A DNA stretch of 64,000 bases. It comes from Bacillota bacterium. Lineage in GTDB: Bacteria > Bacillota > Sulfobacillia > JABLXB01. The stretch spans positions 552,516 through 616,515 of the forward strand of contig JABLXB010000001.1 in the NCBI GenBank assembly GCA_013178305.1, given 5' to 3'. Positions 1 through 64,000 of the stretch are shown here, in pieces (position 1 is the first letter of the stretch; each line of letters begins with the position of its first letter). The notes beneath the pieces were generated by a model. The model was not told where the DNA came from, made no database searches, and saw nothing but the letters and a program-made list of their open reading frames with translations. The translations under genes and the position numbers were made by a program.

Positions 1-583
1 CCGAAGGAACGTCCACCGCCAGCACACGGGGGTCGCCTCGCCCGCCTCGCCGGCCGGTATGGCCGGAGGCCCGCGCCGCGTTGATCGCCCCTATGGCGGA
101 CGCCACGGGCTCGCGCGGTTCCCCTGAGAATCCCGTTCCCAGGAGGGCGTCGATCAGCAGGTCGAAGCCCGCGAGCTCGCGGGATAGAGTCGCGGCAGTC
201 TCCTCCGGCGACGAAAGGTCGACCAGTCTGAGCAGGGCACCTCCCGGTCCGGTCGCGGGGTGAGCCTGCTCGAGCACCCTGGTCAGGGCCTGGAGGTTCG
301 TGAGCGCGTCGCCCTTGATGCCGTCGCTGCCCCCGACAACGTACACCGTAACCCGGCAGCCGTGGTTGGACAGGTGGCGCGCTACCACGAAGCCGTCCCC
401 GCCGTTGTTGCCCTTGCCGCACAACACGGCCACCCGCGTACCGCGAAGGCCGCCCAGCATGGCGGCCGTGGCGGACACGACACACCTCCCGGCGTTCTCC
501 ATCAACACAGGGCCGGGGACTCCCACCTGGTTTATCGCCCAGGAATCGATGTCCCTCATCTGGGCGGCCGTCACTAGCTTCAC
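1..583 (-). CDS. nnr: NAD(P)H-hydrate epimerase/dehydratase, N-terminal part (partial)
   Basis: Repairs damaged (hydrated) NAD(P)H in the cytoplasm. The frame read from a GTG at 583 runs off the window start, so only about 194 codons of the YjeF N-terminal (epimerase) domain are present; bacterial Nnr proteins usually carry a C-terminal ADP-dependent dehydratase domain, which would lie outside. Seen near the N-terminus are VTAAQMRDID, VLMENAG and the Gly-rich GKGNNGGDGFV loop that are typical of the family. It starts 3 bases after the acpS stop, so the two are co-transcribed; acpS-nnr is a common bacterial pairing. A GGGGGA stretch before the GTG serves as ribosome site. Confidence 0.92.
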   Translation of the reverse strand, partial: MKLVTAAQMRDIDSWAINQVGVPGPVLMENAGRCVVSATAAMLGGLRGTRVAVLCGKGNNGGDGFVVARHLSNHGCRVTVYVVGGSDGIKGDALTNLQALTRVLEQAHPATGPGGALLRLVDLSSPEETAATLSRELAGFDLLIDALLGTGFSGEPREPVASAIGAINAARASGHTGRRGGRGDPRVLAVDVPS

Positions 584-586
584 GCT

Positions 587-1021
587 CTATTCCCCCTGTG
601 CCAGAGCCACCGCTACCGCGATGGTGCGCTCGTGCGTTATACTTACCTGAACTTCGCTTACACCCAGACTCCTGGCCACCTCCATCGCGCCGCCAGCGAG
701 CTCGACCCGGATGGGTCCGCCGCCGCTGCGAAGGACCGCGATGTCCTTCCAGGCCACCCTGGATATGCCGCAGCCGAGCGCCTTGGCCACGGCCTCCTTG
801 GCCGCGAACCTGGCGGCTATCCTCGCCGCAATGTCCGCACCGCCGGCCCGTCCACCCGCATCAAGCCCGAGATCCTCCATTTCGCGATCGCTCAGGATCC
901 TTTTCAGGAACCGCCGGCCGCGTCTCGCGAGGGTCTCGCGCATGCGCCCGACGTCCACGGCGTCGATTCCCAAACCCTTGACTTTCAGGGGGATGCACCT
1001 CCCGCACTGCGATAGTTCCAT
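587..1021 (-). CDS. acpS: Holo-[acyl-carrier-protein] synthase
   Basis: Transfers 4'-phosphopantetheine from CoA to acyl carrier protein. Seen: GLGIDAVDVGRM near the N-terminus (the Asp binds Mg), FAAKEAVAKALG in the middle (the Glu is the other metal ligand) and VSITHERTIAVAVAL at the C-terminus, all diagnostic of AcpS. The ATG at 1021 gives 144 residues and has no good ribosome site. A CTG at 988 preceded by GGGAGG at 9 bases gives 133 residues, closer to the family's usual 120-130, and starts right at the conserved KVKGLGID strand; it may be the real start. The gene is followed at once by nnr. Confidence 0.92.
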   Translation of the reverse strand: MELSQCGRCIPLKVKGLGIDAVDVGRMRETLARRGRRFLKRILSDREMEDLGLDAGGRAGGADIAARIAARFAAKEAVAKALGCGISRVAWKDIAVLRSGGGPIRVELAGGAMEVARSLGVSEVQVSITHERTIAVAVALAQGE

Positions 1022-1030
1022 CGCACACCG

Positions 1031-1036
1031 TATAAT
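1031..1036 (+). promoter_or_regulatory. Candidate -10 box for the permease gene at 1191
   Basis: TATAAT lies 155 bases upstream of the permease start, in the divergent gap next to acpS. No convincing -35 box sits 16-18 bases upstream. Read on the other strand the same bases give ATTATA just ahead of acpS, so either or both genes could use it. Confidence 0.3.
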
Positions 1037-1190
1037 CCTGCCATTTCCCGGCCCTGGGCAGCCGTCCCGCCGCTGCAACTTACCCGCCGGGAGGCCCCCG
1101 TCCCCTCCACGGCCGGGCTTCTTCCTGCAGGTTAGTCTTTCCACGTTGTCCACTACCGGAGGTGCGGGTTATGATTGAGGCGGTATTCCG

Positions 1191-2852
1191 TTGCCACAAG
1201 GCGGTGCGTTCTTAGTGGGCGAATGGGTACAGCCCTATGACCCTGCGGGGTCGTTCTACATCTCCGTGCTGGCGGCGGCGGCGCCGCTCGCCCTGCTGTT
1301 GACGATGATCGTGGTGCTCAGGATCAAGAGCTACATCGCGGGCGGGATAACGCTGGCCGTCACGTGCGCCGAGGCGACACTTCTCTGGCGCATGCCGGCG
1401 GTCAAGGCGGCGGGCTCGGTCACGCTGGGCGCGGCGTTCGCCCTGTTCCCCATAGCCTACATAGTCGTTGGATCGCTGTTCCTGTATAACCTGGCGGTCC
1501 AGACGGGAAGGTTCACCGAAATAAGGCGCTCCCTGGAGGCGGTGTCGCGCGACCGAAGGATACAGGCGATACTCGTGGGGTATTGCTTCGCGGCATTTCT
1601 GGACAGCACCACCGGGTTCCTCACACCCGTCACGATCACCGCGTCGATCCTCGCAGGCCTGGGCTTCCCGCCAGTCGAGGCAGCCCGTCTCGGTCTACTC
1701 GGTGCGAGTATGCCGTCGGCGTTTGGCGCGATGGGCTTGTCGATCGTCGTCCTGTCCCAGGTGAGTGGCCTCTCGATGGACGCGATCAGCATTATGTCGG
1801 GGAGGCAAATGCCGTTCCTGTCGCTCGCGATGCCGTTCGTGCTGCTCGCCCGCATGGCGGGAATGACCCCACGGATCCTGGCGAGAGTGTTGCCGCACGC
1901 CCTGGCGACAGGCGCCACCTACGCGTTTGTCCTTTTCGCCTTCTCGAATTACATCAGTCACTACTCCGCCGCGCTCGCAGCGGCGGTGTGCGGGCTGGTG
2001 GCAGCGGCAATAACCGCAAGGATATGGCCGTTGAACGACCGCTTTGAATTCGACGCGAGCCGCACGGCTGACGCCGGCCCGCGGCGCGGCCTACCGCCCG
2101 TAAGGATCCTGATCGACGCCTGGATGCCGTTCATCCTGCTGAATGTCGTCGTACTGGTCTGGACAGTCCCGCAGGTGCAGAGCATTCTGGACGCGGCTTC
2201 TCTACAGATACCCGTGGCCGCGTTGCACAACCTCGTGTTGAGGACTCCCCCCGCTGTCCCGCGCGCCACACCGATGGCGGCGGTGCTCAACCTGAACTGG
2301 TTGTCCGCCGCCGGGACGGGCATCCTCGTGGCCGCGGTGTCGTCGGTGGTGGTGTTGAGGGTGCCGTTGGAGACAGCCGCTTCCATCCTCGCTGGGACCG
2401 TCAGGCAGGTGAGGCTGTCCATCCTGACGATGGTCACGGTGTTTGGAGCAGCATACCTCATGAACTACTCGGGGATGAGCACGACCCTGGCGCTCGCCAT
2501 CGCCCGCTCGGGACGCGCGTTCCCATTCCTCAGCCCGATCCTGGGCTGGCTCGGAGCGGTGATGGTAGGGAGTAACACGGCTTCGGACGCGATGTTCGCC
2601 TCCCTGCAGGTGATGACGGCCAACAGGGTGGGGATGCCGCCCGTGCTGGCTGTGGCGGGAAACGGCGTCGCCGCGGTATTCGGCAAGATGCTGGCCCCTC
2701 AGACGCTCGCGGTTGCCGCCAGCGTCGCGGGCATACCCGGGGAGGAGAGCGTCCTATTCCGCAGGATCGTGCTGACGAGCGTGATGCTGGCGGTGTCCGT
2801 CGGCTTGATTAGCGTGATCCAGGCTTACCTCGTGCCCGGGATGATACCGTGA
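1191..2852 (+). CDS. L-lactate permease family transporter (LctP)
   Basis: A 553-residue, very hydrophobic polytopic membrane protein. The N-terminus (EWVQPYDPAGSFYISVLAA), the central DSTTGFLTPVTITASIL and GASMPSAFGAMGLSI stretches, and the C-terminal VMVGSNTASDAMFASLQ with FGKMLAPQT match the LctP family, which imports L-lactate, glycolate and related hydroxy acids with protons. The TTG at 1191 is used; a GTG at 1215 would begin nearer the usual family N-terminus. It stands alone, divergent from acpS and followed by the promoter of the GntR gene. The substrate cannot be fixed from sequence; lactate or another 2-hydroxy acid is likely. Confidence 0.85.
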   Translation: MPQGGAFLVGEWVQPYDPAGSFYISVLAAAAPLALLLTMIVVLRIKSYIAGGITLAVTCAEATLLWRMPAVKAAGSVTLGAAFALFPIAYIVVGSLFLYNLAVQTGRFTEIRRSLEAVSRDRRIQAILVGYCFAAFLDSTTGFLTPVTITASILAGLGFPPVEAARLGLLGASMPSAFGAMGLSIVVLSQVSGLSMDAISIMSGRQMPFLSLAMPFVLLARMAGMTPRILARVLPHALATGATYAFVLFAFSNYISHYSAALAAAVCGLVAAAITARIWPLNDRFEFDASRTADAGPRRGLPPVRILIDAWMPFILLNVVVLVWTVPQVQSILDAASLQIPVAALHNLVLRTPPAVPRATPMAAVLNLNWLSAAGTGILVAAVSSVVVLRVPLETAASILAGTVRQVRLSILTMVTVFGAAYLMNYSGMSTTLALAIARSGRAFPFLSPILGWLGAVMVGSNTASDAMFASLQVMTANRVGMPPVLAVAGNGVAAVFGKMLAPQTLAVAASVAGIPGEESVLFRRIVLTSVMLAVSVGLISVIQAYLVPGMIP

Positions 2853-2906
2853 GCGCCGACAAAACCCCGCAAGGAAAACGCGCCTTCCGCGTAGAACACC
2901 ACTAAT

Positions 2907-2916
2907 ATACTAGTAT
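2907..2916. promoter_or_regulatory. Palindromic operator candidate overlapping a -10 box of the GntR gene
   Basis: ATACTAGTAT is a perfect 10-bp palindrome 64 bases upstream of the GntR start. It overlaps TATACT (2906-2911), a 5/6 match to a sigma-A -10 box. FCD-type GntR proteins commonly bind short palindromes with TAGTAT-like arms, so autorepression here is a reasonable inference. Confidence 0.45.
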
Positions 2917-2979
2917 CCTACCCAAGGGCGCCCCACGGCGCGGCGGTTATTGCCAAGTCTCCCTTCGAAAGGAGTCGCC

Positions 2980-3660
2980 ATGTTACAGAACCCGCTGGAT
3001 GTGAGTGTGGCACTGTCTGAGAAGGTCTATCAGGAAATTCGCAAGGACGTCATCACGCTGCAACTCGAGCCGGGCTCGATGGTTCGGGAGAGCCAGCTGG
3101 TCGACAAGTACGGGGTCAGCAAGACCCCCATCCGCGAGGCGCTCAACCGCCTCCGCCAGGAGAAGCTCATCACCTCCGTCCCCTACAGGGGATACATCGT
3201 CGCCCCGATAGAAGCGAGGGAAGTGTGCGACTGCTTCGAACTCCGCGAGATAGTCGAACCCGCCGCGGCCGGCCTGGCGGCCGAGCGCATAACTCCGGAG
3301 CACATCGCCGATCTCGAACGGATATCCAACGAGACGCCGACCGCCGGAACACGGGAGGAGTACATGCCGTACCTCGAAAACAACAGGGCGTTTCACGTGG
3401 GTGTGGCTCGAGCCACCGCCAACAGAGAGATCCTGTCGGTGGTCTCCAATATCTTCGACCGCACCTACCGCCTGCTATATCTCGGCGTCAGGTCGGGCCA
3501 TCTCTACCTCAGGATGCAGTACCACTACGATCTCCTGGATGCCTTCAAAAAGCGCGACGCGTCCGGAGCGCAGTCAATAATGCGCGAGCACATCAGGCAT
3601 TCAATGACGAACGTCATGGAGATCGCCCGAGATTATCCCGCGGCCGGAGGTTTGAAATGA
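2980..3660 (+). CDS. GntR family transcriptional regulator, FCD domain
   Basis: A 226-residue DNA-binding regulator. Residues about 10-75 form the winged helix: VYQEIRKDVITLQLEPG, then ESQLVDKYGVSKTPIREAL, the classic GntR recognition helix, then PYRGYIVAPI. The remainder is a helical FCD effector domain with FELREIVEPAAAGLAAERI and the metal-binding histidines in NRAFHVGVARA and REHIRHSM. The ATG at 2980 follows AAAGGAG at good spacing; earlier in-frame starts add non-conserved residues. Its stop overlaps the start of the M20 gene (ATGA), making it the first gene of the 2980-13820 cluster and probably its ligand-responsive repressor. Confidence 0.92.
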   Translation: MLQNPLDVSVALSEKVYQEIRKDVITLQLEPGSMVRESQLVDKYGVSKTPIREALNRLRQEKLITSVPYRGYIVAPIEAREVCDCFELREIVEPAAAGLAAERITPEHIADLERISNETPTAGTREEYMPYLENNRAFHVGVARATANREILSVVSNIFDRTYRLLYLGVRSGHLYLRMQYHYDLLDAFKKRDASGAQSIMREHIRHSMTNVMEIARDYPAAGGLK

Positions 3661-4928
3661 ACCACCTGAAGGATTTGGTCCTGAGTTGTTTCGACCGTGA
3701 TGAACTCCTGACGCTGGCTTTGAAGGTGCTGGGCACCCCGAGCCCGCAAACAGAGCTGTTCGAGCGGGAACCGCAGGTGCTGGATTTCATTTGGAAGGTC
3801 GTGGAGCCCTATCTCCTCGGGCTGGGTCTCGATACTACGACGGACCCGATGGGCAACATCTTCGCGCGGATCGGGGCCCCGCCCACCGCTGCGACGGCAG
3901 CCGCTGCGCCGGCGGCGCGGGCGTCGTCGGGGTCGCCGGGTGGCTCCCCGCACGGCGGTTCGCTCATGCTGGTCGGTTACGCCATGACCCCACAGGCGGG
4001 ACAGATGGCGGACGCCTTCAAGGGGATGGTCGTGAGCGGGGACAGGTACGGCTACACAGGCGAGTGCCTCCGTGGAAGGGGAAGCTGCGAGCAGAAGGGT
4101 GCCCTCGCCGCAATGATGTACGCCGTGGGCCTTGTGGAGAAGGCCCGGCGGTGCGCCGGCGTCAGGTTCGATGGTAGCCTTGTATTCCTGTGCAGCACCG
4201 CCGGCGAGACCGGACGCCACGACGCCGTGGATTGCGCCCTGGATAACCTGCCGGGCAAGCCCGGCCTCGCGGTGGTCGGCCTCGGCACAAGCAATCAGGT
4301 GTGCCTCGGCAACAAGGGGCGCATCGACGTGATAATCGAGGTCCACGGTCGCGCGAGCCACAGCAGCGCGCCGCACGAGGGGGTCAACGCCATCGAGGGT
4401 GCCCGCCTCGTGCTGAATGCGCTCAGCGGGTTGGCACCGCGGGGGGCGCACGAATCGCTGGGCGAGTCCACGTTCGCCCCAATGCACATCGAGAGCTTCC
4501 CGAGGGCCACTCACACCATCCAGGACCTCTGTGTCATTGCATACGACAGGCGCCTGCTTCCCGGGGAGACGCCCGAAGCAGCGCTTGACGAGATCAGGTG
4601 GACCGTGTCCGGCATCGAGGGATTCGGGATCGAGGTGAAGCAGGGCCCGCTCATGTACCCGTCCGAGGTCTCGCGCAACTCGCGGGTTGCGAGCCTTCTG
4701 TCCGAGTCATTCTCAGCGGTCACGGGACTTGCGCCCTCATTCACCTACTTCAAGAGTTCGCTCGATGCGGGCCTGCTCAACCTGCGTGGGGTCGAGACGG
4801 TGATGTTCGGACCGGGCGACACCCGGTTCGCCCATACCTCGGACGAGGTCGTACCTGTTGAGCAGCTCGAACAGGCAGCCAAAGCGTACGCGCACGCCGC
4901 GCTGAAGGTACTCTGCGGCGATCGCTGA
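3657..4928 (+). CDS. M20 family peptidase/deacylase homologue with altered metal site
   Basis: A 423-residue protein with the M20 layout (ArgE/DapE/YgeY type). Hydrolysis of an amide or carbamoyl bond is the usual role. Family landmarks present: GRGSCEQKG (140-148), TAGETG (181-186), the dimerisation-domain GRASHSSAPHEGVNAI (231-246), DRRLLPGETPEAALDEI as in YgeY, and the C-terminal FAHTSDEVV. Odd: the first metal motif, normally GHxDT, reads GYAMT (106-110), so both the His and the Asp ligands are missing, and the bridging Asp of the second motif is Glu. A 28-residue Ala/Gly/Ser/Pro insert (about 75-102) precedes it. It may be non-zinc, regulatory or altered in activity. ATGA overlap with the GntR gene. 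Confidence 0.82.
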   Translation: MNHLKDLVLSCFDRDELLTLALKVLGTPSPQTELFEREPQVLDFIWKVVEPYLLGLGLDTTTDPMGNIFARIGAPPTAATAAAAPAARASSGSPGGSPHGGSLMLVGYAMTPQAGQMADAFKGMVVSGDRYGYTGECLRGRGSCEQKGALAAMMYAVGLVEKARRCAGVRFDGSLVFLCSTAGETGRHDAVDCALDNLPGKPGLAVVGLGTSNQVCLGNKGRIDVIIEVHGRASHSSAPHEGVNAIEGARLVLNALSGLAPRGAHESLGESTFAPMHIESFPRATHTIQDLCVIAYDRRLLPGETPEAALDEIRWTVSGIEGFGIEVKQGPLMYPSEVSRNSRVASLLSESFSAVTGLAPSFTYFKSSLDAGLLNLRGVETVMFGPGDTRFAHTSDEVVPVEQLEQAAKAYAHAALKVLCGDR

Positions 4929-4940
4929 GGAGGGAATCCT

Positions 4941-5738
4941 TTGGTCGAGGTCCAGTGTGAGGTAATGAATAACCGCGAAGTCGCTGGCGGGGTATGGAAC
5001 ATGGCCTTGCGTTCGCCTGATCTCGCGGGCACGGCGCGCCCCGGTCAGTTCTGCATGTTGAGGGTAAACCGCAGGCTCGACCCTGTATTAAGACGGCCCT
5101 TCACCTTCCACCGGATCCTGCCGGACAGGGAGTACATCGAGATCCTGTACAAGGTGGTCGGCCGCGGCACGGACCTGATGACGGGGCTGGAGCCGGGGGC
5201 CTTCGTGGATGTCCTGGGGCCGCTCGGCAACGGCTACGCAATACCGGAAGACGCGCGGACGATCGTCACGGTGAGCCGTGGGATAGGCATTGCCGGCCTT
5301 GTGGCCCTGGCTGAGGAGGCCAGGCGCAGGGGAGTCAATGTCCTGGCGCTGGCGAGTTTCAGCAACAAGGACGCCGTGACGGGAACAGAACTCCTGGACT
5401 ATTTCGGCTGCGAGACCGCGCTTCACACCGACGACGGGGTCCACGGCGGGACCGCGCTCGTCACCGACGGGCTCGGCGCGAGGCTCGCCGGCAGGCAGGT
5501 CGACCAGTTCTACACTTGCGGGTCGAGGCGCCTTGCGATGGCAGTCTACCAGTGGTCAGCCGGACACGGAATACCCGCTCAGGTGTCGCTCGAGCAGCAC
5601 ATGGCGTGCGGCATGGGCGCGTGTATGGGGTGCGTCGTCGAGGCGTTCACCTCCGGAAAGCGCGACGCGAAGGCATACAGACGGGTGTGCAAGGAGGGTC
5701 CCGTGTTTTGGGCCTGGGAGGTGTGCGGGGTTGCCTGA
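4941..5738 (+). CDS. PyrK-like FAD/[2Fe-2S] electron-transfer subunit
   Basis: A 265-residue ferredoxin-reductase-fold protein like the dihydroorotate dehydrogenase B electron-transfer subunit. Seen: an FAD-binding barrel with RRPFTFHR (the Arg-x-Pro-Phe motif), a nucleotide-binding region starting at VSRGIGIAGLVAL, and a C-terminal cluster site in EQHMACGMGACMGCVVE with a later Cys in YRRVCKEGP, giving the four Cys ligands of the PyrK [2Fe-2S] cluster. The TTG start at 4941 follows GGAGG. It overlaps the next, PyrD-like gene by 8 bases, so the two subunits are made together. It probably links the flavoenzyme to NAD(H) or ferredoxin. Confidence 0.88.
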   Translation: MVEVQCEVMNNREVAGGVWNMALRSPDLAGTARPGQFCMLRVNRRLDPVLRRPFTFHRILPDREYIEILYKVVGRGTDLMTGLEPGAFVDVLGPLGNGYAIPEDARTIVTVSRGIGIAGLVALAEEARRRGVNVLALASFSNKDAVTGTELLDYFGCETALHTDDGVHGGTALVTDGLGARLAGRQVDQFYTCGSRRLAMAVYQWSAGHGIPAQVSLEQHMACGMGACMGCVVEAFTSGKRDAKAYRRVCKEGPVFWAWEVCGVA

Positions 5739-6645
5739 AGTGAGGCCTGACCTATCAGTGCGGATAGGCCCCATAAGCATGAAGAACCCCTTGATGGTGG
5801 CCTCGGGCACCCACAACCTGGATTACGGCGAGCTGTACCCGCTCGACATCCTCGGGGCGTACGTTCCCAAGACCATCCGGATGCACACGTGGCCGGGCAA
5901 CCCGCCGCCGAGGACCGCTGAGGTCCCATCGGGGGTAGTGACGTCTGTCGGCATCCCAAGCAAGGGGTGGGACGCGTTCGTAAGGGAGGATGCACCGCGG
6001 CTGAGGGCGCTGGGCATTCCGGTGATCCTCAGCGTGGTCGGCAAGACAGAGGACGAATACGCCGGGATGGCCGAGAGGGCCGGCTCGCTCGGTTTCCTGG
6101 CGGGTGTCGAGCTCAACCTGTCGTGCCCGAACATAAAGGCGGGCGGCCTGGCGTTCGGATCGGACGCGAAGACGGCGGCCAGCCTGATGGATAAGGTGAG
6201 GAAGGCCACGTCCCTGCCGGTGATCCCGAAACTTCCGCCTGATTACGGCCGCGTGGTTGAGGTGGCGAAGGCATGCGAGGACGCTGGGGCGGACGCGATC
6301 GCGATGATCAACGCTCCTCCCGCGATGGTAATAGACGTGGATACCCGCCAGCCCGTGCTCGGTAACCGCACGGGCGGTCTGTCGGGGCCCGCCATAAGGC
6401 CGATGGCGGTGTACATGATCTACAGGGTTTACAAGGCGGTGCGCATTCCCATAATCGGGATGGGTGGCGCCTGCGACGCCAGGGATGTCATCGAGTTCAT
6501 GCTCGCGGGTGCAAGGGCAGTCGCGCTCGGGACTGTCAATTTCTTCGACCCCATGGCCGTGCCGAGGGCCCTCGAAGGGCTTCGCGAGTTCACGACCACA
6601 AACGGGATAGACGACATAAACTCGCTCGTCGGCGCGGCCCATTGA
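5731..6645 (+). CDS. PyrD-like dihydroorotate/dihydropyrimidine dehydrogenase catalytic subunit
   Basis: A 304-residue FMN TIM-barrel of the class 1B dihydroorotate dehydrogenase family. Seen: KNPLMVASGTHN at the N-terminus, the active-site loop NLSCPNIKAGGLAFG with Cys132, GGLSGPAIRPMAV, and the FMN phosphate-binding IIGMGGACDARDVIEFMLAGA. Odd: the substrate loop that normally reads INT(L) before GMAID is INAPPAMVID, so Asn194 is kept but the Thr is Ala. With the ring-opening and M20-type neighbours this suggests a catabolic reductase for a pyrimidine-like ring rather than the biosynthetic PyrD. The TTG at 5731 has GGGAGG 9 bases upstream; GTG at 5740 is an alternative. Confidence 0.85.
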   Translation: MPEVRPDLSVRIGPISMKNPLMVASGTHNLDYGELYPLDILGAYVPKTIRMHTWPGNPPPRTAEVPSGVVTSVGIPSKGWDAFVREDAPRLRALGIPVILSVVGKTEDEYAGMAERAGSLGFLAGVELNLSCPNIKAGGLAFGSDAKTAASLMDKVRKATSLPVIPKLPPDYGRVVEVAKACEDAGADAIAMINAPPAMVIDVDTRQPVLGNRTGGLSGPAIRPMAVYMIYRVYKAVRIPIIGMGGACDARDVIEFMLAGARAVALGTVNFFDPMAVPRALEGLREFTTTNGIDDINSLVGAAH

Positions 6646-6668
6646 ACGAGTACGGAGGAGGGGAAACA

Positions 6669-8144
6669 CTGGACCGGCTGATAATCGAGGGTGGGCTGGT
6701 AGTCTATGGCGAAAACCGCTTCAGCGTCGCGAAGGCCGACGTGATCGTCGTGGACGGCGCGATCACCGAGATCCGCCCCCCGTCCGGCGGGACCGGTGGC
6801 AGGGCGGCCGGTGGCCGCGCGACGGGCGGCGACGGGGCCATAGACGGGGCGATCGTCATCAACGCCGAGGGAAAGACCGTCATTCCGGGGCTCGTCAACG
6901 CTCACTACCATTCGTACGCCAACCTGGTGAAGGGCCTGGCGCCTACTGTCCCGCTGGAAGAGTGGATGCTATACATAATGGAGCAGGGAAATCTGCTGAC
7001 GCCGGACGACATGTACTGGAACGCCATGCTCGGAGCAGTCGAGATGATACGGACAGGGACCACGGCGGTCATCGACCACCTGGCCCAGGGACGCCAAGCC
7101 CTTGGAGCGGCGATGCAGGCCTATGGGGGCGCCGGGATGCGGGCGTGCATCGCTCCAATGATCAGTGACAAGACATACGCGAGCACGCTCCCCCTCGACG
7201 ACGCCACGGCGGAGGAATTGCTCGGTCCGCCGACCGTAACGCCGGCTGCCGGACTCATATCCATGACGGTTGACCTGTTTCGCGAGTGGAACGGCAGGCG
7301 GGGACGTCTGTCCGTGGGATTCGGCCCCTCGGGCCCCCAGAGGTGCTCGGACAGTCTCATCACCGAATGCGCCCGCCTGGCCAGAGAATACGGCGCGCCC
7401 CTTCACACCCATGTCCTCGAGACACGGGCTCAGGCCCAGACGGCGGAACGGCTCTACGGCGTCCCGATGGTCCGGCACCTGGACCGGCTCGGCGCCTTGG
7501 GCCCAAACACATCACTGGCGCACGGGGTGTGGCTGAACGACGAGGAGATCTCGCTCGCCGCGGACCGCGGCGCCATCGCGGTGCACAATCCGGCGAGCAA
7601 CTTCCTCATCGGGAGCGGCATCGCGCCCGTGAACAAGTACAGAAAAGCGGGCACTCCCCTGGCGCTGGGGACCGACGGGGCCAACGCGTGCGGGAACCCC
7701 AGTATGTTCGACTCGATGAAGCTCGCCGCGATGATCCACAACAGGCTGGATGACGCCCCGGAGGGATGGCTCACCACGGAGGACGTCTTCCGCATCGCCA
7801 CGGCGGGAGGAGCCACCGCGTTCGGCCGCCCGGCCAGGTTCGGGTCTATATCGCCGGGAAAACGCGCGGACATCGTGATACTCAACCCCGCCAGATCGCT
7901 ATCCCTCACGCCCGACAACAGCCTGTTCTGGCAGCTGGTCCATGGGAAACCCTCGGACGCCGTCGAGACGGTGATCATTGAGGGTCATCCGGTCATGGTC
8001 AACGGGGTCATGACCACCGTGTCGGAGGAGAAGGTCCGGCGCGAGGCGCTGGAACGGGGAGAGAGGATTCGAAGCAAGTTCATGCGGATGAAACCCGCCA
8101 TCGATGAGCGGGCAGCCAGGCTCAGGCTGGCGTTGAGGGGGTGA
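6669..8144 (+). CDS. Amidohydrolase, SsnA/AtzA/TrzN type
   Basis: A 491-residue metal-dependent hydrolase of the cyclic deaminase/chlorohydrolase branch. Metal ligands seen: NAHYHSYANL (HxH), PLHTHVLE, LAHGVWL and GTDGANACGN (Asp), in the right order. Such enzymes deaminate or hydrolyse N-heterocycles. The chosen start is unusual: a CTG at 6669 with GGAGGAGG 7 bases upstream begins LDRLIIEGG, the expected N-terminal strand. A TTG at 6642 overlaps the PyrD-like stop but has no ribosome site. A Gly/Ala/Arg-rich insert (genomic about 6780-6855) interrupts the N-terminal beta sandwich. Together with the PyrD-like and M20 genes it would make a reduce-and-open route for a ring compound. Confidence 0.87.
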   Translation: MDRLIIEGGLVVYGENRFSVAKADVIVVDGAITEIRPPSGGTGGRAAGGRATGGDGAIDGAIVINAEGKTVIPGLVNAHYHSYANLVKGLAPTVPLEEWMLYIMEQGNLLTPDDMYWNAMLGAVEMIRTGTTAVIDHLAQGRQALGAAMQAYGGAGMRACIAPMISDKTYASTLPLDDATAEELLGPPTVTPAAGLISMTVDLFREWNGRRGRLSVGFGPSGPQRCSDSLITECARLAREYGAPLHTHVLETRAQAQTAERLYGVPMVRHLDRLGALGPNTSLAHGVWLNDEEISLAADRGAIAVHNPASNFLIGSGIAPVNKYRKAGTPLALGTDGANACGNPSMFDSMKLAAMIHNRLDDAPEGWLTTEDVFRIATAGGATAFGRPARFGSISPGKRADIVILNPARSLSLTPDNSLFWQLVHGKPSDAVETVIIEGHPVMVNGVMTTVSEEKVRREALERGERIRSKFMRMKPAIDERAARLRLALRG

Positions 8145-8216
8145 GGCCCGCGGAGAACGCGGATCGAATGTGGCCGCAGTCATGCTACGAACAAACGAAG
8201 GAGGGTGAAGACAGCC

Positions 8217-9278
8217 GTGTTTAGGAAAGCCATCGCCGTTAGCATCATAGCCGCAGTGATTCTCACCGTGAGCGGCTGCGGCGGCAGCCAGTCGGCGCAG
8301 AAGCCGGCTGAGGCGCCCAAGCCCGCGGAAGCACCCAAACCCGCGCCGAAGCCCCAGAAGATCACGATCAAGATCGCCCACGTCGTGGACCCGTCGCACC
8401 ATTACCAGATCGCCGCCCTGAAGTTTAAGGAACTGATCGAGAAGAAAACCGACGGCAAGGTCGAAGTGCAGGCGTTCCCCAACTCGCAGCTAGGCAGCGA
8501 GCGGGCCATCCTCGAGGGTCTCCAGATGGGCTCCATCGAGATGGGCATCATCACCTCGGGTTCGCTGGCCAACTTCGTCCCCGAGTTCGCGGTGCTCGAC
8601 CTGGGCTACCTGTTCAAGGACGTCGACGAGGCGATGAAGGTGATCGACGGCCCCGTGGGGCAGGAGCTTGCCAAGAAGATGTCGGCCGTCGGGATCCGCC
8701 GCCTCGGGACGATGAGGTACGGCTTCCGCAGCGTCTACGCGCATAAGCCCATCAAGGCCCCCGCCGACTTGAAGGGAATGAAGATCCGCACCATGGAGAA
8801 CCCCGCTCACCTCGCCATCTTCAAGGCGCTGGGCGCGAGCCCGCTGCCGATGGCGTACGGCGAGCTGTACACGGCGTTGCAGCAGAAGGTCGTGGACGGC
8901 GCGGAGAACCTGATGGACCTGTACTGCAACTCGAAGCACTACGAGGTAGCCAAGTACTATTCGCTCACAAACCACGTGTACTGCATCGTCATGTGGATGG
9001 TCAGCGAAAAGGCCCTCGCGAAGATGCCCGAGGACGTCCAGAAGGCGATCGTCGACTCTACCAAGGAAGCGCTGGTGTTCGAGAACGACCTGATACTGAA
9101 GCAGATGGCCGACTCGAAAAAGAAGCTGATCGAGGCGGGTGTTGTCATCATCGAGCCCGACATCGCGCCGTTCAGGCAGATCGTCAAGGCCAGCTGGATG
9201 GACGTCGCCAGAAAGATTTCGGGTGGCGAGGACCTCCTGAAGAAGGTAGCGGCCGAGATCGGGGTCACTGTCAAGTAG
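8217..9278 (+). CDS. dctP: TRAP transporter solute-binding lipoprotein, DctP family
   Basis: A 353-residue secreted receptor of a TRAP importer. It has a signal peptide ending in the lipobox LTVSGC, a Pro/Ala/Lys-rich linker made of AEAPKP repeats, then the DctP fold: KIAHVVDPSHHYQIAALKF, FPNSQLGSERAILEGLQMG, LKGMKIRTMENPAH and KVVDGAENLMD. The conserved Arg of KIRTMENP usually pairs with a substrate carboxylate, so an organic acid ligand is likely. A GTG at 8205 sits inside the AAGGAGG ribosome site, so the GTG at 8217 is preferred. A strong hairpin separates it from dctQ. Confidence 0.92.
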   Translation: MFRKAIAVSIIAAVILTVSGCGGSQSAQKPAEAPKPAEAPKPAPKPQKITIKIAHVVDPSHHYQIAALKFKELIEKKTDGKVEVQAFPNSQLGSERAILEGLQMGSIEMGIITSGSLANFVPEFAVLDLGYLFKDVDEAMKVIDGPVGQELAKKMSAVGIRRLGTMRYGFRSVYAHKPIKAPADLKGMKIRTMENPAHLAIFKALGASPLPMAYGELYTALQQKVVDGAENLMDLYCNSKHYEVAKYYSLTNHVYCIVMWMVSEKALAKMPEDVQKAIVDSTKEALVFENDLILKQMADSKKKLIEAGVVIIEPDIAPFRQIVKASWMDVARKISGGEDLLKKVAAEIGVTVK

Positions 9279-9301
9279 CATTCGGGGCAGCCCCCCTTTG
9301 T

Positions 9302-9344
9302 CCGGGCAAGCCGCCGGCTGCGTCTTCGCGAGCGGCTTGCCCGG
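9302..9344 (+). terminator. Intercistronic hairpin between dctP and dctQ
   Basis: A perfect 13-bp stem (CCGGGCAAGCCGC at 9302-9314 pairs with 9332-9344) with a 17-base loop lies in the dctP-dctQ gap. No U-tract follows, so it is more likely an RNA-stability or partial-termination element that keeps the binding protein more abundant than the membrane subunits. Confidence 0.7.
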
Positions 9345-9373
9345 GTCCAATACTCCGCGAAGGAGCGCCGGTT

Positions 9374-9835
9374 ATGAATAAGGTCAAGGCCTATATGGAT
9401 CGCCTGGTGGACTGGACTTGCGTGGTACTCCTGTCGGTTGCCACGGTGGTCTGCTTCTACCAGGTCGTCGCCAGGTACGTCTTCTCAGCCCCCCCAACAT
9501 GGTCCGAGGAGGTGGCGAGATATGCATTCATCTGGCTGACGTTCCTCGGCTCCGCCCTGGCGTTCCGGGCGGGCGCGCACCTGGGAATGGACGCGGTGAC
9601 TTCTACGCTCCCGAGGCAGGCGCGCCGCGTGGTCGCGCTGCTGAGTTCGGCAATCCTGCTGACACTCCTCGGGTTCATGATGTGGCAGGGGCGCCTGGTC
9701 GTGTCGTTCGTCACGCGGCAGCTCTCGCCCGCAATGCGCTTGAGCATGTCGATCCCCTACGCCGCGATCCCCGTCGGAGCGTTCTTCATGTTCGTCGAGG
9801 TACTGTGGAACGCGGCCAGGGTACTGCGGGAATAG
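9374..9835 (+). CDS. dctQ: TRAP transporter small permease, DctQ family
   Basis: A 153-residue four-helix membrane protein: DWTCVVLLSVATVVCFYQVV, RYVFSAPPTWSEEVARYAFIWLTFLG, the FRAGAHLGMDAV loop and two further helices. The SEEVARY-FIWLTFLG signature is diagnostic of DctQ. It partners DctM in the inner membrane. ATG at 9374 follows AAGGAG. Its stop is 11 bases before the dctM start. Confidence 0.93.
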   Translation: MNKVKAYMDRLVDWTCVVLLSVATVVCFYQVVARYVFSAPPTWSEEVARYAFIWLTFLGSALAFRAGAHLGMDAVTSTLPRQARRVVALLSSAILLTLLGFMMWQGRLVVSFVTRQLSPAMRLSMSIPYAAIPVGAFFMFVEVLWNAARVLRE

Positions 9836-9846
9836 GGGGGAAAGCT

Positions 9847-11124
9847 GTGTTGTTCTTGATCGCGTCACTACTCGTTCTGATGGCCCTGAACGTGCCGATC
9901 GCGTTCTCTCTGGCCGCGGCGCCCATACTGTATCTCCTGGCGAACCCGCGGATCCCGCTGCTCATGACCGTCCAGCAGATGTTCAGCGGAGTCGATTCAT
10001 TCGTCTTCCTGGCGGTCCCATTCTTCATACTATCGGGTGACCTGATGCATCGCGGCGGCATATCGGCGCGCCTGATCGACCTCAGCGAGGCGCTCCTCGA
10101 CCGGTTTACGGGCGGGCTGGCCATGGCATGCGCGTTCGCGTCAATGATCTTTGCCTCGATAAGCGGATCCGGTCCGGCGACCACCGCCGCGATCGGCGGC
10201 GCCATACTGCCCGGCCTCGTCGAGCGAGGCTACGGGCGAGAGTGGTCCGTCGCACTGATGGCCTCGTCGGGCGTGATCGGGCCGATCATACCCCCCAGCA
10301 TTACGATGGTCATTTACGGGGCGATGACGGGGACGTCCATAGCCGCGCTGTTTCTCGGGGGGTTTGTCCCGGGCGTCATGATCGGCGTCGGGCTCATGAT
10401 AATCAGCTACCTCCACGCCAAGCGCGTGGGGGTGCGACGGCTCTCGGAACGCGGGGCGCACAAGAGCATCGGCAAGGCGTTTCTCGACGCAGCGTGGGCG
10501 CTCGGCATGCCGGTCGTGATCCTCGGCGGCATCCTTGGCGGGGTGTTCACGCCGACGGAAGCGGCCGTGGTGAGCGTCGTCTACGCCCTTTTCGTCTGCC
10601 TCGTGATTTACAGGTCGTTGAAGATCACCAATCTCCCGGCGATCTTCAAGTGCTCCGCCACGACAACCGCGCTGGTCATGATAATCCTGGCAAACGCGGC
10701 GATATTCGCGTGGCTGGTGAGCGCGGAACAGGTGCCCCAGAAGGTCATCGCCCTGTTCCAGTCCGTTACCAACAACCGCTTTTTCGTACTGCTCATCGTT
10801 AACGTATTCCTGCTGATCATCGGGTGTTTCATCGATACATCCTCGGCCCTGGTAATGACCGTCCCCACGCTCGTTCCGCTGGCGACAGCGGTCGGCGTGG
10901 ACCCGCTGCACCTGGGGCCGATAATATGCATAAACCTCGTGGTCGGCATGGCTACGCCACCGGTCGGACTTACCCTGTTTACGGCGTGCGCCATCGGAAA
11001 GGTCCCGATCGCCCGCGTCGTCAGACCCATCATGCCCATGATCCTCATCATGGTCGTGGTGCTTCTGATAGTCACTTACGTGCCGTCGGTGGTGCTGTTC
11101 CTCCCGAGGCTGCTGCTCGGGTAG
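9847..11124 (+). CDS. dctM: TRAP transporter large permease, DctM family
   Basis: A 425-residue ion-coupled permease with about twelve hydrophobic segments. It shows DctM marks: NVPIAFSLAAAPILYL, FVFLAVPFFILSGDLM, GSGPATTAAIGG, MASSGVIGPIIPPSI, GGVFTPTEAAVV and the C-terminal MATPPVGLTLFTACAI. Together with DctP and DctQ it forms a complete sodium-dependent importer embedded between the ring-processing enzymes and AOR1, so it probably supplies their substrate. GTG at 9847 after GGGGGGAAA. Confidence 0.95.
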   Translation: MLFLIASLLVLMALNVPIAFSLAAAPILYLLANPRIPLLMTVQQMFSGVDSFVFLAVPFFILSGDLMHRGGISARLIDLSEALLDRFTGGLAMACAFASMIFASISGSGPATTAAIGGAILPGLVERGYGREWSVALMASSGVIGPIIPPSITMVIYGAMTGTSIAALFLGGFVPGVMIGVGLMIISYLHAKRVGVRRLSERGAHKSIGKAFLDAAWALGMPVVILGGILGGVFTPTEAAVVSVVYALFVCLVIYRSLKITNLPAIFKCSATTTALVMIILANAAIFAWLVSAEQVPQKVIALFQSVTNNRFFVLLIVNVFLLIIGCFIDTSSALVMTVPTLVPLATAVGVDPLHLGPIICINLVVGMATPPVGLTLFTACAIGKVPIARVVRPIMPMILIMVVVLLIVTYVPSVVLFLPRLLLG

Positions 11125-11188
11125 CGGGCGTAGCGCGCTTTCCGCGCGGGCCGGCGTGACGCTCGGCGTACGAAAGGAGTAGGTCCTC

Positions 11189-11683
11189 GTGACTTCAAGG
11201 AGTCTTCTGGTGGTACACCAGGAGCGCTGCACCGGTTGCAGGCTTTGCGAAACAGTGTGCGCCCTGTTCCACGATGGGGTGGTGTCGCCCAGCCTATCGA
11301 GGGTGTCCGTAATCAAGGACGAGATCAAGGGGACCGACATCCCCATCCTCTGCGCGCACTGCGACAGGCCGGCGTGCAGGGAGGTTTGCCCCAGCAGGGC
11401 GATACGCCCCACCGGGGCGCATGGGACCGGCATCATCGACCCGGGCCGGTGTATCGGTTGCCGCCTGTGCGTGCAGGCGTGTTCGTTCGGCGGCATCTCG
11501 CTCACGCCGGAGGGCGAGCCGCGGAAGTGCGACCTGTGCGGCGGTGAGCCGAGATGCGCGAGGTACTGTCCCGCGGGCGCGATCGAATACCTGCCGGCGT
11601 CGCGTATCGGACCCCGCAAGCGCAGGCTCGGGGCAGGCAGGCTTGTCGAATTCGTCGCTGTCGCGGAATCGAAGGGGGTCTGA
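11189..11683 (+). CDS. Polyferredoxin-type electron-transfer subunit for AOR1
   Basis: A 164-residue iron-sulfur protein with four Cys clusters in order: CTGCRLCETVC, CAHCDRPACREVC, CIGCRLCVQAC and CDLCGGEPRCARYC. This is the architecture of the AOR-linked ferredoxin subunit (AorB/HycB-like), able to hold up to four [4Fe-4S] clusters. It lies 3 bases upstream of AOR1, so the two are co-translated, and it would take electrons from the tungsten enzyme towards soluble ferredoxin or another carrier. GTG start preceded by AAAGGAG. Confidence 0.92.
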   Translation: MTSRSLLVVHQERCTGCRLCETVCALFHDGVVSPSLSRVSVIKDEIKGTDIPILCAHCDRPACREVCPSRAIRPTGAHGTGIIDPGRCIGCRLCVQACSFGGISLTPEGEPRKCDLCGGEPRCARYCPAGAIEYLPASRIGPRKRRLGAGRLVEFVAVAESKGV

Positions 11684-11686
11684 CCG

Positions 11687-13525
11687 GTGAGATCACCATA
11701 CGGTAACGTACTCACGATCGATCTTCCGGCGCAGGAAATCTCATCGAGCCCCCTCGACGAATCCCGCGTGAACGCCTACCTCGGAGGCAGGGGCCTGAAC
11801 TCGCGGCTCCTGTACGAGATGACCAAAGGTGGCGAGGACCCACTCGGCCCGGACAATCCGCTAATATTCGGCGCCGGGCTGCTCACCGGCAGCGTGGTGC
11901 CGTGTTCCAGCCGGTTCACCGTGACCACCAGGTCACCGCTGACGGGCGCCATCGGCGACGGGAACTCCGGCGGTTTCTTCGGCCCCGAGATGCGGTTCGC
12001 GGGCTACAGCCACATCGTTTTCAGCGGGAAGGCTCCATCCCCGGTCTACGTGTACGTCGAGGACGACCGCGTGGAGATCCGCGACGCATCCCACCTGTGG
12101 GGTCTCGACACGGCCGAGACGACTTCGCGAATACAGATAGAGATCGGAGACCCCGACGTCCAGGTGGCGTGCATCGGGCCCGCGGGTGAAAACCTGGTCA
12201 AGGTGTCCTGTATCATCAACAACCTGAGTCGCGCGGTGGCGCGGTCGGGCGTGGGCGCCGTTATGGGCTCCAAGAACCTCAAGGCGGTGGCCGTCCGCGG
12301 CTCGGGAAGCCTCCGGACCGCGTCGCCGGAAGCCGCGTTCAAGATGCTCGACCGGGTCAAGGAATTGAAGGTCTCCGACATGTCGTTCAGTCTCTTCAGC
12401 AAGTACGGCACTCCGGGTCTCGTCAGCGTGTACAATTCCCGGGGGGTCCTTCCAGTCAACAACTTTCAGAGGTCGTACGTGCCCGACATTGAGCCGCTGA
12501 GCGGCGATACGTTCATAAACGAACACTCAGTGAAAGCAAAGGGATGCTACAACTGCGTGATCCACTGCAGCCATTTCTACCGGGTGGAAGGTAGCCACGC
12601 CGAGGAGGGCATGGAGTACGAATCAATCGGCGCGCTGGGTCCCCGGCTCGGCGTGATGGACTTCCCGACGGTTCTCAAGGCGAATCTCGCATGCAACCGC
12701 CTGGGCCTCGACACTATCGGCGCAGGCGACGCGATCGGATTCCTGATGGAATGCCGCGAAAGGGGGCTCGTCTCCGAAAGCGAAGTTGATGGACTTGACG
12801 TAACCTGGGGCAACGGCGTGGTCGTGCTGGAGTTGCTCGACCAGATGGCGCGCAGGAAGGGCGTGGGCAACCTCCTCGCGGAGGGCTCGTTCAATGCGGC
12901 CAAGGAGATCGGCAGAGGCGCGGAGCGGTACGCCATGTGCGTTAAGGGTCAGGCGATGATCACGGCGGACCCAAGGGGCCTGATGGGCTGGGGCCTCGCG
13001 TTCGCCGTTGCGAACCGCGGCGCCGACCACCTCAGGGCGCACCCTGTGGTGGAATACTGCTTCACCCCGGAACGCGCCCTGGAGCTGTGGGGCACGACGA
13101 AGGCTGTCGACCGCACCGCGACCGAGGGCAAGGGCAGGATGATCAAGTGGTGCGAGGACGCCAGGGCGATCGTGGACTCGATCGGCGTGTGCAAGTTCCT
13201 CACCCGCACCGCTTACCTCCAGCCGTCCCAGCTCGCGACGCTCATCGAGCCAGCAACCGGACTGAAGTTCACGGAAACCTGTCTTATGAAAGCCGGCGAG
13301 CGGATCACGAACCTCGAACGGCTTTACAACACACGTGAGGGGTTCGGCCGCAGCCAGGACACTCTGCCGGACAGGTTCCTCAGGGAGCCCATCCCCGAGG
13401 GGCCTTCGGCCGGCATGGTCATCCCCCTCGACGTCATGCTAGACGAATACTATGAGGCCAGGGGCTGGGACGTCAGCAAGGGCATCCCGACGAAAGAGAA
13501 GCTGGCCGAGCTAGGACTGGCCTGA
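11687..13525 (+). CDS. aor: Aldehyde ferredoxin oxidoreductase family protein (AOR1)
   Basis: A 612-residue tungsten (or molybdenum) bis-pterin enzyme that oxidises an aldehyde to the acid with ferredoxin-type acceptors. Seen: the N-terminal GGRGLNSRLLYEM, GPAGENLVKVSCI, GAVMGSKNLKAVAVRG, the cluster ligands in KGCYNCVIHC (Cys about residues 287-294) and the distal Cys in DSIGVCKF, plus NRLGLDTIGAGDAIGF. C-terminal DEYYEARGWD is family-typical. It follows its ferredoxin subunit directly and is followed 4 bases later by a MoaD gene. The aldehyde is unknown; the cluster suggests one formed from a reduced and opened N-heterocycle. Confidence 0.93.
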   Translation: MRSPYGNVLTIDLPAQEISSSPLDESRVNAYLGGRGLNSRLLYEMTKGGEDPLGPDNPLIFGAGLLTGSVVPCSSRFTVTTRSPLTGAIGDGNSGGFFGPEMRFAGYSHIVFSGKAPSPVYVYVEDDRVEIRDASHLWGLDTAETTSRIQIEIGDPDVQVACIGPAGENLVKVSCIINNLSRAVARSGVGAVMGSKNLKAVAVRGSGSLRTASPEAAFKMLDRVKELKVSDMSFSLFSKYGTPGLVSVYNSRGVLPVNNFQRSYVPDIEPLSGDTFINEHSVKAKGCYNCVIHCSHFYRVEGSHAEEGMEYESIGALGPRLGVMDFPTVLKANLACNRLGLDTIGAGDAIGFLMECRERGLVSESEVDGLDVTWGNGVVVLELLDQMARRKGVGNLLAEGSFNAAKEIGRGAERYAMCVKGQAMITADPRGLMGWGLAFAVANRGADHLRAHPVVEYCFTPERALELWGTTKAVDRTATEGKGRMIKWCEDARAIVDSIGVCKFLTRTAYLQPSQLATLIEPATGLKFTETCLMKAGERITNLERLYNTREGFGRSQDTLPDRFLREPIPEGPSAGMVIPLDVMLDEYYEARGWDVSKGIPTKEKLAELGLA

Positions 13526-13529
13526 AACC

Positions 13530-13820
13530 ATGGGCGACATAAGGGTGCAACTGATAGGCGGGGTCAGGGAAATTGCCGGCGCGACCGAATTTACCCATAC
13601 CACGATTACCCCGGTCACCGTCAGGCGCCTCCTGGCCGAGCTCGAGGGCCGGTTCGGGCGCCGGTTCGGTAAAGAGGTGTGCGCGGTGGCCTACCCAGGC
13701 GGCCCCTCTTTCTACCAGATCCTCGTGAACGGCGCCAACATCCTTTCGGGCGCCGGCCCCGACACCGTCATAGCGGACGGCGACGAGGTCTTGATATCTC
13801 CTCCTATTTCGGGCGGGTAG
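13530..13820 (+). CDS. moaD: MoaD/ThiS family sulfur-carrier protein
   Basis: A 96-residue ubiquitin-fold protein ending in SPPISGG; the terminal Gly-Gly is the thiocarboxylated tail used to insert dithiolene sulfur into molybdopterin/tungstopterin. A MoaD paralogue beside an AOR gene is a known pairing and supports a pterin cofactor for AOR1. It is 4 bases after the AOR1 stop and is the last gene before a hairpin. Confidence 0.9.
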   Translation: MGDIRVQLIGGVREIAGATEFTHTTITPVTVRRLLAELEGRFGRRFGKEVCAVAYPGGPSFYQILVNGANILSGAGPDTVIADGDEVLISPPISGG

Positions 13821-13827
13821 CCACTGC

Positions 13828-13854
13828 GGGCGCCGGCCTGATTGACCGGCGCCC
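13828..13854 (+). terminator. Hairpin closing the 2980-13820 cluster
   Basis: GGGCGCCGG (13828-13836) pairs perfectly with 13846-13854 around a 9-base loop, 7 bases after the moaD stop. There is no U-tract, so termination would be imperfect or factor-assisted. Confidence 0.55.
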
Positions 13855-14194
13855 CTGTACATCCCCGTGATGCGCTGGCGATGGCGCGCCTACAACCCGA
13901 ACATCGCCGCCGCGTTCCCCGAGAGTATCGCCGTCTTCTCCCCTTCGGGCGCTTCGAGCCCCCTGATGACCCCGGTACACCTGTACAGGTCGCCCATCTG
14001 GTGCCGGGTCAGATCGTTCTGGGGCGCGCCGCTCCTTGCAGGCAGCAAGAATCCACTTGTTCGCTTCCCAGGAAAACCCGTGGTTCCTGTCGAATCGTCC
14101 TCACAATCTCCAGGGGCCAACCCGTGCCCGAGGATTGACGCCAGGTCAGAGTAGCAGCGACAAGGACGCACCACCGTTCCTACAGGGGGTGGTC
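13855..14194. other. Non-coding gap between moaD and the PucR gene
   Basis: Apart from the amidohydrolase remnant I see no gene here. Extending the PucR frame upstream to an ATG at 14036 adds residues without PucR-like character, so this is treated as leader and promoter DNA. Confidence 0.6.
13890..14003 (-). pseudogene. C-terminal remnant of an ACMSD-like amidohydrolase
   Basis: Read on the minus strand, the last 37 codons plus stop match the C-terminus of the intact amidohydrolase at 23063-24076 almost residue for residue (GDLYRCTxVIxGLEAPEGEK, then TAILSGNA), and the DNA is also nearly identical. Upstream of the matching segment the similarity ends abruptly at about 14003, and no amidohydrolase active-site motif is present. 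It is a truncated paralogue left by a duplication or rearrangement. Confidence 0.85.
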
Positions 14195-15862
14195 TTGCGT
14201 GGGGTGACTGTACGGCGCGCCCTTGAGATCGGCGGGCTGGCCAGAGCGCGCCTCGCGGCCGGCGAAGCAGGGCTGGACCGCGTCATCAGGTACGTCGATA
14301 TTATGGAGGTCCCCGACGCGGCCGGCTGGTTCCGGCCGGATGAGCTGGTAATAACGTGCGCATACGCGATTCGTGAAGACCCGGAGGCCCAGATCGATCT
14401 GGTGCGCAACCTGTCAAGGAGCGGCGCTTCGGGGTTGGCCGTCAAGCCGAGCCGTTTCCTCGGCTCGATGCCGCAGGGAATGATCGGCGCGTCAAACGAA
14501 GAGGGCCTCCCCCTCATAGAACTCCCCGGGGACCTCCCTTACATCGAAATCACACACCCGCTATTGTCGGAAATCCTTAATGAACAGGTTCGCGAGTTGC
14601 AGTACGAGACGGACGTCCACCGAAAGCTGACCCGGCTGATCCTGGAAGAGAAGGGGCTCGACTCGATAACCGCGGCCCTGTCGGAGGTCCTGAACGCAGG
14701 GGTATACATCCTGGACGACGGCATGCGCGTTCTCGCGAGGTCCGATGTTCGCAGCGCCCGCCAGAGACCCCCCGCCGCGCCGGACCAATCGCCGGCTGAC
14801 TCCATTCCGGCCGCACTGAGAGAAGCCGTGGCCCGGGTCCTGAAGGGAGATCCCAGGGAACAGGGTATAAGCCGCTGCGACCAGGGGGTCACCGTCGTGC
14901 CCATACGAAGCGCCGGAACGCTGCTTGCTTTCGTGGTGGTTGACACAGGAGAGGAAGGCCCGCTCGCCCCTCACGAACTGAGAGCGACTGAGCAGGCCGC
15001 CACCGTGAGCGGCTTGGAGATCGCCAAGATGAACGCCGTCAAGGAGACCGAGGCGAGGCTCAGGGCGGACTTCTTTGGCGAAGCTTTCAGGGGCGGCGCT
15101 GAACCAAGCGTGATCATGGCTGCGAAGGCCAAGATGCTGGGCATTGACGTCGAACGCCCGTTTTTCGCAATAGTCGCAAGACCGGATGAATCCGGCGAAC
15201 GGCCTTTACCAGGAGATGGTGGGCGCCAGCGTGTGAAGGGCCCCGGAAGATACCTGGTCGATGTCGCCAGGGAGGAATGCAGGCTTCACGGCGCACGGGC
15301 TACGGTTACCGAGTTCGAAGACAGCATCGTGGTGATCTGCACTTGCGCCCCTGGCGTGGAGGGCCGAAGCGCTGTTGACCTCGCGAGAAGGATTGTGAAT
15401 TCCACACGCGCCGTTTCCTCTCACGAGAGGTGGTTCTCAGCGGGCATAAGCCTCGTCCACACTGGGGTTTCGTCTCTCGCAACCGCTCACGCCGAGGCGA
15501 AGACGGCGCTCGAATTCGGAAAGGCAGTCTATGGCCGGGGGAAGGTAGCGTGCTACCGCGATCTTGCCCCGTACTCACTCCTGGAGAACATCGACGGACA
15601 GGTACTCGCCAGCTACTGGGAGAGCGAGGTCGGTCGCCTGGCGCGAGAAGACAGGAAGCTCCTCGACACCCTCAGGGCCTTCCTCGAGTGTGGAGGCGAG
15701 ATCAAGAAGACCTCTCAGGTTCTCTTCGTACACCGCAACACCCTCGACTACAGGCTGAAGCGGATAGCCTCCCTTCTGGACTGCAACGTACACGATCCGG
15801 AAGTCCAATTCCGGCTGCGGCTCGCGTTCCTGGCAGGCATTCTTTCCATTAAGGGACGTTGA
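14195..15862 (+). CDS. PucR family transcriptional regulator (1)
   Basis: A 555-residue regulator. The N-terminal PucR domain (VTVRRALEIGGLARARLAAG, VIRYVDIMEVPDAAGWFRPDELVIT) is followed by a GAF/GGDEF-like middle region and a C-terminal PucR helix-turn-helix (FLECGGEIKKTSQVLFVHRN, then TLDYRLKRIASLL). PucR proteins usually control purine or amino-acid catabolism genes next to them. The TTG at 14195 has AGGGGG 6 bases upstream and begins just before the conserved VTVRRAL; earlier starts add atypical residues. It precedes the OPT cluster and is its likely regulator. Confidence 0.88.
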   Translation: MRGVTVRRALEIGGLARARLAAGEAGLDRVIRYVDIMEVPDAAGWFRPDELVITCAYAIREDPEAQIDLVRNLSRSGASGLAVKPSRFLGSMPQGMIGASNEEGLPLIELPGDLPYIEITHPLLSEILNEQVRELQYETDVHRKLTRLILEEKGLDSITAALSEVLNAGVYILDDGMRVLARSDVRSARQRPPAAPDQSPADSIPAALREAVARVLKGDPREQGISRCDQGVTVVPIRSAGTLLAFVVVDTGEEGPLAPHELRATEQAATVSGLEIAKMNAVKETEARLRADFFGEAFRGGAEPSVIMAAKAKMLGIDVERPFFAIVARPDESGERPLPGDGGRQRVKGPGRYLVDVAREECRLHGARATVTEFEDSIVVICTCAPGVEGRSAVDLARRIVNSTRAVSSHERWFSAGISLVHTGVSSLATAHAEAKTALEFGKAVYGRGKVACYRDLAPYSLLENIDGQVLASYWESEVGRLAREDRKLLDTLRAFLECGGEIKKTSQVLFVHRNTLDYRLKRIASLLDCNVHDPEVQFRLRLAFLAGILSIKGR

Positions 15863-15916
15863 CCCCGTCAGTCAGGCCGTACCCGTCTCAGTCGCCGCCC
15901 CGCCAGGCCCACCTTA

Positions 15917-15943
15917 TGTACACCACGCTTTGTGCACCACGCT
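15917..15943. repeat. Two tandem 14-bp repeats upstream of the OPT cluster
   Basis: TGTACACCACGCT (15917-15929) and TGTGCACCACGCT (15931-15943) repeat with a period of 14 bases and one mismatch, about 110 bases before the OPT start. Each contains a TGTRCA half-palindrome. They could be binding sites for the adjacent PucR protein. Confidence 0.4.
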
Positions 15944-16050
15944 CGAAAAACTCCCGGACTTTTCGTGGATAGGTTCCACAGGGGTGGCCGGTCCTCCGGC
16001 GAAGCTGAACAAAGATGCACAGTTTTTCAGACTAAGGAGGGAGGGTTGGT

Positions 16051-17643
16051 ATGGAAACATCAGCAGAGCCGGGAAAGAGGCTCCATGTGAGCGCGTTTGA
16101 GCCAGCCACGTTCGTTGTCAGCGTGGCCATGGCGGCTTTGTCCGGGGCCATATGCATGCAGATCATATCGAAACTCGGGATTACTCCGAACACGTCCATC
16201 ATTGGCGCCGTCGTGGCCATGGCCGTCGCACGCATCCCGCTGAGGTCGTTCAGGGCATTCAGGTCACTGGACCGCCAGAACCTGGTCCAGACGATGACAT
16301 CCGCGGGTGGGTTCGGGGCCGCTAACTGTGTTCTCTTGTCTGTCGGAATACTCTATCTGCTCGGCTACCGGAATCTTGCCGTCCCCATGGCCATCGGGTC
16401 CGCAATAGGAATGCTCGTCGACATGTTGCTCGTATGGCGGACGTACGACACCCCCCTGTTCCCCGCCAGTGGCCCCTGGCCTCCGGGTGTGGCAACCGCC
16501 GAGGCGATCTTCGCCGGCGACGAGGGAGGCAAAAGGGCCCGCAGGCTGCTTGAAGGTATAGTCGCGGGCGTTGTGGGTTCATACTTCAAGCTGCCCATGG
16601 CGGGCATCGGAATTGTATTCATAGCGAATATCTTCGCCATGAGCGCCCTGGGCATCGGGCTGATATTCAGGGGCTACAGCCAGCAGCTGTTCAGCATCGA
16701 CCTGGGTAAGACGTACATACCGCACGGGATCATGATCGGAGCGGGTATCGTATCGCTAATCCAGGCCGCCAATATCATTATCAAGGGATATTCCAGGAAG
16801 GCGACGTCAACGGCCGGAGCGGGCGCCCTCGACGAAGGTGTAACTGTCAGCGCAAGAGCAATCCCGAAGGCCTTTGCGGAATCCGGAGTGCTCTTCGTAG
16901 CGGGTTCGCTGGTACTGGCCGTGGTGTCGGGTGTATTCGCCTCCATGTCGGCAGGCCAGATCTTTGTGTGGGTGGCCTGGGCGTCGTTCTCGGCGCTGGT
17001 CTCCACCGTACTGGTTGGGATGTGCGCCATGCACTCCGGCTGGTTCCCAGGGTTCGCGATCACGGTCATCTTCCTCACTCTCGGGGTGTTCATGAACATA
17101 CCGGCGGTGCCGCTGGCCCTCCTGACAGGCTACGTCACATCCACCGGCCCGTGCCTGGCCGACCTTGGCTACGACCTGAAGACCGGCTGGCTGCTCCGCG
17201 GCAGGGGCAAGAACCCGGCCTACGAGCTTGAGGGCCGCAAACAGCAATTCTACAGCGAACTGGTGGGCGCGATCGTAGCCATGGCAGTCGTCCTGCTGTT
17301 CATGGACATGCATTTCAAGCTCGACCTGCTGCCACCCGTAAGCCGTGTGTTCGCCACGACGATCAAGGCCGGAGCCGACCCAAAGATCATAAGCCAGCTC
17401 GTAATGTGGGCCATTCCAGGGGCAATTCTGCAGGCAATCGGCGGTTCCAGCAAGGCCCTCGGAATCCTGTTCGCGACGGGACTCCTCATAAAGAACCCGA
17501 TCTACGGGATAGGCGTTCTGATGGCGGTGGTAGTCCGGCTCATCATAGGGACCGAACCGATGGAGGTAAGGGAAGCAGGCCTCATCGCGGGCGACGGGAT
17601 TTACGGGTTCGCCAGCGCTCTCTTGAAGACATTTACCGGATAG
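16051..17643 (+). CDS. OPT/YSL family transporter
   Basis: A 530-residue polytopic membrane protein of the oligopeptide/metal-chelate transporter family. Seen: an N-terminal FEPATFVVSVAMAALSG helix, AGGFGAANCVLLSVG, PWPPGVATAEAIFAGDEGG (the conserved loop with WPPG-ATAEAI), GIVAGVVGSYFKLPMAG, and IGTEPMEVREAGLIAGDGIYG at the C-terminus. It likely imports a small peptide or peptide-like compound with protons. ATG at 16051 follows GGAGGGAGGG. It heads a run of seven same-strand genes (racemase family to M29 peptidase) that is consistent with uptake and breakdown of a cyclic or modified peptide. Confidence 0.88.
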   Translation: METSAEPGKRLHVSAFEPATFVVSVAMAALSGAICMQIISKLGITPNTSIIGAVVAMAVARIPLRSFRAFRSLDRQNLVQTMTSAGGFGAANCVLLSVGILYLLGYRNLAVPMAIGSAIGMLVDMLLVWRTYDTPLFPASGPWPPGVATAEAIFAGDEGGKRARRLLEGIVAGVVGSYFKLPMAGIGIVFIANIFAMSALGIGLIFRGYSQQLFSIDLGKTYIPHGIMIGAGIVSLIQAANIIIKGYSRKATSTAGAGALDEGVTVSARAIPKAFAESGVLFVAGSLVLAVVSGVFASMSAGQIFVWVAWASFSALVSTVLVGMCAMHSGWFPGFAITVIFLTLGVFMNIPAVPLALLTGYVTSTGPCLADLGYDLKTGWLLRGRGKNPAYELEGRKQQFYSELVGAIVAMAVVLLFMDMHFKLDLLPPVSRVFATTIKAGADPKIISQLVMWAIPGAILQAIGGSSKALGILFATGLLIKNPIYGIGVLMAVVVRLIIGTEPMEVREAGLIAGDGIYGFASALLKTFTG

Positions 17644-17660
17644 GTGCAACATGTGTTTCC

Positions 17661-17698
17661 GGGGCAGTCAAGCGTTCAATCTGGCGCGGGACTGCCCC
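17661..17698 (+). terminator. Intercistronic hairpin after the OPT gene
   Basis: GGGGCAGTC (17661-17669) pairs with GACTGCCCC (17690-17698) around a 20-base loop, 17 bases after the OPT stop. A short T-rich run follows. It could act as a weak terminator or mRNA stabiliser, as between dctP and dctQ. Confidence 0.5.
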
Positions 17699-17756
17699 CA
17701 TCTTTGCCAGCCGGTAGGCAGCCGGTGCCCGATGCGAACCACTGGGAGGGAGTAAC

Positions 17757-18404
17757 ATCAGGAAGAAGGTAGGTCTCATTAGAGTGCTGACGACCTCCGA
17801 TCCGGACATGCTCAATCTCCACGGAAGGATCATCGAGCAAGCCTATCCTTCGCTCGAGGTGACCTCCCGGTGTATCACCGCGCACCCGGAGGGCGTCCAC
17901 GATGAACTCACGGAAGGCACGGCCTCTCCCCTTGTGGTCGAGCTGGCCCTCGCCTTCGAGCACGAGGGATTCGACGCCGTGGTGGTCAGCTGCGCAGGTG
18001 ACCCCGGCGTCGAGGGGGCGCGACAGAAGCTCCGGATCCCCGTAATCGGCGCGGGCGAAGCGACGGCGGCTCTCGCGCTCGGCTTCGGTGGGAGGGTCGG
18101 GGCGCTGGGCATAACGGCGGAAGTCCCCGCCGCGATGCGAGCCATTCTGAGGGATTCCCTGGTGTCCTCGGCGCGTCCGGCCGGAGTGTACACTACGCTC
18201 GACCTCCTCACGGAAGAGGGGCGCGCTTCAGTCAATGAGGCCGCTCTGAGCCTCAAAAGGGAGGGGGCCCGCGTGATCGCGCTTGCATGCACCGGCCTCT
18301 CCACGATCGGGGCGGCGAGCGCGATCAGGGCAGCAACAGGGCTGAGGGTGATTGACCCCGTGATCGCCGAAGGCCTGTTCGCCTATCACGCCGTGTCATT
18401 CTGA
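17757..18404 (+). CDS. Asp/Glu/hydantoin racemase family protein with apparent ATC start
   Basis: About 215 residues. Both racemase Cys regions are present: AVVVSCAGDPGVEGARQ and VIALACTGLSTIGAAS, with PVIGAGEATAALAL and VGALGITAEVP between them. The family includes hydantoin, aspartate and glutamate racemases. Start problem: the expected first strand RKKVGLIRVLTT is fully in frame, but the codon in front is ATC (17757), placed 6 bases after GGGAGGGA. The first standard start is GTG at 17784, which would delete that strand. I use the ATC as the probable start. Likely role: racemisation of the imported or opened substrate. Confidence 0.8.
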   Translation: MRKKVGLIRVLTTSDPDMLNLHGRIIEQAYPSLEVTSRCITAHPEGVHDELTEGTASPLVVELALAFEHEGFDAVVVSCAGDPGVEGARQKLRIPVIGAGEATAALALGFGGRVGALGITAEVPAAMRAILRDSLVSSARPAGVYTTLDLLTEEGRASVNEAALSLKREGARVIALACTGLSTIGAASAIRAATGLRVIDPVIAEGLFAYHAVSF

Positions 18405-18429
18405 CGCGTGCAGAAAGGAGGGGAGTGCC

Positions 18430-19515
18430 GTGGGCAGACTTGCGTTGAACCAGGACCTTCTCGAAGCTGCGGTACTCGGCGGGGGCTTTTACGGAGGAGG
18501 AGGGGGCGGCGCCCCATCGACAGGAACGGAAATGGGCGGATTGGCCCTGTCCCTCGGTGACCCGTACCTGGTCGACGCCGGGGATGTGCCGGCCGATGCC
18601 GTATTGCTGACGGTATCAGCTGTCGGCGCCCCCGCTGCGAAAGGACGCCACGCTAAGGCCTATCATTACCTCAAGGCCGTTGAACTCCTGCTCAAATACA
18701 CCGGCCAACCGGTTCACGGTTTCATCACGAACGAGTGCGGTGCCCTGGCGACGGTGAACGGGTGGGTCCAGGCCGCGGCGTTTGGGTTGCCCGTAGTGGA
18801 TGTCCCGTGCAACGGGCGGGCGCACCCCACCGGGACGATGGGATCCATGGGGCTGCATCTCGCCCCCGGCTATATGTCGTTGCAGGTGGGCGTCGGCGGT
18901 AGCGTCGAGCAGGGGACCTACGTGGAGGTCTTCGTCAAGGGCCAGATCGAAAAGGCATCGGCCATGGTGAGGCAAGCCGCGGTACAGGCCGGCGGCCTGG
19001 TGGCCGTGGCCAGAAACCCCGTCAGCGCCGCGTACGCCCGCGAGCATGGCGCCCCCGGAGCAGTCCTGCAGTGTGTCAGGGTGGGCCGCGCGATTCTGGA
19101 GGCGGGCAGGCTGTCCCCACTCGCGGGGATCGAGGCTGCGGCGGACGCGGCGGGCGGAGAAGTCGCCTGCAGGGGGACCGTCCTGGCCAAGGATATCGAG
19201 ACTGCGGGCGGCTTCGACGTGGGCAGGGTCGTCCTCGAGGACGGAACGGACCTCGTGTTCTGGAACGAGTACATGACGCTCGAGAGGTCCGGTGAGCGCC
19301 TGGCCACATTCCCGGACCTCATCACGACGATGGACGTGCACGCGGGCCTGCCCGTATCCACGGCAGAGTTGCAGCCCGGCCAGCAAGTGGCGGTCGTCGT
19401 CGTCCGGAAGAGCGCGCTCAGGCTTGGCGCGGGGGTCAAGGATAAGGGTCTTTACAGCACCGTCGAGCAGGTGACGGGCAAAGAGGTCATAAAGTACGCG
19501 TTCGACGAGAGGTGA
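18430..19515 (+). CDS. DUF917 family protein
   Basis: A 361-residue protein of the DUF917 family, in which S-methylthiohydantoin desulfurase has been described. It opens with a Gly-rich LGGGFYGGGGGGAPSTG, continues with GFITNECGALATVNGWVQAA and PVVDVPCNGRAHPTGTMGSMGL, both family hallmarks, and ends in a beta-rich domain. Near-identical neighbours (DUF1177, AroM, racemase family) are seen with DUF917 elsewhere. GTG at 18430 follows AAAGGAGGGGA. It is likely cytoplasmic, acting on a hydantoin- or lactam-like ring; this is inference from family and context. Confidence 0.85.
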   Translation: MGRLALNQDLLEAAVLGGGFYGGGGGGAPSTGTEMGGLALSLGDPYLVDAGDVPADAVLLTVSAVGAPAAKGRHAKAYHYLKAVELLLKYTGQPVHGFITNECGALATVNGWVQAAAFGLPVVDVPCNGRAHPTGTMGSMGLHLAPGYMSLQVGVGGSVEQGTYVEVFVKGQIEKASAMVRQAAVQAGGLVAVARNPVSAAYAREHGAPGAVLQCVRVGRAILEAGRLSPLAGIEAAADAAGGEVACRGTVLAKDIETAGGFDVGRVVLEDGTDLVFWNEYMTLERSGERLATFPDLITTMDVHAGLPVSTAELQPGQQVAVVVVRKSALRLGAGVKDKGLYSTVEQVTGKEVIKYAFDER

Positions 19516-19521
19516 GACTGG

Positions 19522-20475
19522 ATGAGTTTTAATGCAACCCTGAAGGCGTTCGATCTTCTGGACGACCCCAACGTAAACGGGTCCGCCGTCGTCGACCTCC
19601 TGCGGTCGCTGGGAGTGGAGCAGGTCGCTACTACACGTATAGAGGGCCCGCGGGGCTATACCGACTTCGTGAAGGCGGTGATCCCGGGACACTCCGGTAA
19701 AGGTCGCGGCGGGCAATCCCCAACGCTTGGGGTCATAGGGAGACTGGGAGGCATAGGGGCGCGCCCGGAAATGATCGGGTTCGTGTCGGACGGCGACGGC
19801 GCGGCGGCTGCAGTGGGGACAGCCCTGAAACTGGCCTCGATGTCCGCCAGGGGTGACGTCCTCCCCGGTGACGTCATCGTCGCGACCCACATCTGCCCGA
19901 ACGCGCCCACGCAGCCCCACGAGCCGGTGCCGTTCATGGGTTCCCCCGTGGACATGTCCACGATGAATGACTATGAGGTGGCCCCAGAGATGGATGCTAT
20001 ACTGTCCGTGGATACGACCAGGGGGAACAGGATAATCAACCACAGGGGGTTCGCGATATCCCCAACCGTAAAGGAAGGCTACATCCTGCGGATTAGCGAG
20101 GATCTGCTGGACATTATGAGCATCACCACCGGCAGGGCCCCCGTGACATTCCCGATTACAATACAGGACATCACCCCGTATGGAAACGGGGTCTATCATA
20201 TCAACAGCATACTCCAGCCGGCAACCGCCGGCCGCGCTCCAGTGGTCGGCGTCGCCATAACGGCGGAGAGCATGGTACCCGGATGCGCCACAGGGGCGAG
20301 CCACGTGGTCGATGTGGAACAGGTGGTCCGTTTCATAATCGAAGTAGCCAAAGCGTTTGGTAAGGGCAAGTGCCGCTTCTTCGATCCGGATGAGTTCAAG
20401 AGAATGCTCGCGCTCTATGGTCCGATGAACCACCTGCAGACGCTCGGCGGAACGCCCGGGGGAACGGCGGCGTGA
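19522..20475 (+). CDS. DUF1177 family protein
   Basis: A 317-residue protein of unknown function with a DUF1177 pattern: FDLLDDPNVNGSAVVDLLRS, GRLGGIGARPEMIGFVSDGDG, GDVIVATHICPNAPTQPHEP, and MVPGCATGASHVVDVE. The HIC-x-NAP and DGDGA stretches look like a metal or substrate site. It begins 6 bases after DUF917, and its TGA overlaps the GTG of the next gene. The family is usually found with OPT transporters, AroM and DUF917, so it belongs to the same pathway; the reaction is not known to me. Confidence 0.82.
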   Translation: MSFNATLKAFDLLDDPNVNGSAVVDLLRSLGVEQVATTRIEGPRGYTDFVKAVIPGHSGKGRGGQSPTLGVIGRLGGIGARPEMIGFVSDGDGAAAAVGTALKLASMSARGDVLPGDVIVATHICPNAPTQPHEPVPFMGSPVDMSTMNDYEVAPEMDAILSVDTTRGNRIINHRGFAISPTVKEGYILRISEDLLDIMSITTGRAPVTFPITIQDITPYGNGVYHINSILQPATAGRAPVVGVAITAESMVPGCATGASHVVDVEQVVRFIIEVAKAFGKGKCRFFDPDEFKRMLALYGPMNHLQTLGGTPGGTAA

Positions 20476-21299
20476 TTTACCAGTTCACGGTCACCGTGGC
20501 CGAGGCAAAGAGGCTTATAGCCAAGGCGATCGGGGTCATGCCTTCAGTGAAGAAGGCCCTCTCTAGCGGCCGGGTCTTCCTGAAGGGAGGGACCACCGTA
20601 AGCGCCGTTTCCGAGGAGCTCGGCGGCCCGCCACTACGGATCTCCGGGAGGATCTCGCCGTCGGGCACGCGGGCGGCCCTGGAACAAGTAAACGCACCGC
20701 ACTGCCTGGTATTCGAACGGGGCGTGCCGCTGGCGGCGGACGGCCGGCTTGAAGAAGTGGTGTATTCCCTCGGCCCTGAAGACGTGGCGGTGCTGGGCGC
20801 CAACCTGATCGATTCCCGCGGTGGCGCGGCCATGATGGCAGGCGCCGCTCTCGGGGGGCCACCCGGCAGGGTTCTCGCGGGACTCGCGGCCCAGGGCACC
20901 CAGGTTCTGATCGCGTGCGGCCTCGAGAAGCTCTTCCCCGGCTGCATTGAGGACGCAGTCAATGCCTGCGGAAGAAGCAAGGTAGACCGGGCGATGGGTA
21001 TGGCCGTGGGGCTCATCCCGGTTTACGGCAGAGTGATAACCGAGGTTGAGGCCTGCCGCGTGCTGGCCGTCGTCGAAGTCCAGGTGGTCGGGCGTGGGGG
21101 CGTCTCCGGCTGCGAAGGTGGGACCACGCTCGTCGCCGAAGGTGAGGCTGAAGACATCTCGCGGCTCATGGAGATCGTGAATTCCGTAAAAGGAGCGGGC
21201 ACTTCCGGCGTCCCGGAAAGCATGGTCGAATGCAGGCCGGGGTGCGAGTCGTGCAGGCGCCATAGGGCTTGCGCCTACCGGATTTCAAAGGAGCGGTGA
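20472..21299 (+). CDS. Uncharacterised protein with C-terminal Cys cluster
   Basis: I do not recognise this 275-residue protein. The N-terminal half is a mixed alpha/beta sequence with Gly-rich turns (KALSSGRVFLKGG, RISGRISPSGTRAA). The middle has MMAGAALGGPPGRVLAGLAAQ and IACGLEKLFPGCIEDAVNACG, with several Cys. The C-terminus ends CRPGCESCRRHRAC, a C-x3-C-x2-C-x5-C arrangement that could hold zinc or an Fe-S cluster. Translationally coupled on both sides (GTG overlaps the DUF1177 stop; TGATG overlap with AroM), so it is a true member of the OPT cluster. Confidence 0.75.
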   Translation: MIYQFTVTVAEAKRLIAKAIGVMPSVKKALSSGRVFLKGGTTVSAVSEELGGPPLRISGRISPSGTRAALEQVNAPHCLVFERGVPLAADGRLEEVVYSLGPEDVAVLGANLIDSRGGAAMMAGAALGGPPGRVLAGLAAQGTQVLIACGLEKLFPGCIEDAVNACGRSKVDRAMGMAVGLIPVYGRVITEVEACRVLAVVEVQVVGRGGVSGCEGGTTLVAEGEAEDISRLMEIVNSVKGAGTSGVPESMVECRPGCESCRRHRACAYRISKER

Positions 21300-21973
21300 T
21301 GGTTGTGAAACGGGTACTCGGAACCCTTACCATAGGTCAGTCCCCACGAGTGGACCTGATCCCCGAGATGAAGGACATTCTGGGCGGAAACGTCGAGGTC
21401 CTCGAGGCGGGCGCACTGGACGGCCTGACTCTCGAAGAGGTACAGGGGCTATATCCCGGTCCTGACGACTACGTGCTGGTAACCAGGATGGCGGATGGGA
21501 CCTCGGTCAAGATTGCGGAGCGACACATACTCCCCCGGATGCAGGAGCGAATCGACGGGCTCGTCGCCCGGGGGGCGGAAATAATAGCCCTGGTCTGCAC
21601 GGGCGAGTTCCCGCCGTTCCATTGCGACAGGCTGATCGTGAGGCCTCAGCGCGTGCTCCACAACACAACGGCAGCGGTGGCGGGGGGTCTCAATCTGGGC
21701 GTCCTTCTGCCGGACGCCGATCAGATCCCTCAGGGGACCAGGCGCTGGACCGGGGCGGCATCAGCCGTCAGGATCGAGCCGGCGTCCCCTTACGGTCCCG
21801 TCGAGGCCATCGGGCGCGCAGCCGCCAATCTGCGCGAATGGGGTGCACAGCTCGTCGTCATGGACTGCATCGGATACACGCTCGCCATGAAGGATACCGT
21901 GCGCGAGATAACCGGAGTACCCGTGGTGCTGGCGCGGTCGATCGTCGCCAGGGTGGTCGCCGAGCTGCTGTAG
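21299..21973 (+). CDS. AroM family protein
   Basis: A 224-residue protein resembling E. coli AroM. Seen: LGTLTIGQSPRVDLIPEM, LTLEEVQGLYP, a central IIALVCTGEFPPF, RVLHNTTAAVAGGLNLGVLLPD and the C-terminal VMDCIGYTLAMKD with VVLARSIVARVVAELL. The fold is Asp/Glu racemase-like, and two Cys lie in racemase-equivalent places (CTGEF, MDCIG), so a racemase-related activity is plausible. ATG at 21299 follows AAAGGAG and overlaps the previous stop by one base. Confidence 0.85.
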   Translation: MVVKRVLGTLTIGQSPRVDLIPEMKDILGGNVEVLEAGALDGLTLEEVQGLYPGPDDYVLVTRMADGTSVKIAERHILPRMQERIDGLVARGAEIIALVCTGEFPPFHCDRLIVRPQRVLHNTTAAVAGGLNLGVLLPDADQIPQGTRRWTGAASAVRIEPASPYGPVEAIGRAAANLREWGAQLVVMDCIGYTLAMKDTVREITGVPVVLARSIVARVVAELL

Positions 21974-22026
21974 TACGGCGATGTCCAGCATTCGTTTGTG
22001 TATCCAGAGAGGAAGGATGTTTCGCC

Positions 22027-22971
22027 GTGGCCAACCTGCTCGAAGCGTGTAAGGACGTCCTGGTCAAATGCATGGGTCTTTCAGCGGGGGAGCCGACCCT
22101 GATCGTGACGGACACGGACAGGCTCGATGTCGGAAAGGCCCTCTTCGAAGCAGCGGGGAGCCTGGGAGCCGACGCCGTGATGACGGTGATGAAACCCAGG
22201 TTAGTGAACGGAGAGGAACCGCCACCCGGCGTGGCTGCCGCAATGGCAGCGTCAAGGGTTGTCCTCTGCCCCACCTCCAAATCCCTCACCCACACGCAGG
22301 CCAGGGCTGCGGCCGCCCGCACGGGTTCGAGGATCGCCACCATGCCCGGCATTACCCCCGACATGCTTTACGAGGGGGCCATGACCGCGGACTACCGGAA
22401 GGTGAGCGACCTCACTCTCAAGGTCGCCGGCCTCCTGACGAACGCCACGTCGGCGCGCATCGTGTATGAGGGCCGCGTCCTCAGCATGAGCCTCGCCGGC
22501 CGCAAGGCGGTAGCCAGCACGGGGAGGTTCCTGAACCCCGGCGAGTCGGGCAATCTCCCATCGGGAGAAGCATACATAGCCCCGGTTGAAGGCACGGCGG
22601 ACGGGGAAATGTGGGTTGACGGGTCCGTGGCAGGCCTCGGTAAGGTGCAGGGCCCGCTTCTGGTGTCTATCCAGCGGGGAACAGCATCGTCGTTCTCCGG
22701 CTGGGGGGCCCGGGAGCTGGAGAGGATGCTGGCGACGCCCGATGCGAGGAACGTCGCCGAGCTCGGTATCGGGACGAACGACAGGGCGCGGTTGACGGGG
22801 ACGGTCCTGGAAGACGAGAAAATCTACGGCTCCGTCCACATCGCCTTCGGGGACAACTCCACCTTCGGGGGCACGGTGAAGGCGGGCATTCATATCGACT
22901 GCATAATGCTCAGGCCCGACCTATACCTGGACGACCGGCTGGTTATCCGGGCGGGCGAATTCGTCGCGTGA
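22027..22971 (+). CDS. M29 family aminopeptidase-like protein
   Basis: A 314-residue protein like leucyl aminopeptidase of family M29, which uses two metal ions. C-terminal ligands and catalytic residues are in place: AELGIGTND (Glu), DEKIYGSVHIAFGDN (His plus Tyr) and GIHIDCIMLRPD (His-x-Asp). The N-terminal half (EACKDVLVKCMGLSAGE, then PTLIVTDTD) is the family's nucleotide-fold-like domain. The GTG at 22027 preceded by GAGGAAGGA is used. It closes the OPT cluster and may release the free amino acid after ring opening. It is a little shorter than typical M29 enzymes (about 370-410). Confidence 0.82.
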   Translation: MANLLEACKDVLVKCMGLSAGEPTLIVTDTDRLDVGKALFEAAGSLGADAVMTVMKPRLVNGEEPPPGVAAAMAASRVVLCPTSKSLTHTQARAAAARTGSRIATMPGITPDMLYEGAMTADYRKVSDLTLKVAGLLTNATSARIVYEGRVLSMSLAGRKAVASTGRFLNPGESGNLPSGEAYIAPVEGTADGEMWVDGSVAGLGKVQGPLLVSIQRGTASSFSGWGARELERMLATPDARNVAELGIGTNDRARLTGTVLEDEKIYGSVHIAFGDNSTFGGTVKAGIHIDCIMLRPDLYLDDRLVIRAGEFVA

Positions 22972-23062
22972 GTCCTGGACAGGGGCTGTTGTTGAGCGGA
23001 CCGTTCAAGAGTCCCCTCGACAGTAATTCCTCCCGCAGTTGTTACGATGTCTGTTCCGGGCT

Positions 23063-24076
23063 CTACAGCCCCAGCAACGCCACCGCGTTCCCCGAGAGTA
23101 TCGCGGTCTTCTCCCCTTCGGGCGCTTCGAGCCCCCCGATAACCTCGGTACACCTGTACAGGTCGCCTATCTGGTGCGGGTAGTCGCTGCCCACCATGAG
23201 GCGCCAGGCGCCAAGCAGCTTTCGCGCGAAGTCCACGGCAAGCGGCTCGAACGAGACGCAATCGATGTATATCTCCCTTATGTACGAGGACGGCGCCCGC
23301 GAGGCTTTCTTGCATTCGGGGTATGCCGCCCAGCCCCTGTCGAGCCGCTCGGCCAGGTACGGCAGGCAGCCACCGAGGTGCGAGGCTATTAACTTCAGGC
23401 CGGGCACCCTGTCCAGGACCCCGCTGAATATGAGCCTGGCCACGGCGAGCGTCGTGTCCACGGTGAAACCGACCGTTGCCGCAAGCCGGTAGTCGAGGAA
23501 CGCGTCCGATGGGATCGGCGTGGTCGGGTGAACGAACAGCGGCGCGTCGAGCTCTCTTGCCGTCTTGAACAGCTCCTCGTAGGACGGGTCGTCGAGCGTC
23601 TTACCGTTCACGTTGGTGAACAGCGTGCCCCCCTTCAGTCCAAGTTCCTTCACCGCCCGCTCGAGCTCCCTCGCAGACGATCCGGGGTCCTGGAGGGGCA
23701 GAGCCGCAAAGCCGTAGAAGCGGCCGGGAAACCTCTGCGTTATGGCGGCAAAGTCGTCATTCGTCATCTTCGCCAGCCTGATACCCCGCTCCGTCGTCTC
23801 GATGTGCGTCCCCGGAGTGGTGAGGCTCAGGATCTGGGCGCGGATCCCGGCGCGGTCGAGCTCCTCCCGCCGGAACTCGATGTCCCTGTGGCCAGGGACG
23901 ATCACGTTGTAGTCGCCCTCATAAGTGAGGATGTAGTTGCCGTCCTTGTCTTCGGTGACTGTGGCGGCGCCGCGCCCCTTCTTCAACTCCTCCAGGTACG
24001 AAGGCGGGTAGAAGTGATTGTGGACGTCTATGGCGCCGGCGCTCGTGGGCCGCACGGACTTACAGCTGCAAGGCAT
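23063..24076 (-). CDS. Amidohydrolase family 2 protein, ACMSD-like decarboxylase
   Basis: A 337-residue TIM-barrel metal enzyme. Seen: AIDVHNHFYPPSYLE (HxH ligands), PLFVHPTTP (His), LIASHLGGCLPY (His) and MVGSDYPHQIGD (Asp). This set matches the ACMSD/LigW/5-carboxyvanillate decarboxylase group, which decarboxylates or hydrolyses aromatic-like acids. A truncated near-copy of its 3' end is found at 13890-14003. It is convergent with the OPT cluster and 51 bases downstream of nhaC on the same strand. Substrate unknown. Confidence 0.88.
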   Translation of the reverse strand: MPCSCKSVRPTSAGAIDVHNHFYPPSYLEELKKGRGAATVTEDKDGNYILTYEGDYNVIVPGHRDIEFRREELDRAGIRAQILSLTTPGTHIETTERGIRLAKMTNDDFAAITQRFPGRFYGFAALPLQDPGSSARELERAVKELGLKGGTLFTNVNGKTLDDPSYEELFKTARELDAPLFVHPTTPIPSDAFLDYRLAATVGFTVDTTLAVARLIFSGVLDRVPGLKLIASHLGGCLPYLAERLDRGWAAYPECKKASRAPSSYIREIYIDCVSFEPLAVDFARKLLGAWRLMVGSDYPHQIGDLYRCTEVIGGLEAPEGEKTAILSGNAVALLGL

Positions 24077-24127
24077 CGGAAAACCCCCTTGTCTTGGCTT
24101 ACCTGGTGGCCCCTCGACGGTGGCCTC

Positions 24128-25519
24128 TCACCTGGTCCTGAATATGGCGAATCCGGTGTATCCGTAGATTACGGAGAATATGGGCACGATCCAGTTGAGA
24201 AATGCGTAGGGCGCGTAGGCCGATGCCGGAACCTTGAGCATCCCATAGACGAACAGGCCAGCTGTGCTCCATGGGATCAGCACCGTCCCCAGCGTGCCCG
24301 CGTCCTCCAGAGTCCTGGACAAGACCCTGGCGTGAATTTCTCTCGCCGCGAACGCGTCCTTGAACGCGCGCCCGGGGAGGATTATGGCCAGCATCTGGTT
24401 CCCCGAAACGATGCCGACCAGGTAGCACGAGGCTATGACGGAGACGATGAGGCTGCCGGTCGAACGCACCCTCTCCAGCACAGCGTCGATGACCACGGAC
24501 AGGACGCCCGTCCGCTCGAGAATCCCGCCCAGGGCGGTGGCCGCGAGGATCAGCGCCACGGTCCCCATCATCGAATTCAGGCCGCCCCTCGTAAGCAGCC
24601 TGTCGACCGCAACCGTCCCGGTCTTGCTGATGTAGCCGTCCATCGTCGCCCTGACCACCGAGGTAACGTCGGCCCCCTGCGTCAGCACCGCCCACACGCC
24701 GCTGAAAGCCACCGCGAACGATAGTGACGGGATTGCGGGCACCCTCCTTACGGAGAGCGCGATCACAACGAGCGGCGGCACCAGTGCGAGCAACCCGATC
24801 CGGAACGTCTTCGATAGCGCGTCCGTGATCGCCCCGACCGCCTGTGAGTCGACATGACCCCCGGCGAACCTGGCCCCGAGGAAAGCGTACAGGCCGAGCG
24901 AAACGGCCAGGGCCGGGATGGTGGTGTACATCATGGAGCCAACGTGCTCGAACAGCTCGGCGCCGGCCATTGCGGGCGCCACGTTGGTGGTATCGGACAG
25001 GGGCGACATCTTGTCGCCGAAGTAAGCACCGGCCACGATCGCTCCCGCGACCATCGCCAGCGGGACCCCGAGACCCTCGCCGACCCCCATCAGCGCGAGG
25101 CCCACGGTGCTGACCGTACCGAACGAAGTGCCCGTCGCCGTGGAAACGACACAGCACAGAAGGCATGCGGCGGCGAGAAACATGCCCGGGCTGAGCAGTT
25201 TGAGACCGTAGTAGACCATCGTCGGGACGGCGCCGCCGAGTATCCACAATCCGACCACCATGCCGACGAGCATAAGAATGATTACCGCGGGAAGCGAGTT
25301 GCGGATGCCGTCCATCATTCCTTGCTGGAGATCCTTCCAGGTGTAGCCGAGGTAGCTGCCGAACAACCCCGCCGCGAACGCCCCCGCGACCAGTGGGGCG
25401 CTCATCCCGACCTTCAGCCGGATCCCGAGCACCACCACACCGAACGACACCACCAGGGCCAGAACGGCCTCCCACAACTCCGGCTTTCGCCCTGCCCCTT
25501 TGCCGGCCGTCTCTACCAT
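24128..25519 (-). CDS. nhaC: Na+/H+ antiporter, NhaC family
   Basis: A 463-residue membrane protein with about twelve hydrophobic segments. Family marks: MVVGLWILGGAVPTMVYYGL, CCVVSTATGTSFGTVSTVGLAL, GAYFGDKMSPLSDTTNVAPA and GNQMLAIILPGRAFKD. The GDKMSPLSDTTNLA loop is typical of NhaC. It could exchange protons for sodium or, as in the malate-lactate relatives, an organic acid. It is followed by the amidohydrolase gene with a 51-base gap, which suggests a two-gene unit. Confidence 0.92.
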   Translation of the reverse strand: MVETAGKGAGRKPELWEAVLALVVSFGVVVLGIRLKVGMSAPLVAGAFAAGLFGSYLGYTWKDLQQGMMDGIRNSLPAVIILMLVGMVVGLWILGGAVPTMVYYGLKLLSPGMFLAAACLLCCVVSTATGTSFGTVSTVGLALMGVGEGLGVPLAMVAGAIVAGAYFGDKMSPLSDTTNVAPAMAGAELFEHVGSMMYTTIPALAVSLGLYAFLGARFAGGHVDSQAVGAITDALSKTFRIGLLALVPPLVVIALSVRRVPAIPSLSFAVAFSGVWAVLTQGADVTSVVRATMDGYISKTGTVAVDRLLTRGGLNSMMGTVALILAATALGGILERTGVLSVVIDAVLERVRSTGSLIVSVIASCYLVGIVSGNQMLAIILPGRAFKDAFAAREIHARVLSRTLEDAGTLGTVLIPWSTAGLFVYGMLKVPASAYAPYAFLNWIVPIFSVIYGYTGFAIFRTR

Positions 25520-25580
25520 TCCACCGTCCTCCCCCCAACCGCGAAGCTACGGCGCACGGCAGTGGTACGCGGGCCTGGAA

Positions 25581-25613
25581 GAAATATAAACGGGCACCCG
25601 GTAAAGGTGCCCG
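25581..25613 (-). terminator. Rho-independent terminator downstream of the PhzF gene
   Basis: On the minus strand an 8-bp stem (CGGGCACC at 25613-25606 with GGTGCCCG at 25598-25591) is followed by the T-rich run TTTATATTTC (25590-25581). It lies 129 bases past the PhzF stop. Confidence 0.75.
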
Positions 25614-25741
25614 TCACGATCCCCAAAGCACCGCCCCTACCGAACTACCGTACTTATCCGTGCTGCATGCGGCTCCGCCTCTTACTATAAGGTCCGCTCC
25701 AGGGCGTGTCAACAGGCACTGCCGCCGGTCACCCGCCTCTG

Positions 25742-26623
25742 TCAGACGAGTTCGCCCCTGGCAACCATGACGACCTTGCCGCCGACGCGCACGTCAACGC
25801 CGGTCTCCGATTCTTTGGCCCTGAGGAGAAGCAGCGAGGGTCTGCCGATCTCATAGCCCTGCTCCACGCGGACGTCAATCTCGCTCGAGCCAAAGTACCC
25901 GTGCTTCACGAGGTACCCGGCCAGGCAGCCGTTCGCGCTTCCCGTGGCTGGGTCCTCGGGGATCCCATGGTACTCGACGAAAACCCTCACGTGCAGGTTG
26001 TTACCCTCCTCCACCGTCTCGGGGCAGAAAACGAGGATGTCCTTTGCCTCGGTCTTCTCGGTGAGATTCATGAGCCTGTCACGCCTGACGACGATCCGCC
26101 TGACAGCATCGATGGTCTTCAGCGGGGTCATGAAAAACGGCAGACCCGTGGAAACCTCCTGGACGGGGAACCTGTCGTCGAAGTCGGCGGGGTCCAGCCC
26201 CAGCACCTCGGCGATGGGCCGCGGGTCGTGGACCGGACCGAATACCGGGTGGCGCTGCCTCATCCACAGTACCCCGGAGTCGCCGCCCTCCCCGAAGGTG
26301 ACCGGTATCTGGCCGACCTTGAGGTTCAGCGAAACCCGCTCAACGGTCGAATTCAGGATCTCGTTCCTGATGACGTAGGCGGTGCCCAGCGTGGGGTGAC
26401 CCGCGAACGGAACCTCGTCCTCAGGGGTGAATATGCGCACGTCGAAGCCGCCTTCGCGCTCCTTCTCCGAGAGGATGAACGTCGTCTCGGAGAAGTTGAT
26501 CTCCCTGGCGATCCGCTGCATGCCGGCATCCGACAGCCCCGAACAGTCGCGCACCACCGCGAGCTGATTGCCCGCGTATTTCTCCTCTGCGAACACGTCC
26601 ACCATGTAGAACCGCCTTGCCAT
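25742..26623 (-). CDS. PhzF family isomerase
   Basis: A 293-residue diaminopimelate-epimerase-fold protein. Seen: VDVFAEEKYAGNQLAVV at the N-terminus, the catalytic Glu in NFSETTFIL, the FAGHPTLGTAYV loop and the C-terminal PATGSANGCLAGYL. PhzF homologues isomerise small acids, and most have no assigned substrate. ATG at 26623 follows AAAGGAGG. It stands alone between two terminators. Confidence 0.92.
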   Translation of the reverse strand: MARRFYMVDVFAEEKYAGNQLAVVRDCSGLSDAGMQRIAREINFSETTFILSEKEREGGFDVRIFTPEDEVPFAGHPTLGTAYVIRNEILNSTVERVSLNLKVGQIPVTFGEGGDSGVLWMRQRHPVFGPVHDPRPIAEVLGLDPADFDDRFPVQEVSTGLPFFMTPLKTIDAVRRIVVRRDRLMNLTEKTEAKDILVFCPETVEEGNNLHVRVFVEYHGIPEDPATGSANGCLAGYLVKHGYFGSSEIDVRVEQGYEIGRPSLLLLRAKESETGVDVRVGGKVVMVARGELV

Positions 26624-26705
26624 CGCGAGACCTCCTTTACACGGTCATGCTGTGCCGGCTGACGATCACATGCCACACCAACATCATAACCCTCGAAAGG
26701 CCCGC

Positions 26706-26756
26706 AAAAAAGAGGGCACGCGGCCGGAACCGCGGTGTTCCCGCGGAGGCCGCGCG
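26706..26756 (-). terminator. Rho-independent terminator downstream of the QueG-like gene
   Basis: On the minus strand a GC-rich hairpin (GCGGCC...CCGCGG paired with CCGCGG...GGCCGC, 26756-26720) is followed by CTCTTTTTTG. It begins about 11 bases after the QueG-like stop. Confidence 0.75.
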
Positions 26757-26766
26757 CTGGCGAGCC

Positions 26767-27681
26767 TTAAGGGCGTTCCAGGAGGGCTCTGAGGTTCCTC
26801 CCCAGGTGCTCGAATCGCCCGAGGCCCATCGAATCGAGTTTGGACTGGACGGACCGCCACACCGCGTCGTTCAGGTCGAATTCGGTCCCCATTATGGTGG
26901 CCGTCTCCTCATCCGTGAACGCCGGTTCAAGGTGCTCGACCTTCAACTTCCCCCGGTTGACAGGGCATTTTTCCTGGCAGATCATGCACCCGATGATGGC
27001 ATTGTGCGCGGCCGGTGACAGCCAGTCGGGCCAGGCGCCCGGCTGCTCGGTAAACCAGGTAAGGCATTTCTCCGCGTGCAGGAGGAACCTATTCTCGGGT
27101 ATGGCGCCGGTCGGGCAGGCCCGCCGGCAGAGAGTACATTTCTCGCACTCCGGCTGCATCTCGGGATCCCTGAGATCGTGAAGGCTCGCGCCGCGGTCGA
27201 CGTCGGTGACGAACCCCACGAGCTGGTGATAGCTCCCCATCCCCGGAGCATAAGCGATGTTGTTCCGCCCGTACCTGGTCAGGCCGAGCCTCGCCGCTAC
27301 CGCCTTGTGGGGCGCGCGGAGATCCGACAGGCGTTCGCGCGGAATGACCGGATCCATCTGTTCGCGAACCTCCCGCCAGAGTTCGGGATAGCGCACGTAC
27401 GTGGGCGGAACAATCGCTTCAATCTTGCCGCTCCGCGTCTCGAAGGAAATGGCGTGTGCGGGGCGTGGGATTGCCAGCATGAGCACGGCGGTGGCATCAG
27501 AGGTCCGGGAGGATTCAAGCAAGCCGTATTTTGGGACGATGTCGTTCCGGAACTGCTCGGCGACCTCACCGGAATCCAAGCGCGCCCTGATGTCCGAAGC
27601 CGCGCGGTCGAGCACGGACGGGTGCCCAACGGCAACGGCGTAACCTCGTTCAGCAGCCCATTCTCTGAGTCGTTCGATCAC
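26767..27681 (-). CDS. Epoxyqueuosine reductase (QueG)-like iron-sulfur protein
   Basis: A 304-residue protein related to QueG. Two [4Fe-4S] sites are seen: CEKCTLCRRACPTG, and CLTW with CMICQEKCPVN. The N-terminal half holds LMLAIPRPAHA and RYGRNNIAYAPGMGSYHQLVGFV, the cobalamin/queuine-domain region typical of the family. It is shorter than usual QueG (about 350-390) and lacks a HEAT-repeat tail, so tRNA modification is likely but not certain; a reductive dehalogenase-like role is possible. The GTG start has GGGAGGG upstream, and the promoter lies at 27736-27764. Confidence 0.8.
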   Translation of the reverse strand: MIERLREWAAERGYAVAVGHPSVLDRAASDIRARLDSGEVAEQFRNDIVPKYGLLESSRTSDATAVLMLAIPRPAHAISFETRSGKIEAIVPPTYVRYPELWREVREQMDPVIPRERLSDLRAPHKAVAARLGLTRYGRNNIAYAPGMGSYHQLVGFVTDVDRGASLHDLRDPEMQPECEKCTLCRRACPTGAIPENRFLLHAEKCLTWFTEQPGAWPDWLSPAAHNAIIGCMICQEKCPVNRGKLKVEHLEPAFTDEETATIMGTEFDLNDAVWRSVQSKLDSMGLGRFEHLGRNLRALLERP

Positions 27682-27709
27682 CGTAATCCCTCCCGGGGTA
27701 ACGCCTTAT

Positions 27710-27738
27710 TTGACATACGCCAGTTACACAACTAGACT
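27710..27738 (+). promoter_or_regulatory. Sigma-A promoter for the CGNR gene
   Basis: TTGACA (27710-27715), a 17-base spacer and TAGACT (27733-27738) precede the CGNR gene by about 34 bases. The -35 box is perfect. Its -10 overlaps the -10 box of the opposite-strand promoter. Confidence 0.65.
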
Positions 27739-27764
27739 ATACGTCAGGAGCCGGTAACAGTCAA
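27736..27764 (-). promoter_or_regulatory. Sigma-A promoter for the QueG-like gene
   Basis: On the minus strand TTGACT (27764-27759), 17 bases and TATAGT (27741-27736) form a promoter with one mismatch per box, 54 bases upstream of the GTG at 27681. It shares three bases with the other promoter's -10 box. Confidence 0.68.
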
Positions 27765-27772
27765 TACCCATT

Positions 27773-28372
27773 TTGGAAGTTACGGTATTCCGGACAACCA
27801 CTGCGGAGGAATCGCGCTCTTTGGACATTGCCGCTATCGACCTCCTGAACAGCGACTGGCATGATTACCGCGGCTCGGGCCGCAGGGTGGATCGCCTGGA
27901 CGACCCCGAGTGGCTGAAGATTTTCGTGTCCCGGTGGGGTCTCGACGCCGCGGGAACCCCTGGCGAGAACGTGCGCGCGTCACTGAAAGACCTGCGGGCG
28001 CTGCTGAGGCGGATCGTGGAGGCCGTCTCGCGAGGCACCGAGCCTCACTCCCGAGACTTCCAGGAATTCAACAAGGTGCTGGCCCTTTCTCCCGTCGTCA
28101 GACGGCTGGTACCCACCGGGGGCGGGTACACCCTGGAACCGGTGCCCCTCGAAAAGGGTTGGGACTGGGCTCGCGCGGAGATAGCGAGGGGATTCGCAGA
28201 AGTACTCGCGCACGGGGACCCGTCGCGTTTCAAGATATGTGAGAACCCCGACTGCTTCTGGGTGTTCTACGACGAGAGCAGGAATCGCTCCCGTCGCTGG
28301 TGCGAGGATACCTGCGGAAACCTGCTCAAGGTGCGCAGGTTCCGGGAACGCCGGAAGGGCACAACCCCATGA
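27773..28372 (+). CDS. CGNR zinc-finger / ABATE-domain transcriptional regulator
   Basis: A 199-residue probable DNA-binding regulator. The N-terminal part resembles the ABATE domain; the C-terminal zinc finger shows CENPDCFWVFYDESRN, RRWCEDTCGNLLKVRRFRER, with the CGN motif and the C-x4-C/C-x3-C ligands. A TTG at 27773 starts the frame, with little ribosome-site signal, only about 28 bases after the predicted transcript start. It is divergent from the QueG-like gene with overlapping promoters. Confidence 0.88.
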   Translation: MEVTVFRTTTAEESRSLDIAAIDLLNSDWHDYRGSGRRVDRLDDPEWLKIFVSRWGLDAAGTPGENVRASLKDLRALLRRIVEAVSRGTEPHSRDFQEFNKVLALSPVVRRLVPTGGGYTLEPVPLEKGWDWARAEIARGFAEVLAHGDPSRFKICENPDCFWVFYDESRNRSRRWCEDTCGNLLKVRRFRERRKGTTP

Positions 28373-28409
28373 GCAGCCACATAATATGTGGCGGAGGATA
28401 AATTCCACC

Positions 28410-28442
28410 CTGCCAGGGCTTCTGCCAGGGCCCCTGCCAGGG
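28410..28442 (+). repeat. Three 9-bp direct repeats with 12-bp period
   Basis: CTGCCAGGG occurs at 28410, 28422 and 28434. In the frame of the SodC-like gene it would encode an LPG-rich stretch. It lies upstream of the preferred start (28464) and either belongs to an extended N-terminus or to the leader. Confidence 0.6.
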
Positions 28443-28463
28443 TTGCCGGGGGGAACCCGTTCG

Positions 28464-28961
28464 ATGATGACCCCGCCTGTCGTGCCCTTCCCACCCCGCA
28501 TCGCGGTAGCCGCAATCCGAGGTGGGCCGCTCGCTCCCGGCATCAATGGAACCGTCGTATTCCGTGACGTGCCATGGGGCGTGGAGGTATCCGTGCAGGT
28601 GGCGGGCCTGCCGCCTTACCGGCCCGCCGAGGGCGACAGGCCTCCAATTGGCCCCCACGGCTTTCACATCCACGAGAACGGGAACTGCGAGGTGGGTGAT
28701 CCCGGCAACCCGTTTCAGGGCGCAGGTGAACACTGGAACCCAACCGGCCAGCCGCATGGGAACCACGCCGGTGATTTCCCGGTACTGTTCTCGAACGGCG
28801 GCTACTCCAGGATGTCGTTCTTCACCAACCGGTTCCGCGTCGCCGACGTCGTCGGCCGCGCAGTGATAATCCACCAGAACCCGGACGACTACCGCACGCA
28901 GCCGGCCGGCGCATCGGGCAGGCGGCTTGCGTGCGGTGTCGTTATGCCCGTTTACTGGTAG
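28464..28961 (+). CDS. Cu/Zn superoxide dismutase family (SodC-like) protein
   Basis: A 165-residue protein of the SodC fold with the metal ligands in HGFHIHENGNC (two His), GEHWNPTGQPHGNHAGDFP (bridging His and others) and IIHQNPDD (His), plus the conserved Cys pair (ENGNC; LACGV). It would convert superoxide to peroxide. Unlike typical SodC it lacks an obvious signal peptide; some anaerobic Bacillota have similar leaderless forms. The ATG at 28464 after a G-rich stretch is chosen; an ATG at 28386 would add an LPG-repeat N-terminus. It lies just after the CGNR gene on the same strand. Confidence 0.82.
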   Translation: MMTPPVVPFPPRIAVAAIRGGPLAPGINGTVVFRDVPWGVEVSVQVAGLPPYRPAEGDRPPIGPHGFHIHENGNCEVGDPGNPFQGAGEHWNPTGQPHGNHAGDFPVLFSNGGYSRMSFFTNRFRVADVVGRAVIIHQNPDDYRTQPAGASGRRLACGVVMPVYW

Positions 28962-29073
28962 ACCCGGGCACCGGGTGGGCCTCCCCGGTCCCCGCCGGCA
29001 ATACCCCGCGTTGATTTATGGCGTGGAGGTTCAACGGCAGCGACCGCGAAAAGTACCGATTGGTGATTGCTTC

Positions 29074-30006
29074 TTGAAGAGACTGAACGTCTACCTTCTG
29101 CTGCTCTTCTCCGTTACGACCTGGGGTGGCTCGTTTGTGGCAGCGCGGATGGTGCTCGATCCCGCCGCCGCATCAGTCGCCGGGTCTGGTGCAGGCCCCG
29201 CAGGCGTGACAACGCTCACCCCGATCATGCTTTCGGTGGCACGGTCCGCCCTGGCCTCGGTCATATTGCTCCCTGCGCTGGTCCATCAGCACCTCCGCGT
29301 GCGGAGGATTGAACCCCGTGACGCCGCCGCATTCCTGATACTCGGCCAGCTGGCCGTGACTGTCTACTTCTGGCTACAGTACCAGGGCGTCCGCCTGACC
29401 AACGCAGGCGTTTCCTCTCTGGTGGTCGTGGGTTTGATCCCTATTGCCACTCTCCTCATCGCGAGCCTCGTCGAGCGGACCGCCCTCGGATGGAGGAAGA
29501 CGCTAGCCGTCGCGCTGGGCCTTGCCGGCGTTGCCGTGGTGGCCGGGCAGAAGGGGTTGGCGGTCACGGTCGAGTCCGGATTCCTGCTCGGCAGCGTGTG
29601 CCTCGCGGCCGATGCAGTGTGCTTCGCGATATACACGGTGGCCATCAGGCGACTGAGTTCGCGATACGCCACGATGGAGATCACCTCTGCCGTGCACGTC
29701 TCAGGCACGGCCGGGCTCCTCGCGCTGGCCACAGTGGAGGGTGGATGGCAGTCGTTCAGCCGCCTTGCCCCGGTACAGTGGGTCGCGATTGCGTATCTGG
29801 CGCTGGCATGTACTATCGGCGCCTACCTGTGCTACAACTATGCCGTCTCTCGGCTCGAAGCGGGCAAGGCGGCCGTGTGGATCTACCTTGAACCCCTCGT
29901 GGCGTCAGTGCTCGGGGTCCTGCTGCTTGGGGAAACCGTGACGGTCCACACCTTCGCCGGCGGCGTCATCATTTTTGCGAGCCTCTACTTCACGCAAAGG
30001 ACTTAA
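29074..30006 (+). CDS. EamA/DMT family transporter
   Basis: A 310-residue membrane protein with ten likely helices in two EamA repeats (N-terminal VYLLLLFSVTTWGGSFVAAR; C-terminal FCAIYTV-, LACTIGAYLCYNYAVSRLEA). The PLVASVLGVLLLGE motif closes the second repeat, as usual in drug/metabolite exporters. The TTG at 29074 begins the first helix; the upstream frame is low-quality sequence. Substrate unknown, probably an export role. It is convergent with the copper-amine-oxidase-N gene. Confidence 0.88.
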   Translation: MKRLNVYLLLLFSVTTWGGSFVAARMVLDPAAASVAGSGAGPAGVTTLTPIMLSVARSALASVILLPALVHQHLRVRRIEPRDAAAFLILGQLAVTVYFWLQYQGVRLTNAGVSSLVVVGLIPIATLLIASLVERTALGWRKTLAVALGLAGVAVVAGQKGLAVTVESGFLLGSVCLAADAVCFAIYTVAIRRLSSRYATMEITSAVHVSGTAGLLALATVEGGWQSFSRLAPVQWVAIAYLALACTIGAYLCYNYAVSRLEAGKAAVWIYLEPLVASVLGVLLLGETVTVHTFAGGVIIFASLYFTQRT

Positions 30007-30084
30007 GCCGGCTGCAAAGACTCGCGCCGGTTGAGAGGGCTCACAATGCATGGACCCGGAGTTTACTCGCCTCCGCCTACCGGC

Positions 30085-31764
30085 CTAGCGCGGGAATATC
30101 CACTGCGGGATGTTCGGGTCTTCCACGCGAATCACCTGTGTGACGGAGTCTCCCTTCAGTACCATCGTGTTGCCGCCGGCCGTGAACATCCTGCCTACGA
30201 CATCCCCGTTCTTCACAGCCAGGATACACCTTACGGGGATCATCCGGTCCCACAGTTCGGCCCCCACCTGCTCTTCGCGCAGCGCGGGTGGCTCCCACGA
30301 GATGATGAGCGTGTCGCCGTAAGCGTACATGGATGGGGGTGTGGCCGCCTCGGTCCTGTTCGCATAGCGCTCCTGGAAGTACTGCAAGGCGTCGTCGATG
30401 GCGCTGCATGGCTCGACTTCGCCGGTAGCTATGTCGACCCTGAAGACCTTTCTGTCCTGGCAGCCGATGAAGATGGCGCCCCCCACCTTGACCATGCGGG
30501 TGCCCGCGCCAGCCTCCGTGATCTCGAGGTCCTGGGCTATGACGCGCCACCTGACCGTGTTCCCGGAGTACGTGGCCTCGACCAGGCCCGAGACCGGCCC
30601 GCGGTCGGAGGACTTCGCCGTCTCGAAGTACATTTTGAGCTGATCGCCGGCCCAGTGCGCCGCGATGGGACGGAGTAGCGAGACTCCGGCGCCCAGGTCG
30701 GGCATGAGTGCCAGGCGCCTGACCTCAGTTCCCTTCCGGATCTCCAGTTCCGTGTCGCCCTCCAGCACGGACCTGGTTATCTTCACGGTCTCTTCCCTGG
30801 AGCTATCGGCCGCCACCAGGTCAAGTCCCCAGCTCGTCGCGACCTCTTCGACCCGGGAACCAGGTAAACGGCTGGCAACGCTTATCTCGAGTCCCGGCTG
30901 AGAGGTGAGGACGATCCGGCCTCCGCCATCCCACGCCACCCTGACCCAACCACGGCGGTCCGCATCCTTTACATGAAACACCGGGACGCCCCCGAACACC
31001 AACCGCGCACGCTCAAGGTCCCACTCCGCACGCCGTATGGGGTATAGTCCAAGCTCGTCGCCCAGTTCCGATCTCTCCACGGCCAGGAAGGGGATGGCGC
31101 CGGGGGCCGGTGTCCCGGAAAGCACCGTTCCAGCTCCCAGCGTATCTCCAGCATCGCCCGCGGAGGTCACGAGCCACGGTTTACCGGGCAGGTCGTCGAA
31201 CCGCCGGACCTCGACGCTGGCAGCACTGCCCCCTTTACCGTCGTCATTTGACCACAGGGTAAACCTGATCGTGAACGCCTCGACAGCCGGCTCGGGGCCT
31301 GCGGCGGGGTCGGGGATTGACTCAACCTGGTAGGTGGCCACCCGCAGGTTACCGGCAGGACGCCAGGGCGCCGCGCTCTTGAGTGCGAGCGCCGATACCG
31401 CACGCTGCAGCACCGTGTTCCCCGTCCTGACACCTTCGGCCCACTTCATCGCCGCCTCGGCTGCGGTCCGGGGCGCGAGCGCCGCCTCGAAGAGCCGTCC
31501 CTGCTCGCCGCTCACACCGGCCGAGGTGACTTTGACCGTCCTGGTCGCCCCGTCCCAGTCCACCGTAGCGCCAAGCGCCTCGGCGACCCAGCGTACGGGG
31601 ACGAGTACCCGTCCATTCACGATTTGGGGCAGTACGTCAGGCTGGATAGCCCGCCCGTCGACAACCAGCGTAACTTGACCGGCGGCGAGGGTGACTCCCG
31701 CGACCGCCAGCACGACCAGCGCTGAGCACGCGACCATTGCGATTCTCTTCAGGTTCGCCTTCAA
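30085..31764 (-). CDS. Secreted protein with copper amine oxidase N-terminal-like domain
   Basis: A 559-residue exported protein. Residues 1-28 form a signal peptide (lysines, then VACSALVVLAVAGVTLAA). Residues about 29-85 are a copper amine oxidase N-like stalk domain (VVDGRAIQPDVLPQIVNGR, VPVRWVAEALGATVDWD), common in cell-envelope proteins of Bacillota. The remaining 450 residues are beta-rich with repeated short strands and no motif I recognise. TTG start. The leader contains a hairpin and a palindrome. Cell-surface role; function unknown. Confidence 0.85.
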   Translation of the reverse strand: MKANLKRIAMVACSALVVLAVAGVTLAAGQVTLVVDGRAIQPDVLPQIVNGRVLVPVRWVAEALGATVDWDGATRTVKVTSAGVSGEQGRLFEAALAPRTAAEAAMKWAEGVRTGNTVLQRAVSALALKSAAPWRPAGNLRVATYQVESIPDPAAGPEPAVEAFTIRFTLWSNDDGKGGSAASVEVRRFDDLPGKPWLVTSAGDAGDTLGAGTVLSGTPAPGAIPFLAVERSELGDELGLYPIRRAEWDLERARLVFGGVPVFHVKDADRRGWVRVAWDGGGRIVLTSQPGLEISVASRLPGSRVEEVATSWGLDLVAADSSREETVKITRSVLEGDTELEIRKGTEVRRLALMPDLGAGVSLLRPIAAHWAGDQLKMYFETAKSSDRGPVSGLVEATYSGNTVRWRVIAQDLEITEAGAGTRMVKVGGAIFIGCQDRKVFRVDIATGEVEPCSAIDDALQYFQERYANRTEAATPPSMYAYGDTLIISWEPPALREEQVGAELWDRMIPVRCILAVKNGDVVGRMFTAGGNTMVLKGDSVTQVIRVEDPNIPQWIFPR

Positions 31765-31822
31765 CTCTGACTCATCCTTTCACTGCTCACTACCGGCCGG
31801 TCGCCAGGCGCGCAAACAACAA

Positions 31823-31852
31823 CCGGCGTCACTCAATGAGTGGTGACGCCGG
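31823..31852 (-). terminator. Hairpin in the leader of the CuAO-N gene
   Basis: CCGGCGTCAC (31823-31832) pairs perfectly with GTGACGCCGG (31843-31852). On the minus strand it is followed by TTGTTGTTTG, so it looks like a leaky terminator or attenuator 60 bases before the CuAO-N start. Confidence 0.5.
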
Positions 31853-31873
31853 GAGTGGCACAAAGTTCCTATT

Positions 31874-31893
31874 TTCGTATATTTATATACGAA
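31874..31893. promoter_or_regulatory. Palindromic operator and -10 region
   Basis: TTCGTATA (31874-31881) and TATACGAA (31886-31893) are perfect inverted arms around TTTA. On the minus strand TATATA (31889-31884) with TTGTGC (31911-31906) 16 bases upstream forms a promoter candidate for the CuAO-N gene, lying inside the palindrome. Confidence 0.45.
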
Positions 31894-32071
31894 TTCAGGG
31901 TTTGCGCACAAATTCAGGGCCGGAGCCACACATTGGGACCCTGGCATTTCTGTTCTGCTTCACAGGAGTCATTCCCGCCCCCATCGAATATCACGCTGAC
32001 AGCTCGTTCGACCTCGAGGTAGACACCGACGTGGCATACATCTGCTACTACAAAGTGACAGGAACGCCGAC

Positions 32072-32965
32072 ATGACCCACGAGAAAATTGTGGCTGGAAC
32101 CGGATACGGAGTATGTGACGAATACTCACCGCTCCGGCGGGTGTTGGTCAGGCGCCCGGGCTCCGAATTCACCAACATGGAGCAGTACCGGCTATGGGGT
32201 TACTCCGGGGAGCCGGACCTGGCTCAGGCTCAGGTGGAACACGACGCCTTCACCGCGATCCTCAAGCGTGAGGGCGTCGAGGTGATCGATCAGGAGCAGG
32301 TCCACCCCAAAAAGAGGGAACCCCTGTTCACCCACGACGCCTCGATAATGACCCCGAAAGGCGCGATACTGTGCAGGTCGGGCAATCCTCTGAGGCGTGG
32401 CGAAGAAGAGTACGCCTCGAAGGCCTTCGAGGCGCTGGGCATCCCGGTGTTCTTCGCCGTGAACGGCGACGGCACCGTGGACGGCGGTGACACGCTCTGG
32501 CTGGACCCCGACACGTTCCTCGTGGGGCACTCCTACCGAACGAATCACGAGGGCTACCGGCAATTGCGTTCGGCCATGGAAGGCGTCGTGGCGCGACGCG
32601 TTATCCAGGTCCCGCTGCCCCATCACATCGGACCGAGCCACGTCCTGCACTTGATGTCGGTGATCTCCCCTGTCGACCGCGATCTGGCCGTCGTGTATCC
32701 CAGGCTTGCGCCGATCGTTTTACTCGAACTGCTGGACGAGCGCGGGATCAGGTGGGTCGAGGTCCCCGATGAGGAGTTCGAATCCATGGGGCCGAACGTG
32801 CTGGCGATCTCGCCGAGGAACGTGGTGATTCACTCCGGCAACCCTGTGACGAAGAGCCGGCTGGAGGACCACGGTTGCCATGTGCACGAGTACACGGGTG
32901 AGCAGATCTCGATGATACCCTGCGGGGGGCCGACGTGTTTGACGCGGCCTATTCTCAGGGGATAA
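32072..32965 (+). CDS. Amidinotransferase/DDAH family hydrolase
   Basis: A 297-residue guanidino-modifying fold protein. Typical features: YSPLRRVLVRRPG at the N-terminus, FTHDASIMTPKGAI, GDGTVDGGDTLWLDP, the catalytic His in GPSHVLHLMSV and the catalytic Cys in CGGPTCLTRPI at the C-terminus. Relatives hydrolyse methylarginine, arginine or related guanidines. ATG at 32072 with AGGAA at about 8 bases. No partner genes; it is followed by a bidirectional terminator, so a single-gene unit. Substrate cannot be assigned. Confidence 0.85.
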   Translation: MTHEKIVAGTGYGVCDEYSPLRRVLVRRPGSEFTNMEQYRLWGYSGEPDLAQAQVEHDAFTAILKREGVEVIDQEQVHPKKREPLFTHDASIMTPKGAILCRSGNPLRRGEEEYASKAFEALGIPVFFAVNGDGTVDGGDTLWLDPDTFLVGHSYRTNHEGYRQLRSAMEGVVARRVIQVPLPHHIGPSHVLHLMSVISPVDRDLAVVYPRLAPIVLLELLDERGIRWVEVPDEEFESMGPNVLAISPRNVVIHSGNPVTKSRLEDHGCHVHEYTGEQISMIPCGGPTCLTRPILRG

Positions 32966-32980
32966 CGCCAACATGACGCC

Positions 32981-33006
32981 GGCCGCACCTCGCTGGAGGT
33001 GCGGCC
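32981..33006. terminator. Bidirectional terminator hairpin
   Basis: GGCCGCACCTC (32981-32991) pairs with GAGGTGCGGCC (32996-33006), an 11-bp stem with a 4-base loop, between the convergent DDAH-family and SSS genes. A modest T-rich run follows on the plus strand. Confidence 0.75.
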
Positions 33007-33051
33007 GTTCGCCGTTCTTGAACAGTATTTCCCGCAACATCCGGTCCAGAA

Positions 33052-34482
33052 TCAGCTGTGAAGTTCTTCCACCATCCTGATGACGTCATCCGAGGGCCTG
33101 GCGGTCGCCAGGCTGACGACGATCATCACCACGAAGGACAAGGGCAGGGATATCAGTATATGCGACAGGCTCGGGAGCTTCATGAACCACAGCGTATATA
33201 GATAGGATACCGACCCCGCGAGGAGCCCCGCTATGGCGCCCGCGTCGTTGGCTCTCTTCCACCAGATACCCAGCACCACCGGCGCGAAGAGGCTCGACAC
33301 TATCAGGCCTACGGCGGCAGTGTATAGCATTGTCAGCAGCTTCGGCGGGTTAAAGGCGAAGAACATCGCCGCTAGGCCGATGACCCAGGTGGTGATCATA
33401 CCGATGTTGATCACCGTGCGGTCGGACGCCCGGGGGTTGATAATTTTCTCATAGATGTCATGTGCGACTGCGCTGGCGCACGACAGGAGAAGAGCGTCCG
33501 TCGTAGACATAACCGCCGCCATGACCGCGGCCACCGCCAGTCCCGCGAATATGGGTGGCAGGAACTCCCCGGTCATCTTTAGAAACAGGGTGTCCGCATC
33601 CTTGAGCCCGGGGAATACCACGTGCCCCGCAGTGGAAATGCCCAGCACGCCGAATACGACCATGACGGCGTAGATCAGCATGGCGTAGTTGAGCGAGTAC
33701 CTGGCAGACTTCACGTCCTTCGATGTGTAAATGCGCATGACGATGTGCGGTATCACCGGAGCCGCGCACGCCCACACCACAAACGCCCCAATGTAGGAAC
33801 TGAGCGGCAGCGCAGCGAGTGTTCCGACCTGGGGTCTGACCCTGGCAGCCTCCATAAGCAATGGAGTGACCCCGCCGAACCTGGTGAACATCGTGATGGC
33901 CAGCACCAGCATCATGAACACGACCAGGATCCCCTGGACCACGTCCGTGACGGTGACGGCCCACATTCCGCCGATCGAAACGTAGACTATAAAGACGATG
34001 GCCGTCAGCACAATCGCCTGATTGTACGGAATCCCGAGAAGAAACTGAGCCGTGACTCCCGCAGCCTTCATCTGGGCGATGATGTAGGTGCCCATCGAGA
34101 GAACGATGATAATTGGGACTGCTATCTGGATGAACCTCGACTTGTAGCGGGACGTCAAGAAGTCCGTTATCGTGACCTTACCCAGATTCCTGAGCTGTTT
34201 CGCCACGAGCACGCCGGCCATGGGGAATCCAAGGACGGCGCCGGCATACATGGCGAAGGCGTACGGGATACCCAGGGAGTAACCCAGCGCCGTGACGCCG
34301 AGAACCGAGCCACCGCTTGCCAGGGCCGCCATGAGTGCCCACGAATTGACAAAAGTGCCGATCTGCCTTCCGGCTATCCAGTAGTCGTCCTTGGATTGTC
34401 TCGCCCTCTTCTGGGCCCAGCCGCCGATCAGGATGCAACCGACGATGTACAGCCCGGTAATCGTGAGTTCCAGCGTCTTCAT
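33052..34482 (-). CDS. Sodium:solute symporter (SSS) family protein (1)
   Basis: A 476-residue transporter with about 13 helices. SSS traits: GYSLGIPYAFAMYAGAVLG, the sodium-site stretch ATTDALLLSCASAVAHDIYE (MSTTDALL), and GGMWAVTVTDVVQGILVVF (the WAVTVTDVVQG signature). It resembles pantothenate/proline/monocarboxylate-type members; its substrate is not decidable. It overlaps the small membrane protein gene by 4 bases and ends the polyferredoxin-AOR2 unit, so it may import the AOR2 precursor. Confidence 0.92.
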   Translation of the reverse strand: MKTLELTITGLYIVGCILIGGWAQKRARQSKDDYWIAGRQIGTFVNSWALMAALASGGSVLGVTALGYSLGIPYAFAMYAGAVLGFPMAGVLVAKQLRNLGKVTITDFLTSRYKSRFIQIAVPIIIVLSMGTYIIAQMKAAGVTAQFLLGIPYNQAIVLTAIVFIVYVSIGGMWAVTVTDVVQGILVVFMMLVLAITMFTRFGGVTPLLMEAARVRPQVGTLAALPLSSYIGAFVVWACAAPVIPHIVMRIYTSKDVKSARYSLNYAMLIYAVMVVFGVLGISTAGHVVFPGLKDADTLFLKMTGEFLPPIFAGLAVAAVMAAVMSTTDALLLSCASAVAHDIYEKIINPRASDRTVINIGMITTWVIGLAAMFFAFNPPKLLTMLYTAAVGLIVSSLFAPVVLGIWWKRANDAGAIAGLLAGSVSYLYTLWFMKLPSLSHILISLPLSFVVMIVVSLATARPSDDVIRMVEELHS

Positions 34483-34721
34483 GAGCGCTTCCCTCCCGCC
34501 GACGCGGTCGTGTTAGTCCCAGGGCCCGGCTTGCCTTCCTGGCTGAGGTTGTATAGTCCCAGCAACGGGCCTATGAACATCAGCGCTCCCATCCCCCAGC
34601 CGAACACGACCATACCATTCACGGTCGTCGTCCGGCTCCATGGGAGAAAGAACACGACCGCCAGGACCACGAACGTGATCAGCAACCAGGCGTCCCCCTT
34701 CCGCATAGGGAAGAAGTCCAT
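34479..34721 (-). CDS. Small two-helix membrane protein, SSS partner
   Basis: An 80-residue protein with two membrane segments (WLLITFVVLAVVFFLPW and GMGALMFIGPLLGLYNL) and a polar tail. Small proteins of this sort (DUF3311/YhdT-like) precede SSS symporter genes and are thought to be accessory subunits. ATG at 34721 follows GGAGGG; its stop overlaps the symporter start by 4 bases. Confidence 0.82.
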   Translation of the reverse strand: MDFFPMRKGDAWLLITFVVLAVVFFLPWSRTTTVNGMVVFGWGMGALMFIGPLLGLYNLSQEGKPGPGTNTTASAGGKRS

Positions 34722-34783
34722 CTTGCGCGTCCCTCCTCGCGATGAATTGAAAGAAGCCTACACACTGCCGTCAACACGCCACC

Positions 34784-36622
34784 CTACCTGCCCAGCGACT
34801 CAGCCACATTCTCGAGGCCAAGCTCTCTCAGCTTGGAACCCGCAGGTATGCCGTTCGAATCCCATCCACGAAGCGAGTAGTATTCGTCCAGGAGTCGCTC
34901 CACCGTGTCCCTGGTGAGATGCTTCCCCTTTGTGGGCCCGCCGGAAACGGGCTCCTCATAAAACCGTGCGGGCGGGTAGTCGCAGGCCCTGCCGAAACCC
35001 GGGACCTCCCTGGCCCAGAACGACCTCGTCAGGTTCCACACCTTCTCCGAAACCCGCAACAGGTCTTGCCACGTCATGTCCATCCCCGTAACCAGTGGGA
35101 AGATCTCGCCGTAGTACTTGAGGTCAAATCCGATCTCGATCCAGGGGAACCGGCACACCGTGAGCATATCGAGCAGCGGCCTGACGTGTTGCAGTTCGAT
35201 CACCTTGGCCGCCTTCCCTCCAATTACGTCCCTGCCCACAGCTATGTCGTAGGTTATCGCCCACGCCCTGTTGTGGTGGGCCCCCACATCACACGTCATG
35301 TATGCGAGTAGCGTTCCGGCCGCGTAACGGGGCTCGTATCCGGAAACCTCCAGCCCCTTTACTTGTATGGCGTACTTCTCACTACCACCGCCCAGCGCGC
35401 GAGCGGCGGACCGTGCGCCCTCGGCCAGGACAGCCCCTACACCTTCGCGCCTGGCGATCTTGTTTGCGAGGTATTCCACCGAGGCCATATCGCCGAACCG
35501 CAGTTCGCGACCATCGACGTCGCCCCTGGAGATGAGCCCCTTCTCAAAGCATTCCAACGCAAAGCCGATGACGTTACCGCCGGAGATCGTGTCCAGGCCG
35601 AGGTCGTCCATCACGTGGTTGAGATACGCAACCTGGGAGATGTCGGAAATGCAGCAGGCCCCTCCGACGAGAGCGATCGTCTCGTACTCCGGCCCTTCCT
35701 GGTATGTCTCCATGCCGCCGGCGCTCACCTTCGTGTACTTGCCGCACGGTATCGGGCAGCTGAAGCACCCCTTGTCCACCACGACTATCTCTCGGAGGGC
35801 CTTGCCGTTTATGTTCTTGTACGGGGCGAAGTAACCGGCCGCGAAGTTCCTGGTCGGGAAGGCGCCGTTTTCGTTGCACCAGTCGGTAATGTCCGCCGTG
35901 CCGTACGGCGTCCACGTCTTGAACCCGGGCCTCTCGAACGCCGCCCGGAACATCTCCTTACCCTTCCTGAGCACGCCTTCGGGGTCGGCGACCTTGTAGC
36001 CGCGGCTACCCCTGACGGCAACCGCCTTCAGCTTCTTGGAGCCCATTACGGCGCCTATTCCGGTGCGGCCGGCCTGCCGTCCGAAATCGTGCGTTACGCA
36101 GGCAATTTTGACGAGGTTCTCGCCGGCCGGCCCGATCGTCACGATCTGATACTCTTTTCCAAGGTCACGCTTCAGGGCCGCTTCCGCATCATAGCTGCCG
36201 AGCCCCCAGTACTTTCCCGCGTCGATGATACTCACCCTGTCGTCGTCAACCACCAGACACACTGGTTTGGGTGATTTCCCCGAAATGATGAAAAGGTCGT
36301 AACCCGCGGTCTTCATCTCTGCGGAGAAGTGTCCGCCCATGTTGCTGTCGCCGTACCCGCCGGTCGCGGGCGACTTCGCCCCAAATTCGACCTTGCCGCT
36401 GCTGGGCAGGAACGACCCCGAGAGCGGTCCCGCGGCTATGACGACCTTGTTACCTTCGCCGAGCGGGTCTGTCCCCTTCTCGACTTCGTCCCAGAGAGTC
36501 TTGGCCACGAACCCGCGCCCGCCGATCCATTGCCGGGCCATGCCGGGCGGTAGTGGTTCGACCGTGGTTGTCCCATTTGACAGGTCTACTCTCAGTATTC
36601 TGCCGCCGTATCCGTACGGCAC
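34784..36622 (-). CDS. aor: Aldehyde ferredoxin oxidoreductase family protein (AOR2)
   Basis: A 612-residue tungsto-pterin enzyme. Seen: YGGRILRVDLSNG and GGRGFVAKTLWDEVEKG at the N-terminus, GYGDSNMGGHFSAEMK, GPAGENLVKIACV, GAVMGSKKLKAVAVRG, the cluster ligands KGCFSCPIPC (about residue 285) and the distal Cys in MLTVCRFP. It is well separated in sequence from AOR1 and AOR4, so it likely acts on a different aldehyde. It starts 31 bases inside the 3' end of its ferredoxin gene, giving tight coupling, and lies upstream of an SSS symporter. Confidence 0.93.
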   Translation of the reverse strand: MPYGYGGRILRVDLSNGTTTVEPLPPGMARQWIGGRGFVAKTLWDEVEKGTDPLGEGNKVVIAAGPLSGSFLPSSGKVEFGAKSPATGGYGDSNMGGHFSAEMKTAGYDLFIISGKSPKPVCLVVDDDRVSIIDAGKYWGLGSYDAEAALKRDLGKEYQIVTIGPAGENLVKIACVTHDFGRQAGRTGIGAVMGSKKLKAVAVRGSRGYKVADPEGVLRKGKEMFRAAFERPGFKTWTPYGTADITDWCNENGAFPTRNFAAGYFAPYKNINGKALREIVVVDKGCFSCPIPCGKYTKVSAGGMETYQEGPEYETIALVGGACCISDISQVAYLNHVMDDLGLDTISGGNVIGFALECFEKGLISRGDVDGRELRFGDMASVEYLANKIARREGVGAVLAEGARSAARALGGGSEKYAIQVKGLEVSGYEPRYAAGTLLAYMTCDVGAHHNRAWAITYDIAVGRDVIGGKAAKVIELQHVRPLLDMLTVCRFPWIEIGFDLKYYGEIFPLVTGMDMTWQDLLRVSEKVWNLTRSFWAREVPGFGRACDYPPARFYEEPVSGGPTKGKHLTRDTVERLLDEYYSLRGWDSNGIPAGSKLRELGLENVAESLGR

Positions 36623-37026
36623 GCCTGCTCACCCCCCTCTAGCCTGCCGGCGCCTGCAAGAACGCCCCGCGGGCACCACTCAACGCACTCGCCGCACTGG
36701 TTGCATATAATGGGGGCCTTCAAGTCCGGATGGACGAACACCGCAGAGGACGGGCACGCGCTGACGCACGCCCGGCATCCCGTGCACAGGGCATCATCAA
36801 CGACGTAGGCGGAATCCTTGAACCCAATGGCGCCCGCCAGGCAGGCCTCGGCGCACTTCCCGCACTGATCGCACAGATGGATCCGGAACCTCCCCGGTAC
36901 GGGGAACTCCCCCTCGACGCGTATCGCCGCCTTCTTCGGATTCATCTCCTTGAAGTGGGTCAGCGCGCATAGGATTTCGCACGTCCTGCATCCAGAGCAT
37001 AGCGCCTCATGCGCGGTGATCGGCAT
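36592..37026 (-). CDS. Polyferredoxin-type electron-transfer subunit for AOR2
   Basis: A 144-residue iron-sulfur protein with four Cys groups: CSGCRTCEILC, CDQCGKCAEAC, CTGCRACVSAC and CNQCGECVEWC. Each can hold a [4Fe-4S] cluster. It is the AOR2 counterpart of the AOR1 ferredoxin but clearly diverged in sequence. ATG at 37026 follows GGAGGAGG. It is the first gene of the (-) unit and its 3' end overlaps AOR2. Confidence 0.92.
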   Translation of the reverse strand: MPITAHEALCSGCRTCEILCALTHFKEMNPKKAAIRVEGEFPVPGRFRIHLCDQCGKCAEACLAGAIGFKDSAYVVDDALCTGCRACVSACPSSAVFVHPDLKAPIICNQCGECVEWCPRGVLAGAGRLEGGEQACRTDTAAEY

Positions 37027-37256
37027 AGTACTCCTCCTCCGTATTGGGAGCAGCGATTCTTGCCGGGGCGAATGCCTCCCTTTGGCCGAACCTACAAAAA
37101 CCAAGCCCGTTATTTTAGGCGAAGCCACAAATGTCGGTTCACACAAAACGCCGTAACGTTTTTTTGGAGAAGACGCCAAAGGGCGCCCGGGGAGTGCTGG
37201 GGAACCGTACCGGAGAACCACTGCAATGCCTGCCCGGTAAGCGTGGGGGTGATGCC

Positions 37257-38606
37257 GTGAAGGACCACGTGTTTTACGCAAGTCTCAAAGCGACGTATCC
37301 GGTCATAGACCGCGGCGAGGGCGTGTACCTGTGGGATACGTCCGGCAAGCGGTACCTCGACGGATGCTCGGGAGCACTGGTGGCAAACATCGGCCACGGT
37401 GTAAAGGAGGTGGCCGACGCGATTGATCGCCAGCTCCGGCGAGTCGCCTTCGCGCACAGGTCCCAGTTCACGAGCGGTCCGCTCATCAGTCTGGCCGAAC
37501 TGATCGCGGAGATGGCGCCCCCGGGTATGAACTGGGTTAACTTCGTCTCCGGCGGCTCCGAGGCCACCGAGACCGCGATGAAGATGGCGCGGGAGTATTA
37601 CATCGAACGTGGAAAGCCCGCGAAATACCAGGTTGTGGCGCGCTGGCAGAGTTATCATGGTAACTCGATCGGGGCCCTGTCCATGAGCGGGCACATCGGC
37701 AGGAGGCGTCGCTACGCCCCAATGCTCGTCGATTTCCCCCATGCCGTCCCCGCGTACTGCTACAGGTGCCCGTTCGACAAGAGGCCGGAAAACTGCGCGC
37801 TCGAGTGCGCCGCCGATATCGAGAGGGCCATCGTCAGCGCCGGTCCCGAAAACGTGGCGGCCGTAATCATCGAGCCCGTTGTCGGTTCGTCCCTCGGGGC
37901 GGTCCCAGCGCCCGACGGATACCTGCAGGCGGTGAGGGACACCTGCACTAAGTACGATGTCCTGCTGATCGCCGACGAGGTGATGACCGGTTTCGGCCGC
38001 ACCGGCGCCAACTTCGGCGTGGACCACTGGAAAGTCGTACCCGACATGATAGTGTGCGCGAAGGGGGCAAGCGGCGGGTACGCCCCGCTCGGCGCGGTCG
38101 TGCTTACGGATGAAGTCCACAGGGCGTTCAGAGAGGGTTCGGGCAAGTTCGCCCACGGCTTCACCTACGGCGGCAACCCTGTCGCGGCGGCCGCGGGTGT
38201 GGCGGTGCTCGAGTACCTGAAAAACCACGACCTCGTCAACGCCTCGCTAGAGAGGGGGCGCTACCTTATGGCGGGGTTGAAACGGCTGCAGGAGTCCTGC
38301 TCCATGGTAGGAGACGTCCGGGGGATGGGGCTGATGACGGGAATCGAGTTCGTCTCCGATAGGCGCACGAAGGAGCCTTTCCCAGTCAAGAGCGGCGTGA
38401 CCGACATGGTGAAGTCGGTGGCATTCTCAAAAGGACTGATCCTATACCCGGCCCCCGGGTGCGCCGATGGTGTCCGCGGCGACACCGTTATGGTCGCCCC
38501 GCCACTCGTCATAAAGGACTCCGAGATCGACGAGCTGCTGGCCATCATCGAGGAAACCCTGCGGGAAATCGAGGCCCGGGTTCCAGGGCTTGAGAAGCGG
38601 ACCTGA
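37257..38606 (+). CDS. Class III pyridoxal-phosphate aminotransferase
   Basis: A 449-residue enzyme of the omega-amino acid transaminase group. Seen: VYLWDTSGKRYLDGCSGALV, FVSGGSEATETAMKMAR (PLP phosphate loop), LLIADEVMTGFGRTG, and the Schiff-base Lys in VCAKGASGGYAPLGAV. It could remove the amino group from beta-alanine, GABA or a similar omega-amino acid, giving a semialdehyde. It heads a five-gene CoA-linked module and is divergent from the AOR2 unit, whose enzyme could oxidise such a semialdehyde. GTG at 37257 after a GGGGGTGA site. Confidence 0.9.
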   Translation: MKDHVFYASLKATYPVIDRGEGVYLWDTSGKRYLDGCSGALVANIGHGVKEVADAIDRQLRRVAFAHRSQFTSGPLISLAELIAEMAPPGMNWVNFVSGGSEATETAMKMAREYYIERGKPAKYQVVARWQSYHGNSIGALSMSGHIGRRRRYAPMLVDFPHAVPAYCYRCPFDKRPENCALECAADIERAIVSAGPENVAAVIIEPVVGSSLGAVPAPDGYLQAVRDTCTKYDVLLIADEVMTGFGRTGANFGVDHWKVVPDMIVCAKGASGGYAPLGAVVLTDEVHRAFREGSGKFAHGFTYGGNPVAAAAGVAVLEYLKNHDLVNASLERGRYLMAGLKRLQESCSMVGDVRGMGLMTGIEFVSDRRTKEPFPVKSGVTDMVKSVAFSKGLILYPAPGCADGVRGDTVMVAPPLVIKDSEIDELLAIIEETLREIEARVPGLEKRT

Positions 38607-38622
38607 AAGGAGTGCGTGCGTT

Positions 38623-39318
38623 TTGGCCCTCCCTGCCACCGCAACACAAAGGTCGAAGGTGCGAACGATTCAGGAGGCGCTGTCCAGGGTCGTCGACGGC
38701 AGCAGCATCATGGTCGGCGGCTTCGGGCTGGCCGGGTGTCCATGGCCGCTGATCGACGCGCTGGCGGTGCACGGCGCCAGGAGCCTCACGATAATCTCCA
38801 ACGACCTGGGGTCGCCCGGCGTCGGGTTAGGCAAGCTGCTGACTTACGGTCTGGTCAAGAAGGTGATCGGCACCTATTACACCTGGAACCCCGAAGTGTC
38901 CAGGCAGTATCTCGAGGGGTTGCTCGAGGTCGAGCTGGTCCCGCAGGGCACGTTCGTTGAGAGAATCCGCGCCGCGGGGGTGGGCCTCGGGGGGTTCTAC
39001 ACCCCTACGGCGGTCGGGACGGAATTGGCCGAGGGCAAGGAGACACGCGTGATAAGTGGCCGGGAACACGTGTTGGAGTTCCCCCTCAGGGCCGACGTTG
39101 CCCTGGTGAAGTGTCATAAGGCCGACACGCTCGGCAACCTCGTATACCGGAAGACCGCCCGCAACTTCAACCCGTTGATGGCTATGGCCGCCGACTACGT
39201 TATAGCACACTCAGACTACATCGTTCAGCCGGGGGAACTCGACCCGGAAGCCATAGTCACTCCGCAGCTGTTTGTGGACGTAGTAGTCCACGGAGGGACC
39301 GGCAATGAAGCATCTTAG
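38623..39318 (+). CDS. CoA-transferase, alpha subunit
   Basis: A 231-residue class I CoA-transferase subunit A. Features: SSIMVGGFGLAGCPWPLIDAL, SLTIISNDLGSPGVGLGKLL, QGTFVERIRAAGVGLGGFYTPT, GTELAEGKE and KADTLGNLVYRKTARNFNP, all diagnostic of the SctA/AtoD type. It moves CoA between acids such as acetate and acetoacetate or a 3-oxo acid. The TTG at 38623 follows AAGGAG. It overlaps the beta subunit by 14 bases. Confidence 0.92.
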   Translation: MALPATATQRSKVRTIQEALSRVVDGSSIMVGGFGLAGCPWPLIDALAVHGARSLTIISNDLGSPGVGLGKLLTYGLVKKVIGTYYTWNPEVSRQYLEGLLEVELVPQGTFVERIRAAGVGLGGFYTPTAVGTELAEGKETRVISGREHVLEFPLRADVALVKCHKADTLGNLVYRKTARNFNPLMAMAADYVIAHSDYIVQPGELDPEAIVTPQLFVDVVVHGGTGNEAS

Positions 39319-39994
39319 TGAAGACGTCGCAAAGGTAAGGATCGCCCACAGGGTTGCAGAGTTCGTACGGCCCGGAGAATACGTGAACCTCGGTGTAGGG
39401 ATCCCCACGATGGTGGCCGACTTCCTCGCGCCCGGCGCCGTGTGTTTTCACAGTGAGAACGGTATACTCGGCGTGGGACCCAAGGCTGGCCCCGGCCAGG
39501 AGGACCCCGACCTGATTAACGCGGGGAGGCAGGGCGTCACCGAGCTGCCCGGATCCTCGTATTTCGACTCCGCCCTCTCGTTCGGGATGATACGCGGGGG
39601 GCACATCACCACGACGGTGCTCGGGACGTTACAGGTTGACGTGGAGGGAACCATCGCCAACTGGAAGAATCCAGCCGGAGGGCTGCTGGGCGTCGGCGGG
39701 GCCATGGACCTCTGCACCGGAGCCAGGAGGGTGATCGTGGCCACCACGCTTTTTACCAGGAATGGCGAGCCGAAGGTCGTGGACAGGTGTACGATGCCGG
39801 TTACGGCGACGCGTGAAGCGGACGTTGTCGTTACCGAATTCGCCGTCTTCGAGAAGAAGAACGGGAGATTGACCTTGACGGAAATCGCGCCCGAGATCAC
39901 TCTGGAGGAGATGAGGTCCCTGGTCAGGGCTGCGTTCGACGTAGCGGCCGACCTGAAGACAATGCGGGTCCAGGGCGGTGAGGCGAATGGTTGA
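39305..39994 (+). CDS. CoA-transferase, beta subunit
   Basis: A 229-residue class I subunit B. The catalytic Glu is in HSENGILGVGP; other family marks are YVNLGVGIPTMVADFL, GGHITTTVLGTLQVDVEGTIANW and TLTEIAPEITLEEM. Forms a complex with the alpha subunit. The thiolase gene starts 7 bases inside its 3' end, so these genes are translationally coupled. Confidence 0.93.
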   Translation: MKHLSEDVAKVRIAHRVAEFVRPGEYVNLGVGIPTMVADFLAPGAVCFHSENGILGVGPKAGPGQEDPDLINAGRQGVTELPGSSYFDSALSFGMIRGGHITTTVLGTLQVDVEGTIANWKNPAGGLLGVGGAMDLCTGARRVIVATTLFTRNGEPKVVDRCTMPVTATREADVVVTEFAVFEKKNGRLTLTEIAPEITLEEMRSLVRAAFDVAADLKTMRVQGGEANG

Positions 39995-41156
39995 GGTGGC
40001 CGTTGTCGGGGCAGGGCAAACCCCTTACGGGGACTTCCCGGACCTCACGATAAAGGAGATGTTCGCGGCGGCCGTCCGTGAGGCCGCAGGCAGTGTCGAC
40101 AAGGGTTTTGACCCTGGACGGGTCGGCGCCGCGTACATTGGGACCCTGGGGTCGGGGGGATTTCAGCTGGGCCAGTCCGACGTGCTCGTGGCCGAATACG
40201 CGGGGCTCCCGGCTGTCCCCGTCACTCGCGTTGAGAACGCCTGCGCCTCCGGCGGCTTCGCGCTGTATACGGGGGCCCTCGCCATAATGTCCGGACTGTA
40301 CGATGTTGTCGTCGCCGGCGGCGTCGAGAAAATGAGGGATGTTTCGGCGACAAAGAACAAGTACTGGCTGGGCGTCTCCGGAGACACCGAATACGAGAGG
40401 CTGGCCGGGGTCACGTTCTCCGGCATATACGCGATCATGGCCAGGCGTTACATGTTCGAACACGGCGTGGACAGGAAGTACCTGTCGATGGTCGCGGTGA
40501 AGAACCACAAGCACGGCGCGATGAACCCGAAAGCGCATATCCGGCGCGAGATCACCCTGGAAGAGGCCATGTCCGGAGCTCCGGTAGCCGCCCCGCTGAA
40601 CGTGTACGATTGCTGCCCCACCTCTGATGGGGCCGCCGCCGTCATCCTCGCTCGAGGGGACATTGCTCGCGAATTCACCGTCTCCCCGGTTTTCATCAAG
40701 GGGATGGGAGCGGGGGCGGACGCGCTTGCCATCCACGACAGGCCGGACATAACCGGCCTCCAGGCGGTGCGCGACGCTGCGCGGCAGGCGTACGCGGCAG
40801 CCGGAGTGGGTCCCGATGACATCGACCTCGCCGAGGTGCACGATTGCTTCACCATAGCGGAGATCATGGCCTACGAGGACCTGGGATTCGCGCCCAGGGG
40901 CCAGGCCGGGGATCTGCTGGACCGGGGGGACACCTCGATCGGCGGGAGTATCCCCATGAACGTTAGTGGAGGCCTGAAATCCAAAGGGCACCCCCTTGGG
41001 GCCACCGGCGTAGGGCAGGTCTGTGAAGTCTTCCACCAATTGAGGGGAACGGCCGAAAGCGCGGGCAGGCAGGTCAAGAACGCCCGGCTGGGCCTCACCC
41101 ACAACGTCGGCGGCTCGGGGGGAACCGCGACGGTCTTCATCCTCGAAAGGCGGTGA
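39987..41156 (+). CDS. Thiolase family protein (SCP2-type acetyl-CoA acyltransferase)
   Basis: A 389-residue thiolase. It has the nucleophilic Cys in RVENACASGGFALY, the HDCFTIAEIMAYEDLG segment, NVSGGLKSKGHPLGATGVGQV and GLTHNVGGSGGTATVFIL. This SCP2-like subtype is usually paired with a DUF35 OB-fold protein and lacks the second canonical Cys-His loop of biosynthetic thiolases. It probably cleaves or makes a 3-oxoacyl-CoA. ATG at 39987 is preferred. Confidence 0.92.
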   Translation: MVEVAVVGAGQTPYGDFPDLTIKEMFAAAVREAAGSVDKGFDPGRVGAAYIGTLGSGGFQLGQSDVLVAEYAGLPAVPVTRVENACASGGFALYTGALAIMSGLYDVVVAGGVEKMRDVSATKNKYWLGVSGDTEYERLAGVTFSGIYAIMARRYMFEHGVDRKYLSMVAVKNHKHGAMNPKAHIRREITLEEAMSGAPVAAPLNVYDCCPTSDGAAAVILARGDIAREFTVSPVFIKGMGAGADALAIHDRPDITGLQAVRDAARQAYAAAGVGPDDIDLAEVHDCFTIAEIMAYEDLGFAPRGQAGDLLDRGDTSIGGSIPMNVSGGLKSKGHPLGATGVGQVCEVFHQLRGTAESAGRQVKNARLGLTHNVGGSGGTATVFILERR

Positions 41157-41161
41157 CGCTT

Positions 41162-42169
41162 TTGACCGGGATTATCGGGTGGGGGGCATTCATCCCGAGG
41201 AAGCGTATACGGGCTGCTGATTTCAAGGCGGCGTGGGGCTCCTTCGGTGGGGTGAGGATACTGGAGAAGACCGTCCCCGACGTTGACGATGATTCTGTCA
41301 CGATGGCAACCAACGCCGCTCAGGCGGCCGTAAGGCACGCCGGCATAGACGCTGCTTCCGTCCGCGCGATCGCGCTCGCTTCCTCCTCCCTGCCGTACGA
41401 ACAAAAGCACCAGGCTGGCACCGTCGCTATAGCACTCGGCGTACCAGGGAACTCCATGGGCCTCCAATTCGCGGGGTCCTCGAAATCCGGGACCGAAGCA
41501 CTGCTGTGCGCGCTCGCCCTGGCCGAAAAGACGGGCGGCCACGCCGTGGTGGCGGCGGGCGACCGGAGGGGTTCGAGCATGTACAGCCCTCTCGAGCACG
41601 CTGCCGGCGCGGCGGGATGCGCCCTGGTGACCGGCGCGGGAAACGTGATCGCGGAGATGGAGGGTTCCGCCCACTTCATCGACGATATTCCGGGAGACCG
41701 GTTCAGGCCTGCCGGACAGGCGGACCTCGAGGATATCGAGGTAAGGGAATATACGGAACGACTCATGCTCGGGGCCATGACATCCGCCGCTTCGGGCCTA
41801 CTTGGAAAGCTCGATGCTGAGCCCGGCGATTTCAAGCACCTCTGCGTTACCGAACCCGACGGGAGGCTTGCGGCGCAGGTGGCAAAGAAGCTCGACCTGC
41901 CGGAAGACCGTATCGCCGCTGCAAGCCTGGCGCGGCGGCTGGGTGACACGGGGGCATGTAGCGTGCTGCTCGGACTCATATCCGCCCTGGAGGACTCCCG
42001 AGAGGGAGACCGGATCCTGGCCATCGCGTATGGAGAAGGCGGCGGCGCCGCCGCCCTCGCGTTCCGCGTGCTGTCCAGGCCGTCCCCGAGCAACCTGGAC
42101 GAGCAGGTGGCCGGCGCGGAATACATTGACTTCATCGAGTATCTCAAGCTCAGGGGCAGGGTCAATTAG
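41162..42169 (+). CDS. HMG-CoA synthase-like / KAS III-like protein with Ser in place of catalytic Cys
   Basis: A 335-residue thiolase-superfamily protein of the HMG-CoA synthase type (GIIGWGAFIPRKRI at the N-terminus, LASSSLPYEQKHQAGTVA, SSKSGTEALLCAL). Where archaeal HMG-CoA synthases have FACKAGT, this protein has SSKSGT, so Ser107 replaces the acylated Cys by my alignment. That would rule out normal condensation chemistry and suggests a structural or different role. It lies between thiolase and DUF35 genes, the same trio found as a complex in archaea. TTG at 41162; a GTG at 41153 overlaps the thiolase stop. Confidence 0.78.
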   Translation: MTGIIGWGAFIPRKRIRAADFKAAWGSFGGVRILEKTVPDVDDDSVTMATNAAQAAVRHAGIDAASVRAIALASSSLPYEQKHQAGTVAIALGVPGNSMGLQFAGSSKSGTEALLCALALAEKTGGHAVVAAGDRRGSSMYSPLEHAAGAAGCALVTGAGNVIAEMEGSAHFIDDIPGDRFRPAGQADLEDIEVREYTERLMLGAMTSAASGLLGKLDAEPGDFKHLCVTEPDGRLAAQVAKKLDLPEDRIAAASLARRLGDTGACSVLLGLISALEDSREGDRILAIAYGEGGGAAALAFRVLSRPSPSNLDEQVAGAEYIDFIEYLKLRGRVN

Positions 42170-42179
42170 GAGGGGTATA

Positions 42180-42593
42180 ATGGGGGCGCACGTGTCCGTT
42201 CCAGCCTACAGGAGGTCTTTGCCGCAGAGATACGCCCTCATGGGGCTCAAGTGTTCGACCTGCAACGCTATTGTTTTCCCGCCGAAGGCCTATTGCCCGC
42301 ACTGCCGCTCCAGCGGTGCGGTTTCCCCCGTCCGCTTGAAGCCCGAGGGGGAGGTCTACTCTTTTGCCGAAATCTCCGCGGCGGGTTCTCCCCCGGAGTT
42401 CGCGCACCTCGCCAGGACGCGAGACTCGTACGTCGTAGCGCTCATCAGGCTCGACGAGGGTCCCAGGATAATGGCCCAGGTCGTGACCTCCGGTAAGCAA
42501 GTGCAGATTGGGTCGCGGGTACACGGCGTTTTCAAGCAGGTCTACACGGAAGAGGGCATCGTCCGCTACGGGCTGAAGTTCCAGGTCGTATAA
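42180..42593 (+). CDS. DUF35 Zn-ribbon/OB-fold protein
   Basis: A 137-residue protein with a rubredoxin-like zinc ribbon (CSTCNAIVFPPKAYCPHC) followed by an OB-fold (GEVYSFAEISAAG, RLDEGPRIMAQVV, GSRVHGVFKQVY). Such proteins bind acyl-CoA and bridge thiolase with HMG-CoA-synthase-like partners. ATG at 42180 follows TTAGGAGGGG. It is the last gene of the module, with a PucR gene converging 20 bases away. Confidence 0.9.
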   Translation: MGAHVSVPAYRRSLPQRYALMGLKCSTCNAIVFPPKAYCPHCRSSGAVSPVRLKPEGEVYSFAEISAAGSPPEFAHLARTRDSYVVALIRLDEGPRIMAQVVTSGKQVQIGSRVHGVFKQVYTEEGIVRYGLKFQVV

Positions 42594-42613
42594 GGCCCCT
42601 GGGCCCTCCCGGC

Positions 42614-44185
42614 CTAGCCCCTGGCGAGTATCAGCGCCGCCCTGAAGTAGAAACCGCCTTTCGGCGAAAGCGGGTCGAGCCCGGTGAGTTCTTCCACCTT
42701 CCTGAGGCGGTATCTGATCGTGTTCGGGTGAACGTGCATCGCAGCCGCCGACTCCTCGATGCCCCCGCTCTCCAGCACGTGCTCCAGAGTGTGAATAAGG
42801 CTCGAGTCGTGGCTCGAATCATACTCCCGCAGCGGCTTCAGGAATCTCTCCATGAGCAGCTTGCCCTCAGCTGAGAGCTTACCCTTCAAGATATACGCCT
42901 CGAGGGCGTAGTCCTCGAAGAAATGGATCCTCCTCCCGGGGGCAAGCCTCGCCCCAAGCTCTACGGCGCGCTTTGCGAGAATGTATGAACTTGACAGCGC
43001 CGACGGCGAGGTCACCGGGAGACCCACACCCATGCTCAGAACCCGCGCTGGTCCTGAGATCTCTTCCAGAGTAATCTCCAGCGACCTGCGGGACGTCCTG
43101 GACAGGAGATCGGACGGGCGCCTGGAGGTAATCAGAGTGATGAGTTCGCTCCCCCTGACGCAGCTCAACGACCTCGGCAGCGTTTCCTGTAGTACGCCAA
43201 GCAGCCGTGTAACCCACATGTGCCGCGGTTCGTCCTGCAACTCGAAGTTTATGACGGATACGTACGTGTGAGCCTGGAGTTCATAGGAGAAGGTCTTCAG
43301 CTTGTACAGGACAGCATCGTCGTTCAGGTGCCCGAACAGGATGCCCTCGAACGTCTCCGTCAGCTCGGGCCCGGCGGCCCTGACCATGCGCTGGTTCTGG
43401 AGGAGGTTGAACGCTATCGCCGCCGCGGTCTGTTTGACCAGCAAGTCGAGAGCCGGCTCGATCCCCGCAGGCGACTCTACCACAAGGCAGGCCATCCGCT
43501 CTCTCAGGACCTGACACGGCCATACCAGGCAGGAACCCGCCCTAAACGGGCTGATCTGCGGGATCGCGGAAGCCAGCGTTCCCTTAAGCGCGTTCTCCAC
43601 GGCCCGGCTCATCTCCGTCGACGAGGCCAGGACATCCCCGCGGGCCGATACCACCCAGCACGGGGCGCGGAGCTCGGCGGCAAGGTCTTCACAGAAGCTC
43701 GAAAGGCTATCGTTGCCCAGGAGCTTCTGCCACAGCCGCTGGGAGAGCTGCGGTCCGGGCCCGCGGGTCTCGGCCTGCAGCGCGGAGGAATCGACCGAAG
43801 ACTCCCTGATGAGGTCGCCTACCACCTTGTAGATTATCTCCCTGAACACGACCTGCGACGGGACGGTCAGTATGGGTAACCCGAGGTGGTCGGCCTGGTT
43901 GACCATCTCCGGGGGCACACTCTCGACAAACCTGCCGACTTTCACGATCACCGCAGCCGCCTGCCTCTCCGCGAGGCGCATGATGAGCCGCACGCGCAGC
44001 GTCTCATCGTCCCGCATCGAGTAGAGCGTAGTCAGGACCAGTTCGTTACCGGACAGGTGCTCGGGCAAGTCGGGCGCTTCCATCACCGTAACGTTGGTAA
44101 TGACCCTATCGAGGGCCGACGCGCCAGCCACCAGCGTGAGGTGTTCCTTGAGGCCGGGTATGTTCATTATGTCGCGGACTCTCAT
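42614..44185 (-). CDS. PucR family transcriptional regulator (2)
   Basis: A 523-residue regulator. The N-terminal PucR domain (MRVRDIMNIPGLKEHLTLVAG, VTVMEAPDLPEHLSGNELVL) and the C-terminal helix-turn-helix (GGIEESAAAMHVHPNTIRYR, then LRKVEELTGLDP) are clear, with a GGDEF-like middle. The ATG at 44185 fits the conserved start; extending the frame to 44413 adds poor sequence. It is convergent with the CoA module and downstream of its own promoter at 44367-44395, so it may control the adjacent module or the racemase/SSS unit. Confidence 0.88.
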   Translation of the reverse strand: MRVRDIMNIPGLKEHLTLVAGASALDRVITNVTVMEAPDLPEHLSGNELVLTTLYSMRDDETLRVRLIMRLAERQAAAVIVKVGRFVESVPPEMVNQADHLGLPILTVPSQVVFREIIYKVVGDLIRESSVDSSALQAETRGPGPQLSQRLWQKLLGNDSLSSFCEDLAAELRAPCWVVSARGDVLASSTEMSRAVENALKGTLASAIPQISPFRAGSCLVWPCQVLRERMACLVVESPAGIEPALDLLVKQTAAAIAFNLLQNQRMVRAAGPELTETFEGILFGHLNDDAVLYKLKTFSYELQAHTYVSVINFELQDEPRHMWVTRLLGVLQETLPRSLSCVRGSELITLITSRRPSDLLSRTSRRSLEITLEEISGPARVLSMGVGLPVTSPSALSSSYILAKRAVELGARLAPGRRIHFFEDYALEAYILKGKLSAEGKLLMERFLKPLREYDSSHDSSLIHTLEHVLESGGIEESAAAMHVHPNTIRYRLRKVEELTGLDPLSPKGGFYFRAALILARG

Positions 44186-44366
44186 AGTCAGGCTCACGGC
44201 CGCCGTGGGTGGGCAGGCCATGCCTCCTCGATCCTGAATTCCCCACGGAGGCCTCAGTCCCTCTTTGTATGCGGCACGCTGACTCGAAGCCCGCGGAGCG
44301 CGCTCTAGCAGTACGCGCAACCCCGGCAGGTTTCCCCGGATAAGAACGGCTTCCTTCAGATTCCGC

Positions 44367-44395
44367 CTTACATGGTAAACCGCAGCCTTTGTCAA
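44367..44395 (-). promoter_or_regulatory. Promoter candidate for PucR gene 2
   Basis: On the minus strand TTGACA (44395-44390) is perfect, followed after 17 bases by TGTAAG (44372-44367), a 4/6 -10 box. It is 180 bases upstream of the PucR ATG. Confidence 0.5.
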
Positions 44396-44401
44396 CATCC
44401 T

Positions 44402-44427
44402 GAGGGCCCCCACGATTGGGGGCCCTC
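44402..44427. terminator. Hairpin between the racemase remnant and PucR gene 2
   Basis: GAGGGCCCCC (44402-44411) pairs with GGGGGCCCTC (44418-44427), a 10-bp stem with a 6-base loop. No U-tract on either strand. It could end the long (-) unit running through the SSS gene. Confidence 0.6.
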
Positions 44428-44490
44428 GATACTTGAGGCCTGCACCTTTACGCGCCCACGCCTCAATCTCGCCTCAACTCGACAGGCTCC

Positions 44491-44652
44491 TCAAACTACC
44501 TGGCCCGCGCCTTGTCTCGCTACACTCGCCGTGGCGTACACAGTCCTCGCGAGTGTCACGATGTCGAATACGGGAAGCCCTGTCACCGCCTTTACGTCCA
44601 CGGCATACGGAGGCAGGTTGGTGCATTCGAGCAGCGACCGGTCGCTGCCCGA
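44491..44652 (-). pseudogene. C-terminal remnant of an Asp/Glu racemase family gene
   Basis: On the minus strand about 54 codons encode SLLECTNLPPYAVDV and TGLPVFDIVTLARTV, the characteristic C-terminus of Asp/Glu racemase-family proteins (the ECTN-x-PPY stretch holds the second catalytic Cys). Upstream of it the frame enters the SSS gene region without any racemase N-terminus. A 5' deletion has left only the tail, directly after the SSS symporter stop. Confidence 0.8.
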
Positions 44653-44663
44653 TGCCATCCCTA

Positions 44664-46091
44664 CTACATCGCCTTCCCGGATCCGGTCGCCACTTCTTTC
44701 GGCTGCGTGACGGCCGATACAATAAGCGTCACAACGGCGGATGCCGCCACGCCGTACAGGATCCCGCTGAACCACGACACCGCCGCACCGACTATCAGCC
44801 CCAGACGGGAACCCCACGCCGTCAGGCGGCTGTTGTGCTCGCCCATCTCGAAGGGCCTTGAGTAGTCCTTCTTCCACAACAGGCCCACGAGCAGTACCGG
44901 CACCACGCTGCCGCCTGCGAGGGTATACGCTTTCGAGAACAGGCCGATGATCGAAGTGGCCTTGACTGCAGCATAGCACGCGAACACGCCGAGGACCACC
45001 GTGAGCCATTTCGCCAGCGACACCAGTTCCTTGTCCGATTTCTTGACGAACGGCCTGATAAGGTCATTGACTACGATGACCGCCGCCGAGTTCAGGTTCG
45101 AGTCCGCGCTGGACATGGCAGCCGCCAGGATGAGAGTGAACACCACGGCCGTCACCCCGAGGGGGACCTGCGTCATCATCATCCAGGGCATGGCGGAATT
45201 CGCTTGAAGTCCGGGGTTGATGGACCTGGCCACCAGGCCCACCATGGCCGTGAGGGACGTCGCGAAAATCACGAGGATACCGCTAATGAGCATGCCGTTC
45301 CTCGCCGTAGCGCTATCCTTCGCCGCGAAGCACCTCTGCCAGTATATCTGAGCCGCGAGTATACCGAAACAACCTGTAATGAACAGCTCCAGGAGCTTTA
45401 CCGCCGGCATCGACATACTCCACAGGTTACCCAGCCCGGCAGCGGTCAGGCGCTGGCCCAGGGTGGACAGGCTCCAGTTCACCGGCGCGAATGCGTAAAA
45501 ATAGAACACCATGCCGAATAGGACGACGATGATCCCCTGCAGCAGGTCGGTCCAGACAACCGAGTAGATACCGCCCAGCATGGTGTAGACGATGAACACC
45601 GCTGAGAACAGGACGATCATCAGGGTGGGGTCGGTCCCGGTGAACACCGCGAATATGTCACCGAGCCCTTTACCCTGGCCGCCCACCCACGCGATCATGA
45701 TGCATGTGGTGAGAACCCCGACGATGGCGCGGGAGATCTTGTCGCGGTGGAGCAGGTCCTCCATCATTTCCGAGAGGGTATGGTACGTAAACCTGCCGGC
45801 CATGCCCGCGAAGACAAGCGCAAATATGACCTTGGAGCCCTGTTCGCCGAAGACGAATGGGAGGTGTGACAGGCCCTTGGTGAAGCCCTGGGCCGCGTGG
45901 CCTATGAAGTTGCCGACCCCCATGATCGTCGCGATATCGGTGAACAGTATCAGTATGAGCGGCAGCGTCCCACCCGCGATGGCATAGGCCGAGAACGACT
46001 CGCTCGCCTTGTCTTGGACCTTGAACGAAATCCAAAGGAAGATCCCGCAGAAAACGATTGTGATTGCCCAGGTCATCCCAGCGAGGGTCAC
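44664..46091 (-). CDS. Sodium:solute symporter (SSS) family protein (2)
   Basis: A 475-residue transporter with 12-13 helices. Seen: GGTLPLILILFTDIATIMG, GGIYSVVWTDLLQGIIVVLF (signature) and AAAMSSADSNLNSAAVIVVND. The SSS family includes PutP proline importers; with the imino-acid dehydrogenase-like genes upstream, proline or a relative is a fair guess. GTG start at 46091 follows AAAGGAGGAA. It is the last intact gene of the sigma-54 unit. Confidence 0.92.
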   Translation of the reverse strand: MTLAGMTWAITIVFCGIFLWISFKVQDKASESFSAYAIAGGTLPLILILFTDIATIMGVGNFIGHAAQGFTKGLSHLPFVFGEQGSKVIFALVFAGMAGRFTYHTLSEMMEDLLHRDKISRAIVGVLTTCIMIAWVGGQGKGLGDIFAVFTGTDPTLMIVLFSAVFIVYTMLGGIYSVVWTDLLQGIIVVLFGMVFYFYAFAPVNWSLSTLGQRLTAAGLGNLWSMSMPAVKLLELFITGCFGILAAQIYWQRCFAAKDSATARNGMLISGILVIFATSLTAMVGLVARSINPGLQANSAMPWMMMTQVPLGVTAVVFTLILAAAMSSADSNLNSAAVIVVNDLIRPFVKKSDKELVSLAKWLTVVLGVFACYAAVKATSIIGLFSKAYTLAGGSVVPVLLVGLLWKKDYSRPFEMGEHNSRLTAWGSRLGLIVGAAVSWFSGILYGVAASAVVTLIVSAVTQPKEVATGSGKAM

Positions 46092-46200
46092 TATGAGTTC
46101 CTCCTTTCAGTAATCATAATCCAACCAGGAAGCAGGTTGCACTACACTGTTGAGCCGGTCCTCATCACCTCCTCCAGCCCAGCCCGGGGCGGCGGGACGG

Positions 46201-47958
46201 TCACGCCACGACCCCTCTCCGCCTGCGCCCGGCAGGCGCGGACATCTCCGACGTAAACTGGTCGAGTCTCGAGGGTGGGATATCGAACACCATGCCTGTA
46301 GGCGGCAGGGGTTCCTCATAGAAAAACGCCGGTAACCTGTCGTCTTCGGCCGTAAATCCTGCGAGGTCGTTAAACTCGTGCTCGTCCCGCAGCACTGACC
46401 TGGCGAGGCCGTCCAGGTACGATGGATCACACTCAATGCCCGGGCCGCACGCGATAATCCTGGCGAGCAGTGACAGGTCGTCGAGGAGCACGGCCCGCGT
46501 GAACCAGCAGAGTCCGAGCGTGTCCAGCAGGGCGGCAAGCTTCTGGAACTTCCTTGCGTACTCGATCTTGCCCTCGGATGAGGTCGCGTCGCCCGGGCCG
46601 CCCAGTCCGTTACCCATGGTGTGATCGGCACCCATTGTACTTGTTGAATACGTGACCCCCACACCCTTGAGAACCCGCGGGTCGTATGCGGCCAGCGACT
46701 GGTCCTTGACGACGGGAACCCGCTTGACCCCCAGCATCTTTCCAGTCACGGCGGTGCCCTGCCCGATCACGCGGCCCCATCCCTGCCCCCGGCCCGCAAG
46801 CCGCACCATCTCGAGCATCGCCGCGCCGTCCCCGAATTCCAGCAGCCCGCCCTCCATTGCCACGGCGATGGCCGCGCCGGTCTCCATGGTGTCGAGGCCG
46901 AGGTCGTCGCACATCCGGTCAAGCTTCGCGACCACGTCGAGGTCCCCTAGGCCGCAGTTGGAACCCAGCATGACGATCGTCTCGTACTCGAGGCCGGACG
47001 TTATGTACTCGCCACGCTCGTCCGGGTAGATGTTGGAGCACTTGATCACACAGCCGGGATAACAGGCGTGCCCCGTCTTGCCACCGCGGGTTTCCGTGTT
47101 GGTGGCCAGTCTTATACCGTCGATCTCGGTGGCCTTTTCGAACGCGCCAGCCGAGAAGTTCCTGGTGGGCATTGCTCCCAGCGAGTTCACAAAGTTGACG
47201 AGCGAGGCCGTGCCCCACTTGCGCAGGGTTACCGAAGTCGTGGGATGGGAATTGAGCGCGGCAACAAATTCCCTGACTGCGGACGTGAACCCCGACCTGT
47301 CGCCCACAGTGGGCGGCTCCGATCGCCCACTTATGACGACCGCCTTTACACCCTTGCTGCCCATCACCGCGCCGAGCCCGCCCCTGCCCGCATGCCTCGA
47401 GGGGAGGCCCTCCATGTTTGTCACGGCCACGCTGGCTGTGGGAAGAAGCAGCTCCCCGGCCGGACCGGTGCATACGATGGAAGCATCCTTACCGTACTCC
47501 GACCTCAGCTTTGCAGCCGTATCGTATGTGCCGAGGCCGGAGAGTCCGGCAGCCTCACGTATCTCACCGCCGTCCGGAGACAGGAACAGGACGTAGGGAC
47601 CCGGCACCGGCGGTATCCCTTCAATCACGACGGCGCCGATCCCCAGCCTGGAAAGAGCCTGACCCGCTGTACCGCCGACGTTCGACTCCTTGATCGTCCC
47701 GGTGAGCGGGCTCTTACCCCCCACCGATAGACGCCCGGCGCAGGGAACGCCACTTTGTCCCAGCAGCCCGGAAGCAAGGATTAGCTTATTCCTGCCGGAC
47801 ATCGGGCCCACGCGTGGGTCCATCTCGTCGAGAAGCATCGCGGCGATGAGCCCGCGCCCACCGAGATCTCTGTACCCGCGCGGGAATTCCTCCACCGTGA
47901 TACGCGGCCCCGAAGACATGTCCGCCCTGACGAGCTTCCTGCTGTCATTCTGGTTCAT
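46201..47958 (-). CDS. aor: Aldehyde ferredoxin oxidoreductase family protein (AOR3)
   Basis: A 585-residue AOR with a divergent N-terminus (DLGGRGLIAAMLLDEMDP). Seen: LTGTIKESNVGGTAG, GLGAVMGSKGVKAVVISG, and cluster ligands spaced C-x3-C-x3-C (ACYPGCVIKC, about residues 296-304) rather than C-x2-C-x3-C, with the distal Cys in LDTLGLCWF. It belongs to a different AOR branch from AOR1 and AOR4 and has no polyferredoxin beside it. It lies 14 bases after the DapA-like gene, in a unit with an imino-acid-type dehydrogenase, so a semialdehyde product such as 2-oxoglutarate semialdehyde is a candidate substrate. Confidence 0.9.
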   Translation of the reverse strand: MNQNDSRKLVRADMSSGPRITVEEFPRGYRDLGGRGLIAAMLLDEMDPRVGPMSGRNKLILASGLLGQSGVPCAGRLSVGGKSPLTGTIKESNVGGTAGQALSRLGIGAVVIEGIPPVPGPYVLFLSPDGGEIREAAGLSGLGTYDTAAKLRSEYGKDASIVCTGPAGELLLPTASVAVTNMEGLPSRHAGRGGLGAVMGSKGVKAVVISGRSEPPTVGDRSGFTSAVREFVAALNSHPTTSVTLRKWGTASLVNFVNSLGAMPTRNFSAGAFEKATEIDGIRLATNTETRGGKTGHACYPGCVIKCSNIYPDERGEYITSGLEYETIVMLGSNCGLGDLDVVAKLDRMCDDLGLDTMETGAAIAVAMEGGLLEFGDGAAMLEMVRLAGRGQGWGRVIGQGTAVTGKMLGVKRVPVVKDQSLAAYDPRVLKGVGVTYSTSTMGADHTMGNGLGGPGDATSSEGKIEYARKFQKLAALLDTLGLCWFTRAVLLDDLSLLARIIACGPGIECDPSYLDGLARSVLRDEHEFNDLAGFTAEDDRLPAFFYEEPLPPTGMVFDIPPSRLDQFTSEMSAPAGRRRRGVVA

Positions 47959-47972
47959 GGGGACCTCCCGCG

Positions 47973-48860
47973 TTATGGCTTCAAACCGTCCACGCCCACC
48001 CGTTCGAGAACCTGTTGCAAGCCACGCTCCTGCTCGGGCGACAGTTCCTCAAGCGGCGGCCGGCACGGGCCGCAGCGGAATCCAAGTACGTTGAGCGCCT
48101 TCTTCACGGGAATCGGGTTGGTGGCGACAAAAAGCCCCTTGAACAGGGGAAGTAATGAGAGGTGCTGGTCCCTGGCAGCGACCACGTCGCCGCAGACGAA
48201 TGCGTCTATCATGCGCCTGATCCGCGGGCCCGTTACGTGAGATGCCACGCTAACAACGCCGTGCCCACCGACAGCGAGGATCGGCAGGGTGAGGCTGTCG
48301 TCGCCCGAGTATATCCTGAACTCCCGCGGTGTGAGTGACCTGATCGCGCTGACCTGGTCGAGTGACCCACTGGCCTCCTTGATGGCAACGATGTCCGGTA
48401 CCTGGGCCAGGCGGGCGACCGTCTCGGGCAGCAAATTGACCCCAGTACGGCCGGGGATATTGTAGAGGATCGCGGGGACTCCGGCCTCATCCACGATCGC
48501 CCGGAAATGCCTGTACATACCCTCCTGCCCGGGCTTGTTGTAATAGGGGCAGACCAGCATGATCGCTCCTGCGCCGCTCTTGACGGCGCGCCTGGAGAGG
48601 CGTATCGAACCCTGGGTGGAGTTTGAGCCGGTCCCGGCGATCACCCGGCCGGTCCCAACCGCCTCAACCACGGCCTCGAGCAGGGCGATCTTCTCATCCT
48701 CCGTCAGGGCCGGCGCCTCGCCGGTCGTGCCGAATATCACGATGCTGTCAGACCCGCTCGCCACCAGGTGACGCGCGAGGGTCTTTGCGGCGTCCAGGTC
48801 CAGCGTCAGGTCATCCTTAAAGGGGGTTACCATCGCTGTTACTACGCGCCCCATATCCAT
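47973..48860 (-). CDS. dapA: DapA family lyase (dihydrodipicolinate synthase type)
   Basis: A 295-residue class I aldolase fold. Schiff-base Lys in VAIKEASGS, catalytic Tyr in AILYNIPGRTG, and TTGEAPALT, CPYYNKPGQEG, NPIPVKKALN match classical 4-hydroxy-tetrahydrodipicolinate synthase. The same family includes the deaminase LhpC of hydroxyproline catabolism. Context here is catabolic (dehydrogenase subunits, AOR, SSS importer), which speaks for a degradative role. Sequence motifs alone favour DapA, so the assignment is open. Confidence 0.85.
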   Translation of the reverse strand: MDMGRVVTAMVTPFKDDLTLDLDAAKTLARHLVASGSDSIVIFGTTGEAPALTEDEKIALLEAVVEAVGTGRVIAGTGSNSTQGSIRLSRRAVKSGAGAIMLVCPYYNKPGQEGMYRHFRAIVDEAGVPAILYNIPGRTGVNLLPETVARLAQVPDIVAIKEASGSLDQVSAIRSLTPREFRIYSGDDSLTLPILAVGGHGVVSVASHVTGPRIRRMIDAFVCGDVVAARDQHLSLLPLFKGLFVATNPIPVKKALNVLGFRCGPCRPPLEELSPEQERGLQQVLERVGVDGLKP

Positions 48861-48925
48861 TCCGAACCACCCCTTTCACGTGTGCCCGCCGCCGCGGGCG
48901 ACTGGTCCGGCGCCTCGCAGCCGTC

Positions 48926-50137
48926 CTACGCGGGCCTGCCACTGCATACCGCGTCAAATCGGGATAACGAGAACGGGCCAAGCGGCATTGATGTCTTCCC
49001 GGTGTCCAGGAGTTCCGCTATGAGCAAACCCGTGACCGGCGATAGCGCGATCCCATCCCCCTCGTGGCCCGCGGCCACGACGAACCCGGGCACGCCGTCG
49101 ACGGGACCGAGTATTGGCATGCCGTCGGGGGTATACGGCCGGAGCCCGGCGAAGGCCCTGATAAAATTGACCTGTCGCAGCCCGGGGACCAAGTTAATTG
49201 CGTGACGGGAGATTGCGACCAGAGCATCGTAGGTGTTGCGCGAGTCGTAGCCCGCGAATTCGCGGCACCCGCCCAGGAGCAGGTTGCCGTTCCGCGTCTG
49301 GCAGAGCGAAAGGCCGATCCCGAGGTCGGGGCCGGCGTCTCGAGAGGCGTTCAAGCCCTCTGCGCCGTCGTACACGGCCTTCCCCAGTTTAGCCACGAGG
49401 TACCGCGCGCACAACACGTCGCCGTGGACCAACCTTGGCATCTTCTCACTTACGAGGAGCTGGCCCCTCCTAGGCTTGATGGGCACCTCGACCCCCGCCA
49501 TCCGGCCGATCTGGGGCGCCCACGCGCCCGCCGCGTTGACCACCCATTGCCCGCGGGCGTTCCCCTTGTTGGTCGCCACCCCGGATACCCTGGGCCCGTC
49601 GAAAAGCAGCCCGGTGACGTCCCAGCCGGACAGGAAGCGCGCTCCGAGCCGCTTTGCCCCCACCATTAGCGCGCGCGTGAGGCAGAGCGGGTTGACCTCG
49701 GCGTCCACGGCGCTCCACGTGGCGCCCACGAGTCGATTCGAGGCCACGGGCAGGCGCCGCCTGACCTCCGATGCCGGAATCAGTCCAACCTCGAGCCCTG
49801 CCTTGCGCTGCCGTTCGACCAGCCCTTTCATCACCTCCAACTGCCGTTCGTCCTCTATCAGCACCATGCCGCCCGCGCGGGAGAACTGTATGTCCGTCTC
49901 CAGCTCACGCGCCAGGTCGTCAAACATGGCCACGCTCTTCATCGCGAGTTGCAGGTGCAGCCCGGGGCTTTTCGACTGCAGGATTGCGGCCTTGTCGCAG
50001 GCCCCCGACGAGCCCGAGCCGGCGTCGCCCCTGTCGAGAACGACGACTCGCTTCCCGCGCCTGGAAAGGTGATACGCGATGGAGCAGCCGATCACGCCGC
50101 CCCCAACTATGACGACCTCAGCCTCCGAAACCGTCAT
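48926..50137 (-). CDS. FAD-dependent amino/imino acid dehydrogenase, DAO-type (beta) subunit
   Basis: A 403-residue D-amino-acid-oxidase-fold flavoprotein. The dinucleotide site is VVIVGGGVIGCSIAYHLSRRG; later marks are AGGMVLIEDERQLEVMKGL, VVNAAGAWAPQIGRMAG and GLRPYTPDGMPILGPVDG. It resembles the catalytic subunits of HcnC, sarcosine/opine oxidases and dye-linked proline dehydrogenase. It is 3 bases after the ferredoxin/BFD gene, so it would oxidise the amine or imino acid inside a multi-subunit complex. Confidence 0.9.
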   Translation of the reverse strand: MTVSEAEVVIVGGGVIGCSIAYHLSRRGKRVVVLDRGDAGSGSSGACDKAAILQSKSPGLHLQLAMKSVAMFDDLARELETDIQFSRAGGMVLIEDERQLEVMKGLVERQRKAGLEVGLIPASEVRRRLPVASNRLVGATWSAVDAEVNPLCLTRALMVGAKRLGARFLSGWDVTGLLFDGPRVSGVATNKGNARGQWVVNAAGAWAPQIGRMAGVEVPIKPRRGQLLVSEKMPRLVHGDVLCARYLVAKLGKAVYDGAEGLNASRDAGPDLGIGLSLCQTRNGNLLLGGCREFAGYDSRNTYDALVAISRHAINLVPGLRQVNFIRAFAGLRPYTPDGMPILGPVDGVPGFVVAAGHEGDGIALSPVTGLLIAELLDTGKTSMPLGPFSLSRFDAVCSGRPA

Positions 50138-50140
50138 CCG

Positions 50141-51031
50141 TCAGATACCCTCGCCTTCTCGACTATCGCCGGTCTCGTTGGCCAGCACGGCGAGCGTCAC
50201 GGGCATCACGGGCGGCCGCACAGTCTCCCTGGCGACCCCGCCCGGCGGGGTGGCGGTTGCCCGCTCTATCTCCTGCATAACGAGCCGCCGGCACGTCCTC
50301 CCCTGGCACAGCCCCATGCCTGCGCGGGTCCACCGCCGCACCCCGCCCAGGGTTGTGGCCCCGTCGGCCAGGGCCTGCCTGATCTCCGCCATCGTGACCT
50401 CCTCACACCGGCAGACAAGCGTGTCATCGCCGTGGCTGAGGCCGTCGCCGTTCCCGGTGGGCCCGCAATCGCGCCCGGCGCCGCCTTCCCGCCCGGCGTA
50501 TTCCCCGCAGCGGCACGGCGCCGGCCTCATCATCGTACGCACCCGGGACGCGTGCTCCGGGGGTACCGCCAGGGTGACCACGCGGGTCCGGTCGTGACTG
50601 CGGGGGCAGGCGACCCTCACGACACTCGCCTCGCAGACCGGCTCCCCCTCCCTGTCGCACGCCACGACCCGATCGCCGGCCTCCGGTTCGGGCAGGTACT
50701 CCCAGGGAAACGACACGAGCGCGCGGTCTTCGCGGGACATGTCGACCACGAATATCGCCTGGCCGGGGCAGGCGGGGATACACATCCCACAGCCAGTGCA
50801 CTTCGTAGGGTCAATGCGGGGAAGGCAGGTTATCGGTTCGCCAACGGTGATGGCGCCGCGCGGGCACACCTTCTCGCAAGGGTTGCACGGGATCTCCTCA
50901 ACGCATTCGATGACCGCCCTGGGTCCCCGGCGCAACCAGTGCTCGGGCGTGAACCCCGGCGAAGCAATAAGCTCGGCCATCGACGGTACTCCGGTGAAGG
51001 CGACGCCATCCCGGGGGTTGCCTGCGTTCAT
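50141..51031 (-). CDS. Dicluster ferredoxin fused to BFD-like [2Fe-2S] domain
   Basis: A 296-residue protein with two parts. Residues about 45-100 hold a dicluster ferredoxin (CNPCEKVCPRG; CTGCGMCIPACPG). After a Gly-rich linker (with further Cys in CRCGEY) the C-terminal half is a BFD-like [2Fe-2S] domain (VCRCEEVTMAEIRQALADGA, CQGRTCRR). Separate small gamma/delta subunits carry these functions in dye-linked proline dehydrogenases, so this looks like a fusion of both. The ATG at 51031 overlaps the previous stop (ATGA). An earlier frame start is low-quality sequence. Confidence 0.87.
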   Translation of the reverse strand: MNAGNPRDGVAFTGVPSMAELIASPGFTPEHWLRRGPRAVIECVEEIPCNPCEKVCPRGAITVGEPITCLPRIDPTKCTGCGMCIPACPGQAIFVVDMSREDRALVSFPWEYLPEPEAGDRVVACDREGEPVCEASVVRVACPRSHDRTRVVTLAVPPEHASRVRTMMRPAPCRCGEYAGREGGAGRDCGPTGNGDGLSHGDDTLVCRCEEVTMAEIRQALADGATTLGGVRRWTRAGMGLCQGRTCRRLVMQEIERATATPPGGVARETVRPPVMPVTLAVLANETGDSREGEGI

Positions 51032-52173
51032 CCCGCGCACTCCTTCCCGGCCGCCGGCTTCTCGCTTGTCGCGCAATCGCCGGCCCTGACCTCGAATTTC
51101 CTGAGTATATCGTCTTTGGCCTGGCGCCTGTGAACGCCGAACGGCCCCTCTCGCAGCTGGCATAGCCGGTCCCAGACGCGCTGCATCCTGGATTCTGCCT
51201 CCGCCCTGCCAATGCGCCCGAGCGAGGACGCGGCGGCCAGGCCCGCGAGCCGGCCCTCCTCCATGGCGCTCGACGCCTCTTCCACCCCGGTGATGTCGCC
51301 GGCGACGAACAGGCCCGCCGTGGTGGTCTCCATTTCGCGGTTGTGAACCGGGATAAAGCCTCCGAGCCGGGAGTTGTGGATGAACTCGCACCCGGCCATC
51401 CACGCCAGTTCCGCCAGCGGGGTCAGCCCGACCGCAAGGCAGATGGTGTCAGCCCTGAATGTCCGCTCCGATCCCGAGACCGGTCGCCACGATTCGTCCA
51501 GCATCCCGATGGTGACCTCGGCGACCCGGCCCGGCCCGGTAGCCCGCAGAACCGTGTGTGAGCGGTAAATTGGGACTCCGGCCCGCCGGAGCTTGGACGC
51601 GTGCACTCCATAGCCGCCGATCTTCGGAGCGGCCTCAACCACGGCGACGACGTTGGCCCCTGCCTGAAGCAACTGGTACGAGACGATAAGCCCGACGTTC
51701 CCCGAGCCCACCATCACGACGTCCGAGCCCGGCAGCACCCTGTGCACGTTTATCATCGTCTGGGCCGCACCCGCCCCCATGACCCCCGGGAGGGTCCAAC
51801 CGGGGAACGGTATCGAGTTCTCAGACGCCCCGGTAGCCAGTAGTACCCTGTCAGCCTGCACCTTCTCGTGCCGGTCTCCTCGGTTGACGGCGAGTGTCCA
51901 CCCCGGAAACAGACCGTAGACCTGCGAGTCCAGCCAGACCTCCACCCCCGTATCGCTCAGGGTGGACAGCATCCGCCGGCCTATCTCAAACCCCCTGGTG
52001 CCCGCCTGATGCTCCGAGGAACCGAAAAACTTGTGGATCTGTTTGAACAGCTGGCCGCCCGGCTTCAGGTTCTCGTCTATGACGACAGTCCGGACGCCCG
52101 CCGAGCCTGCCTCGATGGCCGCCGCCAGGCCCGCGGGGCCCGCCCCGACGACCGCTAGTTCGAATCGCCGCAA
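51028..52173 (-). CDS. FAD/NAD(P)-binding dehydrogenase alpha subunit
   Basis: A 381-residue flavoprotein of the HcnB/sarcosine-oxidase-alpha type. Seen: AVVGAGPAGLAAAIEAGSAG, the second GVMGAG...VVMVGSGNVGLIVSY dinucleotide fold, and GLFVAGDITGVEEASSAMEEG. It lacks the C-terminal BFD-like domain that HcnB homologues carry; that domain sits in the next gene instead. It is preceded, with 19 bases overlap, by the [2Fe-2S] subunit gene. Confidence 0.9.
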   Translation of the reverse strand: MRRFELAVVGAGPAGLAAAIEAGSAGVRTVVIDENLKPGGQLFKQIHKFFGSSEHQAGTRGFEIGRRMLSTLSDTGVEVWLDSQVYGLFPGWTLAVNRGDRHEKVQADRVLLATGASENSIPFPGWTLPGVMGAGAAQTMINVHRVLPGSDVVMVGSGNVGLIVSYQLLQAGANVVAVVEAAPKIGGYGVHASKLRRAGVPIYRSHTVLRATGPGRVAEVTIGMLDESWRPVSGSERTFRADTICLAVGLTPLAELAWMAGCEFIHNSRLGGFIPVHNREMETTTAGLFVAGDITGVEEASSAMEEGRLAGLAAASSLGRIGRAEAESRMQRVWDRLCQLREGPFGVHRRQAKDDILRKFEVRAGDCATSEKPAAGKECAG

Positions 52174-52496
52174 CCGGAATCACTCCATTCGCCCAGACCG
52201 TGTTGCGTCCGGACTATCATGCCGTCCCTCGCCGGGGTGACGCACGTGCGCACGTTCGGGACGCCGTCCACGGTCATGACACAGTCGGTGCAGCGCCCGA
52301 TCGCGCAGAACACCCCTCTGGGCTCGTGCCTCACGGGTGTCGTCCTGAATGACGCCACCCCCGCCGCCATCAGGGCGGCCGCGATGGGCTCCCCCTCAAT
52401 GGCCTCCACTGGGCGACCGTCGAAGTCGATGATTACCGTGCGATCCGCCGGCGCCGCCCCCAGGATGGGATGGTCGATTATCCTCCACGTGGCCAA
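52155..52496 (-). CDS. [2Fe-2S] subunit, HcnA-like
   Basis: A 113-residue ferredoxin-like protein: RTVIIDFDGRPVEAIEGEPI at the N-terminus, then CAIGRCTDCVMTVDGVPNVR with TC following, giving a C-x4-C-x2-C...C site as in the HcnA/SoxA N-terminal small subunit. The TTG at 52496 with GGGGGCGAGG 6 bases upstream is preferred over earlier starts that add low-complexity sequence. It is the first gene of the unit, starting 54 bases after the sigma-54 -12 box. Confidence 0.85.
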   Translation of the reverse strand: MATWRIIDHPILGAAPADRTVIIDFDGRPVEAIEGEPIAAALMAAGVASFRTTPVRHEPRGVFCAIGRCTDCVMTVDGVPNVRTCVTPARDGMIVRTQHGLGEWSDSGCGDSN

Positions 52497-52549
52497 GCAG
52501 GCCTCGCCCCCTACACGTATGCAGATGCAGATTGCTTCAATAAGATTGG

Positions 52550-52565
52550 AGCAATATCCGTGCCA
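52550..52565 (-). promoter_or_regulatory. Sigma-54 (-24/-12) promoter
   Basis: On the minus strand TGGCACG-N4-TTGCT (52565-52550) matches the sigma-54 consensus TGGCACG-N4-TTGCW at every fixed position. It is 54 bases upstream of the [2Fe-2S] subunit start and directly downstream of the sigma-54 activator gene. Confidence 0.88.
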
Positions 52566-52569
52566 GGCG

Positions 52570-52606
52570 CAGAAACGAAAACGCCGCGGCGAGAAACCGC
52601 AGCGTT
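52570..52606 (-). terminator. Inverted repeat: regulator terminator or activator site
   Basis: AACGCCGCGGC (52580-52590) and ACCGCAGCGTT (52596-52606) pair in 9 of 11 positions. Read on the minus strand it is followed by TTTTCGTTTC, so it can terminate the regulator transcript, and it also lies 15-40 bases upstream of the -24 box where an activator might bind. Confidence 0.5.
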
Positions 52607-52676
52607 GTTGGGCGAGCAAAGCCGGGGCGTCCTGTCCGAATACCCCAGCGTGCCTTCTTATTTCAAGAATTTATTA

Positions 52677-54371
52677 CTAGGCTTTAGAATTGCCGTCTCC
52701 ATTGATGGCGTACAGGCGCATCTTGTTGTAGAGAGTAGCCAGGGAGATCCCGAGCGCCCTGGCGGCCATTCGCTTGCCTTCGGTCGAGTTGCCGTATTGC
52801 AGGATAGCCCTTCGCAGGGCGTCGCGCTCGAGGCCGGCGAGGTTCAACCCCGCCTCCCGGTTCCCCCACGCCGGACTCCGGTCCCCGTGCGGAAGGCATG
52901 CCTGCAGGTTCGTGGCCGAGATCACATCCTCCTCGCTCAGCAACACTGCCCTCTCGAGCACGTTCGCCAGCTCGCGGACGTTTCCGGGCCAGTGATGACC
53001 AGTCAGCAACCGCATCGCTTCCGGCAGTATTCCCGTGACGCTCTTTCCGAGTCGCCTGTTGAGCTGCTCGATGAACCGTTCCACCAGCATGGGGATATCT
53101 TCCACGCGCTCCCTCAAAGACGGAACGTTGAGCGCCACCACGTTCAGCCGGTAGAAGAGGTCCTCCCTGAACCGGCCAGCCGCCACGTCGGCCTTGAGGT
53201 CCCTGTTTGTGGCAGCAAGTATCCGGACGTCGACGGTTATCGGCTTCGTTCCACCGAGCCGCTCGAATTCCCTGAACTGCAGGAGGCGCAGCAGCTTGGC
53301 CTGGACCGCTATCCCGAGCTCTCCGACCTCGTCGAGGAGGATAGTCCCCCCATCGGCGAGCTCGAATTTCCCAACCTTCGTCCTGGAGGCGCCGGTATAG
53401 GCCCCCTGTTCGTGCCCCATGAGCTCGCTTTCCATGAGGTTTTCGGGGATGGCGGCGCAATTCACCTTGATGAACGGCCCGTTCCGCCTCGGGCTCGCGT
53501 TGTGGATCGCGTGCGCGAACAGCTCCTTGCCGGTGCCGCTCTCGCCCTGTATGAGTACCGTGGTATCGGTGCCGGCGACCTTCCTGGCTATCCGTACCGC
53601 TTCCTTCATCGGGTTGCTTTCGCCGATTATGTCTTCAAAGGTAAACTCGCTTCCCTGGAACTGCTCGAGGCGGTTAGTGAGTTGCTTGATCAGCCGGTTT
53701 CGTTCGTCGAGCTCCTTGATCAGCCTGTTCATCTTGGTGATATCCTGGAAAACCACCACGGAGCCCACCATTTCCCCATTCACGAAGATCGGCGACGCGT
53801 TGGACAGGACCTCGGCTTTCGAACCCACCGCCCTGTTCCTCAGCCCGAACACGTCCTTGCCCGTCTTCAGCGCCTTTACCAGGGCCCCGTCGGGGGATAC
53901 TTCAAACGCGCTCCTCCCGATCCGCTCAGACGCAGGGACTCCGGTTATCGACGTGAACGCGGGGTTGACGTAGCGGATGATGCCGTTCCTGTCGGCGAGC
54001 TGCACGCCCTCCTGAACTGCGTTGAGGATGGTGTCGAACTTCCGTTTCTCCTCGACTATGACCATCAAGGCATCGAAGGAGAGTCCGGAGATGACCTCCG
54101 TCGAGCCCGCCTTGCTCCCGATTACCTCGCGCAGCAGTGACTCGTCGCCAACGACCACCACACCGGGGTTCACCGCGGAGAGCAGGGCTTGAAGATCCCC
54201 GAAGATGCGGAACCTGACGTCCGGCACGTGCTGAGGGGGTGGATACAATCCGACCAGCTCCACGAGCTCGCTGGAGGCGAGGCTCTCCAGGAGGGACAGT
54301 ACCTCCTTGCCTCCGCCCACGAGGCCCACATGCAGGCGCGTGCGAGACTCATCTGTGTTGTTGCCGCTCAC
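52677..54371 (-). CDS. Sigma-54-dependent transcriptional activator
   Basis: A 564-residue enhancer-binding protein. Residues 1-110 form an N-terminal sensing region (LHVGLVGGGKEVLSLLES), followed by a PAS domain (about 110-215) and a coiled-coil linker. The AAA+ domain (245-480) has Walker A GESGTGKE, GAYTGA in place of GAFTGA (a tolerated variant) and Walker B TILLDEVGEL. A Fis-type helix-turn-helix ends the protein (AARALGISLATLYNKMRL). The GTG at 54371 has GGGGGAAT upstream; longer frames are poor. It is immediately upstream of the sigma-54 promoter and probably controls the dehydrogenase-AOR3 unit. Confidence 0.92.
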   Translation of the reverse strand: MSGNNTDESRTRLHVGLVGGGKEVLSLLESLASSELVELVGLYPPPQHVPDVRFRIFGDLQALLSAVNPGVVVVGDESLLREVIGSKAGSTEVISGLSFDALMVIVEEKRKFDTILNAVQEGVQLADRNGIIRYVNPAFTSITGVPASERIGRSAFEVSPDGALVKALKTGKDVFGLRNRAVGSKAEVLSNASPIFVNGEMVGSVVVFQDITKMNRLIKELDERNRLIKQLTNRLEQFQGSEFTFEDIIGESNPMKEAVRIARKVAGTDTTVLIQGESGTGKELFAHAIHNASPRRNGPFIKVNCAAIPENLMESELMGHEQGAYTGASRTKVGKFELADGGTILLDEVGELGIAVQAKLLRLLQFREFERLGGTKPITVDVRILAATNRDLKADVAAGRFREDLFYRLNVVALNVPSLRERVEDIPMLVERFIEQLNRRLGKSVTGILPEAMRLLTGHHWPGNVRELANVLERAVLLSEEDVISATNLQACLPHGDRSPAWGNREAGLNLAGLERDALRRAILQYGNSTEGKRMAARALGISLATLYNKMRLYAINGDGNSKA

Positions 54372-54481
54372 GACTGCTATTCCCCCGTTCAACAGAATCG
54401 CCACGTAACCCCGTTCTTGTACGGTTCGCGGTTCTCGACAGTCGCCGAGGTTGTGTCGCTGTCGGTTATGTAGCCGGCCGC

Positions 54482-55993
54482 TCAGGCGGGCTTCCCTATA
54501 CGCCCGAGTCTTTGGCGAATGGTACCGTAGCAAGGGGCTAACAGGGTAACAACCGCCAGTACCATGAACGCAACAGACAAGGGCCGCTTGAAGAACACGA
54601 GGACATCCCCATAAGCAATGAGCAACGACGTCCAGTAGCTTGCCTCCATGATCGGTCCCAGGATGAGAGCGAGCAGGAACGGCGCCATGGGAAACCCCGC
54701 CTTGCCCAGGCAATAGGCGATGACGCCCGTTATGACCATGACTGCCACGTTCATCATACTGTTGGCTGAGGAATATGCTCCGACCACGCAAATCACCAGA
54801 ATTGTTGGGGCCAGAACCTGCAGCGGAGTCCGCACTATGTAGTGCCCGACCTGCACGACGAGGTGCCCTAAGAGAAAGAACAGGATATTCACCAGGAAGA
54901 AACCGGCGAAAAACGTGTAGACGATCTGGGGATTCTTGTGCATAAGGTGGGGACCCGGTTGGATTCCCTTCATGATGAGGGCCCCAAGCAGCACCGCTGC
55001 GGCGGCCGATCCGGGGATGCCAAGCGCGAGAGTCAACACCAGGTCGCCACCCGTCGCCGCGTTGTTGCCGGTCTCGCTAGCGACAAGGCCATCTGGCTCT
55101 CCGCTCCCGAACCGCTCCGGGTGTGCGGAGGAACGCTTCGCCTCGTTATATGACATGTACGCTGCCATTGACGGACCGGCGGCAGGGGCTATTCCTATGA
55201 TTATCCCGATAATCGAGGACTTCACTATTGTGCCCCAATACCGGAGGATCTCCCCGGGAGCAAGATACCACTTCCGCGACGTTGACTCAGCGTAGAATAC
55301 GTTTCTGGTGCGGAGGTCCTCTATCATTTCAAGAACGCGGGGTAGCGCCAGAGCGCCGAGAATCAGCGGAACGAAGTCGATCCCGCCGATGAAGTAGTAG
55401 TTGCCGAACGTAAGACGGATGTAGCCGTTGACGGGATCTGCACCTACAGTGCTCACGACGAGCCCAACTACCGCCATGATGAGTCCCTTGATCGCGTCTT
55501 TGCCGACTACACTGGAGACCATCGATATTCCCCACAGGGTCAGGGCAAACATCTCCGGCGGGCCAAACCTCAGTGCCCATATTGCGATGACCGGTGTGAG
55601 GGTGATGAGTACGAGCGCGCTGGCGAGGCCGCCTATTCCGGAAGCATACAAAGAGTATAACATGGCCTCACGTGCTTTGCCCGCCCTCGCCATGGGAAAA
55701 CCGTCGAACGCGGTGGGAATGGAAGCCGCTGTGCCGGGTATGCCAACGAGAATCGCCGAGATCGACCCTCCGTACACTGCCCCACAGAAAACCCCCGCAA
55801 GCATCAGAAGGCCCGCGTCAATGCTCATCCCGAAAGTCAGCGGCAATAGCAGTGCCATGCCGGTCGTGGCAGAAAGCCCTGGTAGAGCTCCAATAACTAT
55901 CCCCAGGAGCGTACCGCCGGTCATGGCTATCACGTTGGTCAATGACAGGGCACTAATGAACCCGCTGATGACTAATCGGACTATCTCTCCCAA
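54482..55993 (-). CDS. tctA: TctA family tripartite tricarboxylate transporter permease
   Basis: A 503-residue large permease. Seen: GTLLGIVIGALPGLSATTGMA, AGVFCGAVYGGSISAILVGI, PGTAASIPTAFDGFPMAR (the TctA signature) and LTLALGIPGSAAAAVLLGALIM. It partners TctB and TctC to import a carboxylic acid with sodium or protons. It is separated by 21 bases from TctB. Confidence 0.95.
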   Translation of the reverse strand: MGEIVRLVISGFISALSLTNVIAMTGGTLLGIVIGALPGLSATTGMALLLPLTFGMSIDAGLLMLAGVFCGAVYGGSISAILVGIPGTAASIPTAFDGFPMARAGKAREAMLYSLYASGIGGLASALVLITLTPVIAIWALRFGPPEMFALTLWGISMVSSVVGKDAIKGLIMAVVGLVVSTVGADPVNGYIRLTFGNYYFIGGIDFVPLILGALALPRVLEMIEDLRTRNVFYAESTSRKWYLAPGEILRYWGTIVKSSIIGIIIGIAPAAGPSMAAYMSYNEAKRSSAHPERFGSGEPDGLVASETGNNAATGGDLVLTLALGIPGSAAAAVLLGALIMKGIQPGPHLMHKNPQIVYTFFAGFFLVNILFFLLGHLVVQVGHYIVRTPLQVLAPTILVICVVGAYSSANSMMNVAVMVITGVIAYCLGKAGFPMAPFLLALILGPIMEASYWTSLLIAYGDVLVFFKRPLSVAFMVLAVVTLLAPCYGTIRQRLGRIGKPA

Positions 55994-56014
55994 TTGGCCG
56001 ATCTACCTCCCGGC

Positions 56015-56404
56015 TTAAGGCAAGGGCACGCCAAAAACGTGTACAAAGGGCCAGTATATGGCGACAGTCACTGCGGCGGAGATCAAAGCCACCTTAATCT
56101 TGCTCGCCCGATATCCCGCCAGGATAATCGATACAAATAGCAGTGTCACTGTAGAGACAATGAAACCGACTCTAGGCAACGCGATTACATACGCGATCAG
56201 CAATGCCGCCCCGGCAGCGACATCCCGGACATTTCTGAACGAGCATGTCGAGCCGGCTTTCAGCACCGCCAGGGGGACACTCAATGCCATCAGGATCACC
56301 AGGAGACCACCTGGAAAGGCCGCAGCCTCTAGAGGAGCTGTCCTCAGCGAAAACAATAGGAATAAAGCCACAACAAGCATGACTACTGCAATCAATCGCT
56401 CCAT
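56015..56404 (-). CDS. tctB: TctB family small permease
   Basis: A 129-residue membrane protein with four helices (MERLIAVVMLVVALFLLFSL, then FPGGLLVILMALSVPLAV, ALLIAYVIALPRVGFIVST, and a final one). The GFIVSTVTLLF stretch is typical. ATG at 56404 is chosen; earlier in-frame starts add polar residues. Confidence 0.85.
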   Translation of the reverse strand: MERLIAVVMLVVALFLLFSLRTAPLEAAAFPGGLLVILMALSVPLAVLKAGSTCSFRNVRDVAAGAALLIAYVIALPRVGFIVSTVTLLFVSIILAGYRASKIKVALISAAVTVAIYWPFVHVFGVPLP

Positions 56405-56483
56405 CTGCACATCACCATTTACGGGTCTGACCGGGGCGCGATGACCTGCCGCACCCCAGTCAGACTCGAGTGTTATGTTCACG

Positions 56484-57482
56484 CTATTTCTTCATGAGAC
56501 CAGCCCGATCAATGATCTTCTTGTACGTCTCATGAGATGCCTTGATCAACTCGTTCGTTGCATCAGGCCCCTTGAATACGTAGCCTATGCCTGCATCTTT
56601 GTAAGCTTTTTTAAGATCCGGATCGTTCATGGCTTTTTCGAAGATGTCATATAGCCCCTTCGCGATATTGTCGGGGGTGCCGCGCGGGACAGCCAGGATC
56701 CTCCAGACACTGAGGTCAACGGCGATGCCTTTCTCAGTGAAGGTTGGTACATCCGGCCACGCTGCCAGTCGCTGCAGTCCAGAGTGGGCGAGGACTTTGA
56801 GCTGACCGGAGTCGACCTGGCCGGCAATCTCAGACGGATACGGTACTCCGGCGTCAAGGTCTCCCGCCAGAATACTCATCACTATCTGAGCCCCACCTTT
56901 TACCGATACCCTCTGGAACTTCACGCCCGTAGCCATCTCTATCTGCTCGCGCACGTAGTCGTGGTTGGTCCAGTTACCTGAAACGCCGATCCTGATTTTT
57001 TGGGGGTTCTGCTTGGCGAAAGCGATGAACTCATCGAGCGCCTTGTCGTACGGGCCACCCTTCTTTACGACGAGGCAGTTGGGGTCCGCGGCGATTTGAC
57101 AAATCGGCCTGAACGAATCGTACTTGTATTGCACACCTGGAACGAGGTACTGGTCGGTGACCAGGGAAATCGCCATCTGCCCGATAGTATAGCCGTCGGG
57201 TGGGGCCTGGAGCACTTTGGTGTAGGCCACAACACCTGCTCCCTGATCCTCATTGAGGATATTGACCGGTTGACCTGCGTACTTGCTGGCGAACTGGGCA
57301 AATATCCTTGCGGTAGTGTCGTGTCCCCCGCCCGGCTTCGATGGGACTACTATCGTCAGAGGTTTCGTGGGTTTCCAGGCTTCTCCCTTTGACTGAGAAG
57401 CGTTCGACGAGCAACCCGATGCAAACACGGCCAGAAGTACGACGGCAAGCCACAATACTGTAGTTCGGTTACGGCTAACCAT
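56484..57482 (-). CDS. tctC: TctC/Bug family solute-binding lipoprotein
   Basis: A 332-residue periplasmic-type receptor. The signal peptide ends in a lipobox AVFASGC. Seen: TIVVPSKPGGGHDTTARIFA, ATGVKFQRVSVKGGAQIVMS, LAGDLDAGVPYPSEI and RGTPDNIAKGLYDIFEKAM. This Bug family binds di- and tricarboxylates or aromatic acids. It is encoded just after the RraA-like aldolase gene, and its ATG at 57482 follows GGGGGA. Confidence 0.93.
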   Translation of the reverse strand: MVSRNRTTVLWLAVVLLAVFASGCSSNASQSKGEAWKPTKPLTIVVPSKPGGGHDTTARIFAQFASKYAGQPVNILNEDQGAGVVAYTKVLQAPPDGYTIGQMAISLVTDQYLVPGVQYKYDSFRPICQIAADPNCLVVKKGGPYDKALDEFIAFAKQNPQKIRIGVSGNWTNHDYVREQIEMATGVKFQRVSVKGGAQIVMSILAGDLDAGVPYPSEIAGQVDSGQLKVLAHSGLQRLAAWPDVPTFTEKGIAVDLSVWRILAVPRGTPDNIAKGLYDIFEKAMNDPDLKKAYKDAGIGYVFKGPDATNELIKASHETYKKIIDRAGLMKK

Positions 57483-57498
57483 TCTCAATTCCCCCTAT

Positions 57499-58308
57499 CT
57501 ATGAGTTCCCCCGCGGGCTGTCCGTATTGTATCGCTTTCTGTAGAAGGGCTTGAGTTCCGCTATCGGCACCTTCCTGTTTATGAGATCCCGCATGTGAGT
57601 CTCTTCCTGGAGAATCGACCTGACCTTCTCCAGTACGAGCTGCACTTTGTCGGCAGGTACGATACACACCCCCGAATCGTCCGCCACAACCAGGTCGCCG
57701 GGGATTACCTGAACGTCGTGAAGGGTTACCGGCCCGTTGATCTCGATGGCTTCAATCCGGAATTTTCCGGTTATCGGGGTACGCCCACGGCACCATACCG
57801 GATAGTCCATCTGCCTGATAGCAGGAAGATCGCGTACTGCCCCGTTCACCACGGCGCCTATCAGGCCGCAGGATCTGGCTACAGTACAGGACTGGCCACC
57901 CATGTTCGAGACGTCGAGATTGCCTCCGAAATCCGCAACCAGGATGTCTCCGGGCTCCGCCAGGTAATATGCATCGCGGGTGGCCATTCGAATTGTGTCG
58001 TGGTCGTAGTACCCCTGGGTCGTGGTCTTGCGCTCTGGAATGCTCCTGAGCGTAATCGCGGTGCCGGCGATCTTCTTGTCCGGGATGACCGGAGCTATGT
58101 ACGATGCCGCGACTGCGCCATTCAATCCCAGGGAGTCCAGTACATCCGATATGGTACTCGTCAGGTCGTGCAGCTTCATGAACTGGTCCACTACTTCCTT
58201 CGGCACCCTCGGGAACTTGATCTTCCTGATGCGGTCCTGAGGTACACCACCCCAAATACGCCCCTGCTCCTTGTATTCCTGATACTCCCTTTCCAGTTCA
58301 CCGGACAC
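57499..58308 (-). CDS. RraA-like / HMG aldolase family protein
   Basis: A 269-residue RraA-fold protein. Seen: LTSTISDVLDSLGLNGAVA, VADFGGNLDVSNMGGQSCTV, and LIGAVVNGAVRDLPAIRQMD (the Arg-Asp of the G-x20-RD motif that binds metal and substrate). In this family, aldolases cleave 4-hydroxy-4-methyl-2-oxoglutarate or oxaloacetate. Beside a TctABC importer, a catabolic aldolase is more likely than an RNase regulator. The GTG at 58308 is chosen for its GGGGGGC site. Confidence 0.85.
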   Translation of the reverse strand: MSGELEREYQEYKEQGRIWGGVPQDRIRKIKFPRVPKEVVDQFMKLHDLTSTISDVLDSLGLNGAVAASYIAPVIPDKKIAGTAITLRSIPERKTTTQGYYDHDTIRMATRDAYYLAEPGDILVADFGGNLDVSNMGGQSCTVARSCGLIGAVVNGAVRDLPAIRQMDYPVWCRGRTPITGKFRIEAIEINGPVTLHDVQVIPGDLVVADDSGVCIVPADKVQLVLEKVRSILQEETHMRDLINRKVPIAELKPFYRKRYNTDSPRGNS

Positions 58309-58373
58309 CCAGATAGCCCCCCGTTTACAGCGTAGTGAATTTGCGGATCGTGCGTCAGGCCTCGCGGGTCGGC

Positions 58374-59108
58374 CTATTTCACCCGGCGAACGTAGGCCTT
58401 CCACCGGTACCTGTCCGCGCGATAGTAGGAAATGCCGCGTATTATCGCCTCGTCCTTTTCCTCGCCATACATCACCACCCGGCGTACGAGGAGAGGGCTT
58501 CCCTTGTGAACGCCCAGATCTCGGGCTTCCCGTGCCGACGCGACCGTCCCCTCAATCTCCATCTCCAGGCCGTCCCACTTGACCCCCGCTTGTTCTGCCA
58601 AAACGCGGTGCACCACGTTGCCCTCTACCTTGTCAGCATCAAGTACGTCAGCCCACGGGGCCCTAACCCAGCGATAGTCGATAACGAGCGGGATGTCATC
58701 GGCAAAACGAAGACGGTCGATGAACAGAACGCGAGTCTGGGGGGCAATCCGGAGCGCCGCAGCCACTTCGGACGGGGCCGGCATCCACTCAAGTCTGCGA
58801 ACCTGGGTTCTCACACTTCTACCTTGATGGGTCCATTCATCGAAGAAGCTGGACAGTTCGTTCACGTTTTCCTCGATTGGGCGCTGGTGTGAAACGAATA
58901 CTCCAACACCTTTGAGGCAGTATATGTGGCCTTCGCGGATCAGGTCGTCTATGGCCTGCCTTACGGTAAGACGATTGACCCCAAATCTCTTGGCCAGGCT
59001 CGCAATGGTGTACGTCTCTCCCTCTTGCCGGTCGCGCAGTATCTCGTCTCGCAGGATCTCACGTATCTGCGCGTAGAGAGGGATGGGCGAGTGCCTATCA
59101 ATGCTCAT
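58374..59108 (-). CDS. GntR family regulator, UTRA (HutC) domain
   Basis: A 244-residue repressor-type regulator. Winged helix: IPLYAQIREILRDEI, then ASLAKRFGVNRLTVRQAI, then YCLKGVGVFVSHQ. The UTRA domain follows (SSFFDEWTHQGRSVRTQVRR, LRIAPQTRVLFIDRLRFADD). It precedes the aldolase and TctCBA genes, and its palindromic operator lies 40 bases upstream. It would respond to a substrate or intermediate of that unit. Confidence 0.93.
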   Translation of the reverse strand: MSIDRHSPIPLYAQIREILRDEILRDRQEGETYTIASLAKRFGVNRLTVRQAIDDLIREGHIYCLKGVGVFVSHQRPIEENVNELSSFFDEWTHQGRSVRTQVRRLEWMPAPSEVAAALRIAPQTRVLFIDRLRFADDIPLVIDYRWVRAPWADVLDADKVEGNVVHRVLAEQAGVKWDGLEMEIEGTVASAREARDLGVHKGSPLLVRRVVMYGEEKDEAIIRGISYYRADRYRWKAYVRRVK

Positions 59109-59634
59109 GTGAGCACCTCACTCAGGCTAGGGAAACTGGAACGCAATGATAGATATCTATATATCTATCCTAAACTGGGAGGAAGGGACGTGTCAACAAA
59201 TTCTCTTTTCACCGCTAGCAGGAAATCGCCGCTGGGGGCGGGGGTCATGGCGAAGGCCGACAGGCGACGGCGGAGTATACCGTCAGGTTTGCGCGACGTC
59301 GGAGAACCGGGCCCCGGACTCGGCCCCTGAAGCAACGGTGGTTTCCTCTTCTTCACAGGCGAGCAGGAAGCCCCCGTATCCAGGGATTACTATTGACGAT
59401 GCAAAAAGGAGAATGTAGATTCGTTTGAGCATTGATTATCTTCCTCCGTTTCCCCCTGCACATTGTGATTCGGTGAAAAACGATACCAGTCTTTACCGTA
59501 GACTCAACTGGAGAGGTATTGGGCGGTAAACCTATGGTAGGTGGAGGAGGTTACTGAAGCAAAGACTACCGACACCGCCGTACGGCACGAGTTCGCTTCT
59601 GACCCTACCGCCACGTGGCATTATTGACAACGAC
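59109..59634. other. Gap between AOR4 3' end and the UTRA regulator
   Basis: This 526-base stretch holds the regulator's operator (listed separately). Otherwise I see no convincing gene, tRNA or terminator; a short weak hairpin (AGTCT/AGACT near 59490) could end the AOR4 transcript. Confidence 0.5.
59148..59169. promoter_or_regulatory. Operator of the UTRA regulator
   Basis: GATAGATA (59148-59155) and TATCTATC (59162-59169) are perfect inverted arms separated by 6 A/T-rich bases, 40 bases before the regulator start. It is AT-rich in a GC-rich setting and has the length and symmetry of a GntR/HutC site. Confidence 0.7.
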
Positions 59635-61698
59635 CTAGATCTGCTCGCAAAGACGACCAACGTGTTCCAACGTGCAGACAACTTCCTTCAAGCCGAGAGA
59701 CTCCAGAACCTCTCGCTTCGGGTACCCAGTGGCCACGTCCCAGCCGCGGGCTTCGTAGTATTCATCGAGCATGGGTGCCAGATTGACCACGTGTCCCTGC
59801 GAAGGCCCTGACGTTATCGGTTCCTCGAGGAAACGCCTGCAGAGGGTGTCGTCGGCCTTCGTCAGACCCTGGAGGACGTTGAACGCACGCTCCACATTCA
59901 CGGCGCGCTCGCCAGCCCGCATGACTTCATCCGGCGACATATCGATGCCAGTAACGACGCGAAAGAATCGCGCCTCCCATTCGGGGTACATAAGGGCAGT
60001 ACGTACGATAAACTTACAGATGCCCAGCGAGTCAGCGGCCGCGCGCTGGTCTTCCGACCACTTCACCAACCGGCCCTTCCCCACTGTGCCGTGGGGCATG
60101 ACAGCCTCCGCCGTGCCAAACATGGCGACTGCCTCGTCCGGGGTGAAGAAGGTCTCACCAGTGGGCAGCCCGCGCAGGTGACACCCGCCCCTGCTCGCGA
60201 CGGCGTAGCCGAGTCCCCACGCGGGGGCGGCCCTCGGGTCGCTGAGGCCGGGGTCCTGGCCCTTCGAATGAATCACGAAGTCCGAGCTGCCACGGCCGAC
60301 CGCCTGCGCGGCCCTGTACGCGCCCTCGCCCAGCAGCCTCGAGAAGTCGTCCTGCCTGTGAGCGATGGCAGGCAACAGGTCGAGGATGGCCCGGACTCCG
60401 CCCCACTCCATCACTCGTCCGTTGGTGTCGCCCTCGTCCAGGATCCCCTTCTGCCACGCCTCCATCGCCCAGGCAATCGTGCTCGCGGTGTTCATCGTGT
60501 CGAGGCCGAGGCGGTTGCACAGGGTGTTTGCCATCAGGATCGACTCCGTGTCGGCGTTCCCGAGCTTCGACCCGAATCCGGCGATGGTGACGTATTCAGG
60601 CCCCTCGCCGCACGCGCCGGCGTATGGGCCCTCATCTATGTTGCAGGAATGACTACAGTGCAGCGGGCATGAGAAGCACGCCCGCGATCCGTTCCAATAC
60701 TGCCACATCGAGGTGGCGGACAGAGACTTCCACCCGTCGAACTGGGACCTCTGGTAGTTCAGCGTAGCGAGGCGGCCGAGCTTCTGGTGGCTCTCGATGA
60801 GTGATGGAGTCCCATCCCGGGAGTACTGCTGAGACCACGGGTCGGTGCTCAGGGTCCTGACAGCATCCTGGAACGCCGCGCGCATCGCGTCGGCATTGGC
60901 GACGCGCACGCCTCCGGTTCCTTTCACCGCCACCGCCTTGAGATTCTTCGAGCCCATTACGGCGCCAATGCCGCACTTGGCGGCAGCCCGGGATAGGTGG
61001 GTGATTATCGCCGCAAGGCGCACGAGGTTTTCCCCGGCCGGACCGATGGACGCTATCTGGACACCCTCATCGCCCAGTTCGTGATGGATGGCGGAATCGC
61101 ACTCCCATGTGTCCAGGCCCCACAGGTGTGAGGCGTCACGGATCTCCACTTGCTCGTCCCGGATAAACAGGTACACTGGCTTTTCAGAAGCACCGCGGAC
61201 AATGACCTGGTCGAAGCCGGAGTACTTTAGCTCCGCGCCGAAGAATCCCCCGAAGTTGGAGTCCCCAAAGCAGGGGCTGGTCGCAGGAGTCGCGGCAGCG
61301 CCCGGTACGGTCGCCTGACCATCTCCGGTCGCACCGCCGCCCTGTGTGCCACGCCCCATCCCGACCACTGTAAGCGGCGAGATAGCGGTAATCGTACACC
61401 GGCTGGCCCCCGGCACCAGCGTTCCCACGAGAGGCCCAACGCCGAACACGAGCAGGTTTTCCGGGCCGAGCGGGTCAACTCCGCGCCCGCCCAGACCGAG
61501 AATTGTAGCCGAGTTCAGACCCCTGCCACCCAGGTAAAGCATCAGCATCTCGGGGTCGATGTCCTCAACCTGTACCGAGCGCCGAGTCAGGTCGACGATA
61601 AGCCGGCGGCCCGTCCAACCACCGCGGCGTACACGGCCTCTGCCACAAGTTCGGCCACCTCCAGCCGGGCTGCTTATACGCGCAGTCACGCGGGCCAC
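59635..61698 (-). CDS. aor: Aldehyde ferredoxin oxidoreductase family protein (AOR4)
   Basis: A 687-residue AOR, longer than AOR1 (612). Core marks: GGRGLNSATILGLGG, GPAGENLVRLAAI, GAVMGSKNLKAVAVKG, the cluster ligands ACFSCPLHC (about residue 337) and the distal Cys in DSLGICKF. It resembles AOR1 (HLWGLDT, DEYYEARGWD) and likely shares its type of substrate. Odd: a Gly/Ala/Thr-rich insert of about 30 residues falls between SPLT and GDSNFGG, where other AORs have none, and the N-terminal 25 residues are Arg/Gly-rich. It lies 14 bases after the DUF1445 gene in the Liv ABC unit. Confidence 0.9.
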   Translation of the reverse strand: MARVTARISSPAGGGRTCGRGRVRRGGWTGRRLIVDLTRRSVQVEDIDPEMLMLYLGGRGLNSATILGLGGRGVDPLGPENLLVFGVGPLVGTLVPGASRCTITAISPLTVVGMGRGTQGGGATGDGQATVPGAAATPATSPCFGDSNFGGFFGAELKYSGFDQVIVRGASEKPVYLFIRDEQVEIRDASHLWGLDTWECDSAIHHELGDEGVQIASIGPAGENLVRLAAIITHLSRAAAKCGIGAVMGSKNLKAVAVKGTGGVRVANADAMRAAFQDAVRTLSTDPWSQQYSRDGTPSLIESHQKLGRLATLNYQRSQFDGWKSLSATSMWQYWNGSRACFSCPLHCSHSCNIDEGPYAGACGEGPEYVTIAGFGSKLGNADTESILMANTLCNRLGLDTMNTASTIAWAMEAWQKGILDEGDTNGRVMEWGGVRAILDLLPAIAHRQDDFSRLLGEGAYRAAQAVGRGSSDFVIHSKGQDPGLSDPRAAPAWGLGYAVASRGGCHLRGLPTGETFFTPDEAVAMFGTAEAVMPHGTVGKGRLVKWSEDQRAAADSLGICKFIVRTALMYPEWEARFFRVVTGIDMSPDEVMRAGERAVNVERAFNVLQGLTKADDTLCRRFLEEPITSGPSQGHVVNLAPMLDEYYEARGWDVATGYPKREVLESLGLKEVVCTLEHVGRLCEQI

Positions 61699-61712
61699 AT
61701 TCCGTTCATGCC

Positions 61713-62498
61713 CTAGACACTTCCTATCTTGAGGTCAGTGACGAACATCTTTGAGGGCGAATGAGTAATCATGAAGTCGATCTTGACGCGCTGGGCAATT
61801 ATCTGGGGTGTAATGCTGCACGCCCAGAATACTGGTATGTCGTCCGGTTCAAGCGGAAGCGGCGCGTTGACGTCAGCGTGCTTGAGATCGACCCCAATGC
61901 TATCGGGGGACCCCACGTGCACCGGGGCACCGTGCGCGAGGGGCAGGGCGGCAGTGACTCTCACCGCGTCCGCGACCTGCGAGCCCTTGACCGGACGCAT
62001 GGTAACCGCCATTGGCCCCTCGAATGGCCCCGACGGTGCACACTGTATGTTAGTTACATAAATCGGGTTGCCACGAACCTCGTGCTTTTCGCGCATCCCG
62101 ATCCCGGCCTGCTCAAGGGCCCATTCAAAGCTGAGGCTACACCCGATCAGGAACCCAACCAGGTCATCATGCCAATGAGCCATGATATCGGTCGTCTCGG
62201 CCTCGACTACGCCTTTCCGGTAAATCCGGTAACCGGGGAAATCCGTGCGGATGTCAGCCCCCGGCGCAGCACGGCGCGGCTCGGGCGAGCCTACGTCGGT
62301 GACATCTACTATCGGGCACGGTTTGGGGTTTCTCATGCAGAAAAGAAGGAAGTCGTATGCGAGGTCCCTCGGGACAGCGACAAGCCCCGCCTGGAGGTAC
62401 CCGGGAGCAAGTCCGCGGGTAGGCTCGGTCCATTCCCCCGCCCGCGCAGCCGCGCGGACCTCCCATCCGGTGGCGTATGCCGGTTTAACGCTGTGCAT
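61713..62498 (-). CDS. DUF1445 (YcsI-type) putative hydro-lyase
   Basis: A 261-residue cytoplasmic protein. Seen: TRGLAPGYLQAGLVAVPRD, FLLFCMRNPKPCPIVDVTD, DIRTDFPGYRIYRKG, LVGFLIGCSLSFEWALEQAG and CSITPQIIAQRVKIDFMIT, all consistent with the DUF1445 family (putative hydro-lyases related to the D-glutamate cyclase N-domain). Its location between LivF and AOR4 ties it to amino-acid-like substrate use. ATG at 62498 has GGGGGGATT upstream. Confidence 0.85.
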   Translation of the reverse strand: MHSVKPAYATGWEVRAAARAGEWTEPTRGLAPGYLQAGLVAVPRDLAYDFLLFCMRNPKPCPIVDVTDVGSPEPRRAAPGADIRTDFPGYRIYRKGVVEAETTDIMAHWHDDLVGFLIGCSLSFEWALEQAGIGMREKHEVRGNPIYVTNIQCAPSGPFEGPMAVTMRPVKGSQVADAVRVTAALPLAHGAPVHVGSPDSIGVDLKHADVNAPLPLEPDDIPVFWACSITPQIIAQRVKIDFMITHSPSKMFVTDLKIGSV

Positions 62499-62501
62499 GC
62501 G

Positions 62502-63236
62502 TCAATCCCCCCTTGCCCTGGCTCCAATCCCTGACCGCCCCAGGAAAGCGCTCTGAACCCCCTGGTCTTTAAGCAGATCGGAGCCTGTGCCGCTGAGCGA
62601 GATCTTCCCGTTCTCCATAACGTACCCCCTGTGGCACGCCTCGAGCGCCAGGGCTGCATTCTGCTCGACGAGCAAGATCGCAGTCCCCTTGTCGTGAATT
62701 TCCCGTATCAGCTGGAATATCTGGTCGACCACAATCGGAGCGAGACCCATTGAAGGCTCATCGAGAAGGAGCACTCTCGGGTTGGACATCAACGCCCGCC
62801 CCATGGCCAGCATCTGCTGCTCCCCACCGCTCAGCACAGAGGCGGGCTGCTTAGCCCTCTCGCACAGAACCGGGAACAGACTGAATATGCGATCGATGTC
62901 CTCAGATATGCTGCGATCCGCACCGCGCAGGTAAGCACCGACTTCGAGGTTCTCGCGAACGGTCATCTTCGCGAACACGCGGCGGCCTTCCGGTACGAGA
63001 CTCAGCCCACGCCTGACTATCCGGTCGACGGGCTGGCCGCCGATGCTGTCGCCGTCAAGCGTGATGCTTCCACTGGTCGGCCTGAGCAGCCCCGTTATGG
63101 TCTTGAGCGTAGTCGTCTTGCCCGCCCCATTTGAGCCTATCAAGGCGACAATCTCTCCCTGGGCCACCTCGAGGTTGACGCCGTGGAGCACAGCGCCCTC
63201 ACCGTATGAGGCACACACGTTCTCAAGCCTGAGCAT
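62502..63236 (-). CDS. livF: Branched-chain amino acid-type ABC transporter ATPase, LivF
   Basis: A 244-residue ATPase. Walker A GSNGAGKT (34-41), signature LSGGEQQMLAMGRAL, Walker B VLLLDEPSMGLAP. The VPEGRRVFAKMTVREN stretch is typical of LivF. It pairs with LivG, overlaps it by 14 bases and powers import of a neutral amino acid or similar compound. Confidence 0.95.
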   Translation of the reverse strand: MLRLENVCASYGEGAVLHGVNLEVAQGEIVALIGSNGAGKTTTLKTITGLLRPTSGSITLDGDSIGGQPVDRIVRRGLSLVPEGRRVFAKMTVRENLEVGAYLRGADRSISEDIDRIFSLFPVLCERAKQPASVLSGGEQQMLAMGRALMSNPRVLLLDEPSMGLAPIVVDQIFQLIREIHDKGTAILLVEQNAALALEACHRGYVMENGKISLSGTGSDLLKDQGVQSAFLGRSGIGARARGD

Positions 63237-63999
63237 CGAGCCACCTCTTTCCCAGGTAGGCTTCGATTACCTGCCTGTTCGAGATCACCTCGGCGGGACT
63301 GCCTTCGGCGATCTTCGTGCCGAAATTGAGCACGCTCACGCGGTCGGATATTGACATCACCATGTCCATCTTGTGCTCTATCAGCAAGATTGTCTTCCCC
63401 ATGTCACGGATCTGCCGGAGCAGGTCCACGAGATTCTCGGCCTCAGCCGTGGTTGTGCCCGCGGCCGGCTCATCCAGCATGACCATCTTGGGATCGGTCG
63501 CGAGGGCACGCGCGAGTTCCAGTCGCTTCTGCTCACCGTATGACAGGTTCTTCGCGAGGTCGGACTCGTAACCAGCCAGGCCGGCCAACTCCAGGAGATC
63601 CCGCGCGCGGCGTACATTCGCCGCCTCTTCCTCCACGACCCACTGCGGTCTGTACACCGAGTGAACGGCCTGCGCCTTCAGTCTGCAGTGCCGTCCGACC
63701 AGCACGTTCTCCAGCACCGTGAGGTTCTTGAACAAGAGCACGTTCTGGAAGGTCCGGACGAGGCCCCTGAAGGTTATGTCAGATGGCCGCAATGCCGTGA
63801 TGTCCTCGCCCTTGAATTCGATTGTCCCTGCGGTCGGCCTTGAAAACCCCGTAACCACGTTGAACAGCGTGGTCTTCCCCGAGCCGTTAGGCCCGACTAT
63901 CGAGTGGATGGTGTTGGCCGCGACCTCGACGCTCACGTTGTTGAGCGCCTTCAGGCCACCAAATGACTTTGATACACCATTTACCTTGAGCAGAATCAC
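63223..63999 (-). CDS. livG: Branched-chain amino acid-type ABC transporter ATPase, LivG
   Basis: A 258-residue ATPase: Walker A GPNGSGKT (36-43), signature LSYGEQKRLELARAL, Walker B MVMLDEPAAGTTT. The insert LTVLENVLVGRH is LivG-like. The GTG start is at the very end of the window, so upstream genes (LivM/LivH and a binding protein are expected) lie outside, and a slightly earlier start cannot be excluded. Confidence 0.92.
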   Translation of the reverse strand: MILLKVNGVSKSFGGLKALNNVSVEVAANTIHSIVGPNGSGKTTLFNVVTGFSRPTAGTIEFKGEDITALRPSDITFRGLVRTFQNVLLFKNLTVLENVLVGRHCRLKAQAVHSVYRPQWVVEEEAANVRRARDLLELAGLAGYESDLAKNLSYGEQKRLELARALATDPKMVMLDEPAAGTTTAEAENLVDLLRQIRDMGKTILLIEHKMDMVMSISDRVSVLNFGTKIAEGSPAEVISNRQVIEAYLGKRWLDAQA

Positions 64000-64000
64000 C

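Follow-up and report, generated by a model that had tools for sequence, protein, structure and literature searches.

Promoters read by sigma-54 RNA polymerase carry the -24/-12 consensus TGGCACG-N4-TTGCW, and their transcripts usually start 12 nt downstream of it. Gene clusters for the degradation of trans-4-hydroxy-L-proline combine a racemase, a flavin/Fe-S dehydrogenase and a deaminase of the DapA family. In the sections used here of a survey of 57 Clostridiales, a total of 490 sigma-54 activators is given, from 1 to 35 per genome and mostly one-component PAS proteins; most predicted targets are co-localised with their own activator gene, and 38 of 263 activators are not clustered with their targets (PMC6615313). 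In the same sections, the consensus used for Clostridiales is TTGGCATNNNNNTTGCT, GAYTGA is described as a tolerated loop variant that is still active, and an AorR group is predicted to drive aor-moaD (PMC6615313). Up to 67 activators are mentioned for Clostridia in the part of a second study that we consulted (PMC12316311).

In this study we analysed a stretch of 64,000 nucleotides (the window) from a Bacillota bacterium of the class Sulfobacillia, whose genome assembly comprises 3.4 Mb in 22 contigs and is 97.7% complete. We consider it about 90% probable that the site at 52550-52565 is the sigma-54-dependent promoter of an operon which starts near 52501 on the minus strand, with the adjacent PAS-type activator as its regulator. 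The features of the locus are listed in Table 1.

Table 1. Features of the activator-operon locus; positions are those of the window.
Feature	Position	Strand	Basis
Sigma-54 activator (enhancer-binding protein), PAS + Sigma54_activat AAA+ + C-terminal HTH_50	52677..54356	-	domain matches
Weak palindrome TTCTTGAAATAAGAA directly past the activator stop, candidate activator-binding site	52657..52671	-	palindrome search
Intrinsic terminator-like hairpin, 11-pair stem, tail TTCGTTTCTG, in the activator-promoter gap	52580..52606	-	terminator scan
Putative sigma-54 -24/-12 promoter TGGCACGGATATTGCT	52550..52565	-	exact consensus match
Imperfect 11-bp inverted repeat ATTGCTCCAATCTTATTGAAGCAAT, covering the -12 box and the predicted start	52531..52555	-	repeat search
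2Fe-2S subunit (Fer2_4), HcnA/sarcosine-oxidase-alpha-like dehydrogenase	52155..52501	-	domain matches
FAD / Pyr_redox_2 subunit (HcnB / SoxA-like)	51028..52173	-	domain matches
4Fe-4S + BFD [2Fe-2S] subunit	50141..51031	-	domain matches; start set at the ATG overlapping the preceding stop
DAO-family FAD dehydrogenase (glycine oxidase / D-amino-acid dehydrogenase-like)	48926..50137	-	domain matches
DapA-family (DHDPS) protein	47973..48860	-	domain matches
AOR3, short aldehyde:ferredoxin oxidoreductase family protein	46201..47958	-	domain matches
Sodium:solute symporter (SSF)	44664..46091	-	domain matches

The sigma-54 site and its activator gene

The initial annotation had reported agreement with all fixed positions of the consensus, naming no strand; the match is indeed complete and lies on the minus strand (TGGCACG-GATA-TTGCT), with GG at -24, GC at -12 and the fixed spacing TGGCAC-N5-TTGCW. 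From the usual distance, the transcript is predicted to start near 52539 on the minus strand. Exact TGGCACG-N4-TTGCW occurs once in the window against 0.02 expected, and 2 of 100 dinucleotide shuffles of the window held any exact match. When up to two mismatches are allowed, 16 matches are found against 23.6 expected; these loose matches are no commoner than chance, so that only the exact one is informative and the weak ones are noise. The sole match with one mismatch (55842-55857, minus strand) lies within tctA.

The site lies 111 nt past the stop codon of the activator gene, which corroborates the reported location directly after such a gene, and about 50 nt ahead of a run of seven minus-strand genes, presumably an operon for amine oxidation. 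The activator scores 238.6 bits for Sigma54_activat, 41.5 bits for PAS and 27.2 bits for HTH_50 (cut-off 27), and its AAA+ loop, of the GAFTGA type, reads GAYTGA. Its start codon is unsettled, as the open frame continues to 54791. Absence of rpoN, named beforehand as a refuting result, is excluded by one full-length RpoN of 468 aa in the genome, with AID, CBD and DBD in a single protein. Weak matches to the RpoN DNA-binding domain (25 and 20 bits) are also present at C1:229462-229617 and C1:206263-206412 (L002 and L003), in open frames of 1008 and 1056 aa which also bear a sigma-54 activator domain.

Upstream of the activator gene, a minus-strand cluster at 54482-62498 encodes TctA, likely TctB, TctC, an RraA-like aldolase, a GntR/UTRA regulator, a second AOR and a D-glutamate cyclase family protein. 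Close behind this cluster lies the gene for the activator, which may be co-transcribed with it.

Organization of the operon and the preceding gap

The Fer2 and FAD subunit genes overlap, as do those of the FAD subunit and the BFD protein. The next gaps up to AOR3 are 3, 65 and 14 nt, and 109 nt separate AOR3 from the symporter gene. Since this last gap also contains a weak terminator-like site (46139-46122), membership of the symporter in the transcript is uncertain, a doubt that seems limited to this gene; it is probably part of the operon. The proposal that the site is placed to drive a dehydrogenase-AOR3-symporter unit is supported by position, orientation and gene order, and the symporter is its weakest link.

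Read along the minus strand, the activator stop is followed by the palindrome, the terminator-like hairpin, the sigma-54 site, a ribosome-binding-like stretch (AGGGGGCGAGG) and the TTG start of the Fer2_4 gene. An activator-binding site (UAS) would be expected about 100-250 bp upstream of the promoter. No exact TGT-N10-12-ACA was found in the 180 bp upstream of the site, and the palindrome is no better than chance, as 224 of 300 shuffles of the same stretch hold an equal one. The inverted repeat, one arm of which is the -12 box, was reached in 17 of 2000 shuffles of the promoter and 17 of 200 of the region; with these marginal statistics it is a possible operator at the promoter. Apart from it, the motif, palindrome and repeat searches revealed nothing above chance here.

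We propose that the PAS-type enhancer-binding protein would most likely respond to a small molecule, for which the substrate of the pathway or one of its products is plausible, bind DNA upstream of the promoter and, through its AAA+ domain, open the sigma-54 RNA polymerase. The transcript of the activator gene itself would end at the hairpin, so that the operon could be switched separately. The genes for the Fer2 and FAD subunits, the BFD/ferredoxin protein, the DAO dehydrogenase, the DapA-like protein, AOR3 and probably the symporter would then be transcribed together.

Recurrence within the genome

A PF00158 profile search of the genome gave 43 matches. The 36 that score 84 bits or more correspond to 35 genes, as a split activator on contig 6 accounts for two of them, and the seven weaker ones were left out. 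For each activator, the best site was sought in a segment that reaches from 60 nt ahead of the stop codon to 400 nt past it, the maximum score being 20.2. Sites scoring at least 17 were found on the same strand for 22 of the 35 activators and on the opposite strand for none; at a score of 18 or more the counts are 17 and 0. Thirteen of the 35 have no good site in the downstream position. Among 3000 random 460-bp segments drawn from the same loci, real sites included, 7.6% reach 17 and 4.0% reach 18.

The scan for further sites that the initial annotation had recommended was fruitful, and the site's description as the only one holds for the window, not for the genome. Exact TGGCAC-N5-TTGCW occurs nine times genome-wide (two for the reversed-pattern control), and TGGCAY-N5-TTGCW 16 times (seven for the control). 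Six of the nine and 11 of the 16 lie 33-230 nt past an activator stop, with binomial tails of 1e-15 and 6e-28, respectively, under the assumption of uniform placement. An intrinsic-terminator-like hairpin was detected by scan between activator and site in six of the 22 loci. Upstream of the 22 pooled sites, TGT-N10-12-ACA occurs 15 times (two overlapping), in eight loci, against 1.5 expected; this enrichment supports the pooled sites as activator-controlled promoters. At one locus (L045, G000:C6:8369-8871) either an in-frame stop or a change of frame splits the activator inside its AAA+ domain, through decay or an assembly error, and the sigma-54 site downstream is still perfect.

On this sequence evidence the promoter at 52550-52565 is almost certainly real but ordinary, as the same layout recurs in the genome. 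Both the layout and the number of activators are already known from Clostridiales and Clostridia, and neither is therefore new.

The genome also leaves some room for an improbable arrangement in which the site does act as a sigma-54 promoter but is served by an activator encoded elsewhere, and its neighbour controls other genes. About 35 activators are available for this, no binding site was recognised at the window locus, and the unclustered minority of activators in the sections cited above (PMC6615313) provides a precedent; against it, activators and sites in this genome are as a rule neighbours on the same strand, as holds in those sections for most activators, and the window holds no second exact site. 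Less credible still is a chance match, in which case the operon would depend on a housekeeping promoter or on transcription that runs on from the activator gene. The chance-level frequency of loose matches in the window would suit such an origin, but an exact match falling in an intergenic gap, when so few are expected across the whole window, argues against it. Read-through would also have to pass the terminator-like hairpin, the scan of the gap between activator and operon detected no sigma-70-like site, and the recurrence at 22 of 35 loci is strand-specific.

Recurrence in other genomes

The comparison set comprised 28 activators at 27 loci of other genomes, 19 from the same class and eight from named genomes outside it. 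Sites scoring at least 18 follow 13 of the 28 activators on the same strand and none on the opposite strand; at 17 or more the counts are 15 and 3. Within the class, 12 of 19 loci have a site of at least 18 on the same strand and none of the 19 on the opposite strand, and outside the class one of eight does, in Desulfoluna (L049). The top-scoring activators elsewhere are only about 37-50% identical to the window activator, too distant to serve as orthologues in a base-by-base comparison of the promoter.

At one locus from another family (L129, G058), an activator 41% identical to that of the window is followed by a perfect sigma-54 site. The genes behind it encode, in order, a protein of 378 aa, a symporter-like one, an AOR, a small protein, an Fe-S protein, Fer2, the FAD subunit, BFD and DAO, and two further genes come after these. 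Where BLAST gave no match, as for the symporter-like protein, names were assigned by eye from the sequence. This promoter type was thus found twice, in the window and in L129, together with genes for the same dehydrogenase, an AOR and a symporter.

Related clusters and the likely pathway

Clusters of a racemase, Fer2, FAD subunit, BFD, DAO, DapA-like and AOR genes were found in the same genome (L092, G000:C2:338000-353000) and in two others (L096 in G015, with an extra gene after the racemase, and L125 in G041), which together represent three different families of the class. The L092 racemase scores 464 bits for proline racemase (cut-off 556) and 350 bits for 4-hydroxyproline epimerase (cut-off 376), both under the cut-off. 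We take a cluster of the L092 type to encode the start of hydroxyproline degradation, where the AOR would presumably sit at semialdehyde oxidation. These relatives point to a pathway of the hydroxyproline type with an AOR as its last enzyme.

No proline or hydroxyproline racemase was found at the window operon; the strong match in the genome lies at C2:348751-349719. The DapA-like protein and AOR3 of the window are 32% and 30% identical to their L092 counterparts, which, together with the missing racemase, makes it likely that the substrate of the window operon is related to that of L092 and not the same. No comparable sigma-54 site precedes the first gene of the L092, L096 or L125 cluster, and sigma-54 control therefore does not always accompany these enzymes. 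Sigma-54-like sites near L096 (8632) and L125 (14333, opposite strand) were rejected as support, as neither is upstream of the first cluster gene.

A total of 19 AOR-family genes and one broken copy are present in the genome; four genes of this family lie in the window, near 12360, 34815, 46300 and 59690. A relative of AOR3 in L028, 47% identical, likewise has an activator gene ahead of it, together with a site of the sigma-54 type (AGGCATGGAACTTGCT).

Tentatively, and with less than even confidence, we suggest that the promoter switches on an anaerobic oxidation of imino acids or D-amino acids, in which a tungsten/molybdenum enzyme of the AOR family, and not an NAD(P)-linked dehydrogenase, would oxidise a semialdehyde such as 2-oxoglutarate semialdehyde and pass the electrons to ferredoxin. 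The genome would then hold two versions, one with a racemase and of hydroxyproline type, the other with a symporter and under sigma-54 control. Among the papers searched, which were mainly open-access, we found none that joins AOR with hydroxyproline or proline racemase, or tungsten with ketoglutarate semialdehyde.

The sites behind activator genes provide a map of probable pairs of activators and catabolic operons in this genome. Inducer tests could thereby reveal the substrates of uncharted pathways, among them the pathways of AOR3, of its L028 relative and perhaps of further AOR enzymes. The operon itself may be a hint that cyclic amino acids are processed by a route that depends on an AOR.

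Comparison with known systems

The best-scoring NCBIfam model for the window activator is PrdR, the proline-responsive sigma-54 activator. This assignment was rejected, as the 425.1 bits are far under the equivalog cut-off of 795 bits; unlike in the PrdR system, no proline reductase genes are among those identified in the window operon. With the trans-4-hydroxy-L-proline clusters, the operon shares the flavin/Fe-S dehydrogenase subunits and a DapA-family gene, with DAO and DapA-family genes in the same order. It differs from them in its distant DapA, in an AOR that takes the place expected for a semialdehyde dehydrogenase and in the lack of a racemase at the locus, for which reason the assignment as a hydroxyproline operon was rejected.

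The locus resembles the sigma-54 operons of Clostridiales, as described in the sections used here, in its one-component PAS activator beside a single target operon, its -24/-12 site and its amino-acid/fermentation genes (Nie et al. 2019, PMC6615313). It departs from them in having no TGT-N10-12-ACA, and an operon of flavin/Fe-S dehydrogenase, DapA-like, AOR and symporter genes is not among the targets seen in those sections (PMC6615313). Assignment to the AorR group was likewise rejected, on the missing upstream motif and on the target, which is not aor-moaD: no moaD-like protein was found among the scanned operon proteins. As in the portion of that study which deals with AorR, a sigma-54 activator is predicted to drive an AOR gene; there the activator has a TGT-N10-12-ACA site and its aor-moaD target is assigned to alcohol synthesis (PMC6615313), whereas AOR3 in the window is the sixth gene, a late one, of an oxidative operon.
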